A stretch of 64,000 bases of DNA, taken from Polychytrium aggregatum (lineage: Eukaryota > Chytridiomycota > Chytridiomycetes > Polychytriales). Below are positions 1 to 64,000 of the stretch, in pieces. Location: NCBI RefSeq assembly GCF_025602895.1, contig NW_026516311.1:93342-157341 (forward strand). The letters are read 5' to 3'. The number at the start of each line of letters is the position of its first letter. Within the stretch, counting starts at the first letter, position 1. The notes beneath the pieces are model-generated. The model did not search any database. It saw nothing but the letters and a program-made list of their open reading frames with translations, and was not told where the DNA came from. The translations under genes were made by a program, and so were the position numbers.

Positions 1-78
1 GAGTCGATCGGCACGCTGGTCAACCCGGTGGTCTACGGCGCTGACGAGCCTTCGGTCGAGTGGAGGACTTTGCCCTGA
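1..78 (+). CDS. C-terminal end of an unidentified protein (partial)
   Basis: Reading frame 1 is open from the first base of the window to a TGA at 76-78 and ends in ...SVEWRTLP. The 25 residues have ordinary coding composition, but no family can be named from so little. It would be the 3' end of a plus-strand gene that converges on the RFC gene. It could also be a chance open frame. Confidence 0.25.
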   Translation, partial: ESIGTLVNPVVYGADEPSVEWRTLP

Positions 79-327
79 TATCAGCATGCCAATGAGCAGT
101 CCTCTGGTTGGGCTCTACACCGATCCAGCCATAGTCCCGTAACACGACAATGTGGTTGACCGTCGAGACACTGATGCGTGTTTCGGAAGTGAGCTTCGCG
201 AGATTGGGCTGGGCGATAGTGCATGTGTTATTCAGCTGGCCATGTGGTCGATGAGGACGCTGCAAGGCACTGCCCTGTCCACTTGCAGCGACGACAGCAA
301 CATCTGCAGCATATCCCATATGGCCAA

Positions 328-2338
328 CTACGCCATCGTGAGTAGCTGCAGCAGCTGGAGCTCTTCGTCGGCGCCATCCACGAGGCAGCGGTCCACTTGG
401 GCGAGCCGCTGGCACATCATAGCCTTGTCCTTGTCGCCGATGTGTTCGCTTTTGAGCAGCTGGTCGTGGAGCTGTGCAATCAACCTCTGGATATTAGTCC
501 CTGGCCAAGAGTGCCCAACGCACTGCACCACCACCACCATAGATGCTTGTGTGGAACCAGATGAATCTACGAGCAGATGTGTCCCAATAATCAACCAACT
601 CACAGGAACACACCTGCGAAATGAGCTGCGTGGCGCTGTAGCCAGAGCGAACAGCTCGCTCGACCGTCTTCTGGGCACTTTCGAAATTGCGAGGAGGCTG
701 CCAGACAGCGAGCATCTCGCTGACGAGGCTCTGTGGAATAACCTGAGAGACCGTCCCTCGGATCAGCGACTCGCTCTTTGCCACGGCCAGCAAATGCCGT
801 CCTCCAGCGCCAGGGGAGCACAGAGATGCCTTGTACCTACCCCGCCGATTTCGCATATGATGTCGGCAGTGATCGTCGACTCGTCGCGACAGAGACGGTG
901 GGCGCTTTGCAGGTACATGATTGACTTTCGCATATCGCCGTCGGATATGTCCACCAGCTTGTCAAGTACCTGACGGTTCATCGGCCAACCATAGATCGGC
1001 ATGCTCGTGTGAGTTTGGATCCATCGGGCCGACACACATATACGTGGTCGGTCGGTCGGGAGTGCAATGCAATGCCGCCGCCCACCTCGTCAGAGCAGTT
1101 GACGTTTTCTTGCTTTGCAATGTGGTCAAGGCGAGCTTTGATGGACACACGATCCAGAGGCTTGAAACGAAACTTGGCACAGCGCGAGGCCAGCGGCTCG
1201 ATGATGCTGTTCGATTCCGAGCGTCGGCCGTGTTAAAGCGGGCCGATATGCATTTCCTCCCCCCCCCAGACGAAACGTACGCAAATGCTCGATATCCAGA
1301 TCATCAGCGGCGGATGGAGGGCAACCACGGAGTTCGCGAATGGAGCACTTTACCGGCTGACGTAGTTGCAGATAAGACAGAAGCGAGTGATCTTGGAGTA
1401 GGTCTCCATCGTCCGCCGCAAGGCCGACTGCGCCTCGGCTGTCATTGAGTCTGCCTCATCCAGAATGATGATCTTGTATGGCGGGCACGGGTACTCGCTG
1501 GCGGAGTAATGCATGGGAGTCGAGTGCGGATTATCGAATTGGACGTGTGGATAAGCATCACCATCGAATGAGGGCACAGCAGCCGGACAAAGCGCAGGAT
1601 ATACCAGAACACACACCTCGATTTTGATGATCCAACTGCCACTCGAGCGAAATCCTTGACCTTGGCCCGGATCACATCGATACCGCGTTCGTCTGATGCA
1701 TTCAGCTCAAGCACCCTGGCCTTGATCATCTCTGGTCTGGAGCCAAGAGAGAGGTTTTTGGTTCAGTGGGCCTCTATCTCTACGCTAGTGAATGTCTCAG
1801 TGGCGGCGACGGTTGGTACGGGAGACGCTCAGCTCCAGCTCGTTGCACTTTGTTTGATCTGGACACTCACCCGTACAGCTCCCGTGCCAACGCCAGTATG
1901 CTGGACGTCTTTCCGGTGCCTGAAACAGTCAGTATGGTCGTTGATCAGCTCCCGAGTGTATTAGCTCCGAGTCGATCAGCTCCCGAGTCGATTCACCGGC
2001 GCGGCGCTGATCGGCATCCATGTCGATCTACCTGGAGGGCCGTAAAACAGAAGATGCGGGAGCTGGGGGAGGGCATCGTCGCAGCTGGGCTGTCAGTACG
2101 AGCTCAATCAAAGCAAAGCCATCAGCGCCAATGGGTCCACATGCTCTGCTTGAGCCGCCCTGGTGCCTACATTCTGAGACTCCATGGTTTTCTTCAGCAC
2201 CGCAACGGCCTCTTCCTGCGAAGCCACTTCGTTCATGGACTTGGGGCGGTACTTTTCGATCCACGGCTGGCTCTGCAGGTTTTGCGCCTGGATGGCAGCC
2301 GAGTTGGCTGTCGGGCGCGGCTGGAACAGTGCATTCAT
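328..2338 (-). CDS. RFC4: Replication factor C subunit (RFC4-type clamp-loader ATPase; yeast Rfc2)
   Basis: AAA+ subunit of the RFC clamp loader, which opens PCNA and loads it at primer-template junctions in the nucleus. The minus-strand exons read in family order. The N-terminus is MNALFQPRP with [19 protein letters not shown] (about 2338-2110). The Walker A is split by an intron: LLFYGPP near 2040, then [17 protein letters not shown] near 1920-1870. Then follow [22 protein letters not shown] (about 1729-1640), the Walker B and sensor region [22 protein letters not shown] with [11 protein letters not shown] (about 1490-1350), [15 protein letters not shown] (about 940), the collar helices [11 protein letters not shown], and [16 protein letters not shown] before the stop at 328-330. 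The match to human RFC4 is clear along the whole length. There are at least six introns. The C1D gene is divergent across a short spacer. Exon edges are approximate. Confidence 0.93.
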
Positions 2339-2697
2339 GGTGCTGGCAGGGGGGGGGTGGCTTCTCTCAGGAGTGCCGCTTTGATGTTGTTGCTGGCGCC
2401 GGGCCTGGTGGAGGATCGGCAGATGATGCGCTGTTGGCGATCTTGGGCCAGAGAATTGTCAAATCTGGCCAGATGAAGCCGCTCGGCTCGAATGGCGCCG
2501 GCCCGGTTCGAGCCGCGCTGGTTGGCTTTTTTTCTTTCATCCCAACTCCGAACAACACCGAAACCAACCGACGACGCAGCCAACGACACATCCGCGACGG
2601 CCCCGCTGTTCCTGCACCATTCTCCTGGCCGTGATATCAAGCGACGCATCGGCCACTGCAAAACCGCAACCTTGTCCGCACCACACAATCGGCAGCC
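2339..2697. promoter_or_regulatory. Divergent intergenic spacer RFC4/C1D
   Basis: These 359 bases separate the start codons of two divergent housekeeping genes, so they should hold both promoters and 5' UTRs. A G-run lies at about 2348-2356. No TATA box or named operator could be recognised. Confidence 0.4.
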
Positions 2698-3820
2698 ATG
2701 GAAGACATTGAGCCGCATCTCATCGCATCCGGACTCGCTCTGCATGAGTCCGTCGAGAGCGTCGAGACCCATCTGGAAGCCCTGTTTTCGCTGCCCCTGG
2801 AGCAGCACCTCGCCTCGCTCTCAAAGATAGACCGGGCCAAGCTCGAGATCGCCATCGCATACGCTCTCAACACGCTGTCATTCAGTATGATCCGACCCCC
2901 TCCCCATTGCCTCATTTTGCCAGCAAGTAGTGCGGCCAGAGCGGAAGCGATCGCTCGTTGGACCTGGCCATCTAACAACACCCTCTCTGCTTGCCGAACC
3001 CAAACTGGCGCCACTCGTGTGCCCGGGCGTTGCTCTGCTCGACGTTCCGTGCAGTCTACTTGAAAACTCAGGGCGTTTCTCCCAAAGAACATCCCGTCTC
3101 AAAGGAGCTGGTACGCTGACTCGAGGCATATTGGCGCGCTGCACGAGCCGGCAGCGAATATCGACTGGCATGCTGATCGGCGTCATGGATACAGGAGCGA
3201 ATCAAGCTGTACTTTCAAAAGATTAAGGATATTCAAGATAAATCCAAAGGTAAATGGAGACCCTGTGCGCCGCCGACATTGGTCGAGTTGTGCCGTGCCG
3301 GAGTCATCGATAAGCAGACTCAGCCTGTTTCGCATGCTCGTCCGTCGTCCAGCCAAACTCAAAATCGATGCAAAGTCAGCAAGTCGGTTCATCAAGCACA
3401 GCCTATCGGGCAACAAGGATATCCAAGGTAGACTCGCATTCACATCGAATGGAACCGATGCAGCATGCGCGGAATAGATCGACAAGGGGGGGGGAGAGGG
3501 ACGCATCGCCATTCAAGTCTCTCATCGCAGTTGTGCCGAATGCAGACTCGCTCAGGAACGAACAGGACATGTCCAGACGAGAGGCCGAGAGGATTCTGGA
3601 GCAGGTGGCTCACGATATCAAGCAGACCGGAACACCGGCTGGGTCGGGCGCCGGTGCTGTCGGCAATGGAGCACAGCCGTCAGCAAAAAAGCGAAAGGGA
3701 ACCCCTCAAGACAGTGGCTCGGCCATGCAATCCGCTGCGAAATCAGCATCGCAAAGCGCCGTCGATGCCGACGCTGACAAGCAGCGGAGCGCAAAGTCGA
3801 AGAAGAACAAGAAAAAGTAG
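2698..3820 (+). CDS. LRP1: C1D / Rrp47 (LRP1) nuclear exosome cofactor
   Basis: Small RNA/DNA-binding partner of the nuclear exosome exonuclease Rrp6, acting in 3' processing of rRNA and sn(o)RNA. Five exons join in frame: 2698-2884, 3055-3110, 3195-3249, 3353-3427 and 3546-3820. They total 648 nt and give a 215-residue protein. The Sas10/C1D domain covers the first ~100 residues: an acidic helical start, then KIDRAKLEIAIAYALN, IYLKTQGVSPKEHPVSKEL and ERIKLYFQKIKDIQDKSK. These are the family hallmarks (human: LYLATQGVNPKEHPVKQEL). The next segment, KIDAKSASRFIKHSLSGNK, is also typical. The tail is Lys/Ser-rich and ends KSKKNKKK, a likely nuclear or nucleic-acid-binding tail. The start was chosen because the domain begins directly after it. 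Confidence 0.9.
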
Positions 3821-4280
3821 ATGGCTCAATATACGGCGCCGCGGCGATTGACTGAGACAGTGTTTTGCTTGACAGCGTTCCCTTACAGTCCGTCCCTCGA
3901 CCATGCTCTCGCTCTGTGGGTGGGTAACTGGCATTGTTGCATTCGATGCCAAACTCGCCTTCAACACGCCAAACCAGGACGGCTGAGGAAAGCCGCAAGA
4001 TCGATCTTGCTCCTGCGCCTCCCTTTCTCCTTGCCTCTCGCCGGTGCGCTCTCGCCGTGCCCTCGCCGTGTCCTCGCCTCTCGCCTGCCATCGCGCTTTG
4101 GCGAAAAATCTTTGCCTTTTCCGCCAGCCGGCTTCTGTCTTTGATCTGAGCTGTCTCTGCATCGCCGGACTGCCGTTGTCGACCGCTTCCGCACGCACGC
4201 ACGCACGCACGCACGCATACACAGCTCCCGTCCCGCTCCTGCCCGGTGCCAAAAAGAAAAGTACAGCAACAAGCTCAAAG
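3821..4280. other. Intergenic spacer C1D/NDUFA2 with an ACGC microsatellite
   Basis: No gene is visible. Antisense open frames here lack homology. A tandem (ACGC)n run lies at about 4193-4217, some 65 bases upstream of the NDUFA2 start, in a C/T-rich stretch that is probably the NDUFA2 promoter and leader. Confidence 0.4.
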
Positions 4281-5160
4281 ATGTCTGCCTGGCGCTCATT
4301 GTCGACCCACCTCAAGGAAATCCGTCTGCACCTCTCGCAGACCGCTCCTGGAAGCCAGGGCGTGAGGTGCGCCTCTCTGATCCATCAACAGCAGTTGCTC
4401 TTGGCGACGGGCGCTGGGTCGCCAGCAGCACAAGCCCTGCTCCTTGCGATACATATTTATGGATCATTTTGCAAGCACGATGACCGCCTGCGACATACGC
4501 CTCCTACCTGCGATATACACATGCCAATGTTCTCATTCTTTCCTCCAACTTTTGTTCATGTTGCTGTCCCGGATCGGATGATGCAACACCCACAGGGAGT
4601 TTGTCAAGAACACTTATCCCGCCATCAAGAGGGATAACCCTGCCTTCCCCATTCTCATCCGAGAGGCTGCCAACGTCGAGGCCCGTGTCTTTGGACGATA
4701 TGGTACGAGCGAGGGCAGTGGACTGGCTCACCCGCATCACAGACACGGCGACATCCCTGAGTCATTCGCAGATTGTCCCCCTTCTCCAACGCGATATACC
4801 ATCACCAGACTGACTCTTGTCTCGACGCCACTGCGATGCACTCGAATCGCTTTCAATCTATCACTGGACAAATCGCGGTTCTCCCGACTTCCATCTGGAA
4901 ATGTTCTCCCCACCACTACTGGCTTGCGCTGCATCGTGACATCAACCCGAATCCGGATGACTGTCGATTCACTCGACCCCGCATGCCCCCCCCTCTCTCC
5001 CTGGAATCGGCTCGCGATCGCCTCGAATCTTTGGACACCTTATCGATTTCCAGCCCTGGGTCTCGAGCGCAAGGTCCAGCTGGAGGGCCTCACCGAGTCC
5101 GAGGTGGCCTCGAGAATCCTGGAGCTTGCCCAGACCAAGCCCAGCGCCACCCAGCACTAA
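4281..5160 (+). CDS. NDUFA2: NADH dehydrogenase (complex I) 1 alpha subcomplex subunit 2 (B8)
   Basis: Accessory subunit of the complex I matrix arm, with a thioredoxin-like fold (L51/S25/CI-B8 domain). Exons 4281-4366, 4596-4702 and 5054-5160 sum to 300 nt, or 99 residues, the same length as human NDUFA2. Exon 1 reads MSAWRSLSTHLKEIRLHLSQ and ends in SQGVR. Exon 2 gives EFVKNTYPAIKRDNPAFPIL followed by IREAANVEARVFGRY, the family signature. Exon 3 gives ALGLERKVQLEGLTESEVAS and ends at QH-stop. Both introns are unusually large relative to the coding sequence. Both donors are GT with a YAG acceptor and restore frame exactly. Confidence 0.92.
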
Positions 5161-5440
5161 GAAGGCTGTGTCCTATCGCATGCATTCACTCTCTCCCTCG
5201 ATTATCCCGCACCGACCGACACAACCGGGCTCTCGTTCATCACAAGTATTCCTCTAGATACAATCTAGATCCGAGATAATATACGCCACAATCACGCGCA
5301 AGTCTACACTTTTGGCTCCCGTCGACATCCGCGCTGCCGAACAAGCTCGAGACAGTTGCGTAGGGAACTATGGCAGAGCTCCGTGCAGGCGTGAGGCGAC
5401 AGGGAACTTGATGGACGATCGCTTTCGGAGGAGCAGCTGC

Positions 5441-8043
<2,603 letters not shown>

Positions 8044-8545
8044 GGCGGTGGGTTGCGTAGGAGGACCAGAGGGCGATGCGGAAGATGCAGGGTCAAGAAG
8101 ACGATCGCGGCCAGATCTGCAGACGGCCGAGACGACGATCGAACGGGAGAGGCGGGGACAGCGGGCCAGACCAAGGGCCAGGCACCTGGGCGGCATTGTG
8201 ATCCACTGATGAGATTGCGATGGTGGAACCCGACAAAGGGCGAATGAGCGGGCGGGGCCAAGGGCCAGCGAAGAGCAGCGAATGAGGAGCGAGGGCAGCG
8301 AATGAAGAGCGAGGGCAGCGAATGAACAACGAGGACAGCAGCGACCTGCGCGTTTGTGATAGCGGCTCCTTGGACTTGATCATCTGCGGGACTTGATCGG
8401 ATAGTTCGCCCGGATCGCCCGGATAGCGCTGGTCTGTTGTTAGCAACATCAACGACATCAACGGCATCAACAACATCAACGACAGCAACGACATCAGCGA
8501 CATCAACAACATCAACGACATCAGCGACATCAGCGACATCTCCCC
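8044..8545. promoter_or_regulatory. Divergent spacer AADAT/LETMD1 with two tandem-repeat blocks
   Basis: This holds the promoters of two divergent genes. At about 8266-8335 a unit of roughly 20 bases (AGCGAGGGCAGCGAATGA) repeats three to four times. At about 8441-8540 an array of CATCAACGA / CATCAGCGA-type 9- and 12-base units ends a few bases before the LETMD1 start. No protein is supported here. Confidence 0.5.
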
Positions 8546-10089
8546 ATGGTCTTGAATCGCATCGGCCTGTCCCCGTCGCTTTTGCCGTCCCTCGGCTCCT
8601 CCAGGACCAGTCTCTGCCACCTCCGTGTCGGCCTGCCGCTCGCACACCTGCGCTGTCGATTCTCGACCGCAACGCCCGACACCAAGCCGACGCTCTTTGG
8701 CCGCATCGTTGGATACGCCAAGAAGAGCCGGGACTTTGTCAAGCAATACTACAACGGCTCGCGGGTGCTCATGCGTGAGTCCAAGTTGGCCGGCGAGCTC
8801 CGGAAGAAGCGGGATCGGCAAGGATACCAACTGACTCGCGCCGAGCATGTTCTCGTCCACAAGTCGGCGATGGACGTTCGCAAGACCATTCCGTTCTTCA
8901 TCACCCTGGTCGTTCTGCCGGAATCCCTGCCCTTCCTGATGGTCTACCAGCCGCACTTTTTCCCGTCGACGTGTCTGTCGGCCGAGCAGTGGATCACCAA
9001 ATGGACCAACTTGGCCAAGATCCGCACAAAGTTTGCCCAGGAAGCCACCTCGGCCGCTCGGGACGGCGGTGCGGTAGGTGATGTATGTTGAATTGCGGCT
9101 GCTCACCCGGCCAGCGTCGAGCAAGCAAGCACTGCCTCGCCGATAGGATGTGCCGTTCCAGGCTGGCCAGATGGTCGATCGGCTGAGTCGTCCATGGCCT
9201 ACACTGCGGACAACACTCTCGCTCGGCGACGGGAAGATGAATCGATCGAGCGGATCGGCGGATGGACGATTCCTTTCCGTTTCACCTCGTCGCATCGCAG
9301 CCAGATCGACATTGTCCCGCAGCGAGCTCGAGGTGCCCGAGTTTTATTTTGCTGACGGTCTTGCCGTTTGTCGCAGGTCATGCCCGAGCGGTTTCTGTCC
9401 GACTCGGAGTGCGCCGCCATCGCTCGCTCGCAGTCCAACTATTTTATCGCAGAAAACATGAGCCGGCAACAGCTCGCGGTCTACAACCGGTTTATGGGCC
9501 TTCCTCGGTTCGGTCTCCGAAGCACACTGAAGAAGGCACTCAAGTCGCATTTCAAGTATCTGCGGGAAGATGACCTGGTAACTCGTTCGCTGTCTTGGAT
9601 CGATGTGATATGTGTCGCTGTGGACATGGACAGCCGCTGCGGTGAAGACCGCCATCTCCGGATGCAGATGATAACATTCATCGCCTGTGTTCTGCGTGCG
9701 GGTGCACATCTGCTCACAAATCATCTGCTCACGGATCATCTGCTCACGGATCGCTAGCTCATCCAGAAGGAAGGCATCGACTCGCTGTCGGATCCACAAG
9801 TCCAGACGGCACTGGAAGAGCGCGGCATGTGAGTATCTCGTCCGAGGCAAGGCACGGCGAGGCAGGGCAATCGAAACATCGGTGTGCAGTTACGAGATTA
9901 TCATCGGGGGCTAACGCTGATTGTTCCCCAAGCAACTCGCTGGGCCAGTCGCCCGAGGAACGGCGGCGCTCGCTGCAAGCCTGGATCAAGCTGCATCTGC
10001 ACCCGGACCCGCACATCCCCGAGGGCATGATGATCCTGGCTGTGATGTTCCGGTCGCACATCTGTGGCCGGATCGAGTCTGCAAACTAG
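8546..10089 (+). CDS. LETMD1: LETM1 ribosome-binding-domain mitochondrial protein (LETMD1-like)
   Basis: Mitochondrial inner-membrane protein of the LETM1/Mdm38 superfamily. The start at 8546 gives an Arg/Ser/Leu-rich, acid-poor presequence ending near RCRFSTATPDTKPT, consistent with mitochondrial import. A charged helix follows (SRDFVKQYYNGSRVLMRESK). Then come YQLTRAEHVLVHKSAMDVRK and the hydrophobic segment TIPFFITLVVLPESLPFLMV with YQPHFFPSTC, a typical LETM1 transmembrane/RBD start. Later exons give FIAENMSRQQLAVYNRFMGL, LKSHFKYLREDDL, LIQKEGIDSLSDPQVQTALE and ERGI/NSLGQSPEERRRSLQAW, which form the letm1 RBD. The stop is at 10087-10089. No EF-hand or long coiled-coil C-terminus is present, so it resembles short LETMD1 rather than LETM1 proper. 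Confidence 0.85.
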
Positions 10090-10279
10090 TGCGAATACAG
10101 CAATGGCGATATCGATGTCGACACCGAGTCGATATCCCAGTCGATATCCCAGTCGATATCCATTGATATCCCAGTCGATATCCATTGATATCCCAATTGA
10201 TATCCATTGATATTCCAATTGATATTCCAATTGATATCCCAGTCGACACCGAGTTGATATCGAATCGGTGTATTCGCAC
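10089..10279. repeat. GATATC-rich palindromic satellite with 10-bp inverted ends
   Basis: About twelve GATATC hexamers (plus GATATT variants) occur in units such as GATATCCCAGTC and GATATCCATT. The block is bounded by GTGCGAATAC (10089-10098) and its exact reverse complement GTATTCGCAC (10270-10279). A direct repeat GTCGACACCGAG is near each end. Because GATATC is self-complementary the block can fold extensively. It starts at the stop codon of LETMD1, so part may be transcribed in its 3' UTR. Confidence 0.85.
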
Positions 10280-10670
10280 CGTCGCTATTGCCCGCAGCCA
10301 ATCCCGCCGCGCGCAGCCCTTTTTTTCCTTGTCGGCCGTTTCCCACCGACCAGCGCCCCTCCGGCCCGCTGCCCCATCGTCAATCGCCCATCGTCAATCG
10401 CCCACCGTCAATCGCCCATCGTCAATCGCTTGCCCGCTTGCCACCCCGGACAGCGTCTTTCTTTGCACACTCCTTCTGCTCGTCCGAGCCTGCTCATCTG
10501 TGGTCCACAGCCGGCGACTCGTCAAGCAGCAATCGCCAATGTCCTTGTAGCCTCTCCACTGCCTTCCCAGCTGCCATCACATCCATCTCCCCCCCCCAAC
10601 TGGCCATCGCATCCATCACATCCATCACCACCAGTCGTGCGCATACCCTTCCAGATAACTCGCTGCAACG
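10280..10670. other. Intergenic spacer with a CCCATCGTCAATCG tandem repeat
   Basis: Upstream region of the CRAL-TRIO gene. At about 10374-10431 a 13-14-base unit (CATCGTCAATCGCC) is repeated four to five times. The stretch after it is C/T-rich on the plus strand, as seen upstream of several genes here. No coding sequence is supported. Confidence 0.45.
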
Positions 10671-12762
10671 ATGCCCAGCTCTTCTGTCGATCTGCAGTCT
10701 CTGCAGCATCTGCGCTCCAAGATTTGCGCTGAACTGCCCCAGCTCTTTGCCGAGCACCCTTCGGACAATCTGCTCCACCAGCTGTGCGAGCTAATCGATG
10801 ACGACAGTGAGTTGCGCCATTGTGCATCGCATCGAGGTCGCTGAGGCTTCTCAACACCGAGACACCCAAGCAACTTTGGTTCTGTCCAGATTCCCATCCA
10901 CTCGTGTATTGTGTCCGCCGCCCGCCTGTGCTCTTGATGGCCTCCAGCATGGCCCACACTCCCCCCACCACTAAGCCCTCCCTCCCGCCAAATGGCTTAC
11001 CGCTGTGTCTCTGTACTCTACCTGCTCTAGCGGTGCTCTATCGATTCTGCCAATACAAGGCCGCAACCGTAGACTCGGCGTATTCGGCCATCGTCAACCA
11101 TCTCAACTGGCGGATCAAACGCTCGTCTCGGCCGTCTGCGGGGCCTGTCAGTGCCTCGAGTGTAGACTCTTACATCCATCAGCGGCCCATCTATTTCTTT
11201 GGCCAGGATCTCAACGAGCGGCCGGTTATGTGGATCAAAACCAAACTGCTGGACCCACGGAACAGCGCTGCTCTGCCGGACTATGTTGCGCATCTGATGG
11301 ACCTGGCCAGCTGTCTCGTTCGCAAAACTTGGCTCGCAAAGAGCGGCGAGTATCCGCCGTCGGTCTTCCAGATCTGCATCGTCATGGATCTCGAAGGCGC
11401 TGGTATCGGCAATATGGTGAGTGAGTCCCCCAAACCCGGATGAGGACGGCGAAACGGGTGCAGTCTTGGTCCCTTCCCAATCGCGCCTTTCATTTGACCC
11501 ACACTGCCTCATCCCGCTGCCTACGGCCGTGCCCCATGCTTCTCTCCACAGAGCCTGGAAATGATGCCTCAGTTTTTCGAGCTCTTCACGAAGCAGTACC
11601 CAATGCTCTTGGGCCCGGTTCGCATCCTGAACTACGGCTGGGTCCACGCCGGCATCTGGACCGTGGTGAAACCGAGTCTGTCGGCCGATGCCAAGAACCG
11701 TATTTCATTTGTTTCCAAGGACGAGCTCCGCACCTTCATTGCCGCCGACCAGATTCCGCAAGGTGGGTTGACAGGCGGTCGCATAGCCACATCACATTCT
11801 CAGCATCAGGCGCACGGTGGACTCGCTGCCTGTCCGTTTTTGTTGTCTGGTACTGTGCCTGACGCTGTGCTCGGCGATACTTGCTGCCGATTCTTGCTTC
11901 AGAATATGGCGGACTGTCATCCGCTGTGCCGCTGGACGGCTTGGCAGCTTTTCTGGCCCAAGAACCGAGCCCGAGGTCGAGCGTGTATGAGAGCCTCCAT
12001 CAAGAGATGGTCCAAAAGTGCGGCGAACGCTTTGGCGTCGCCATCAAGCCCCTCGGCCCGAAAGTCGGAGAAGCTAATACCGACCAGGTTGTGCCCGATG
12101 CCAGCAAGTCCAGCCAGGAATCGGCCCGTGATGAGGCAGAAAGTGACAAGAGCGAATGCACCGACTCAGGCGATGAAGCCGACGTTTTCTACGACTGCGA
12201 GATGGACGATGCGCTGGCCGACTGGGAGATGACCCTCTGCACGGTCGCCGACGACCAGACTTCATCCGTGTTCACGTACTGCAGTCGAGAGGGCGATCAC
12301 CTTTGCCACTCTGACTCGGAGCACTGCCATCCAATCCCCGATTCCGTGTCGGACTCGGGCCTGTCGCGCTATTCGTGCTCGGGTCGTCTCCTAGTCGATC
12401 AGGGAACCCAAACTGCTCCCGAATACTCCATCACGACCGTGACAACGACAACGACCGTGTACTGTCCGGACCATAGCGGCCACTCCGCAGACTCGCTGCA
12501 GCACAGCAAAGTCAGGCCCGGGAGCACGGAAACCTGGAGGCCGCTTGTGTCAACGGCGGCTCGGCTCGCCCACCGCACTATTGTGCGAATGGCTTCGATG
12601 AACCGTTCTCGATGGATTGTGGCGGTCGTTGGCTGCTGCCTGCTGATGTGCATGCGCTCGAGCTCGTTCGCCAAGCGGTTCTGGCCCACGGTGCTGTACG
12701 GCACAGCAGGATCGGTCTCGCTGCTCAAGTATGTCTTTGGCTACCACAAAGCGGCGGTGTAA
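10671..12762 (+). CDS. CRAL-TRIO (Sec14-like) lipid-binding protein with acidic linker, FFAT-like motif and C-terminal membrane anchor
   Basis: Exon 1 (10671-10807) encodes MPSSSVDLQSLQHLRSKICA and the start of an N-lobe. Later exons, beginning near 11032, 11552 and 11903, encode a CRAL-TRIO domain: RQRPIYF-like RPIYFFGQDLNERPVMWIKT, VFQICIVMDLEGAGIGNM, FFELFTKQYPMLLGPVRILN, and WTVVKPSLSADAKNRISFVS. These match the family's lipid-cavity strands and the 'P..L...ilN.....ww.vKP.L...t..Ki' pattern. The C-terminal half is Ser/Asp/Glu-rich with SGDEADVFYDCEMDD, which resembles an FFAT motif with an acidic flank. It ends in one hydrophobic segment (WIVAVVGCCLLMCM) and a short tail. The product may be a tail-anchored lipid-transfer protein, perhaps docking to VAP proteins at the ER. 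That role is inference; the CRAL-TRIO call is solid. Confidence 0.82.
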
Positions 12763-13568
12763 AACGATCAATCCAACGATACCGAAACACCGCAGGCGCC
12801 AAACGAGCCCGACGATGACCACCCGACAGGCGACAAGCGAAACAACAACACCACCACTACCACCACCAAAAAAAGAAGCCACATAAGATGTGCTCAAGAT
12901 CACAAACGGACACAGGCCAAGCCTTGGATGAGCGCCGCTGAAGTGACGATATGATGCGACGTCATGAAGGCCCAACGAAATGAAGAAGGGAAGCCGCGCG
13001 AGTCGGCACCAAGATGATTCGAAGCCGTTGAGTTGACACCGGTCCAACTGATTGCACGTGCTGTACGGCCAGCAACCATCTGCTTTCAGTGAAAAGTAAT
13101 TGCGATGAATGTATCCTGACCCATAAGCATGATTTGGTCAGTCAGCCAGTCAGTCAGAAGTGAGGGATTGGCCTTGTATTTGCTTCATGAATGTGGCTCC
13201 GGATCTGCTCACGCTGCAAGGCCGCATGCATGACTGCTGCCTGCCGGATCGCCTCAGCTCTTGGTTTCTATCTGTTGTGACCCCGGCTGTATTTTTGGAT
13301 GAAGATGGAGCCACGGCCGTGAATACACCATATCGGTATCTGCTGGTAATGACGAATCTCCGAGTACACGTGCGCCATCCAACAGATCCGACAGAACGGC
13401 ACACGATAAGCGACGGCGCTGTGGAAAGCCGTGCTGGGCGGCAAAGCGTGTGTGTTTTCATGAGCCACAGCAGCCTCGTGAGCACCGCCGGAAACCCAAA
13501 CACCCTGTCTCGAGCCGTGTTGATTGCGGGCAGATAGTGCTCTCGGCAGTCGCTTCTGCAGCGAGGAT
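12763..13568. other. Convergent 3' intergenic region CRAL-TRIO / ERT1
   Basis: These 806 bases lie between two convergent stop codons. They hold a short ACC/AAC-rich stretch (about 12838-12872) and a CAGT-rich repeat GTCAGTCAGCCAGTCAGTCAG (about 13138-13158). Open frames here show no recognisable domain and overlap the intron and 3' end of the ERT1 gene. No gene is seen. Confidence 0.4.
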
Positions 13569-16396
13569 CTACTTCTTGTCGTCGGACGCGACGAGAAAGT
13601 TCCCGGCGATCTGCGAGGCGTTGACGCAGAAGTGGAATGCAGAAGGCGAGGACAACACACGACACACGATGAGTATGCGTTTGTTCCGCACGGAAACACA
13701 GCCAGACTTTGCCATAGCGCCTCGCGTCATGAGATCGCCCTTCGCTTCCTTACATCACTCTGTCGCGGATCACATCGCTATGGCCAAAGACGGACAGATC
13801 CGCCGCAGTCCTCGAACTTACCAGGAGCGGGATATTGTACTTGTCTCGCCGAATGGTAAACGAAAAACAGCAGTTGATATACCCGCCCTTCGGGTCGTTG
13901 AGGTTGCGCAGGACGCAGCTCGTCAGGACGGCTTTCTGGGCGGCATCAAAGGCAATATTGCCGTACTTTTCCCAGTAGTTGACGGCGCTTTCTTCCGCAA
14001 GCAGCTCGTAGATGCAGATCTTGCCGTCGCGCAGCGTCTCAATCGGGATCCCGACGAGGTTGGCAAACTCTCTGTTGGATTTGTAGATCTCGCCGGTGCG
14101 CCGCCACAGGCAGGCTGGAATACCCATGGATGAAAAGACGCGGTCGTACTCAAGCAGCAGCCGGTCAAAGGCCTCCTCGACCAGCACCAAGTCGATGTCG
14201 GTCAGGCTCTGGGCAACCCAGCGGAACCGCGGCCGAAAAACAGACATGACGTTCAATATCCGCTGGCGCGACTGCGGCGACATGTGCATCTCCATCCATT
14301 TTTGCAGCCGTGTGTACGAATTGACGTAGTTGTATGGCTTGAGCAGGCCGGCTTCAAACTTTGCGTTGATGACCTGCTTCAGACGGTCCTCAAAGGTGCC
14401 ATCAGCAGGATCGGCGGCTGTCAGAATGAACTTTTCGGTGCTGCTGAGTTTGGTTCCGTCTGGAGCAACAGAGACGTTGGAACCGGATCCGACAACACCG
14501 CCCGTTTTGCTGTTCGCTGGGATAGCCGAAGTTCCGTCGGCGTTTTGGCCTGTCGATCCATTCTTGCCCTGCTCCAGGCTGTTGAGAAAGTCCGTCAGGA
14601 TGGTGAACTCGTTGCCCATGTGCTCGCTTGCAAACAGCGGGGGGAACTCGGACATGCCCTTGAAGATGGACTGCTCGAGGGCCATGTTGCTGCCGGTTAG
14701 GGCACTCGATGCAGAGCCCATGCCGTTACCGAGAATGTCCAGTCCATTTGCCGGTGCCCCTGGAATAGGGCGGGAGGCAACGACTCCTCCTACACCGAGG
14801 GCGTGGGCATTGATGGTCGAGGAGGCCATTGACGACAGCGATGACGACGACGATGAAGCCGATGTCGATGGCTTGGCCTCATCGTGGCAGAGATGGGCAA
14901 TTTTGCGCTTGATACACCGCTGGCACGGACGGCCTTCGTCTGAATATCCAGTGGGGCGAATTGCAACGGTCGAGATGGTGTTGGATGGACATTGAAAGCG
15001 CGGACGTGGGATTATGCGCAAGGTGGATATGCAGTCGTTGGGTGTTTGTGGGAGCAAACATGCAGCCATTGAACATGTGAATCGCGGGACAGGGTGGCAG
15101 AGGCAGTACACTCGAGTTAGAGGCTGTTGATGGCCTTGCTCGTGCGAGATCCCGCCCCGATCCAGTCTTCCTGAGGAGCCGTTCTGCTGACGACTTCAGT
15201 CCGCCGAGACCCGAAAGCTTCGGCCCGACCCGGCGGCGTGGTTTCTTCACATGCATATCGCGTGCCGAGAGCCGTCGGCCACATATCCTTATCGGATACG
15301 CCCCAATCGGCGCCACGGCAAGCCAGAGCGGCACGGACGTATTTGACAGCGCCGTGATGCAGAGATACGGCGCCGACAGGCTTTTCCACATCCGACAGAC
15401 TCCCAGCCCCGCACCGACCTAATCCACCCTGGACCAGACAGCCGCCCGGCACTATGGCTTACCGCATGTCATGTGGCTTCGCCGGCAGTACACGCATGCA
15501 TGCGAGACCTTGCGGCGCTTCGAGGTTGGCTTTTTTGGAGTATCGCCGCCGCCGGAAGCTGCGTCGCTGGCAGCCAACCCTGCATCAGCCGAGCCAGCCT
15601 GGTTGTCGGCCTGCAGCGCGTCCGCCGCCAGCTCCGAGGCAATGCCGTCGGGGGTCGACAGCGCCACGGATGTCGGAACAACAGAAGCCAGCGCTGCAAT
15701 CTGAGACATATCCGTGCCTGGAGCGCCCGATTGCGACGAGCCAAAGTCGTTGGTCTTGTCGGTGTGCGACGGCAGCCCGGCGATGTGGGAGGCAAGATGC
15801 CCGAGCGAGGAAGCAAACGACGGATTCGAGAGCGAGTTTTGGAGGAGGACCTGGGTCTGGACAGAGCTCGAAGGTGCCGAGAAAGAGGCGCTGGTTGGAA
15901 TGGACGGCGGCTGCGATGAGCTGGGCGGCTTGGGGGCTGCGAGCGGATCCAGCTGGCCCTGGCGCTGGAGAATCATCTGGGTGAGCTGCTGGAGATTGGA
16001 CAGCGATGGCGTCGAGCCCGTGGCCATCGATGCCGAGACACCCGAAAGCACGGGTGCAGTCAAAGCCGGTGCCGAGTGAGGGACGCTGGTCGGCTGTGGC
16101 TGAGCCGAGGCGAGATCCTGGATGCGCTGCAGATGCTTCTGCTGGAGCTGCTGTAGTTCTTGTATCTTGATCTGGTACTGTTGATGGTGGTGATGCAGGT
16201 GGAGATGCTGATCAGAGACAGAGGCGGGTTTGTCGGCAGGGTTACTGTGATCAGAGTGATCCGACGAGGAGTTGGCTGGGTCCGCAGCGGCCGGCGGATC
16301 GGCGACCCCGGCATCGCCGCTGGAGGGCTTGCGCTGGTGCTGGCCGGACAGGTGCGTATTTTTAGAGCCGGAGGACGACGAGGAGGCGGGATGCAT
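13569..16396 (-). CDS. ERT1: Zn2Cys6 transcription factor of the ERT1/AcuK/RDS2 type (gluconeogenesis regulator)
   Basis: Three exons, 15463-16396, 13822-14939 and 13569-13610, sum to 2094 nt and give 697 residues. Residues ~1-300 are low-complexity: Ser/Pro-rich with a HLHLHHHHQQ tract. The basic stretch TSKRRKVSHACVYCRRSHMT begins the binuclear zinc cluster, which is split by the first intron after ...HMTC. It continues DEGRPCQRCIKRKIAHLCHDE, giving the six-Cys pattern CX2CX6C...CX2CX8C typical of ERT1. The C-terminal half has the PAS-like region: FRPRFRWVAQSLTDIDLVLV, EYDRVFSSMGIPACLWRRTG and REFANLVGIP. The ending is CCFSFTIRRDKYNIPLL then IAGNFLVASDDKK, the conserved C-terminus. The known role of the family is carbon-source control of PEPCK and FBPase genes. 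A 523-base intron interrupts the DNA-binding domain. The neighbour RPD3 is divergent. Confidence 0.9.
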
Positions 16397-17015
16397 TGGC
16401 GTGGCGGATTACGAAAATCGAGATAGAGAGAGAGAGGAAGATACTTGATCGAGGGGGAGGTGCGACGCAGCGAGGAGAGCCGTGGAATAGTCGGTGACGA
16501 TGACAGTGTTGGTGCTGTGTTGGTGTTGGCGTTTGTGCTGGTGTTGGTGCCGTGATATGGATATGCGGGCTGTGATATGGATATGCGGGCTGTGATATGG
16601 GGTTATGCGTACGTGGCCGACGCGACGCAGATGCGGCACCAGAGATGCTCAAGCCCGACGTCGACAGCGGTGTGCGGCGATGGGCAGCCGGCGGTGATGA
16701 TGAGACAGAGAGCAGCTGGCGGTGACGGGCCTTCGGTCTTTGGTCTTTGGTCTTTGGCGGCCAGGACCGGGCTGCTCCGACAAAGGAGCCGCGGCTGCGC
16801 ACCCGGCCGGCTCGAGCCGGCTCGACCCTCGACACGGGACCATGCGCAGCCGCGCGCAGCACATTCGAACCGCCCGATCTGGCTGTCGGCGGTTTGGCGA
16901 CTTGTCCTGGCCCCGCTCTCTGTCTGGCTGCCGCCCGGCTCTGCGACACCCCTCTCCCCCTCACGCATCCGCCTGCAGCCCAGGCCACCGCCGCCGGAGC
17001 ATCGCCTGTGTCGCT
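16397..17015. promoter_or_regulatory. Divergent promoter region ERT1/RPD3 with short tandem repeats
   Basis: This 619-base spacer lies between divergent start codons. It contains two full copies plus a partial copy of GTGATATGGATATGCGGGCT at 16552-16600 and three copies of TTTGGTC at about 16736-16757. A TGTTGGTG-rich stretch at about 16508-16550 is also repetitive. Core promoter elements could not be assigned. Confidence 0.45.
16552..16600. repeat. 20-bp tandem repeat (2.4 copies)
   Basis: The unit GTGATATGGATATGCGGGCT occurs at 16552-16571 and 16572-16591, and its first nine bases recur at 16592-16600. It lies in the ERT1/RPD3 promoter spacer. Confidence 0.85.
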
Positions 17016-20000
17016 ATGATGGCTTCGTCCGTGTCTTCAGGATTCATGGGCCCGTCCACCCAATCCTCGCGAAAATCCAAAGTCGCCTACTACTACCATT
17101 GTGCGTCGTCTTGCTCGTGCTGTCTCGCTGCCGCCTCACCGCCGTCTGCGCTGGAGGCTGCATTGGATCAGAGGACCGCTCTTCGTGCCGGCTTCGATGC
17201 CTCTCTCGATCGTATTTTCTGTGTCGGCTCGCATCGGGGGCTGCCCTGCTCTGGCCGGGCGCGTTTGCGGTATTCGCTCCATGGGCTGATCCCAACTGAC
17301 GTGCCTTGCTGGTGCTTGCCCTGACCTGTTTCCTCCAGCGGACATTGGCAACTATCACTATGGCCCTATGCATCCGATGAAGGTATGTTCATCGACTCGT
17401 GCAACGTTGGGCATTGAGTCGTCTCATACTTCCCCTTGGGTGCCTCTCTGCTGTGTTCGATCGATACTCCGATAGTCCGACCCGTCTGACCCGAGCTTCC
17501 TTGCTGTGATCCATGCAGCCTCACCGTATCCGCATGGCCCACAATCTCATCATGAACTACAAGCTCTGGAATCACATGGAGATCCTTGTGAGTGGATCAA
17601 CCTCTCCCCAGCGGAGGTGGCCCGGTTGTTGGCTGGCGGGGTGCCGGCGCTGATCACACCGCGACAGGACGGCACGTCTTGAAGTGCAGTGTCCGGTCGG
17701 ATCCAGCGAATGTGGATGTTGGCTCGCGCGGCGGTCCATCATGCCATGCCATGCCATGCCATGCCATACCATTCCATATCATGCTAGCGTTAGAATAGAG
17801 GGTGGGGTTCTCGGTTTGGCTCTTGGCTGCCTGATCTGGGTGCCGCTTAGTTGCTCTGTCCGCTCACTCATCCAATTCTCGGCGCTGGCCAACTCTGTCT
17901 TCCTGATAGCGGCCCAAACCATGCAACAGTGACGCCATGAAGAAATTTCACTCGGACGAGTATATCGAATTCCTCGCCAGAGTGACCCCTGAGAGCATCG
18001 AGGACATGACCAAATATCAGCTGAAATGTGAGCTTGATCCGCCCTTGCTTGCCTTTGATCGCCCTTCCCGATCGCAGCTGGCGTTGTGGTTGCTATGCTC
18101 CTCCTCATCGACCATCCCCTGCTGATCTTCTTCTCATGCCAATCTCGCTTGCCGTATCTATCGAAACGCCGCTCCTCCGTGCAGTCAACGTCGGTGAAGA
18201 CTGTCCCGTCTTTGATGGACTGTATGAGTTTTGCACTCTCTCGGCTGGCGGATCGATTGGTGAGTCACGGGTGCGTGGCATTTGGAGGTGCCTCGATCTA
18301 CTCTGTGTGTCTTGCCATACGGCTATGGATCGGCTGCTTGATATTTCCTCCGCAGTCTGCCAGCCAGATCCTCCGATCGATTCATAGCCATAGCTCGGCT
18401 CACCACTACTCGGCGTTTGTCGACCAACTGTCGTTGATGATGAGCGGTGTAATGGACGATACCGCTTACACTGCAATCATCTCCGTTGATGCTGCACAAA
18501 GCCGCGGCCGAAAAGCTGAGCCGCGGAGAGGCCGAAATCTGCATCAACTGGGGTGGTGGGCTGCACCATGCCAAGAAGGCCGAGGCCTCTGGATTCTGCT
18601 ACGTCAACGATATTGTCTTGGCCATCCTGGAGCTGCTAAAGTAGGCGTCGAGGGAACGGAGGCTCTGCTTGGCACATGCCGACGGCTGCTTCGCCCCCTC
18701 ACTCGCTGCTGCAAAAGTCCAATCCTCGACTGACAAGATCGGGTCTGCACTTGGGCACCATTGGCAATGCCCTGCTCATTTCACCGATCCAACGCCTTGT
18801 TCAATGCCATCGATTGTAGATACCACCAGCGTGTGCTGTATATTGACATTGACGTTCACCACGGTGATGGTGTCGAGGAAGCCTTCTACACCACCGATCG
18901 AGTCATGACGGCCTCGTTCCACAAGTATGGCGAGTTCTTCCCGGGAACGGGCGATATCAACGATATTGGCCATGGCCAGGGCAAACACTATGCTGTCAAC
19001 TTCCCGCTGCGTGAGGGCATTGATGATGAATCCTACAAGAGCGTCTTTCGACCGGTAAGTCCCAGAGGATCTGGCTCACGGCCTGGCCAAAGCTTCGGCC
19101 GGAACGGGTCATCGAGACCGCTCCGAAATACACGCGGAGCCGGCTGACGGCGATACATTTCATCGTCGCCGGGGCCACAGGTGATTCAGAAGATTATGGA
19201 GTGGTTCCGTCCAGGGGCCGTTGTCCTGCAATGCGGCGCCGACTCCTTGGCCGGCGACAAGCTTGGTAGCTTCAACCTCTCGATGCGCGGTATGGATACT
19301 GTGCGGGCGTTACTGTCGTCGCATTTGCCGCCCAGTCCGCCAATCAACGGCGCAGTGTTTCAACGCACTCTGATGCAACGCTTTCAGCCGCTGGAAGGCC
19401 GTGTGCGGAGTTACAAATGCATCGAGGGTGTAGTGTATTTGAGAATCGCTTGGTTGTTTTTTGGGATAGCGGCTGATCCTTGGTTGAACCGCCTCTGCAG
19501 GACACGCTCAAGCGGTCGAGTTCCTCAAGTCGTTTAACGTTCCTCTGTTGCTGCTCGGCGGCGGAGGGTACACAATTCGAAACGTCTGTCGCGCCTGGTG
19601 CTATGAGACGTCAATCGCCGTTGGCCAAAGCCTTCCCGATGGTACGCCGCGCTGCTGCGATTTGTTGAGGACGATCGCCTTGGGGTGACTTTCGGGGGGC
19701 AGACCAGTCAGTGCTCCGAACTAGCAAGATGCACACTGAAGGCTGGCGATGTGCCCGCGGACGGCCACGGTCTCACGAGCTGCATGTCTCATCCAACGCT
19801 GTGAATGTGCCCGCACTTGACATCTTATGGACGACGAACGCGATGCAGCCCTGCCGAACAACGACTATTTTGAGTACTTTGGTCCAGACTATCGACTGGA
19901 CGTGCCCAGCAACAACATGGAAAACCTGAACACCCCAAAGTATCTGGAGCAGATGAAGATCAAGATCATCGAAAACTTGCGGCACGTCATCCACGCCCCG

Positions 20001-20928
20001 AGTGTGCAAATGCACCACGCTCCTAAGGGCCTGTACGAATCCGACGATGAGGACGAGGACGAAGACTCGGAAGATCTCAAGGATACGCGGATTACACGTA
20101 CGTTAGCATCGAGGGGCTCTCGCTGGGCAGCAGCCTTGTGCTTGCCGTGGTGGCGGCCAATGCGTATTCTAGGCCCACAGTCAGCCACATGGATCTCATA
20201 CTCGCTGTTCTTTCCGATGTCAACACTCTGCCGTTGTTCTTGCCGTACCACCAACTACCACCACACGGGTTGCATGTTTGGCAACAGAACGTATGTCGGA
20301 CAAGCATCGAGTCCCCGATACAGAACTCTCGGATTCGGAGGATGAAGGCGATAACCGCCGCGACCAACGTAGCTACCGCGAGTCCCGCGAGCGAGAGATC
20401 AAGCGAGCACCACGCCGCGACCGCGAGAAGCAGCGATTTGAAGAGGAACGGAAGCGGTACCAGGAAATCGATCAAGTCCAACAGCAGCAAAAGGAGCTCG
20501 AGCGCAAGTACCTGGAACAGCTGTCCGAGTCGGGCAAGGGCAGACGGCGCGACACCCCTGTTGGCGGTAGCGGCACACCAGGCCCCGTCGGCAGCGACGC
20601 CAAGGCAGCAGCCATCCTGAGCGAGACGGCCCTCAAGGTCGAGTCTGGAACCAAGACGCTGGCTGAAGTAGCTTCCGAACTGCATGCAGGCAACGCTCGC
20701 GTGAGCAAAGACGTCAAGCTGGCAGAGGGTGCCCCCCAAGAGCAAGAAGCGGCCTCGTCGATGATGGATATGGACGAGCAGGGCTCGGATGTGCCCTATT
20801 CGCCCGCCAACGAGTCGGACCGGGCCTTCTTCCCCGAGGGCAAAGAGGGCAACGAGGGAACGCCCAGCGCCGTGGCACCAGTTACGGGCGAAGGCGAGGG
20901 CGACATGATGGACATGGACCAGGCATGA
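17016..20928 (+). CDS. RPD3: Class I histone deacetylase, RPD3/HDAC1 type
   Basis: Zn-dependent lysine deacetylase, the catalytic subunit of Sin3/Rpd3-type nuclear corepressors. About ten exons are recognisable in order: [26 protein letters not shown] with [71 protein letters not shown] (the catalytic His-His pair), [37 protein letters not shown] (Zn ligands Asp/His), [70 protein letters not shown] with [30 protein letters not shown] and MHHAP. The C-terminal tail from about 20040 is acidic and then strongly charged ([20 protein letters not shown]). It ends DMMDMDQA at 20928, longer than the yeast Rpd3 tail. All catalytic landmarks are present. One intron has a CCATG pentamer run (17743-17775). 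Exon edges are approximate. Confidence 0.94.
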
Positions 20929-22976
20929 GCACGATCCTTGGCCCCGAGGTGCTCTTGCTCGGCGAGTGCGCAACACACAAGCGCTTGGAAGGGCCTGGAG
21001 GGAGCCGCCGGGGAGATATAGTCAATATACGATTGCCGATAGCAGAGTCCATCGCCGACGCAGTTGCCGCGATCGGCTGGAGGCAGGGCTCCCGTGTGGC
21101 AAGCACTGGCAGATGTGATCGAATGCCACGCACGACAGCAAGGGGTGCCATCGAATGCACAACGAATCTGATCCATCACAGCGGTCCTCCGTCCGAGACA
21201 AACAAGCACCGCCGGGGTGCAGTGCCCGCCCTTGGCGGCCGATTCCCGCCCTTCGCGTCCGGACGCGCGGGGGGATCGAGTTGCGGGTGCTCCGCCAGCC
21301 CAGCCATCGCAGTCCAACGACGCAAACGCAGCGGGGCAGTCGGTAGTGCGGTTGGCGGTGTAGTGGATGTGGCATATTCATGAATGGGTAACGAACAATG
21401 CACATCGCGGCCTTGGCTGATCTCCAGCAGTGACTTTGATAAAATAGAATCCGATAGAACCCGACCAAAAAGAAGTGGGATGCAGGCCATGTCGATGGCT
21501 TGTGTGGGTTGCATCGGCTGTGTGGGCTGAATAGTGTCGATTGGCAGCCCGCACGATTGCGATGGGCTCCGAAAGCGATCCCGCTCTGCCCTGGCGCCGA
21601 TGCGACTGCCAACTGAATCACCATTGCAGTCTGCGATGTAATTACCAATTCCGTCTGCGATGCAATCCACAACGGTGTCTGCGATTTAATTACCAATGCC
21701 GTCGACCGCCATTCCCGACCGCCCATGCGACTTGGTCTGCAGTTCCACCGCTGCCGCCAGAGCGCGGCCGGCGCGTCAGGGTCCTGCTTCCCTCCCCCCG
21801 GTCAAGTGCCTCGACGCCTTCCCTCCATCCCCATCGCCCGATCCCGCTGCATTTCATCGCATCCCATCCTGCTCCGACCTTCTCTGGCCTATTCTTGCTC
21901 TCTTCTGCCGACCCTCCCGATACTCCTGTACATCTCTACCGATTCGATCCGTGACGATCCCGTCTCACACCAGCTGATCCCGCTTCTGTCTCTCACGGCC
22001 TTACTCGCTTCGCCTCTGCTGGCACCGCACATTTCTAGCCTCGCTCGATTGATCGGCTTGGACCAGCTCATTTTGACCGTAAGCCCATGCTCTGTCCATC
22101 TAGCCTGTGTTTGTGATCTCCCTCGCGTCCCTGTCGCCCGCCGATCCTACGTTCGTCCATGTTCCGCCATTCGCACGCTCGCTGCCGGGTTTCGGTTGCA
22201 ACGTCATGGCCGCTCCTTTGCTCCTTTGCACGGTCGCCTTGCCTCCGTCGTGGCTCTGGATTCTCTTTGCGCTCATCTGGATGCATCTGCATCTCAGCCG
22301 ACTCTCAATCGCTCACTCTGTCCGTCCTGTCTCTTTGCCCATTCCACCAGAGTCTTGCCAGCCGCGAGCCAGAACCACTCTCAGCACCCTCGAGTGATAC
22401 GCTCCTGTAAGTGCATGCTTCACACACTTAGCCGTTGGAGTGGTGCTCAAACTTGTTGCTCGTTGTCTTGTCCACTATCCGCTCTCCCTTCCCCACCGAT
22501 CATGTTCGGTAGTATGGTTTCCGGATCCTTCTGGCTGATTCTCTGATAAAGATCTCCAATCAACACCGCCGTGTCCCCGGCTCCACGTCTTTCCCGCCTA
22601 TTTCATCCTTGCGGCCTGTCGCTTGCTCCATGCCCATTCGCACACCTCCGATGCTGCTTTCCGCGTGCTCCATTTCGCAATTACATACCGACTGTTCACC
22701 GACTTGGCTCTGTGCTCCTTCACTTCATTTACTGCTCGTTCTTCCACCGATTGACTCACCCGACCATCAACTGCTGCTGCCTGCTCCATCTCCACAAGCC
22801 ACCAGTGATTCGCGGCAGCATACTGCACATCCTCACGACCGTTCGTTCTCCTTGGCTGGACCGCCTTTCCTGCCACCTCGGCATTGCATCCCCCTTCTCA
22901 CCTAGGCAGAGCCATCGGCCGATTTGTGCATTCCTCAGCCTTTAGTTTCCCACTCCTCTTGCTGCTACCTGCATCT
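20929..22976. other. Two-kilobase gene-poor spacer RPD3/APSES, pyrimidine-rich toward its right side
   Basis: No protein domain is recognised in any frame, although long open frames exist. From about 21700 to 22970 the plus strand is markedly C/T-rich, as expected of a long leader or promoter of the APSES gene. A 24-bp repeat sits at 21631-21702. The segment may contain a 5' UTR exon or an unannotated transcript. Confidence 0.4.
21631..21702. repeat. 24-bp tandem repeat (three copies)
   Basis: Three 24-base units begin CTGCGATGTAATTACC, CTGCGATGCAATCCAC and CTGCGATTTAATTACC. A degenerate fourth copy appears to precede them. On the minus strand the repeat keeps a frame open, giving a VI.SQT-type peptide repeat with no sign of being a real protein. 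Confidence 0.75.
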
Positions 22977-25900
22977 ATGCCCAAGTACCACAAAATCCCA
23001 TCCGAGCTCAAGGCGCAGAACCGAACAGCCGAGGGGCTCGGTTTAAATTCAAAAAAGTCTTCAGATTCCTTGGCAAAGTCACCGTATCCTTTGAATCCCA
23101 GCACCCCAGCTCTCCGTGCCGCCTCCCATTCCCACTATCCAAAGACCCATCCACGAACGCCCGCCTCGCTCTCGGTCCCTGCGATGGTGCCCTCGAATAT
23201 GGTCGTGCCCTCTCCGCCGCCTATCGATCCTGATCACCCGAACTTTCCCACAGCCCCCTATGCATGGAGTGGGCCCAATCCCCGCTTTGCTCCCTTCCCA
23301 TCTGGTGTACCTTCGATCCCATCGGCATCACCTTTCCACATCTACCCTTGGCCTCCAGAAGGCGCTTCGCTGCAGTTAGCTCCTCCCTCATCGTCCTATG
23401 CGTACGGTGGGGTGTGTCCGCCCCAAGCCCCTGGTCAGCTTGCATCGTCAATGCCTTTGGTGGACCCATCGGCTACCCCGACGGCCACACAAGCTCCAAT
23501 CGCATCCTCAGCTTCGGCGTCAGCCTTCCCCCATCTCTCGTACCTATACTCTGGCGCCCCTCCTATCTCCTCCGTTCCTGTATATATCTACTCAAAGAGT
23601 GCCCCCAACGGACCCGGTTCCCCAAATGGCCGCAATTCTCAAGGCAGCGTCAAAGGCTCTGCTTGCCCCAACGGCCCCAGTCAGGGTTACTCTGCCGCGC
23701 CCCCTCCGCCATCCTTTCAGCCCAATGTCGGAAACCAAAAAGCTCTCGGTGACGACCGCAACCTGCCATACACTTACTACATGCCCACGAATCATTGCTC
23801 CGGAAATGAGCCTCCGCTGGCTGGACCTGTGGACCCACCTTCCCATCCCGAATCGATCCACAAGCCCTTCTCGGACAACGTCACCGCGATCGCAGGTCCC
23901 CACTATCACCAACTCCATCCTCCGCAGCTCGCCGCCTCGATGATGCCCGGCATTTTTCCGCCTTTACATCAAGCGTACATGTACCGCTCGGTACCTCCGT
24001 CAGCCACAAGCACCTGCACTCAACCACAGCCACACGCACAGGGAGCTCTAGATGGTTCTAAACCCTCCAAGGTCATGGGAAACGCACATGGCCACTCAGC
24101 TGCAGATACAAGATTGGTCTCAGGCGAATCGGGCATCGATACCCATCGCCCCGCCGGATTGTACTTTCCAGCTCCTCAACGGCACCTGGACGATCTCGCC
24201 AACGACAAGAAGAACATGGCTCTGTCTCAGAAGCTCGGTATGTGAGAATGTCCGCACTGGCCCTCTGTGCATAGAATGGGCTTCCACGGATGTATCATGG
24301 AAATTGGCTGTAATTAGGTTCAACAAGTTCCGTGAGTCGTTTGCAGCACATGAGCAGGCTTCACCGCCAAACTGACCAACAAAACTTGCTAGTTGGCATG
24401 TCGAGCAACAAGACAATCCCGCCCTATGTCCAAGACGAGCCAGGCTCTGTCTTTCTGGCGATCTACAGCGGAGTGAGTACTATCGTCTATTGTGCACTGT
24501 GCGGCTCGTCCACACAATCCTGTGCGCCTCACTTGAGTGCACGACCGACCCCACCCATTGCAGCCTCATCAGGAATTGTAATCGGGGGGGGGGAGGGACT
24601 GTCAAAGGCCCGTTTTGGAAATGCAACTTGAGACCGGTTCTCTGCCCGCTTTCGCAGCAGCTAAACAATTACGTCCATGCCTTCTCCCGTTGCATTTCAT
24701 GCACGCCAGATCAAAGTATACGAGCTTCTCAAGGACTGCATCCCAGTTATGCGGCGCTGTGTAGACGATTTCATCAACGCCACGCAGGTTCTCAAGGCTG
24801 CGGGTCTGAACAAGTGTCAGCGAAACACCGTTATCCAAAAGGAAGTCCAGAAGCAAATCGTGCACGATAAAGTCCAAGGCGGATACAACAAGTTCCAGGG
24901 CACTTGGTATGACGATGCACAGCTCACTGCAGTTGCTTCTCCGGCTCTTCTGACTCCACTGGCTCCTCTGGCTCCTCTGGCTCTTGTTCTCTATGCTCCT
25001 AACATCCCGCAATGCAAGACTGGCGATTGCAGGTGATGCTGAGGAGCTAATCCATCTGATTCCGTGGCGGATTCCTTCTAGGATCCCACTTGATGTTGCA
25101 CGAAAGCTGTCGCAAAAGTACAATGTGTATGAAGATCTCAAACCTTTGTTTGACTTTGATCCATCCGTCCAGAAGGCCACCCGACGACCGCCCGGAACGG
25201 CCCACCATGTGGCCGCGACCGCCTTTCTGGCAGCCATGTCTGCCCCCAAGACACCACTGGAAATGCACCACGACCCGCGAATGCAGATCAAGTCGTATGG
25301 CACCAAAGTAAAAGACCGGCCCTCCAAGACCGGATACGAGTTCGTGGCCCCGTTGGCGGCCGAGTTTCCGATTCCGGTCGAATTTTATCCCTTCTGGATC
25401 CCAATGGTCCGCGGAAATCCGTCTCGTGCTTCACCGACACCCTCCTCGCCAATCGCCTCGCCTACACTTCTGACTCTCCCGGAGCCCCAAGACGCCATTG
25501 GTGGTATGTGCACCTACAGTCCTGTCTCGCCCGAGCCATGCTTGACTGAAGTACGGCCCAGCGCCCTGAATGCTCTTCAGAAAGAGATCCTGTCGTCCAT
25601 ATTCCTTGAGGAGCCGGCAACCAAGATCATCAAACTCCTTCAGCTTTCCACATTGCCGAGTAGTATCGCCCACGCCGTGGATCTTGTCAAACGTCCAGAC
25701 ACCGACGTCGCTGTCGACATGGTGCTCGATCATAGTGGCAATACGGCACTGCACTGGGCTGCAGCTCTTGGACGGCAGAGCATCGTCGCTGCCCTGGTGG
25801 AGTGCGGTGCTAATGTTGCACTCAAGAATGAAAACGGCCAAACACCCCTGCTGAAGGCCACATCCATGGAGAGCTGCTACGAAGCACAGGCATTTGGAGG

Positions 25901-26804
25901 CGTTTTGTATTGGCTGTCGGACTCGCTTTGGGTAAAGGACGACGAAGGCAACACCGTCGTCCACTACGTCGTTCGAGACAGCCTGCAGCCGCGCCGCCGG
26001 GCCGTGGGTGCATACTATCTCACGATGCTCTACGAGTATTTCCGCGAGCGCGACCAAGCACAGGCCCAGTGGTCGCTCTTCAATGAAAAGAACCACCGAC
26101 AAGAGAGCCCCTTGCACGTCGCTGTTCAATCGGGCCATATCAAGATCATCAAGATGCTTCTGGCAATGCGGGCGAACCGGGAGAGTCTTGACGCCGACGG
26201 TCGCCTCCCTGAAGATCATGCGCACCTCCGAACATGTGCCTCTGGAATTTTCAAGGTCTTTTCCGAGGATGAAGATTGGGAGCAGTGGTCATGGGCCCTG
26301 TGGTCAAATGGGTCGTCGCTATGCGATCAGTTCGACCACGACCCATTTCAAGAGGAGGAAGAGGACCAGCTCCAGAATGCTGCTTTGTTTGAGCCAAGGC
26401 CAAGGATCACCGACCGTGAGAGCGAGTCCGATAACACCAGCGACCAAGTCGCTCCGCATGAAGCTGAGGCCACTGTCGATGACGAGATGGAATATGCCGA
26501 GCCCGCAGCCTGTATTTCGTGTGCTGGTGTTGGCGAGGGGCGCTCTTTGGCTTCCCGAGGACTCGAAACGCTGTGCTGGGCCGCTGGCCTTGCAGGGGTT
26601 TCGGACGCAATCGACAGGGAGCAGGCCGATCGCTGTACTCTGGAAAACAACACCCGCTCACTCCCCGCCAGCTTCTACAGCCTGCTCGAAGCGGTGAAGG
26701 CATCCGACTCCCCATCGCCAGCATCGAGTATAGATCAACTCGCCACGGTGGCTCTCCAGCACACTGGCGGATTGGCCTTTGCTGCAAGCGCCCAGCCGGC
26801 ATAG
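22977..26804 (+). CDS. APSES-domain (KilA-N/Swi4-Mbp1 type) transcription factor with ankyrin repeats
   Basis: DNA-binding component of an MBF/SBF-like G1/S factor. The start at 22977 (MPKYHKIPSELKAQNRTAEG) is preferred; an in-frame ATG at 22884 would add 31 hydrophobic residues. Exon 1 encodes a long Pro/Ser-rich region to ~24238. Small exons follow with GMSSNKTIPPYVQDEPGSVF and LAIYSG. The APSES core is IKVYELLKDCIPVMRRCVDD, FINATQVLKAAGLNKCQRN and HDKVQGGYNKFQGTW. Its intron (24907-25081) rejoins as W-IPLDVARKLSQKYNVYEDL and KPLFDF, as in Mbp1. The last exon runs 25082-26804. Ankyrin repeats are seen at about 25700-25860 (DHSGNTALHWAAALGRQSIV) and 26070-26220 (ESPLHVAVQSGHIKIIKMLL). The C-terminal 200 residues are acidic and Ser-rich. 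An extra exon of about 15 bases near 24319-24332 is possible. The stop lies 12 bases before the Fanzor element. Confidence 0.9.
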
Positions 26805-26816
26805 CCAGGGACATTA

Positions 26817-26844
26817 CTGGTCAATCCAATAAAAAACGGGACAC
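26817..26844. repeat. Left terminal inverted repeat of the Fanzor element
   Basis: TCCAATAAAAAACGGGACAC at 26825-26844 matches the reverse complement of 27580-27599 at 17 of 20 positions by my count. The pairing continues outward with one indel to the TA flank. It contains AATAAA and lies 12 bases after the APSES stop codon, so it may also serve as that gene's poly(A) signal. Confidence 0.8.
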
Positions 26845-26917
26845 CCGTGATTTTGACGATTGATCAAATATTCTGTTACCCAATACAATCGCGCGCTGGC
26901 CATGACCATTCTGTGTT

Positions 26918-27440
26918 TTGAATCAAGGACGCCATGTGTTCGATGGAGACATGCTGGACAAACAGCTGTACTTCAGCCTGACCCGGCGACGGCGATTCAA
27001 GCGACTGGATCTCCACAGCAAGCGACAGCGCACCGTCCACGAGATGTGCAAGCAAGTCATCGACCAGGCACCACCGGAGACCGAGGTGGTGATTGCCTTT
27101 GGGAATGCATCGTGGAAGCAGGGGAAGGGATATGCTTCCAGTGCCAGGAGACTCAGGTTTGCCAAGTACTTTGAGCAGTTCATACACCACCAGAGACGCC
27201 CACCAGACCGATCCGTCTCCAAGATCCATGTGTGCTCGGTGAACGAGTTCAACACATCCCAGGTATGCTCACATTGTCGGGAAGCCAAGCGACTCGAGTC
27301 ACCCGAGTATCTTGATATCGAGAAACCACACTTTGTCCAGAGAGTCGAATGCATCCACCACACTCCCACATCGAAACATCAATGCTTCAAGGAACATGAT
27401 CTCGGTATGCCAGTCGATCATCGCCACAGGGGATCGACCG
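26918..27440 (+). pseudogene. Fanzor (eukaryotic TnpB-like RNA-guided nuclease), C-terminal remnant
   Basis: The frame from 26918 encodes DMLDKQLYFSLTRRRRFKRL, VVIAFGNASWKQGKG and then CSVNEFNTSQVCSHC. This is the Fanzor pattern: the canonical RuvC-II Glu position is replaced (here Gly of FG), and a substitute Glu lies about 48 residues on, in the NEF.TS..C..C motif that opens the zinc ribbon. Past about 27300 the frame is lost. The equivalent of the RuvC-III 'RDxNAxRN' motif reads RNINASRN in another frame, so the catalytic Asp is Asn. The N-terminal REC/WED region and RuvC-I are absent; full Fanzors are several hundred residues longer. The protein is therefore almost certainly inactive. The family call is by motif recognition. 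Confidence 0.72.
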
Positions 27441-27521
27441 GGTGTATTCAAGACTGTGCTCCCGAAACCAACCAAAACCACTCGATTGCCAACGAAGACA
27501 GGAGTGCAATGCCATGGCCTG

Positions 27522-27550
27522 CCCGCTGGGGCCTACAGTCAGTCAGCGGG
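27522..27550 (+). ncRNA. Candidate guide-RNA (fRNA/omega-RNA-like) hairpin at the right end of the Fanzor element
   Basis: CCCGCTG (27522-27528) pairs perfectly with CAGCGGG (27544-27550) around a 15-base loop. It lies about 60 bases inside the right end. In Fanzor and TnpB loci the guide RNA comes from the 3' end of the gene and the adjoining right end, so this is where such a structure would be expected. Only the stem is seen; expression and function are inferred. Confidence 0.3.
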
Positions 27551-27579
27551 GTTCAGATATCTGAAGCCAGGAAGGGAAA

Positions 27580-27606
27580 GTGTCCCGTTTATTTCTGGAT
27601 AGACTG
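27580..27606. repeat. Right terminal inverted repeat of the Fanzor element
   Basis: GTGTCCCGTTTATTTCTGGA followed by TAGACTG, ending directly before TA at 27607-27608. It is the inverted partner of 26817-26844. Confidence 0.8.
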
Positions 27607-27698
27607 TACTGGTCAGCATTTAGGAATGGCCACGGAAAGAGCTATATTCAGTGTTGGATGCAGGGAGTATCAGGATCCATCGAGAAGACCGGAGCCGT

Positions 27699-28852
27699 CT
27701 ATAGGCTTCGTTTAACAGCATAGACGTGCTTGGCGTCGGAAGTGATGATGTATTCGTGGTCTGCTGTCGAGACTATCAACAGTGTCAATGATCGAGATTT
27801 TGCGTTAATACTGGCCCGAGCCGTGTGTTGGGAGTATCAACCGGATTCAAATGCAGTGCAGGCCGATGGGGTGCCGAGCAGCCCCGCACAAATATCCAAT
27901 GTGGTGTCGCCTCTGTGCCAGAACCGAGACAGTGCATAACAGCACTCAGAGATGGCGAGGAAAGCGACTGCTGCCGTCGGTGTACAATGCGCTCTCGTGC
28001 AAGGGAGCGAGCAAGTAAACGAGTGCTTTCAGTCAATCCGGTGCCGATGCAGCGTGGACAGTGTCTATGCAGGGGGCATCAATTTTCACCTATGATTCTC
28101 TTGGCGTGCTCCTTCTCATTGGACAGCTTGGTGATCTTCTTGGCATCACTGAAAATCCCAGCCAAATAGGCGATGGACTCGGTGTCGTTGCGGAAATCAC
28201 CGACAACCTATTGTTCAAATTGTTCATGGAGTCGTCCCCCCGCCAGATATTGGCAATAGGACATGAGATATGGTATGTATCGAGGGGTTCACCAAAGGCG
28301 AATCAAACGATGAATGCATCAGACGACGGCCATACAACTCTTGAGCCCATGCCTCGGATGATTGACTGAGACACGAATGGCCACTAACCTCAAGAACCTT
28401 GCCATCACGCAGATCCCAGAGCACTGCCCCAAGCGACAGCGGCACGGATGCCATCACATGAGCGAGGAGGTTGGTGCTGTTTTCGCGGAGATGGTTCTGA
28501 GAATCGAGGATCGTTGAAGAATAGCAAGCCGAGCGAGGATCAGCAAGGGCTAGGATGCAATCACATAAACGGCACCCATTCCAGTCCGATTTCGAAGACA
28601 GCTGCCCGTGGTCGTGGGTGTCCTTGGCTTCGGGTTGTTGGAGCGGCATCCGACCAACAAGGCCACCGTGCTCATATTGTGCCGGGCTGTTGGTCAAATC
28701 CAGGACCGGCTGGCGGCAGCTTGAGGTACGCTGTGTCGCTGCTGGTATCTGCCGGGTCTTGCTCAAGCCGATTCGATGAGGTTGCCTTGCCATACAGGCA
28801 ATCTCCTGGCGAGTGCAGCGGCGCCTTCGCCCAAACGCACCTCGGTGGACAT
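27699..28852 (-). CDS. LAMTOR4: LAMTOR4-like Ragulator subunit (roadblock/LC7 fold)
   Basis: Four small exons join exactly in frame: 28796-28852, 28389-28496, 28090-28207 and 27699-27772. They give a 118-residue protein. The central part, LSLGAVLWDLRDGKVLE then VVGDFRNDTESIAYLAGIFS, parallels LAMTOR4 '[21 protein letters not shown]'. The ending KRIIVSTADHEYIITSDAKH plus VYAVKR parallels '[26 protein letters not shown]'. LAMTOR4 pairs with LAMTOR5 in the lysosomal/vacuolar Ragulator scaffold that anchors Rag GTPases for TORC1 signalling. The N-terminus (MSTEVRLGEGAAALARRLP) is less certain because exon 1 could join elsewhere. Most of this gene is too fragmented to appear as a long ORF. Confidence 0.68.
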
Positions 28853-29153
28853 GGCTGGGTGGCTCGGCTCGCTGCTTGGATCGTCTGGTGGCTCAGTCCC
28901 GCCTGGTTGCTTGGCGGGCCTGCTGTGTCTGATGGAAGATAGAGGACAGGAGCTGATCCGCCCTGCAACCGAGTTGCGTCCGCCATCTGCGGCCTCGCTG
29001 GCGGCGTTCTCGGCGAGGACATGCCAGTCATGTGACGCGCGTGGCCGCACTCATCCCGGCTTGGGGCTGTCTCGATATCGAACCCGGCTGGGGCAACCGC
29101 CTCTGATCACCTCTGATCACCTCTAATCGCCTCTCGTTGCCGCACTGCCCGAC
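28853..29153. promoter_or_regulatory. Divergent promoter LAMTOR4/PFDN1
   Basis: This 301-base spacer lies between divergent starts. It contains a CCTCTGATCA triplicate (about 29099-29128) shortly before the prefoldin start. No other element is recognised. Confidence 0.4.
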
Positions 29154-29926
29154 ATGTCCTCTGCCACCACATCAGACGATCAAATCAAGAAGGTAGGCGG
29201 CGGCTCCCCGAGTGCGCCCAGAGCAAAGGCGAGGGCAGGAGGCCACTCGATTTCCATCGGGTTCCGATGCCGTATCCATCTATCTATCCATGCACCCATC
29301 CGGAGCGTCCAGGATACGGATCGAGACGCCCATTTGGGATATTTGCCCAGAGCTGAAATGCACAACGCCCTGTCCGCTTGCGCCTCGGATCTGCCGGCCA
29401 TGGATGATAGGCATTCCTCGAGACCCAGTCCAAGATCAGCGACTACACCCGCCAGCTCAATGCCGTCAAGACCCAGCTCTCGCTGAAGGATCGGGAGGGC
29501 CGTCTCTGCGATCTGACTCATAAGGAGCTGGCGAGCCTGCCCAAGGATACGGGTGCTTATCGAGCTGTTGGACGGATGTAAGTATCGTATACTCGAGCCC
29601 TGCTCTGCGGCAGTCTCTGCGGCAGTGAATCCGAACAGAAGGGATCTCATCGAACTTGGGCTGGGATGCGAATGAAGTACGACTATTGACCAGAGGCCAC
29701 GCTCCTCCAAACGGCCTCTGTGCCGGTGAATCCTCCCCTTGTCTGCTGCTGCCATAGGTTCTTCAAGGCGGATCTGAGCGTCCTGGCAGATGAGCTCAAA
29801 GTCCAGAGCACCGAGGCCGCCAGGGAGGCCAAGGCTCTTGAGCGGGCCTCGAAAAAGATCGAGGGCTCCATTATCGATGCCCAGGACAACTTGAAAGAGC
29901 TGCTGAAGAAGCGGCAGGAGCTCTGA
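29154..29926 (+). CDS. PFDN1: Prefoldin subunit 1
   Basis: Beta-type subunit of the hexameric prefoldin chaperone, which delivers unfolded actin and tubulin to CCT. Exons 29154-29192, 29411-29577 and 29758-29926 sum to 375 nt, or 124 residues (human 122). The order is N-terminal coiled coil (FLETQSKISDYTRQLNAVKT), central beta hairpins (LTHKELASLPKDTGAYRAVG then RMFFKADLSVL, equivalent to 'YEGVGRMFIL'), and C-terminal coiled coil (ALERASKKIEGSIIDAQDNL, KELLKKRQEL). Both splice junctions restore frame. Confidence 0.9.
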
Positions 29927-30034
29927 GCCTACCCAGAGGCTTCCTTCTGTCGGCTAGCCTGCCAGTCGGTGCGTGCTTGGGCCAATGAATGGAATATATT
30001 CTTCAGCCGTTGGGGTCGCTGCACGCTGGCGTCG

Positions 30035-30645
30035 TCAAGTTAGATTCGACTTGGTTTGTCCCTCGAAGGTCACAACGGCCACGGCATAGTCGCCGTCGTG
30101 CGATATAGATAGATGAGCCGCCGAAACGTTGGCGGCCAACTTGCACTGGGCGTCTAGCAGCAAGCAAGGCCGTCGACCGTCCTTTGCGATGGTGACTTCA
30201 TGCCATGCGAGGCGGTACCGGGGGCTCAAGGCCTTGTAGGCAGCTTCCTTTGCAGTCCATCTTTGAGGCCATAGTTGGTTGCAACGGTACAAGACAAGCA
30301 GTGAGCACGACTCCATGGCAGGAGAATGCAGCGTACGGATTCGAAAGTCACAGACACAAATCGGATCAGAGATCTGCTCTCCCCAGGGGCAAGAAATATT
30401 CGTATTCACCTCGTTGCCAAGAAATAAAAAATGGAGCGCTGCTCTGGGGGAATCAACTGCAGGTCGCAGAACTGGACGCCCAACAGAGCTGTCCGTGTTT
30501 CTTCCTGATATGTTGCCGCAAAGGCCTGGTGCTCTGACGACGAGAGAATATATTTCGCCAGGCGCTCGGGAGACTTGCGGTTCAACAGCGCGGCGAAGCG
30601 AGGCAGGTGCAAGAGATCGACCCCGACCCCAATGATGTGGCTCAT
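30035..30645 (-). CDS. PPT2: 4'-phosphopantetheinyl transferase (AcpS/PPT2 type)
   Basis: Transfers 4'-phosphopantetheine from CoA to a Ser of an acyl carrier protein; single-domain AcpS-type enzymes in fungi usually serve mitochondrial ACP. The start at 30645 gives MSHIIGVGVDLLHLPRFAAL, with the Mg-binding Asp in GVGVDLL. RLAKYILSSSEHQAF follows. After one intron (about 30265-30490) comes RWTAKEAAYKALSPRYRLAW, containing the conserved W.AKEA..KA motif with the second metal-binding Glu. The ending has AAHLSISHDGDYAVAVVTFE, typical of the family C-terminus. The stop is at 30035-30037. Length suits the short AcpS group rather than Sfp/Lys5. The intron 3' edge is placed next to the RWTAKEA motif. 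Confidence 0.87.
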
Positions 30646-31504
30646 CGTGGGGAGGAGAGCGGATGCGGGATGTATTGACGGATACCAGCGAGGACGCTGA
30701 CGGCGCGATCGAGGCCAAGGGCTGCCCCGGTCATTCCGAAATCTTCATGGGGTGTTCATTGAATCCCAACGCGTTGCAAGCGTTGTCGTTACGATTCTTG
30801 AAGACCAGCGAACGAAGCCGCCCAGGCGGGCTATTCGTTGCCATCGCAGGATGGGCCATAGTCATCAAGATAGTGTTTGCACAGGCCTTACGGCATGACT
30901 GGACTGATCTTGAGCGATACGAGGACGGAGCAGGATGGGGCGATCGCACTTTGGACACACCGATGGAGATGCTGTATTCAGGACCCAGAAAAAAATGGCC
31001 CATGTCCTCGAACAGGGTGTCCTGTTTCATTTGGTGAGTGCTGCAAACCCAAGGAAGAAAGTCGGAATCGAAAACGTAAAAGCTAGACAAAGTAGAGTGG
31101 GCGCATACAAAGGGGCGACTGCGTTGGCTGCCACAGTCTGGGTAAAGGCAATGCTTGCTAAACAGGGGGGAGGCATGAGGTTCCTATGAACAGCGAGCAC
31201 CGAAAGCAAAAGGGTAGGCAATCAAAACATAAACATTCCAAATCAAATACATAAACAGCAGAAATACAGAGAATCTAGATTCTAGGACATGCCGTCGACT
31301 GGCATCACTTGCGGGATACATGAGCCCAATCCTTTGAAAGGCAGAGGCCGCTACGCAGATGTATGTACATATAAGACAACGAAGGCATCGGCTTGCAGTT
31401 CATTTTCTTCTCCCATTCGGAGCCTTCTTTCACCTTCCAGAGAGTGTACAGTCGTGGTGACAATCAGCGGTTATCCTCGTTGGGCTTGGGCTGGCGCCGT
31501 TGAT
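30646..31504. other. Spacer upstream of PPT2 / downstream of PAC1, no supported gene
   Basis: These 859 bases hold overlapping open frames on both strands (30663-31037 plus, 30731-31090 minus) without recognisable domains. From about 31200 to 31270 the DNA is A/T-rich. It probably holds the PPT2 promoter and the PAC1 3' UTR. The rest is unexplained. Confidence 0.35.
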
Positions 31505-34183
31505 TTATGAGCATGCCCACAGCTTGACAACCTGGTCAACCGAGGCGGTGGCGACCACAGGACTGTTCTTGTTAAAGTCGATGGATGTCACAAAGTGGGT
31601 ATGGGCCTCGAACGACTTGGCACAGCGGCCAAATTTGAGGTCCCAAACCCTCAAGGTCTTGTCATCCGAAATACTCAGGAGGAATTTGCCGGTAGGATGC
31701 ATGCTGAGACCCCGGACCCAGTTGTCATGGCCCACCTGGAAGGATCAATCACATCGGTCGCGTGAGACGATGTGGTTCACAAGATGGCTCACGAATCCGG
31801 CAGCTCGCTCTTATAGGGGTAGCCGACTTCCCCTGTTGCACCATAGACCCTTCGAGCTGTATAAGCACCCGCGAACAGAGCGATCCGGCCGCCCTTTCAA
31901 CAAATCGCAGAAGGTGCACCCAGAAGCAGACAAAGATGAGTGGGGAAGGGTGTTGCATTACCAGTGTGTGCAGACATTGTCCAGTGGCGACATCCCAAAT
32001 TTTGATGGATTTGTCGCGCGAGCCGGTGATCACGTACTGACCAGGCACGGCCTGCTCGTCTTTGCTCTTCGAGACCTGAAGTTCGCCGCGCGATTAGATG
32101 AGTATAGCGCCCAACATGGCGAGTTGTATGTGCGTGAGGAAACACTGCTGGCCAAAGGCCCTGCACGTCTCTTAGCAAGCATATGATTGCTACTTACATC
32201 GGCGGCACCGACGAGCTCGCGAATGTACGGATACGCAGTAGTGGGCACAAACAGAACACATTCAACGACATGCTCGTGGCCACGGAGCTCGATTTTGGTT
32301 TCGCCAGTGGCAAAATCCCAGACACGGGCGGTCTGTTGCCGTGAAGGCATGTCAAGTCATGAAAGAGAGTCAGAGGGCATGTATATGCAGGCCATGGAAA
32401 GACTAAGGGAGTGGGCGCGGCACTAGGTTTTGGACGCAGTCGAGCCGTCCAGCCGTCCAGCCGTCGGCTCGGCGAGCAACAAATGATACGGGACTGGCAT
32501 GCATTGCGAAGGTGAACGCACCTGGTCATTTGCACAAGTAGCAATCAAGCGACCATCTTCGCTCGAGACGACCGAGCGGACCCAGTCCTCGTGGCCCGTC
32601 AGGGTACGCGTGCAATAGCTGGTGCATTTGCGGAAATTGGGAGGGCACGTTGGGCGATGCAAACATGACGGACAGCGGACCAGGAAAAAAAGTAAGTGAG
32701 GCGTCTGCGGTATGCTGATATGCCGAGCTGTCGATATGCGGATATGACGAATGGGCCCAAAGTCAAGTACAAAGAGTGGGGCAATCCATGCCCTAGCGAG
32801 TCCACCCGGATACGAACCCCGAGGAGGTTTCCCAGAATTTGATGGTCTTGTCACGCGACGCCGAGATGATAAAGTCACCGGACGGCGAGAATATGACCGA
32901 CGAGACACTGTGGTCGTGGCCGTAGAGCGTTTTAATGCACTGGTAGTCGTTCGCGATGTCCCAGATCTTGATAGAAAGATCGGCTGAGCAGGAAGCTGGA
33001 GGGCACAGTCAGGCAAGGGAGCCAAGGCATAGTGGATTAGCAGACAAGATCGAGTGAACGAGATTGCAGGGAGCGAGATTGCAGGGAGCGAGATTGCAGG
33101 GAACGAGATTGCAAGGGTCGACAGTGGAATCGGCCGAGATGCGGAGGGACAGACTGGCAAGCCGACAGCAGCATGCCAGACTCGTCCACACGATGCCCTG
33201 TAGGGCGAATTCGGCAGAGTGACTTGTCGATATGCGACTGTCAGTGTAGCGCAGTTCTTACCCAAAAGATGGCCCTTGGCATCGAACGCCAGATCCTGGA
33301 CAGCCTTCGTGTGGCCCTTGAGAGTTCTCTCAAAGTCGCCGGTCTCACTGTCCCAGATTTTGATGGTCGTGTCTTCAGAGGCAGTGGCCAGGACGGAGAA
33401 AACGGGGTGGAAAAGCACCTTTGTAACTGGGTTGCGGTGGCCAGTCAGGGCATGCTTCTCCGGTGGGCGAGGAATGGCATCAACCGAGCCATTGGCCTTT
33501 CGCACAGGCGAGTTGTCGAGCTCCTCTTGCATTTGGGACATCTTGGTCTCCAGATCCATGATCTGCCATACACGAGAGCGTCAGCGGATACACGATGGGA
33601 CAACAATTGTGCGCAAGCTGCCTGGTGACATGCTCGCCTGGCCTCGGTATGGTGCGGTTTCGTTAACCGGCCTATGCAACAGCACAATCCACACCAACAG
33701 ACCGAGAAAGTCCAGCCCATGCTGCCCAATTCAAAGACAAGCGAAATATGCCTGTGTTCTCCGACACTTCTGGGCGCGAGAGACACTCGATCACAGAAAC
33801 ACAGAGCCCCAGCACCATGCAGCAATGACGCATAAAAACAGCAGCAACCAGTCGCCACCACATCTTGGTGCCAGTAATGCAGGAGCCAGGAATACATGGC
33901 ACCCAATCCAACAGAAACTCCGGAGACGGCGGCGAGACCCAGGAACAGAAAGGGCGATAGGCAGGACCAAGTGGGGGGCTGACAGAAACCTCACCTTCTT
34001 TTGGAGGCGGATGACCGAGGTCCACTTCTTTTCAAGCAAGCCCGAGTACTTTTGCTTGCCATCGGAAACGTAGTCGTCGAGACCAGCCTCTACCTTGAGA
34101 GCCTCAGCGGCACTGTCGAGACCATTTGAAACAAGATAGTCCAAGATGGAGAGACGGAGTTCGGCTTGCTGTCGGGAGCCCAT
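31505..34183 (-). CDS. PAC1: LIS1/PAC1 nuclear distribution protein (LisH + seven WD40 repeats)
   Basis: Regulator of cytoplasmic dynein needed for nuclear migration. Exon 1 (33995-34183) encodes the LisH dimerisation motif: [20 protein letters not shown] then [15 protein letters not shown], and [11 protein letters not shown]. Exon 2 (33262-33562) gives the coiled coil [15 protein letters not shown] and the first repeat, [20 protein letters not shown] with [20 protein letters not shown]. Further exons give [92 protein letters not shown] and the last exon with [20 protein letters not shown] and [15 protein letters not shown]. Order, repeat number and the charged 'SRDKTIK' blades match LIS1 orthologues. 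There are at least seven introns. Inner intron edges are approximate. Confidence 0.93.
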
Positions 34184-35594
34184 GTGGGTGGTTGCTACAG
34201 GGAGAGACGCGGAGGGGGGGGAAGTCGAGGGCCGAATTGGGAAATAAGGCGTAGAGAAGCGGTGTGGGCTTGCGAGTTGCAGGGAGCCGCAGGGTAGGGA
34301 TATCTCGAGCAAGCGGGGATTTGACCAGACACAAGCGCTGCAGGAGGACGCTCGATGGGAGAAGGGGATGGAGGCGAAAACGATGAGCGATGGAGACGGA
34401 GGCGAAAGCGATGGACAGCGAGGCGATCGGCGCTCTCGCCCACGCCGAGAGCCGGTCTCGTCTCGGCCTCGTCTCGGTCGCGATTCCTTATTTGGCGAGC
34501 CAGGGCCGGGGCCAGCCAGCCGGGGCCAGACGGAGACAGCGGGCGGGAGCGACTGAGGGCGCAAACGCAGCCGACGGCGCTGTTGCTGGCTCGGCCCGGT
34601 GGCAAGCGAGCAGCGTTAGTACATGAGTGCGATAACGGCGCAGGTGCATCGATCTGACGACAGGCAACGGCGCTAGCGGGGGGGGGAGGGGCTGCTATGG
34701 CCGACCAGGCCTGTTGCCAGACCACAGACACAAAGCCATCTCGCCACATGCCAAACCACATGTCTCAGACGTCCACACCCACACCCACATCCACACCCAC
34801 ATTGCGCATCCCGCTCTCATCCCGCTCGTATCCTGCTCTCATCCTGCTCTCGTTTCGCCCACACTTCCCTTGCATTTCGCTCGTCTCTGTTCTGTCGCCC
34901 ACCCCCCGGCGCGTTGCATGGCTGCTCCCATTCGCCCTTCCCGATTCGGGCCTGTCACACGCTGTGTCACGCCAGCCCGTGTTCGCGCAGCGCGCACTTT
35001 CCTTTCCGGTCGGCTGCTGTTTCGCCCAACGCGCACGCTGCCCACGGACGGCGATTGGCGCGGCCAGCATGTCCAGGGCCCATGCATCCCAGAGCCAGGG
35101 GGCTGGGGCATGTCCATCGGTGCCGCGTCAGCAGCTGGATCAGCAATCAACGCCCGCATATGGGCCGAGGTCAAGGGGAGCGGAGTTCACTCTCGAGTTC
35201 GAGAGGCAAGTATGTGTGGCTTGTGTGGGATGTGCCGGATGTGTGAACCAGACGACTTCGAGCGCCTGTATCATCCCCTCGCCAAGGTCTTTGCCCTGTG
35301 TACCCCTCCTTCATCCCAGGTATGACTACTTGCTCTGACTGCAGTGACTGCATCTGCAGTGGCTCGCTGGTCCTGTCGTGCCCACTCACTCCATGCATCT
35401 TCCTCGCACTTGGTCGGGTGTGTAATATGAACCGACTACGCCGTGTTTTTGTCCGAATGAGACGGTGTGTCCCATTTCATTTCGGAAAAGCTATGTTATT
35501 TGCTGGCATCCTGAGCATCGTGATACAGACACTGTTTGTCGCGGCTAGCGTCGCTCGGACACTTGCAGCCTCTCAACTCAGTCCTCTCTGGCGG
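34184..35594. other. 1.4-kb spacer with simple-sequence stretches, no supported gene
   Basis: It contains a G-rich tract (34680-34690), an ACACCC/ACATCC run (about 34767-34801) and an imperfect CATCCTGCTCTC / CATCCCGCTCTC tandem (about 34806-34851). A 213-residue plus-strand frame (34697-35338) is mostly Ser/Pro/Cys-rich with no known domain. A TGTGGGATGTGCCGG-like Cys cluster near 35220-35250 sits in another frame. The left third is the PAC1 promoter. A small spliced gene at about 35040-35330 cannot be excluded. Confidence 0.35.
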
Positions 35595-37798
35595 TTAGAA
35601 GCGCCGCTTGGCTTTGGTTGCTGGGTTCTTCAGGGCATCGTTGGCTCCAAACCCAGTCGCAAACGATCCTCCAAGACCTCCTGCTCCAGTGCCGATGGTG
35701 AGAGCCGCATGGGCGGCAGCCCCAGCCCCAGCCGTGGGTTTGGTGTTGCTGGCGGCCACTTTGAGCAGGTCGGTATAGTGCTGGGATGCTAAGCGAGACA
35801 CCGGCAAATCCGAGGCGTTAGAAATCTCTGGCGATCTTGTATGAGCTTTCTCATAACACGGAATGTCGTGACATTGGCATCCTCCGACTCTCATGCCACG
35901 CCGCCTGGCGCAGGAGCATGGCATATCCCCTCCGCGCCTGCGCCGATTATCCGTGGCTGTTCACCAACCTTGGCCATCGAGCTCGGACGAGCTGTCGGAG
36001 AAAGGATTGCGGTCGTCACCGTAGTACTTCTTTCGGAACTGCACATACTCGGCCTGCTGCTGTAATACGAGCTCGTGTGTGTTTGCGACCTTGCCAGCGA
36101 GCATCAGCAAGCTCTCGTTTTGGTAGCGCATGATGTCTCCCAGAACTTGTGGACTGTAGTGCGTCTGCTGTGACACGGACTGCAGATGTCGCTCCAGGTT
36201 CTATCCGATGGTTGAATGCATCAGCACAGATCCGATGCAGGGCAAGTATTACGACGCTGTGACTTACCTCGATTGTTTGTCGATTTTGCTCCAGACGTTC
36301 CTCCAAGGATGATGCAAAGTCCATAAAATATCTGAGACGTTCCTGGTTAGATCGGGCAAAGAGTGGACAAATCGCAGGAGCAACCGAGCTAATGCCGATT
36401 GCCGCCGCAGTAATTGCCGGTCTGTCTGCGACAGGCGGGCGGCGTGTCTTGCTTGGGGGGCCGTGCACACATGTGTCGTCTGGTTACCTGGTCCCGAAAT
36501 TGCGGGTATATTTGCTGGGGTTGGGATTGCTGAGACGCTCCGTGATACGTATTGCCATATCGGCATTTTTGAGCTCTCCGTCAATCTGCTTTCTCAGGTC
36601 TGAGATGATGTAGGAGTCTTGGTCCAGCGTGTTCTTGACTCCATCGAGTTTCTGGCGACCGTGCGAGTGCCAGTCGGGATCGAGATGCGCAATGGTCAGT
36701 TGCGATACCGCACGCATGAATGCATCTCGGCGACAGCTGTGTGATTGCCGGTTTCAAGACGTTGATCCGACGCCAATATGAATGACCCACTGGCGTGTCA
36801 GGGGCATACCTGTCGGAGTTCCGTCACCAACTTTGAAATCTCCATGATGTTGTCGGCGGCTCCATTGACCGACAGCGTGTCCGCGATGTGGATTTGGTCT
36901 TGTATCTGCTTTCTGTAAATGGACATTGTTTGGATGAACAGTCAGTCAAGACAGCGCCAGCTGGGTTCTGCCACATGAGCTCCGATGGTCTCATTCGCCT
37001 TTTCAGCAGCTCGGGCAGCCTTCTAAGAGAAAACCCAACATACTCGATATTGTCGAGGATTGTTCGGACATTTTCCGGCAGAGATGAGTAGTTTGATGAT
37101 TTGCTGATTGCGCTTGGAGCCCTGTTGAATCATGAGCCAACCCGGGTTTCTGTAGTGAGTAGAGAGTCCGCGACGCTTCCGCATGGCAGCCACTGTACAT
37201 TCAAAACGTGTGTCCCTCCGCTGGCTAATCTTTGCTCGGGTTGGAAGCACGATTTTGCTTACGTTACTACCGATGCCGAGCCAAGAGCCGCACCACTGTT
37301 CAGGGCCGATGTAGCCGCTGGAGCGGCGCTGAACAACCCGGTGACAGGCGCTGACGCCGCTACTGCTGGAGTGCTTCCAAATAGGCCTGCACTTGCGGCC
37401 GAAGCAGGTGCTGAGGTGGCCGCGGCAGCAAACAGCCCGCCTCCTGTAGCAGGGGCAACACCAAAAGGTGTCGATCCAGTAGCGGTGGCCCCTGGCGCAC
37501 CAAACAGGCCAGATTGCGGAGCCGCTGTGGGTGGAGTTGTTGAAAACAGGCTAGAGCCCCCAAATGCCGCAGCGGGTGCGGATGTTGCTGGTGTGGCCGA
37601 TGCGCCAAAGAGTCCGGCGGTCGGCGCGACTGCAGCAGTGGATCCAAAGATCGATGACGATGCTGCCCCTGATGTTGGATTGGCAGCTGCCGGGCCGCCA
37701 AAAAGTGATCCAGTTGACGTCGGCTGTCCAAAAGGTTGGGCAGGAGCGGCGCCAAATAAAGACCCTGAGGCCGGCGCCGGCTGTCCAAATGGCTGCAT
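35595..37798 (-). CDS. NUP58: FG nucleoporin NUP58/NUP45 (yeast Nup49 type)
   Basis: Central-channel nucleoporin of the Nsp1(62)-Nup57(54)-Nup49(58) complex. The first exon (about 37262-37798) encodes an FG-repeat domain rich in Ala/Pro/Gly: MQPFGQPAPASGSLFGAAPA, then repeated GLFG, SLFGG, SIFGS, GGLFA and TGLFSA blocks. Later exons form the coiled-coil anchor: NGAADNIMEISKLVTELRQ, LDQDSYIISDLRKQIDGELK with NADMAIRITERLSNPN, RYFMDFASSLEERLEQNRQT, and NLERHLQSVSQQTHYSPQVL with YQNESLLMLAGKVANTHELV and VQFRKKYYGDDRNPF. This resembles the human NUP58 alpha-helical region. The C-terminus is again low complexity (AAAHAALTIGTGAGGLGGSF) and ends KAKRRF at 35597. Exon edges are approximate. Confidence 0.85.
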
Positions 37799-38271
37799 GG
37801 TTGGGATCGGATTGGGGCGAATAGGATCGGATTGGGGCGAATGGGATGGGATGAGATCAGATCAGATCAGATCAGATCACGACGCCTGTGCAATCGAGCC
37901 GATGTTCGATTCGGTGCGTCAGGGAGCGAGCAGCAGCGCCAGGCGACAGGCGAATGGGGGGCTCGACTGAATTGGATCGGGCCGAGTCGGATATCGGGAC
38001 GTGGACAGAACTGCAGCCGGGCTGATCTGCGGCGGAGACCGAGACCGGAAAGCGAGTTGTCCTTGGGGCCAAAGAAAAACAGACGGAACCCGGGGCGGCT
38101 GACGAGGGCGTGCGAGAGTCGGGCGAGAGTCGGGCGAGAGTCGGGCGAGAGCGAGGCTGTCCCACCGGCTCCCTCTCATCCGCCTGTCTGCATGTCGGGG
38201 CGAATCGGCTGCTCTTTCGATTGTCCAAGACGCAGTACCAGACGCCTGGCCGCCATCCAACTCGCAGTACG
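37799..38271. promoter_or_regulatory. Divergent spacer NUP58/LRRC40 with microsatellites
   Basis: It begins with GGATCGGATTGGGGCGAATA-type 18-base units (37805-37845) and then an (AGATC)n run at about 37854-37878. A GAGTCGGGCGA triplet repeat lies at about 38115-38150. The remainder should hold both promoters. Confidence 0.5.
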
Positions 38272-41200
38272 ATGCTTCATTCCTCCGGAAACAAAAAGGC
38301 CAAGCCGACCGGGACAGCCTCGGGCGCTGCCAGCGGCAGGACTCGGCAACAGCCCTCGCTAGCCTCTGTGCGTTCGTCCTTTCGTCAACAGCGTCTCGGG
38401 CAGGATGGAGCCCAGGGGCTCGATTCCTCTCTTGGTTTGAAAAAGGTAGTTCCATGGAGCCAGTTGAGCGATGGGCTGCTCTGAAGAATGACAGCAGCAC
38501 GATCGTCTTACACTCTGCTCCGATCCACATTCACCAGATTATCCAGGCCTCCCGAAGCACCGGTGCGAGCTTGCTTCTGTCATCCCATGAGCCGTGGGCT
38601 CGGCGATGCAGTGTTCGAAATCAAGCGAGGCCTTCATGTCGGGTGCAAGGTCGCTGCAATAGCCGGCTGTCTGATTATATGGTGCGCAACTCCTCCAGGT
38701 CGTCTCAATCTCTCGAACCAGTCCCTCACCTCGATTCCCGAGCAGGTTTTTTCCCGGGATGGCTCCGAGGACCATAAGCCCGTCGTCGACTACTCATTCG
38801 ACAGCCCCTCTTCGGATCCCTCATGGTGGGAGGTACGCGAGCACCTCATTTTTCAAAGAAAAAATCACTCTGCGCTAGCAATCACCTTGCTCGGCTTCAA
38901 CGCTCGCTGCTGTGAGAGAGGCTCACGGTGGCGGTGACTTTGCTGACGCATCGATCATCAGGAAGTCGAAATGACTCGGCTTATCATTGCCGACAACGAA
39001 ATCAACGCAATCGATCCCAGGATTGAATCCCTTGGAGCCCTGACTCTCTTCGATGTAGGATACAAGCGGGCGAAGCGTCATGAGTAGAGCTGTGGATGCC
39101 CATATAGATCGACCCGGTGCAGCTCAAGAGCATAACTCCAAGCACCTTCTTTCCCATGATAGGCACGCAACAATAGGCTCTCCTGTCTGCCCGCCGAAAT
39201 GGCTCAGCTCACTCAGCTGGTGATCGTCAATCTGGCCAACAATGCCTTGAGCGAGTTTCCTTCTTGTCTGCTCGGGGCTCCCTTGCAGGACCTTTCCCTA
39301 CTCGGCAATCAGATCAAGACCCTTCCGGATTCGATTGGCCAGCTTGTGCATCTCACCAACTTGGATCTCTCCCGCAACCGAATCGGCAAGCTCCCAGCCT
39401 CTGTCTCCGCCCTCATCAACCTCACCAAGCTCAACCTCTCGGAGAATGCCCTCGAATCGCTCGATGGAGTTCAGTTCTCTGGAATGAAGCTGCTCTCCGA
39501 TCTCGATCTTCACGACAACAACCTTGTGTCGTTTACAGATGGATCGACATCCCTGCCCTCGCTCGCGCGTCTCGATATCAGCGACAACAAAATTTCGCAC
39601 TTCTCCGAGCAAGCGCCCATGGATCTGCCGCAGCTTCGCGAGCTCTACCTTTGTAACAATAGAATGCACTCTGTGGGCCTGCTGCTTCGCACGTGTCTGT
39701 TCCTTGAGACCTTGGATCTTCGCGACAATGCCCTCACCGAAGTGCCAGCAGACGTCCTTGCCATGATGAATCTCAAACGCTTGGATTTCAGTAATAACTC
39801 AATTTCCAAGCTCCCGCCAGAGCTGGGTCTCCTCTCCAACCTGAACACCTTGGGCTTTTCCGGAAATCCCCTCAAAGGCGTTCCCACGGGTGGTACCAAG
39901 GCTATATTGGCGGTGGGTACAAAGTTGACTCTGCCTATATGGGGGGCCTCCAGATGCGGATATGATAGCATCTGCTCGTCCGCCATAGAGTCGAGCCCGT
40001 CTCTTTGCCAGACTTACAGCTCCTTGAACGTGCCGCCGATTATGCCCCTCCAAATTCCACGAGCGCCGGTCTTGTCGAACACGCTGACAGCAGCAACGGT
40101 TTTGCTGACTTTTGCATGTGCTTCTATCTTTCTCGATCATAAAGTTACTCAAGGGAAGAATAACCGGTAAGTATTTGAGCTGGACAGCAGCCGTCTCCAG
40201 GAGCGGCCCATAGATGAGCGCCACTTCACAGCATCTCAAAGGCGAGCCGAGGACCTGAGTCTGCAATACCATCGAGACGATGCTCTTTGCGTAGTATATA
40301 TTGACATTGCACTCCCGATCCGTTGTCCGTTTTTTTTTTTTCTTTCCAAAGCTGCCCCAGCGCAGGAGATGGCCTCGAGCGGTGCAGCAGACGAAGGAGC
40401 TTCGCTCGATGAGACCACGCGCAGTCGCCACCCATCAACCCAGAACCCAACCAACAAGTCGCTTGACTTTTCTTCCCGTCGATTGGAGAATCTGCCGCAG
40501 TCGCACATCGAGGATCTCTCTTTCCTCCCCGCCAATGTGATTCTCAGCCACAACTTGTTTTCCAGTGTCCCCGAGTCTTTGTCGATAGTTGCGGCGACGA
40601 TGACGACTCTTGTGATAACCCATTGCAAGATCACGACCTTGCCTGTGACCCGATTCCCTCTGCTGAAGGTTTGTACATATCAAATTAACTTCAATGCGCC
40701 TCGGTGCGACGGAATTATGTCCTGCGCCCATATTTTGATCTCACCAGCCAAGCTGTGCCTTGGTCGGTTGGTTGGTTGGTTGGTTGGTTGGTTGGTTGAC
40801 TGGTTGACTGATTTGCGCCACTCATTGAATATCTCGTTTTTCGATCCGACCACGTCGACAAGGACTTGAATCTATCGAACAACTTCATTACTGATATCGG
40901 CACCCTCTCGTCAAGCACCCTTCCCTCTCTGATTGAGCTCAATCTGAACAACAATCGCATCCGCCAACTGCCGCAGCACCCCATTGATCTTCCGCTCCTC
41001 ACCACGCTTCTGCTCTCGGGCAACGCCATCGAGTCTATCCATGTGTCTGCTCTCACGGCAGCACCTTTGCTTCAAGTTCTTGACTTGAGCAACAACAGCA
41101 TTTCCAGCGTCCCTCCCGAGCTTGGATTGGTTCGCAGTCTCAAGCGACTTGTTCTGGACGGCAACACCTTTAAGGTTCCCCGTCGGGCCATCCTTGACAA

Positions 41201-41400
41201 AGGTGAGCACGGTTGGCTCGATCGAATAGCCCTCGGCCAAGACCACGGATTCCCTTTGGACTTGTGTACACGTCCCCAGCAATCAAGAGCCTATCATGGT
41301 TTGCCTCCCACGTTGCGTGATATATCTAACAAGGCTCCACACCCCTCCCTTAGGCACCGACGCCATCATGACTTACCTGCGGGACCGCATTCCCAATTGA
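38272..41400 (+). CDS. LRRC40: Leucine-rich-repeat protein, LRRC40 orthologue
   Basis: The product is an almost entirely LRR protein of unknown biochemical role. The start at 38272 gives MLHSSGNKKAKPTGTASGAA. After an intron comes SGRLNLSNQSLTSIPEQVFS and then PSWWE, matching LRRC40 'SGQLNLSGRGLTEVP...WWE'. Then come EVEMTRLIIADNEINAIDPR and a large exon (from about 39190) with roughly ten repeats of the L..L.LS.N.I..LP type, ending in GTKAIL. A second block from about 40371 has KSLDFSSRRLENLPQSHIED, ITHCKITTLPV, LNLSNNFITDIG and LDLSNNSISSVPPELGLVRS. It ends LVLDGNTFKVPRRAILDK + GTDAIMTYLRDRIPN, nearly the same as the human C-terminus. The reading through an intron at about 39912-40145 is inferred. 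One intron carries a (GGTT)n run (40765-40798). Confidence 0.88.
40765..40798. repeat. (GGTT)n microsatellite
   Basis: About eight perfect GGTT units lie in the last-but-one region of LRRC40 introns, just before the exon starting near 40863. Confidence 0.9.
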
Positions 41401-41462
41401 TCTGCTTCGATGAATCGCGCTCCCGATGTCCCAACTTCATTATGCCACTCCTTCCCAAACTA

Positions 41463-41515
41463 CATGCGGTCCAATAAAAACGGGACATCCTGGATTTTGG
41501 TCGTTGAACAATGAT
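41463..41515. repeat. Solo end related to the Fanzor-element terminal repeat
   Basis: After TA at 41461-41462 the sequence CATGCGGTCCAATAAAAACG GGACATCC resembles the left end of the 26.8-kb element, with one A missing in the A-run. The similarity continues through GATTTTG..CG.TTGA.CAA for about 45 bases and then stops. No inverted partner is seen nearby. It lies between the convergent LRRC40 and fungalysin 3' ends, and again brings AATAAA close to stop codons. Confidence 0.65.
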
Positions 41516-41624
41516 GCCTTTGAATGATGACTAGATATGCTTGTATTCAGGCTCCAGAATAGCATTGTCACCATTGACCATAGCCACACGTTATGTATCA
41601 CCAGGCGAGTGTGTGGCTGTTCCG

Positions 41625-44600
41625 TTAGGCAACAGTGTCGACCCAGACTCTCCAAGGACCACCACAAGTTGTCTGGCTGGGACCACCGGGACAAGGAGTC
41701 GAGCACTGGCTGCTGCTCACAACTGTGCCAAAGGTTCCTTGGCCATCGCCTCCAGCGCCGCCTGGGGTGGCCAGACTGTTGCCGCAGTAGCACTCTCCTC
41801 CATACTCAACACCGTAGTACCTGGGAAGCAGCGGCGATGCCAGTTAGCGAGTTGTATCAAAGACTGGACCAGTGCCGCACACGCGGAGCATATCCGCGGA
41901 GGGCGGATATCAATACTCACTTGTACTGCGAGCACAGACTCTTGCAGGTGGCAAGGGTCATGGATCCATAGTCGACAGAGGCCTAGGGAGGTTGCAGTAT
42001 TAGATCGACACACGAGCCGACATGGGAAGGTTGATGAGCATTCCATGAAAGAGCCATGCAATGTAGGACAAAGCTGCTCGAGGTTTGGATACTTACTTTG
42101 TAGTTCAACACGCGCTGAGAGTTATCGACATAGCAGCCAGTAATTGACGGAGTAACAGTGTCTATCCAGACTCTCCATGGACCGCCGCAGGTCGTCTGGC
42201 TGGGACCACCGGGACAAGGAGTCGAGCACTGGCTGCTGCTCACAACTGTGCCAAAGGTTCCTTGGCCATCGCCTCCAGCGCCGCCTGGGGTGGCCAGACT
42301 GTTGCCGCAGTAGCACTCTCCTCCATACTCAACACCGTAGTACCTGGGAAGCAGCGGCGATGCCAGTTAGCGAGTTGTATCAAAGACTGGACCAGTGCCG
42401 CACACGCGGAGCATATCCGCGGAGGGCGGATATCAATACTCACTTGTACTGCGAGCACAGACTCTTGCAGGTGGCAAGGGTCATGGATCCATAGTCGACA
42501 GAGGCCTAGGGAGGTTGCAGTATTAGATCGACACACGAGCCGACATGGGAAGGTTGATGAGCATTCCATGAAAGAGCCATGCAATGTAGGACAAAGCTGC
42601 TCGAGGTTTGGATACTTACTTTGTAGTTCAACACGCGCTGAGAGTTATCGACATAGCAGCCAGTAATTGACGGAGTAACAGTGTCTATCCAGACTCTCCA
42701 TGGACCGCCGCAGGTCGTCTGGCTGGGACCACCGGGACAAGGAGTCGAGCACTGGCTGCTGCTCACAACTGTGCCAAAGGTTCCTTGGCCATCGCCTCCA
42801 GCGCCGCCTGGGGTGGCCAGACTGTTGCCGCAGTAGCACTCTCCTCCATACTCAACACCGTAGTACCTGGGAAGCAGCGGCGATGCCAGTTAGCGAATTG
42901 TATCGAGGGCTGGACCAGTGCCGCACACGCGGAGCATATCCGCGGAGGGCAGACACGTCGATACTCACTTGTACTGCGAGCACAGACTCTTGCAGGTGGC
43001 AAGGGTCATCGAACTGTAGTTGATCGATACCTGCAATCAAAGTGGTTAGAAACATAAGCTAATGGACGATTGGATAAGCTCATTTGCTCTTCTAACCTGG
43101 TTGGACAGGACACGGTTGGAGTTATCAACGTAGCATCCAGTGGCTGAAGTAGGAGTGGCGCTGGGAGTTGTTGCAGTTGTCGTGGTAGTTGGGGCAGTTG
43201 AAGAAACGGAATCGACCCAGACTCTCCAAGGACCACCACAAGTTGTCTGGCTGGGACCACCGGGACAAGGAGTCGAGCACTGGCTGCTGCTCACAACTGT
43301 GCCAAAGGTTCCTTGGCCATCGCCTCCAGCGCCGCCTGGGGTGGCCAGACTGTTGCCGCAGTAGCACTCTCCTCCATACTCAACACCGTAGTACCTGGGA
43401 AGCAGCGGCGACGTCAGTTAGCGAATTGTATCGAGGGCTGGACCAGTGCCGCACACGCGGAGCATATCCGCGGAGGGCGGATATCAATACTCACTTGTAC
43501 TGCGAGCACAGACTCTTGCAGGTGGCAAGGGTCATGGATCCATAGTCGACAGAGGCCTAGGGAGGTTGCAGTATTAGATCGACACACGAGCCGACATGGG
43601 AAGGTTGATGAGCATTCCATGAAAGAGCCATGCAATGTAGGACAAAGCTGCTCGAGGTTTGGATACTTACTTTGTAGTTCAACACGCGCTGAGAGTTATC
43701 GACGTAGCATCCGGCAGTAAAGCCCGAGTTGGGAGTCGTAACCGGGGCGATTGACATTCGCCAGGCGCCGCCGCACGTTTGAGCAGAGTTGCCGGCACAT
43801 GGGGTGTTGCACTGAGAGCTTGAGGCAGCGTTGACGCCGCTGACACCACCATCGCCGCCGGTACCGGTAACGATACTGTCGCCACAGTAGCACTCGTTTC
43901 CGTTTTCAACGCCAAAGTACCTGCCAGCGAAAGATTGGTAAGTATATCCGGGGCAATAGGTGCACACATGACGAAGCAAACGAAAGCGATACCAACTTGT
44001 TGCCGTTTTGACTGCAGAAAGCATTGCACTTGTCAACCGTCATGGCAGGATCGACCTGGTGAGTGAAAGATGGTTCAATCACGAAATGTCAGTGAGTGGT
44101 CGAGCTCAATCAGAACACGAGGGGTACATCCAATTATGAATAAGCAATTGCACTTACCGTGCTCTTGGCAGCCAGAACGCGAGACGGGCCATCAACAAAG
44201 CATCCAGGGATGGTTGGGGAGGCCGAGCAAGATGGCGGCAGATCAAAGGCATCAACAGCGCTGGTGGTGGCAGAATATCCCAAGCCACGCTTAGCAAATC
44301 CCTTCCAGAGGAGACACTGATTGGCGCCTTTGTTGTTCGTTTGGTCGGCCAGGAGGATCGCATTTCTTGCGTTGACAAAGTTTGGGTTACAAGGTTGATT
44401 CTTCAGGCCATCGATAACTAATTGGAACTGCAAAGATATACAACGAACCGAGTTGGCACAGCAGTGGTGGCGCTACACAGCAGATATAGAAGGCGCTCCA
44501 AATACAAGCGGCATCGAGGGGGCACATACAAATATGGTGTTGCCTTTGCCGCTGCTGTAAGCCTTGATATCCGACGACGTGCCGTACTGGTCAACGAGGT

Positions 44601-46543
44601 TCCAGTACACCTCGAGGAGGAGCGACGTCCAGATTTCACCAATCTTGTGCACTTCTTGATACACGCCAGTGAGCTTGTAAGTCGTAGGATTGGTGGTCAA
44701 CGAGGTCGAGTAGGGATAGGTGCGGATACCGTTCGGGCGATTGAAGGACCAGGCTCCGAGGGCATAGTTGGTGGCGCGAGTATCAGTTGGCTTGATGCTC
44801 ATGACGAGTGCGGCCATGTCACTCCAGCCCTCGCCAAGGCCCATTGAAGTGGTGGTGGTGAGGCAATTGGCAAGAGCGGAGCCGCCGGTGAGGCGATTCG
44901 ACACTCCGTGGAAGGTTTCGTGGACGACAATGTTGTTGTCCAACGCCTCGTCGCGTCTGGGGGTGGCCATGGTGCTCAAATAGATGTTAAGAATTCCAGA
45001 GGTACCGTCAGGAGGGGTGAAGAAGTTGGCTGGATTTACAAGCAACGGAAAGAGATGGGGCAGAAAGAGCGTTAGGATGTAAGGGGAATGGGGACTAAGC
45101 AGGGATGTCTCTGCGTGGGTCCGACAGAGGGGAGCCTCGTATACAACTATATCGGACCGCAGATCTAGTTACCGTTATTCGTCGAGCGGGAGTCTTGGAC
45201 ATTGGCAATGACAAAATCGCCGCCAGCGCCACCCTTTCCAAAGTTGTTGTTCTGGAAGTTTCCGAATGGCTCGGTAAAGCCGTAGAGATAGTAAACATCA
45301 TGCATGGAGTTGACGAGGTAGAACACATTCGTGACGGCGGCGTTGACTGACTGATACGGGTCTTGCGTCAAGTCGACAGGATAGTCGAAAACGTAGTTGG
45401 CGCTCGAAGGGCGGCTATGGGCAATCATGTCGGAGGGCAGGGAGCTGCCTTCGTGGTTGTCCTGAGCGTAAACGTTGTTCCCGGCCAGGGTAGGAGAGGA
45501 ACCGTTTCCAGCATCGTGCCAACCACCCGGGGAAGCAACGCGGTCGTAGGGATCCACAACAAGCGATCGTCCCGAGGTGATATCGATTTGGTTGACTGGA
45601 ACGACATTGTAGGAAGCGGCCGGTATGGCACGCTTGGCAAAGGACGACACCCAATCGCCGAGACCGAGGAGGCTTCCGTCAGCGACTGAGACGAAACCGT
45701 TCCACCAATGGTCGGCGAGCTGGTAAGAGATGTCCCACACCCTGACGTATTCGGTCGGGGTCTGGAAATATCCGAGCGAAAACTTGACTGGGGAGAGAGC
45801 TTGAGCAGCTCCATTAATGGTGCCGCTTTGACCATCGGCACTCGAATTGACCTTGAGAGTGGAGGTTGTGAGGTTGACGTTGATATATTGGGCAAAATGG
45901 ACGAGGGCTTCGGTAATGTTGAGAGACGAAGCGCGACGGGTCAGGGTGGTGACGTTTTTTTCGGAGCTACCAAAGGTCGAGCCAAGTGATATCACGTTTC
46001 CGGCAGCGTCGAGGTTGACGTTTGCGGCAGCGTTGACGACCGGGAGGCCGTTGACAAGTTGGACGGCGTACACATGGGTAATCTGGTTATGGGGATCGGT
46101 GGCACTGGAATGGCGAAGAGATGAGAACACAGACTCGCTGAAGGCCATCGGTGGCCCCGACATGCCACGTTTCGGCATGAGACGCCAGGACTGGTCGAGA
46201 CATGGCGGAGGTTCACGAACACGCACCTTCCAATCAACTGGTATTGGGTGGAGTTGACACCCAGGGTCGTCTGGATGGCATCTTTGGCGCTAGAGTCGAG
46301 CTGACTGGAGTCAAGAGGGACAAGCGAATCCGTAGCGGGCTGCGATGGGAAGTATTCGGTCACATTGGGCCAGTGGACTTTGGGGTCGTCGACCGAGGGG
46401 ACGTCGTTGCTGGGCAGCACAGCCGCAGCGATTCCCGTGGCCGAGGGGGCGGGCGGAGGAGCAGAGCACTTGGCAGCAGCAAGTCCGGCTGCCGAGGCAA
46501 GCAGGGCGAGACTGCCAAGGGTGGTTTTGGTTGCGAGGACCAT
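41625..46543 (-). CDS. Secreted fungalysin-type (M36) metalloprotease with five C-terminal WSC domains
   Basis: The start at 46543 gives [25 protein letters not shown], a signal peptide. The propeptide (FTP-like) follows, with [20 protein letters not shown] and [14 protein letters not shown]. The mature region has [40 protein letters not shown] and [12 protein letters not shown]. The zinc site is [16 protein letters not shown] (HExxH with Tyr of the usual HEYTH replaced by Thr-Phe), and the third ligand is in [30 protein letters not shown] closes the catalytic domain. Five WSC modules follow, from about 44220 down to 41640. They open [22 protein letters not shown] or [11 protein letters not shown] and contain [26 protein letters not shown] and [13 protein letters not shown] Thr/Ser-rich linker ([20 protein letters not shown]) separates the second and third. 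It ends WVDTVA-stop at 41625-41627. WSC modules bind fungal wall glycans, so the enzyme may be held at the wall. Introns within the WSC units are repeated with them. Confidence 0.9.
41676..42894. repeat. 523-bp tandem duplication of a complete WSC exon-intron unit
   Basis: Two full units, 41676-42198 and 42199-42721, read as identical to me except for a few changes at the left edge before 41676. A third copy matches from 42722 to about 42894 and then diverges. The unit includes two introns, which are identical as well. A related unit at about 43242-43700 shares the same exons and the intron at 43557-43669. Confidence 0.88.
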
Positions 46544-46876
46544 GGTCGACGGCGGACCCAGCGGCGACAGGGAGACGAAGGATGGCGGTCCGCTGGCCAG
46601 CAGCGAAGGGTGCGGCGACAACAGGTGTATTTAGGGGCGAGCAGAGGCAGCGCACGCGAATGGGCTGCGCGGACACGGAAGGCTCGATTTGGGCAGGACC
46701 AGCGCGACGCGGACGCGCGGCCGACACAGACACTGTGGGGTGGGGCAGCGCCTCCGACGCGGCTGTGGCGGACGCGCTGCCGGCCAATCGGATGCGCAGG
46801 GGATGTGTTTAGACGCAAATACGCGGGGCGGAGCGCGCAGCCGGCTGCGTGGGATCTGCTGACCCAAACCCGGTCC
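46544..46876. promoter_or_regulatory. Divergent spacer fungalysin / TIR-NACHT-WD40
   Basis: These 333 G/C-rich bases lie between the two divergent starts. No tandem repeat, TATA box or operator is recognisable. If the NLR starts at its second Met (46979) the spacer is 102 bases longer. Confidence 0.4.
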
Positions 46877-49800
46877 ATGGCCTCGGCAGGCGACGAAGCG
46901 CTGCTTGTTTGTGGCCGCGAACGAATCGGCCTCGGCCTTGGTCAGCCCGGGCATCCGAAACGCAACCAAGCATCCGAGATGGAGCAACCCCGGATCCAGA
47001 CATCCAGCGCTGAGTCTGCTGCTCCGCACGACGGCGCCGGACGACAGTCGCTGCAGACGCCCGTGGAGCTCGCCCGGTCGGCCTCAGGCGGCGACGAGCG
47101 GGAGTACCAGTTCCCAAGGTTCACAGATAACTGGGTATGTGCGGCAGGCTTTGCCCATCACGACATTTTCATCAGGTGCGTTCGACAGGAGCACTCGATA
47201 GGAGACGATCAGGGCGTGCTGCATCGTGGCCAGCAGCTCAAGCATTTGACCCTTTCGTCTCTCGATGGCCGAAGCTATCGTGTGGCTACCGATTTCACCG
47301 CTGCCGGCGAACTCCACTCAACGCTGTGTGTCACGACAGGGCAGGCCCAAATCCATACGTACCTGGACCGGCGCTGCCTTGAAGACGGACAGCCATGGGA
47401 AGAGGGCTTTCTGAATGGTCTCACAAACTCCAGCGTCGTTGTAATTCTGCTCTCAGAGAAGGGGATGGAGCGAACCAAGCGCGCAGACATCAAGCCGGAC
47501 AATCAACTTCTGGAGGTGGGGCCCGCTGGACATCGTTTCGGTCAGCAATGGAACCGCATCGACCCTTACCACTTGCCTTTCCACCCATGAGACTAGATCG
47601 AACTGGCCCTGAAGCAGATGAAGAAGACCCAGAGCACCCGCTCGCCCGTCCAGATCCTGCCGATCCTCATCAAATCCAAAGTGCTGATCGGTGGCACCAC
47701 ATATATCCGTGACTGGTTCCCAAACACAAACGACTTTCCTGACAAGATCCACTGCCATTCCTCGAGCCCATCCAAACGAGGCGAAATTGATCCTCCGCTT
47801 ACCATCCGACAAACTTTGTCTGAATTGCTACAGCTTCAGGCTTTGATTGCGGCCGACGACTATGCCGTCACGAAGTAGGTAACACCCTTGAGCATCTACT
47901 GGCGAAATGGTTTCATAGAAGCGAGTGTCTAATGGCCACGCTTGCTGTCGATTTAGACTTGCTCCGCATATACTTCAGCACGTCCACAAAAATGGTTTGG
48001 GATCCGAACATCAACCGGGGCACCCGATACCAACACCTATCCGACTTACCGCCGAACATGACTCGCTCCTGCGATCCCTCCTCGATCCAGTCGACTCCTC
48101 TTCCGACAGAAGGGCACTCGAGGATCTGTATGTCGAGGGCACTCGCCAGTGGCTGTTCGATCAAACCACCGACTGGGTCAACCAGGATACCACCGACACT
48201 GTCCTGTGGGTCAATGCCGTTGCTGGAGTGGGCAAATCTGTTGCTGCTGCCCAGATCGCCAACATCCTCACAGCCAGCAACCAACTGGTATCGGCGCTGT
48301 TCCTCAAGTACAACGACACCCGCAAGAGCGATCCACGAGTGGTGCTGAACACCATCGCATACGGTCTGTGCAAGTGGTACTCTCCAATCGGCCGCAAGCT
48401 GCTCGATGCTGGCCACACCAAGGACAGTCTCGACAAGATGAGCATCCCCGATCTGTTCAAGGCCGTGATTGCCGATCCACTCGAAGCCATCGGCGAATAC
48501 AGACCCAAGGGATCGGTGATGGTCCTGGTGGATGCACTCGACGAGTGCTCTCCGCGCGACCAGCTGCTCAGTCTGCTTGCCTGGCGCTTCGTCGAACTGA
48601 ACAGGACCCGTCCGTGGCTCAAGCTGCTGCTGACATCCCGACCCGAGGACGACATCAAGGCAGCATTCGATGGAGTCCCGACCAAGACAATCGAACCCTC
48701 GAGCGAGGAGAACATCCGTGACCTCGAGGTGTTCATCCGCCACCGACTGCGAGTGCACGACACTCTCAGTGACTCGGATCGCACCGAGGCAGTCGCCATC
48801 CTGCTGGACCAGTCCAAGACATTCGTGTGGATCAACCTACTCCTCAACACCGTCGATGCAGCATCCAGAGACGGCCCAGTGACACTCGCCACGATCAAGG
48901 ACATCAACGACAGCGCCGCCGACGGCGGCCAGCTGTACCACAAGACATTCGCCAAGATCCACTCGCAGTCGAGCCACCCGGCCGAGCTGGTCACGGTGGT
49001 GTCGGCGATCGCCACGGCCCAGTCGATCCTGACCCCACAGATCATCGCCCATGTGTTTGGACTCGAGATCGGCGTCGTTCGCGAGTGTCTCAAGAGCCTC
49101 AGTCTGGTCCTCGATCCTGGCGCCAATAGATTGGGTCCCCGAGGCAGCCAGTCCACCAACACCGAAGTCAAGTTCAACCACAAGTCGGTGGCGGACTATC
49201 TCCTCGGCGACGCATCGGCTGGCTATCCGTGGCATGTGTCGGACTCGTTCCACACGATGTTTGCCAAGGGATGTCTCGGCGTGATCCTCTCGCACGAGCC
49301 AGTGATCAACATCTGCGAGATCTTCGACTTTCACGACAAGATCCCAGACCTCGAGGACAGGGTCGCAGCCAAGATCACACCGTCGCTGCGATACAGCGTC
49401 GCCCACTGGATCACACACTTTGTGTGGTGTGTGGAAGGAGTGGCCGAGTCGAGTCCGGTGTGGCAGTCGGCCAAGATGGTCGATGTGGCAGCGGTGCTCA
49501 CTCTGTTCGTCAAGACGCATGTGTTCTTCTGGCTCGAGTGTGGGTCGCTCACACATGTGGTCAAGCCGATCATCGAGCAACTGGCTGTGCTGCGAGGAGT
49601 GGTCGCCAAGGCACCCAGCACCATCGTCGACGACACCACGAAGGAACTGGTCAAGGACACGTATCGATTCATCCGCGAGTTTGCCGATCCAATCATCAAG
49701 AGTGCACCACAGGTGTACAACTCGGGGTTTGCATTCACACCGAAGGAGACGGCGATCTACAAGACATATGCCGACCAGCTCGAGGACAAGATCCCGTTCT

Positions 49801-51452
49801 TGGTCACAGCCGGACCGAGGCCCACCTGGAATTCTTGTGTTTCCACTATCCAAGTCGATGGTTGGGTCAACTCCGTTGCACTGGCTCCTGATCAGCAATT
49901 CATCGTTTCCGGTACAGACGGCCCCAATGTTGTCATATGGGACGCTACAACAAGCCAACGGAGCCAAACTCTCATAGGGCACAGCACATGCATCATGGCC
50001 GTGGCTGTAGCTCCGGATGGTCAGACCATTGCCTCTGGATCCATTGATGGCCAAGTCCGATTGTGGACGCCAAGCGGACAATTGAAAGTTGTGCTCGACG
50101 GACATCAAAAGTCCGTCAATGCACTCCACTTCTTGGCCGATGGACAAACAATCATTTCGGGATCAAGTGATAGCTCCATCCGGCTCTGGGACAGCTCGAC
50201 TGGAGCCTGGAAGCGCACCCTTACCGGCCACACTGAGTGCGTCTGGTCAGTTGCGGTATCAGCCGACAATGACACAGCGGTTTCGGCATCAAGTGATGGT
50301 ACAATTCGAAAATGGAGGACTTCGATTGGAAACGAGAGTCTTGTAATCCGCGAGGATAAAGAGCGATTTTGGGCCGTTACAATATCGTACGACAATAGCG
50401 TTATCGTGTCGGGATCGAGCAGCAAGTCCATCAAGGTTTGGAGCGGTATAACTGGAGACATGATTCGCACCATGTCGAGCTACACTGACGGTGTAACTTC
50501 AATATGCGTTGACATCGATAAAGGAATTGTTGTCTCAGGTCACTGGGACGCCTGCATACGAGTTTGGGACTTGAAAAGCGGACGACAGAAGCTTGCACTC
50601 CGAGGACATGTTGACAGAATCAGCTGCGTAACAATGTCGGCTGATGGAAACACGATATTGTCAGCATCATGGGATGGAACAATCAAGCTCTGGCTACCGG
50701 TCCCGCACGAAGTTGATGATTATGAAGATTCGGCTCACTCCGACACTGTCCAGTCAATTTCCGTGTCCCCAGACGGTCTCCTCGTCGCCACTGGATCAAA
50801 AGATTGTTCGGTCAAGCTATGGGACGGAGTGACGGGCAAATTGAAAAGCACGCTTGAAGGACACACCGGAGGAGTAACCTCCGTTTTGATTTCACCGAAT
50901 GGGCAGGTCGTTTCAGGCTCCTGGGATACAACCATCAAGATCTGGGAGTCAGCCACAGGTCGACTAGTGCAGACGCTAGAAGGACATGAATATCCGGTTG
51001 GAATGCTGCTCTACCAAGACGGAATCGGATTGGAATCGATCGATTGGAATGGTATTTCGATATGTTGGGTTCCTAAACATGGCCGGTTTCTCAGGAGTGA
51101 AGGCTTTTCAACTGAGATTATCAGACCAACGGCATTCTCCTTGCTCGAAAAGTGGAAACAGATTGATGATGCGCCGTCAATGCAATGGCTCTCGCACGAC
51201 CATCATATGATATACATCCCAGGCTACTTGTATGGAATAAGTATTTCAAATCGATTCGATTCTTTGTGTACGGCCGAGCGACGCCTGGCAACGATATGTG
51301 TAAGTACTGTCCCAGCATTGGGGAGGGGGAGGAAAGGCTGGGTTCTGATGAATAATAGATATTTGGGTCAATTAGCCAATATACATGGACAGCGCCAATA
51401 CAAGGTTTTGGACAGCGTATTCCCATCAAAATTTGAGCGGTTTCTCCAATAG
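46877..51452 (+). CDS. TIR-NACHT-WD40 protein (NLR/STAND receptor)
   Basis: Exons 46877-47175, 47275-47515, 47597-47874 and 47957-51452 sum to 4314 nt, an uninterrupted 1437-residue protein. Residues ~92-270 are a TIR domain. It has HHDIFI|SYRVATD across the first intron, then IHTYLDRRCLEDGQPWEEGF and LTNSSVVVILLSEKG. The Glu of PWEEGF (142/143) sits where TIR NADases have their catalytic Glu. A linker follows, then NACHT with Walker A NAVAGVGKS (~360-367), Walker B MVLVDALDECSP (~461-472) and LLLTSRPEDD. The domain ends near residue 900. About nine WD40 repeats follow (904-1314), for example GHSTCIMAVAVAPDGQTIAS and SGSSDSSIRLWDSSTGAWKR. A non-WD tail follows. Known STAND logic would have WD40 sense a ligand, NACHT oligomerise, and TIR act, possibly by NAD hydrolysis; that is inference. 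An in-frame Met lies at 46979. A strong donor GTAAGT (51301) with an acceptor near 51374 could give another C-terminus ending just past 51452. Confidence 0.88.
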
Positions 51453-52662
51453 CAGTGTGTCAAGTTGAATTGGAAGTTGAATCGTCGGACATTAGCCAAA
51501 TTTCGACAATAGTGATGACTGGACCTCATGAACAGCTTGGAGAGGAGCAGCGCTCCACCAGGAAAAGCATCAGTGCCAAATTCAATGCATAAGCGCAAGA
51601 TGCACTGGTGTGACACCTGAGTCTCAAAAAACCTTCAACCTTGAATGGAAACTTATCAAATGGAACGAAAGGCGGACGAATGCGCCGGTATTTCATTCAC
51701 AATGATGGTGAAGAATCGATACAGGGGCAACAGAAGTGACCGGTATATCAAGATTAGAGATGGAGGTTTACGCAAGTCCCTAAGGTTGAATAGATGGATA
51801 AGTGGAAATACCGCCTGTGTTACGGACGCGGGCCATGATGTGGTTTGGGCGCAGAACATGGTCTTGCCACTCACTGACGGTGAGAGTCTCAATGGCCTTG
51901 ACCTGCTGGATCATGCACGAGAATAGTTCATTCAATGCCTTTATTTGATCACGGCGCGATCCATCGCGGCGCGTGTCCGTGGCCTATTCCGTGGCCGAGC
52001 TCGCCGATATGATAGATTAAACCGTAGAAGTAATAGTAGAACAGCCCAGGGTCGGAGGAAAAGCCCACTCAGTGAAACATTTATGAAAGAAATATCATCG
52101 CTCGCTCGTTCCCTTAACTTTGCCTCTTGCTCCTTGCTCCATATCCGTACCCTTGTCTCAACTCCCAGGCCATGTTCCTGCCAACCCACCTCAATGAAAG
52201 TGTAAAACGAGAGGTAATGGCAATTATAATGCGCATGGCCAACCCAAGAGATCGGGGGAGTGGAATTGGAGTGAAGTTGAAGGAGAACAAACAGTGCAAG
52301 CTGCGTTTGCTCGCTCCTTGCTCCTTCGCCTGTGTTCAGCGCCGTCGTTCTGGACCACAAGGGGGACTCGCCTGTGTGACCGGCTCTGACAAAGGGACCT
52401 GCCGTCGCCTCGGCTGCGCTCTGGCTCGTCGGTCCAGGCTGGTGCTGCGCACTCTGTCTTGCGAGCGCCCCTCTCGTCCTCGCCGCCTCGCGGCTCCTCG
52501 CTCGCGACGAGGAGCGCTCTCTCCAGACCGTCCCTCGCGAGATGCGTCTCTCCCTTCGTGTCGGTCTCGGTCCTGGCTGTTGCGACTTCATGACTTCAAA
52601 TTTTTTTCATCGGCACCCCCCAGCGGCTTGTCACCCCGAATCTCGATTTTGCATGGCAAGAG
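51453..52662. other. Spacer NLR / Plavaka transposon, includes the transposon's 5' flank
   Basis: There is no recognisable protein. A 93-residue plus frame (51645-51926) and a long minus frame (51941-52591) lack domains; the latter mirrors a C/T-rich plus strand at about 52090-52560. The transposon's left terminus must lie here, but I could not identify its inverted repeat. Confidence 0.35.
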
Positions 52663-55600
52663 ATGAATAATCGGCCCAATATTAGCCGACCTCCGCCTGC
52701 CTCCGGGCTTCCACCCTCTTCATCTGACGCTTCATACCGTCCGTTGCCTCGGCCCCCGTCACAATTCCTGCCGAGCCCTCACGGCCCGGTTTCATCCTCG
52801 GGGCATCCTCATCTTCGCCATGCTCCGTCTACAGATGGGCGTGGATACCCGCCCCCGCCTCCTCCCTGGTACCAATATGCTGACTGTCCGTCTGGGTCAA
52901 TCCCAAGCCAATATTCGGCGACGTTGCCACAGTCGACTCCCTACAGCTCGTATCAACTTCCAAGCGTCCCTTGTCAGCCGCATTCCAGACAGCCGCCAGT
53001 CCATCCGCCAGAGACTCAATATATCGGTGATGCTTGGCCCCGAGCTCATCAGCATGGCCTTCACTACCAATATCCTGGGACCGTACCACGTCCTGCGAGC
53101 GACGGTTCTCAGCTCCCCTCTCATTCGCCAAACCCTATCCTGGACCAGGATCTTCTCGCTGGTCCGTCTCAGGCTTCCACAGATGTGGCAGTCGGAACTT
53201 CATCCTTTCGTCGCCTTGCGCCAAAGCCGGTGAACCTTCCGCCTCCAGAACCACCCCTTCGCTCGAAAAGAGCCTCAAAATCGAGATTTTGTCGTTGCAA
53301 CCTATGCCGAATCAATCCGGAAGGGGGTCTCATGATCTCGGCAGCCTCCTTCTATGATCATGCGCGAAACTATGGATACCCCGATGGCGAAAATCCAATC
53401 AAATCTCGCCGTCAGAAGCCATCCGTCGCCAGAAGCATAGCGCCTTTGACGCAAGATCCGCCAATTGTATCGGCTGCCTCAGATTCCGGTGGCCCTTCTC
53501 TCATGGACGAACACATATCCATCCAGGCATCCGACCCATCGTCAGCGGGAGGATCCACAGCTGTTCCTTGCACTAATCCAACTCAATCTTCCCGACGAAA
53601 CCCTCAATCTCCAAATGTTATCGGTCTGTTGAATCCGCTTCCCCGCTCTCTCGTGATTCATTGAACAGCAGCCGCTCACACTCTCCACGATCATCCCCTC
53701 AGACCTCAATTCACCTAGTCCAGAGCCTCACTTGGGTATGATTATACAGCTTTCATCGATCTAGTCAGCATCAGATGTAACAAAGACATTTCGTGGCTTC
53801 AACTACTGAGCTTTACCAGCTTCGTCATTTCCAGGGGATATGGATTGGACTGACTCACATGAGGGAAGGATTGGTTCCCCACCACCTCACAACGCGGGCA
53901 CAGATGAAGGACACTCCGAAGTATCGTCTCTTGATTTGGACGCTCTGGCCGATGAATATGACCTTGATTCGCCAGACGAAGACGCCCCGGTTAATCCCAA
54001 TGGGTAAGCGATTCATCCTTGTGCCGATCCTGGTGTACGACCACCAATATGCTGACGCTGGTATGCCACCTCCAAATCCCCTCAATAAATGGTCAGCCAA
54101 GTGCCCAGCTTTGATGACTCAGAGAACACCGACAATCTGGAGAACCTGGACCACCCTAGCGACTCAACCGACGATGAAGAGGTCATTGGACTGACTCATC
54201 CTGTTGGTCCAGGATACTTTGAAAGCTACCTCAGAGACCCAGATAGCCATTCAGATCAATCATCCGATTCAGAAGCTGAAGAGAATCTTGGGAATATCCC
54301 AAGGTTACTGCCAGGTTGATAGCCACGTTTCGATCCACACGTTCGACCGTAATGCCATTGAAGTTAACTTATTGGCATTCCAATCGGATCTAATCTGACA
54401 CAATCAATCGTTCGGGTCCGAAATTCTTCCAGAATCGACTGCCCTCGGCTCGAGTGATTCGCCTGAAGACGGTGAGTATAACTGGTTAACAAGGTGGTAA
54501 ACAAGCCTACTGACTCTGTTTCTCTCCACAGAAATCGATCAGATATCTGCCATGCTCCTCGACATCAAGTTTGAGTACAAAGTCTCAGATGCAGTTATGA
54601 AAGCTCTCTTTCGAGGAATTGGGCTCTATTCTGGTCAAATTATCCCCAAGATGAAAAGCTATGAGCATTCTATCGCACAACTCGAGGGAATGTCCAAGCA
54701 AAATATCACCTTCTTCAAGACTTGTGAAAGAGGCTGCGTCGTTCACAGTCGAACCAAGAGGACGTGCACGGCATGTCAACACCGTGATTCTCTGAGAAAA
54801 CGAAAGAATGTCCCTGAACAAGTGGCAGCACCATCACGCAATACTCGCCGTCGCATAAGGCCATTAATTAATAACGGGCCTACTCCTTCACATCCAAGTC
54901 CCCACCTCAGAAGCAGCCAGAATAGCGGCAGTTCACAACCCATCCCTCCCAATAATAATTCTACTGTGGGTCACATGCCGCCTGATTCCCCAGATGAGAC
55001 AATTGCCAACGCTGGAAGTATTGCTCCGCACCCGGCGATTGAAGAAGTCCATATACCGGAGTCTGGCTCAGTACTTCAATCAACTGAACTCGCCGACCCG
55101 GCTCGACAACATGAAAGGAGAGAACCCAAGTTTGGAAAGTATGCCTACTTCCACTTGATTCCCCGACTGCAGGAGATGTTCCTTCATCCAGAAGCAGTCG
55201 ATGAGCTCATGTATAGAGCCAACCGTAGACCGACCCCAGGCAAGCACTGTTGCTCTGTGGTTGAATATCGGGTGGACAACAAACTGACCTCAATCATCCC
55301 TGTAATTCAGATGTACAAAGCGATATTTTTGACGGAAAGCACTACAAATACCTCCGAAAGCGAAAATTCTTTTCCAGACCAACAGACATTGCGCTCGGAC
55401 TGACACTGGATGGATTTCAGATATCCAAGAGGTAAAGCATTGTAATCGAGTCGCTTGCACATTCATTTTGTGTCTAACATTTGGTCACTCTAGAAATGGC
55501 AGGCAATCGCGGGTGTTTGCCATAATCAACTACAACCTGCGTCCCGAAATCCGAATGAAGGAAGAAAATCTGATCAAGGTTGGGATCACTCCCGGGCTGT

Positions 55601-57699
55601 CCTCTCCAAAAGACTTGGAATCCTTCCTGAAGCCTTTATATGAAGAACTAAGTCAGCTCGAGAGAGGCAAGTATTCGCCGATGGCCATACCAGAAAGATG
55701 CACCGGAAATTAACATGTCCTGGCGACATTAGGAGTCGAGTCCGTTATTCTCCGCCTGGATGGTGTCTATGAAAAGTTCACCCTGAACGCCCATGTCATA
55801 TGTTGCACCGGGGATCTTCCAGCGATCGCCAAGATATCTATGATTTCGGGACATACTGCAAAGAGTGGCTGCCGATTCTGTCACATAAAAGGCAGGTACT
55901 GTCGAGGTATTTACTATTACGAGGAAACGCTTCCATCGCGGAGAACAAAGCGAAGTTTCAAACGGACCTGGAGCCGACTCAGCCGAGCAAACTCAAAGAA
56001 GCGCAAAGAAATCATCACTACCACAGGTACTACGGAGTGTTGTCCCACCTGATTGGAGATGAACTTGAAATTAACCACCTGTCTCAATAATACTGCAGGA
56101 ATCAATGGCTGTCCTGGTCTATGTCGCCTGAAAACTATTGACCCAAGTGTCTGCTTTCCAATCGACCTGATGCACCTGATGGCAAGAATCAGCTACATCA
56201 TGGTTTCCATCTGGATTGGTGAGACGACAATTCCCAAGGCGTCGACACTCAACCAAGTAGATATGAAGGCCAAGCTCCAGCACGCGGACCGATTGATGGG
56301 AAATATTGATATCCCGACTGGGTTTGGTCCCATGCCTCGACCCATTTTCAGCGACTGGAAGACCTACAAGACCGAGGAATGGCAAAATTGGATAATAGCC
56401 TACTCCATGCCCTTGCTACACAGTGTCGGAGTCCCCGAAGTACATATGTAGGTAGAAATGCAGATCCGACGTTTTCTACGAACCCAGGACTCACGATTCT
56501 CTCAGTCAGGGGTGGGGCTATTTTGTCGACGCAGTCAGACTCCTGCTGCTGAAAAGCCTCGATCAAAACCAAAGAACCATGATTTCTATTCTCTTGACAA
56601 AATTTTACAAGTACTACACCAGGTAAGTCAGCTCTACATGGAGAATATGAACACCAGTCACTCACTGCGGCCGCATCGATTATTCGCACTCACATTTCCT
56701 CGTTTCCCAGAACGCTGGCTTGCTTGCCTGAGTCCCTCAGTCCGGCGTCTCCGGGGAGTGAAGCCGACAACTCAGGACTGAAGCTCATGAAAATGTATAT
56801 CCATCTTCTTCTTCACATTCCGCTTTGTATTCAGTATTTCGGGCCAATGTACAGCTACTGGCAGTTTCCGATGGAGCGACTTGGAGGATCGATCATGCGA
56901 TCGATCAAGTCCCGATCGAAACCCATTGAAAATCTGGCTCGCCAACAGATAGTCCGGGAGGCGCTCAGAGGAATCGAAAAATTCAACACAAAACGACCCT
57001 ACTTTGCTGTAAAATCTGTGGCCCTTCAGTTGACGAAAAGGCACGAGCAAAGGGTGTCATCCGAGGTAGCCTCCCAGAACGGAGTCCCAAAGCACTCTTT
57101 GACGGGAAGAAAGGAGATCAGCAGATTGAGTGAAACGGAAATGTGTAAACTGAAAGCGGCGTATCTGAAAACCCTTATCTGGGGCTCGGGCCCTACGCCT
57201 TTGAGCTCACTGGAAAGTTTCAATGACTCATGGATTGCAGCCTCCCCAACCATCACTATCTATCACACATTCCAGCACAATACTATGGAGATGCATAGGT
57301 TTTGTCACGATCGCCCAAATGGTCGTCGCAGTAACTGCTGGGTGAAGGTACGAATCTCGAGCACCCTCCATACCTTACGAGGCAAACTGCTGACCGTCCC
57401 CTTCACAGGTCTTATTCAGTTCTCCGCAGACCACTCGAGAAGGCCAAATTCATCCCCTTAGATATTATCGAGTGGCCTTTTTCTTCACCCATACCTTTTG
57501 CGGGATAACTTCGTATTGGGTGTGTTGCGCTGTTCCCAAATCTGTCCCCGCGAATCGTGGATACGATCGGCATCCAGTGGCCAGAACATTCCGCTTCGAT
57601 GGATTTGACGCCACCCAAGCCAAGCGGATATTTATTCCTCTTCACGAGATTGACTCAGCAGTCGGCGTTCTCTGTGTTGGCGAAGGTAGGCGTGGATGA
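52663..57699 (+). mobile_element. Plavaka-type (CACTA superfamily) transposon: Tnp2-family transposase gene
   Basis: A multi-exon gene whose product cuts and moves a CACTA-like DNA element. Exon 1 (52663 to ~53620) is Pro/Ser-rich and ends with the zinc-finger-like FCRCNLCRINPEGGLMISAA with SFYDHARNYG. Acidic linker exons follow (DMDWTDSHEG..., FDDSENTDNLENLD). The next exon (about 54530-55240) has IDQISAMLLDIKFEYKVSDA and a CERGCVVHSRTKRTCTACQ cysteine motif. The Tnp2 core comes next: DIFDGKHYKYLRKRKFFSRP with TDIALGLTLDGFQ, VFAIINYNLRPEIRMKEENL, ITPGLSSPKDLESFLKPLYE, VICCTGDLPAIAKISMISGH with CRFCHIKGR, and CFPIDLMHLMARISYIM. It then runs on to MYIHLLLHIPLCIQYFGPMY with SYWQFPMERLGGSIMRSIKS and RIFIPLHEIDSAVGVL. 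Across the exons I translated the frames stay open with good splice sites, so the gene may be intact. Element ends were not found. Confidence 0.82.
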
Positions 57700-58051
57700 C
57701 CCTATACTGCGCTTTCGGAGCAAATGACGTCTCCTCCCTAACTCTATCATCATGACAGTCATATACATATTGGACAAGGGCGACATGTCTGTGTATATTA
57801 CTCCCTGGACACTGCCTGCTGCAGGGCGGTGAGTCTGAACAGAATCCTGACGATGATATCCTGACTTTCATAAAAATACACTCCAAGTCACGATCGGCTT
57901 TTTTTCTTATTCAGCGGATCCCGCAGCCGGCTCTTGGGGGTGTGGGAGCGGATGGGCAGATTGAGAGACAATCATGCGTTCGAATGTGGTTCGATTGCCT
58001 CCCCCCTCCTTCGCTGGGCTGACCAGGGCCTCCCACGCGCAAGAGGGAGGC
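57700..58051. other. Transposon 3' flank, no gene
   Basis: It holds the expected right end of the Plavaka element. A small inverted repeat GCCTCCC ... GGGAGGC lies at about 58029-58051 directly before the LTR-like block. No coding sequence is recognised. Confidence 0.35.
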
Positions 58052-59401
58052 TGTTAGGGACGGACGCGGGAGCAGGGCGAGGCAAAGACAAGAGCGTGGG
58101 AACCGGGAGTAGTCAAGGTCTAGAGGAGTGATGATCTTATATTGGAGTAGTGAGAAGATAATTCACTTGATGAGCTTTCTACCCACGTCCTGAGCCCGTC
58201 TATTTATACCTCAGCCGTCTAGTCTATCTGATCTCCGAGCTCAATCGGTGACAAGCCACGCCGTGATCAAGGAAGGGAATGAATGAATTGACTAAGCTAA
58301 CGAGCTGCGCAGAAAAGTCCCGAACGTTGTCGGCCATCCTTTGCATAGGTAACATGACTAACTGCCCCGCCACACCCCAATCATGACCTGCACCCCAAAC
58401 ACGCGATCCCTGAACCCTTGTACTTTTGGGCAAGTTCTAATAGAGGCGATCTCCTTCCACCCGATCATCACAATCAAGTCCGAGGTAAGTGTTTGGCGAC
58501 CAGCGAGCTAACTGATCTTTTCCTTTTCTATATTTCTCTATTTGTTCCATATCTTCTCATTCCAGGTTCGGTCCAGCTTCATCGAGGTATGTGTCCAGAA
58601 TTTGGTCTTGGATTCTGCAGGGTGAAGGAGGGGGGGGGGAGCTAACTTCTCAAAACTTTTCGATGCCCCTCATTCTCTGCGCAGGCACCTGAGTGGTAAG
58701 TTTATTTGTTGACAATAACGCTCCTGTCGCGCACCATGATTGTAAAGATGCTCCGTTAACGTTTGCCGCAGCTTCGGTCCTTCACCAGATATTCGAAGTC
58801 AGGTAAGTCTGCTCCGCACGGAAATAGCCAGTGCCAAATGCCCAGCTCGACTGTTGGTCGTTGTGGGTTATTCGTCCAGTAGCGATAGTCGCCTCTGAAA
58901 GCAGCTTGCTCGATATTGAGGCCAGCGACAGACTCTATGATGCTGTCATTGGATATTCGTGCACCCCATCTGAATCACGGAGCTTGCTGAATACACACTG
59001 CCCGATCGTTGCTTTCAACCCGATTCATCGCAAGAGCTGGCTCGACGGCCACAGGGTGAAAAAACCCCTCCCCTGGTCGTCTGGTGTCATGAACCATGAC
59101 GTATGCGGGGTGGGGGGTGCTACTCTCATTCCCCAACCGAAGCTGATTGGGGGATGGCCCTCGCTGCGCTCAAGGAATTCTAGATGCATGGCCACGATCT
59201 AGACACGCCCGAACCTTCCAAGGTAGAACACGCTTTGCAGAACCTTCTTTGCAGCGTTGCCCCTTTTCTAGATATTTGTCAGCAGAGGATACCAGCCGGT
59301 TATATACCCGACCTTTGGCCGTGCTGTATACCTCGTCAGTGAAGTATTCAATAAATCACCACTCTATCTTGTTTTCCGTGTCTCCGATCCTCCTGACCTA
59401 C
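58052..59401 (+). mobile_element. LTR-like block A (degenerate retrotransposon LTR)
   Basis: It begins TGTTAG and shares with block B the ordered landmarks AGTGATGATC, AGATAATTCACT, a TATA-like GTCTATTTATAC (about 58198-58209), then GA.AAGCCAC and TGATCA. An AATAAA is at about 59347. A 123-residue open frame (58831-59202) has no known domain. The right boundary was set at the TGTTAG that starts block B and is uncertain. Confidence 0.5.
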
Positions 59402-60377
59402 TGTTAGAAACAAGGCAGAGACGGGGCAAGGAATGGCTTAGGAGAGTGATGATCGCGTGTATTGTGAGATAATTCACTGAGGGGATATTGTCATCGGGGG
59501 CGCCTGTCTATTTATACTCTATACTGTCGTTGAGTACCCGCCAAACGATAAGCCACATCTTTGATCATGCCCCGATCAAATTAAGATAATTAAAGAATAT
59601 GAATCGATTTTCCATGCCTTTCCTCGCACTTCCCTCAAGTCAGGTGTTCATTCGCTTCAGTGCCAACATGGCTGTCCCGAATCACGTTGTTCGAACACGG
59701 CGTCGCGGTCGGTCGATTCATAAAACCTGCCAGCCCCGTTCCTCCCAGTAACCCCGACTAGTTCTCACGCCCCTCTACCCTGCCCAGCCGGCTCTGTTCC
59801 TGTTTCTCACATCTGGGATGGTGCTGGGGGGGGGAGGGCGAGGAGTGCAGCAAACGGGGGGCAGGGGCGGCAAAGCGAGAGGGTCCGCCGAGAGCAGCAG
59901 AGCGAGGATGCCGGAGGGAGAACGACATGGCGAGAGAGCCGGGAGGGAGGGAGCTGCCGCGGTTTCCCATCTAGATGCTGATTGGCTGGCAGCAACCCGG
60001 AACAAAGGGCTTGTTCGGTCGGAATCTTGTGTAACGAAACACGTGTGTTTGTGCCCAGTGCCCGCCGTCGTGAGTACAAGCTGCAATTGGAGAGGGGAGG
60101 ATAATTGTAAGTGTTCAAACCGCACTTTCCGGCGGCTGGAACCACGTGTGACACGCTTCCCGATCCAGCACACCTGTCCGCGATTGGGTTACACGAGTGC
60201 GCCTGTCCAGCTCTGTTGATTGTTCCCACAGCCATGTACCTTGAGAGACCCAATAAATAAATGACTTCCCTCGCCCGGCTCGTCCCAGGCGTGTGAATCT
60301 CTCACAATCTTCCTGTCCAGTCTCCACGACCCCGTTTTCGCTCCACGACCCTGATTTCGCAGACCCAGCCCATAACA
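59402..60377 (+). mobile_element. LTR-like block B (LTR of a Ty3/gypsy-type element)
   Basis: It is bounded by TGTTA (59402-59406) and TAACA (60373-60377), matching inverted LTR ends. It contains GTCTATTTATAC (about 59508-59519) and AATAAATAAA (about 60250). TGGTAGCATCGGA, a plausible tRNA primer-binding site, follows immediately and overlaps the gag start codon. It shares the landmark blocks of block A. Confidence 0.6.
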
Positions 60378-61178
60378 TGGTAGCATCGGATATAAGTAGC
60401 TCCGACGACCACGTCCGTGCCTTCGGGCTATTCTCTTTGCAGGAGCAGGTCTCTGTTCTCACCGCCCTTCGAAGCAGAATCGGCGTTGCTACACCCCTGC
60501 GCCATCGCCCCTGCCCCTGTGACGACTCCGTCCAGTCGCCACATGTCGCGAGGGCTGGGTCGTGCACGCGAGCGAGGAGACTCCCCATCACCACCCCCAC
60601 TGCGGCTTGCTGGGTTCCCACGATTAATAAAGGGCGATGCCCCAGCACCGGAAGGGCCCAGCAAGACGAGTCTTCTGTTTATCTCGCCTTCCTGTTCGTC
60701 CGTTGGGTCCACGTCCCTGAATATACATCTGTTTCGCCCGTACTCGCCGTTGCCTGTTACCCGCCTATCCCGTGCCTCGATAGTCCCATGTTCCGTCCCC
60801 CATTCGTTACAACCCCTGCCTCCTCAGTGAAGCCCAAGATCCCCCGAACCCTTCACCGGTGTTCGGAAGGCTGGAGTAGTCGAGGAGTTCATCCTCTCGA
60901 AGAACGAGTACATCGACTACTACCAGCTCGACGATGACGTTGCCGTCCGCAACATCAACATGAACCTCCGTGGCACCGCCAAGTCCTGGTGGCGCTTCTA
61001 CGCCCAGAGGTACCCCGGGGAGGTAGCCAGCATGACCCCCGAGATTCTCACTAGCCTAATCCGTGAGAACTTCGTTCCAGTGACGGCCACCAGGCGCCTC
61101 CTGGACGAACTCGACAACCTGAGACAGACCAGGTCTGTCACAGATCTCTCTGCCCGTCAGGCTGCACCGTCGCACTTG
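60377..61178 (+). pseudogene. Decayed Ty3/gypsy gag, interrupted by a later LTR
   Basis: It opens MVASD like the intact gag downstream but loses frame within the first ~60 residues. From about 60835 a recognisable retrotransposon gag domain reappears in a different frame: VVEEFILSKNEYIDYYQLDD, MNLRGTAKSWWRFYAQRYPG and RRLLDELDNLRQTRSVTDLS. It then stops matching at about 61160-61178, where the next LTR begins. It is non-functional and has no pol. Confidence 0.72.
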
Positions 61179-61602
61179 TGTCACTGTTTGCGTCGCACAC
61201 TTTCCTTTTCCTTTGTCCTGCGACGCCTTTCCTTTTTCCTTGCTCTCATGTTGCACACGCCGCTCTGTGTTCCCTGCATTTGTCATCGACCATGCATTAG
61301 TCAGACGCCGTGTCACCCGCATTTGTCAGCCACCGAGCATTTGTCAGACTTTCACATGTTTCTCCGGTTAGCCGTTGCTGCCTGGCTGCTGTCCCGCCGC
61401 CTCCGCTGCTTCGCCCCCGCTGCGGCAGGCTTCGCCTCCGGGACCGCCAGACAGATAAATAGCCCGCCTTCACCCGCTCATGTTTCTGGTCATCACCTTC
61501 GACCCCAGACACACTTGACTATAGATCCTAGCCTCGCTAAGATCAATAAAAACCCTTCTCTATCTTCTTCTTTTGACTTCCTCTTGATCCCGTGATCTGA
61601 CA
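61179..61602 (+). mobile_element. 5' LTR of the second Ty3/gypsy element
   Basis: The LTR is inferred from TGTCA at 61179-61183 and TGACA at 61598-61602, a matching inverted pair. It contains ACAGATAAATAG (about 61451) as a TATA-like box and CAATAAAAACCC (about 61544) as a poly(A) signal. The sequence TGGTAGCATCGGA after it is the same candidate primer-binding site as at block B. The other LTR is outside the window. Confidence 0.55.
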
Positions 61603-64000
61603 TGGTAGCATCGGACGATCCCGCCGTCAATGCCTGCCTCCAGGCCCTTGAACAACTATCGCTCGAGGACCGCGCCCTGGTCCTCTCCGCCCTGACCGCC
61701 CAGCCGAATCTCCCCACCGTCCCTCCCGGTTTCAAGCGTCCCAAGATCCCGCTCCCCGACGCCTTCACTGGCGAGCGTAAGGCTGCTGTCGTTGACGAGT
61801 TTGTCTTCTCAATGACCGAGTACATTGCCTTCCACAGTCTCGATGACGCCACCGCCGTCGCCACCGTCGCCATGAACCTCAAGGGCAAGGCCAAGACCTG
61901 GTGGCGCCTCTGGTCCCAGGGCAAGCAACTCGACAACCTGACCCCGGCCGCCGTCCTGTCCCTCGTCCGCGACACCTTCTTTCCGTCCACCTCGCTGCGC
62001 ACCACCGAGGATGAGTTCGAAGCACTGCGCCACACCGGCTCCGTCGAGCAGTTCAACTCTCGTTTCCGCGATCTCCTCCTCGAGCTGCCCCACTTCAGCA
62101 ACAACCGCCAGAACCTGCAGCGCTACCTCACCAAGCTCAAGCACAGGGTGCGCATCGAAGTCGAATGGAAGCTTGACTCCGACACAGCCACCCTCGAAGA
62201 TGCCATGGCTCTCGCCGAGCGATACGAGGCCATCATGGGTCAATCTCAACCACTGATCCAACAGCCCTCTCGCACTCCGTTCCGCGACCAACCCTTCCGC
62301 GAGCTCCAGTTCCAGCGTCCTCCTCTCTTCCGCGCTCCACCTGGCCAGCCGCAGTTCCGCCCCATGGTCCGTCCTCCTCGTCCCGCCTTCCAGCCGACCC
62401 CAGCCTCCTGCACGTGACCCCAACGCCATGGACCTCGACAACGTCGACATGCGCCCGATCAAGAAGCTCACCGACCGCGAGAAGGAGTACCTCCGCCGTA
62501 ACGGAGGCTGCTTCCGCTGCCGCAAGTTCGGCCACCTTCTACGAAGATCAGGGAAACGACGAGGCGGCAACCCCTGGATCCTACGACCTCTGAAGGACCC
62601 GGCGAGTTGCCGCCATCCGACTCCGACCCCCGACGCTGACATATTGACTCTCGCCACCGGACCCCACCTGATCAACTCTCTCATCGACCCCCACCGCATT
62701 GCCGCCAACCACGGCAAGGGACTGCTTGTGATCGACGCCACCCTCAACGGCTCCCCGATCACCGTCCTCATCGACCCTGGTGCGACCAACTCGCACATCT
62801 CCGAGACCCTCGCCTCGACCCTCGACCTTCGAACCAAGACCACCGCCAACGCCGTCACGATGCCCAACGGCAAGTCCTTCCCGTCCTCCGTCACCGATCC
62901 CGTCGACCTCACCATCCACGACTACCACGCCCGCATCAACCTCTTCACCGCGCCACTCACCTGGGACGTCATCCTCGGCAAGAAACTGGCTCGATCAGAC
63001 CAACCCCGAGATCGACTGGCCCTCCAACCGAATCAAGTTCTCGATCGACGGGAAGCACCACACTTGGACGGCATCGCGACCCGACTCCGGAATGCCACTC
63101 ACGACCCTCGAACTCCGATCCCAGTACCACATGTCGACCCAGCAGATCAACGCACTCGCTTCGACTCCCGGCGCCGTGTATGTTTGTACTCTGAGCAGTG
63201 ACTTGAATACAGTTGCTGTTGAACCCTACGACCCCGTTGCCCAACTCGCCCGTGTCCTCGAACCACTGACCCCCGAACACCGATCCATCATCGCAAAGTA
63301 CCGCGATGCCTTCAACGAACTCAAGGAACTCCCCGCCTCACCGACCCGGCATCGACATGAACATCCGACTCGACGACTCTGCCAAGCCAACCTGGTCGTC
63401 GCTCTACCAGATGTCGGCCGAAGAACTCGCTCGACTCAAAAACGAACTCGACCGATTGCTCCGAATCGGCCACATCCGCAAGTCCGTCTCGCCCTTCGGC
63501 GCACCGATCTTCTGGGTCAAGCAGGGCGACAAGTTCCGACTCGTCTTTGACTTCCGCGCCCTCAACAAGATCACCGTCAAGGACCGCACCGCGCTGCCCA
63601 ACATGCGCGAGATCATCGACCGCCTGTCCAAGTGCCGTGTCTTCTCCAAGCTCGACTTGCAACGCGGATTCCACCAGATCCGCATTGCCGACGCCGACAC
63701 CCCCAAGACGGCCTTCAGGACCAAGTACGGCCACTTTGAGTGGCTTGTGATGCCCTTCGGCCTCGCCAATAGTCCCTCGGTTTTCCAAGCCGCGATGAAC
63801 GACATCTTCCGCGAATACATCGACGATTTTGTGTTCGTCTCATCAATCGACGACATCCTGATCGCATCCGAGGACGAGGACCAGCACATCCGCCACATCG
63901 AACTGGTCCTCGACAAGATCCACCGACACGGCTTCAGATCCGACCCGAGAAGTGTTCGTTCTTCAACTCGACCGTCACCTATCTCGGCTTCATCATCGGC
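61602..64000 (+). pseudogene. Ty3/gypsy gag-pol with frameshifts (runs off the window)
   Basis: The gag at 61602-62417 is open: MVASDDPAVNACLQALEQLS, then the capsid-like AMNLKGKAKTWWRLWSQGK and a Pro/Arg/Phe-rich tail. A second frame from 62428 holds a zinc-knuckle start CFRCRKFGH whose last Cys is lost to a frame change. The protease site reads VLIDPGATNSHIS, with DPG where DSG/DTG is usual. Past 62985 the frame shifts again, giving LDQTNPEIDWPSNRIKFS. RT motifs follow near 63420-63940: WVKQGDKFRLVFDFRALNK, LDLQRGFHQI, FGLANSPSVFQ, and SSIDDILIAS where Y/FxDD is expected. Another shift occurs near 63935, and YLGFIIG ends the window. There are at least four frame breaks, so the copy is probably dead. 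Confidence 0.85.

What the first reader, a model, noticed from the sequence alone, without database searches (positions are those of the whole stretch)
46877..51452. A fungal TIR-NACHT-WD40 receptor encoded by one gene
Sequence: four exons join without a frame break (4314 nt) and place a TIR domain with the DIFISYR box and a PWEEGF motif ahead of a complete NACHT (Walker A and B, STSRPE-like LLLTSRPEDD) and about nine WD40 repeats. Established: STAND/NLR proteins pair a signalling domain, a NACHT or NB-ARC switch and a repeat sensor, and TIR domains in plants, bacteria and SARM1 are NAD-cleaving. Fungal NLRs usually carry HET, HeLo, PNP or lipase-like effector domains; TIR is rare there. Inference: this may be an immune or self/non-self receptor in an early fungus that uses NAD depletion as output. 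It lies at the start of a transposon-rich accessory segment.
Basis: partly seen in the sequence, partly recalled or inferred. Interest (0 to 1): 0.88.

Follow-up and report, generated by a model that had tools for sequence, protein, structure and literature searches.

The report
Chytrid TIR-NACHT-WD40 receptor family
A chytrid fungus carries dozens of TIR-type receptor genes, a kind reported as almost absent from fungi, and seems to exchange the central switch part between these genes while each gene keeps its own sensor.

Summary
In detail: four exons (46877-47175, 47275-47515, 47597-47874, 47957-51452, +) join into a 1437-aa TIR-NACHT-WD40 protein. Splice positions recur in paralogs, and in two of them a TIR half, NACHT and WD40 share one frame. 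The genome is most likely Polychytrium aggregatum, a chytrid.

It is not a lone gene. Of the 90 strongest NPHP3_N matches, 88 have a TIR match within 3 kb upstream; with both haplotypes in the assembly that is roughly 45 genes per haploid set. The TIR profile's best solved match is SARM1, with the family's Glu180 on SARM1's catalytic Glu. Other chytrids have the same architecture.

Unexpected: against one paralog, fourfold-degenerate sites are saturated in TIR (19% identical) and WD40 (27%) but 90% identical in NACHT, with breakpoints near the domain edges; the gene's own two alleles differ almost only in the NACHT. Ectopic gene conversion of the NACHT module fits best.

NAD cleavage, immune role and expression are untested. 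Small numbers of fungal TIR-NLRs were reported before; the scale and the NACHT exchange appear new.

The parts
46877..47175 (+). Exon 1: N-terminal stretch without a Pfam match and start of the TIR domain (HHDIFIS)
   Evidence: start codon unverified
47176..47274 (+). Intron 1, 99 nt, GT-AG, phase 2 (between IS and YR)
   Evidence: same position and phase in paralogs
47275..47515 (+). Exon 2: TIR core, ends with the codon of Glu180 (47513-47515), the residue aligned with SARM1's catalytic Glu
47516..47596 (+). Intron 2, 81 nt, GT-AG, phase 0 (LLE|IELAL)
   Evidence: same position and phase in paralogs
47597..47874 (+). Exon 3: C-terminal part of the TIR and linker
47875..47956 (+). Intron 3, 82 nt, GT-AG, phase 2
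   Evidence: absent as such from L048 and L049, where one frame runs through
47957..51452 (+). Exon 4: NACHT (NPHP3_N), linker and WD40 repeats, to the stop codon
48138..48641 (+). NPHP3_N (NACHT) match; Walker A AGVGKS at 48222-48239, Walker B LVDALDEC at 48525-48548, LLLTSRPE at 48624-48647
   Evidence: motif names recalled
48066..49839 (+). NACHT module that is about 89-94% identical in DNA to paralogs whose TIR and WD40 parts are far less alike; 48 of the 49 substitutions between the two alleles lie in 48317-49602
   Evidence: exact ends vary by paralog
49842..51008 (+). WD40 repeats (nine Pfam stretches)
   Evidence: limits approximate

Best explanation
This is one member of an expanded family of TIR-NACHT-WD40 STAND receptors in the chytrid Polychytrium aggregatum. 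Shown here: one consistent gene model with three domains, the family size as a lower bound, the conserved Glu, and a NACHT that is homogenised against saturated TIR and WD40 parts. Inferred: at rest the WD40 part holds the NACHT closed; a ligand, most likely from a virus, bacterium or parasite of the fungus, opens it; nucleotide exchange drives oligomerisation; the clustered TIR domains form an active site with Glu180 that cleaves NAD, giving either NAD loss and cell death or a signalling nucleotide. Also inferred: ectopic gene conversion keeps the NACHT module alike across much of the family while the sensors diverge.
Against: No RNA, protein or enzyme data. The window's own TIR could not be folded; the model is of a relative 41% identical over about half of the query. 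PF01582 is not met. Two TIR loci of the family are decayed at the Glu (L030, L033/L051). Conversion is not universal: L049 and L050 share only 50% of fourfold sites with the window NACHT, the pair L026/L027 differs mostly ahead of the TIR and in TIR exon 2, not in the NACHT, and among L052-L057 the TIR is alike as well (87-98% aa). No formal recombination test was run and assembly error in repeated genes is not excluded.
Confidence: 0.68

Rival explanations
1. The TIR is a scaffold without catalysis, as in MyD88, and recruits other TIR proteins of this genome as effectors.
For: The genome also has TIR matches without an NPHP3_N neighbour (29 in the typed list), among them an intronless TIR plus P-loop class.
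Against: The Glu that is catalytic in SARM1 is kept in 24 of 26 distinct TIRs, and the profile's nearest solved structures are NAD hydrolases.
Confidence: 0.15
2. Output as above, but the trigger is a fungal self/non-self difference (allorecognition), as for HET-E and HET-D of Podospora.
For: The NACHT-WD40 core resembles that of Podospora HET genes, whose WD40 part decides specificity (PMC12222747, abstract); allelic differences exist.
Against: The window gene's two alleles have an almost identical WD40 part (1 substitution), so the sensor does not differ between them. Hyphal fusion is not known to me in chytrids (recalled).
Confidence: 0.1
3. The high NACHT identity is an artefact of assembling or polishing repeated genes, not gene conversion.
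For: Copies are many and alike; L051 has a run of 5000 N, so the assembly or the copy held here has gaps.
Against: The copies are 89-94% alike, not identical, keep open frames (67 of 90 strong loci lie in frames of 1000 aa or more), and the alike stretch ends near the same domain edges in seven paralogs on different contigs.
Confidence: 0.1
4. TIR gene and NACHT-WD40 gene are two neighbouring genes, not one.
For: No transcript data; three introns separate the parts.
Against: One open frame across TIR half, NACHT and WD40 in L048 and L049; fused database proteins in Chytriomyces; constant order in 88 of the 90 strongest loci.
Confidence: 0.02

Closest known systems
TIR-NLRs reported from Chytridiomycota
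   Same: Same phylum and same kind of protein: passages in PMC9815663 and PMC10197012 record TIR in NLRs of Chytridiomycota and a small group of fungal TIR-NLRs. Deposited proteins P0001, P0002 and P0013 of Chytriomyces have the same domain order.
   Different: Reported as few; here about 90 strong loci in one diploid assembly. Chytriomyces P0013 has two SAM stretches before the TIR; no SAM match lies near the TIR loci listed here.
NWD/HNWD receptors of Podospora (HET-E, HET-D, HET-R)
   Same: NACHT followed by WD40 repeats; some paralogs here have highly alike WD40 repeats.
   Different: HET domain in place of TIR; in Podospora the WD40 repeats are kept alike by concerted evolution and exchanged (PMC12222747, abstract and passages), here the NACHT is the shared part and the window gene's WD40 repeats are degenerate (0.19 at 42 aa).
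SARM1
   Same: Nearest solved TIR by profile and by structure of a relative; Glu aligned with its catalytic Glu.
   Different: SARM1 has no NACHT or WD40 part; it is regulated by ARM and SAM domains (recalled).
Plant TIR-NB-ARC-LRR receptors
   Same: N-terminal TIR, central STAND switch, C-terminal repeat sensor, large family.
   Different: NPHP3_N-type NACHT and WD40 repeats in place of NB-ARC and LRR.
Amphioxus TIR-NACHT and TIR-[NB-ARC]-WD40 genes
   Same: Same kinds of fusion are named (PMC2575513, passages).
   Different: An animal; not compared by sequence here.

Membership tests
STAND / NACHT receptor (NLR) | NACHT-type P-loop NTPase with Walker A and B | tested here: met
   NPHP3_N 95.4 bits, cut-off 24.8, full profile; AGVGKS and LVDALDEC
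STAND / NACHT receptor (NLR) | N-terminal effector domain and C-terminal repeats in the same protein | tested here: met
STAND / NACHT receptor (NLR) | Ligand-driven oligomerisation | not testable with these tools
   needs protein
TIR domain, NAD-cleaving | Pfam TIR_2 above cut-off | tested here: met
   31.8 bits, cut-off 28; 11 of 11 TIRs of A1 match at E 0.1 or better
TIR domain, NAD-cleaving | TIR fold | tested here: inconclusive
TIR domain, NAD-cleaving | Catalytic Glu | tested here: met
   Glu180 aligned with the SARM1 Glu, invariant in A1
TIR domain, NAD-cleaving | NAD cleavage | not testable with these tools
   needs enzyme assay
Podospora HNWD family | N-terminal HET domain | tested here: not met
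   Pfam finds TIR_2, not HET, in residues 1-420 at E 1 or better
Podospora HNWD family | WD40 repeats highly alike within the gene | tested here: not met
   0.19 identity at 42 aa in the window gene; 0.31-0.67 in seven paralogs
Plant TNL | NB-ARC switch | tested here: inconclusive
   NPHP3_N matches in full; NB-ARC is not among the 25 of 47 families shown
Plant TNL | LRR sensor | tested here: not met
   The C-terminal repeats are WD40
SARM1 | SAM domains next to the TIR | tested here: not met
   No SAM match in residues 1-420; genome SAM_2 matches lie elsewhere

The most novel reading that the evidence does not exclude
P. aggregatum runs a TIR-NLR immune system of plant-like scale built on NACHT-WD40, in which gene conversion keeps the NACHT a common, interchangeable part, so that different receptors can co-assemble, while the sensors and in part the TIRs diversify: the reverse of the Podospora pattern, in which the sensor repeats are exchanged.
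Probability: 0.35. Interest if true: 0.88.

Novelty: new variant of a known kind. Interest (0 to 1): 0.78.

Why it matters
Recent surveys report few or almost no TIRs in fungi (PMC13142454, PMC10197012, passages). A chytrid in which nearly every detected NPHP3_N-type NACHT locus has a TIR with the SARM1-type Glu would make TIR-NLR signalling a main receptor type in at least one early fungus, and would open a zoosporic fungus for asking what fungal NLRs detect. The module-wise homogenisation is a natural experiment on which parts of an NLR must stay alike to work together. The family also seems to be missing from the protein collection searched although another protein of this species is there, so surveys of annotated proteins may have overlooked it.

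Tried and rejected
A single-sequence PDB search with the N-terminal 273 aa gave nothing; the 11-member profile did. The HET search in the genome gave 0 matches, but no control genome rang either, so it shows no absence. Identification by SSU rRNA did not complete. AlphaFold of the NACHT-WD40 exon was interrupted and not accepted again, so the number of propellers stays open. Two separate genes: rejected. SAM domains ahead of the TIR as in Chytriomyces: 8 SAM_2 matches in the genome, none within 3 kb of a typed TIR place, compared by eye. Repeats of 60 bp or more in 46000-64000: none; one short tandem array at 60322-60360; no tRNA in the window. Haplotype number rests on six RNA-polymerase loci against three expected (recalled) and on the colinear contigs C12 and C112, not on pairing of all loci, so 'about 45 per haploid set' is rough. 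That the scale and the NACHT exchange are not in print rests on paper searches of an open-licence library only; the book chapter cited there for fungal TIR-NLRs (reference 74 of PMC10197012, reference 5 of PMC9815663) was not read.

Full report
WHAT IS THERE. The four exons join over GT-AG introns into 4314 nt, 1437 aa. Pfam gives TIR_2 at residues 97-217 (31.8 bits, cut-off 28), NPHP3_N (a NACHT profile named after nephrocystin 3) at 95.4 bits and nine WD40 stretches. The classical TIR profile PF01582 is not met (11.7 against 21.3 bits).

SPLICING WITHOUT RNA. In the copies that align cleanly the lengths run from 67 to 144, 64 to 132 and 82 to 154 nt (L032, L034, L036, L040 and L049/L035 gave extra or misplaced introns and are left out, as are the intronless and decayed copies). 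In L048 (1665-aa frame) and L049 (1523-aa frame) the C-terminal TIR half, NACHT and WD40 repeats share one frame. Chytriomyces proteins in public collections show the same order (P0001, P0002, P0013).

WHICH ORGANISM. Protein P0029, named BJ171DRAFT_582080 of Polychytrium aggregatum, lies on a contig of 785,937 bp. It matches locus L010 at 100% over 259 aa, and L010 lies on contig C101, also of 785,937 bp. The genome is thus very likely that of this chytrid (Polychytriales).

FAMILY SIZE. NPHP3_N gives 106 matches in the genome. I dropped 5 that were second pieces of a locus; of the remaining 101, 95 have a TIR match within 3 kb upstream on the same strand. Of the 90 strongest, 88 do; the 90 lie on 64 contigs, and 67 of 90 lie in frames of 1000 aa or more, one of which runs through a stretch of N (L051). 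About 0.003 is expected per locus by chance. The two exceptions are C320:284, at a contig end, whose counterpart C90:271554 has a TIR match, and C358:268194. The list is cut, so counts are lower bounds; alleles are counted apart. Other switch profiles are rarer: NACHT PF05729 15 matches, several at the same loci; NB-ARC 6. The assembly holds both haplotypes: six RNA-polymerase loci and colinear contigs C12 and C112. About 45 genes per haploid set is therefore a rough estimate.

NACHT EXCHANGE. The allele on C112 has no substitution in the 150 bp upstream, in exons 1-3 or in the introns, one 1-nt indel in intron 1 and one 3-nt indel in exon 4. It has 49 substitutions in exon 4, 48 of them in 48317-49602 and one at 51065; 21 are synonymous and 28 not. 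The colinear stretch 41701-48100 differs at 19 of 6400 bases. Against the paralog L048 the aligned DNA is 43-55% alike in TIR and WD40 bins but 88-97% from 48077 to 49676. At fourfold-degenerate sites TIR, NACHT and WD40 are 19% (43 sites), 90% (260) and 27% (100) identical, against 27, 32 and 26% expected from composition. For L052 and L054-L057 the NACHT value is 87-91%, TIR 42-52%, WD40 22-28%. The alike stretch begins at 48045-48114 in seven paralogs and ends at 49798-49839 in six; in L051 it ends at 49701, where N begins. A conserved block ahead of the NPHP3_N match begins at 48066 and the WD40 part at about 49842. Both alleles' variants recur in mosaic order in other copies.

RESULTS THAT LIMIT THIS. 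L049 and L050 share only 50% of fourfold sites with the window NACHT, so not every copy takes part. Among L052-L057 the TIR is alike as well (87-98% aa), with WD40 at 50-60% aa between non-allelic copies, so the exchanged unit may at times include the TIR. The pair L054/L055, taken as alleles from sequence alone, has 100% identical WD40 protein but 94% in NACHT and 96% in TIR; the pair L026/L027 differs mostly ahead of the TIR and in TIR exon 2. L053's NACHT could not be compared, since its main frame lacks the P-loop. Gene conversion is the best reading; no formal recombination test was run.

RELATIVES ELSEWHERE. The TIR-region search found 9 proteins of 1095 candidates: Chytriomyces (three proteins, best 47%), a Blyttiomyces TIR plus NB-ARC protein, then five TIR_2 proteins without a NACHT listed, three of them kinase-linked with TIR_2 and LRR or kinase domains. 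The NACHT-region search found 22 among the 8000 candidates scored: three from metagenomes first (51-52%), whose models start near the NACHT, then Chytriomyces, other chytrids and Basidiomycota among others. No named P. aggregatum member of this family appears or 59 although P0029 does: the family is missing from that annotation, perhaps masked as repeats, or was withheld from the collection. Quaeritorhiza P0015 and Siphonaria P0017 combine TIR_2 (72.5 and 34.9 bits) with NPHP3_N; Chytridium lagenaria P0016 has a TIR half below the cut-off (14.8 bits) before its NACHT and WD40.

LITERATURE. PMC9815663 and PMC10197012 (passages) record TIR in NLRs of Chytridiomycota and a small group of fungal TIR-NLRs, so the kind is known. 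PMC12258605 (passages) surveyed 122 proteomes, ten of them Chytridiomycota, and gives NLR numbers from one upward in that phylum and in Mucoromycota. PMC13142454 (2026 preprint; outline, abstract, passages) found almost zero fungal TIRs, all from Rhizoclosmatium globosum. PMC12222747 (outline, abstract, passages) describes concerted evolution of WD40 repeats in Podospora. PMC11291939, PMC4986451, PMC12881547 and PMC2575513 were seen in passages only.

VERDICT. Observation confirmed; interpretation right in kind but too small in scope. A new variant of a known kind: TIR-NACHT-WD40 receptors as the dominant NPHP3_N-type NLR of a chytrid, with a NACHT module that is kept alike across much of the family.

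Noticed in passing
L006, L010, L012, L013, L016: A second class of TIR gene in the same genome: intronless TIR followed in the same frame by a P-loop stretch of NB-ARC look (GMGGMGKS or GMGGIGKS; in L016 only the match to P0029 was seen). The NB-ARC label is by eye.
   Followed up: partly
P0013 (Chytriomyces sp. MP71), residues 1-497: Two SAM stretches (SAM_2 32.8 bits) ahead of a TIR (28.4 bits, cut-off 28) and a NACHT-WD40 part: the SAM-SAM-TIR order of SARM1 on an NLR.
   Followed up: partly
window 39163-40170 (+): Open frame with strong leucine-rich repeats (LRR_8 109 bits), about 6.7 kb upstream of the receptor gene.
   Followed up: no
window about 41638-43712: Four tandem copies of a stretch of about 0.5 kb, 95-98% alike, on both haplotype contigs.
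   Followed up: no
window 45168-46289 (-): M36 fungalysin peptidase gene (146 bits) runs divergently from the receptor gene; the space between them is short.
   Followed up: no
L054, L056, L057, WD40 part: WD40 repeats highly alike within the gene (0.56-0.67 identity at 42 aa), as in C. hyalinus P0001 (0.67); in the window gene only 0.19.
   Followed up: partly
P0005, P0006, P0007, P0008: Proteins from metagenome-type sources (jgi, lgn) that combine TIR_2 with a protein kinase domain, two of them with LRRs; they are among the nearest TIR relatives outside chytrids.
   Followed up: no
L051 2502-7501: A run of exactly 5000 N inside a family member on contig C179; gap or withheld stretch, left alone.
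   Followed up: no
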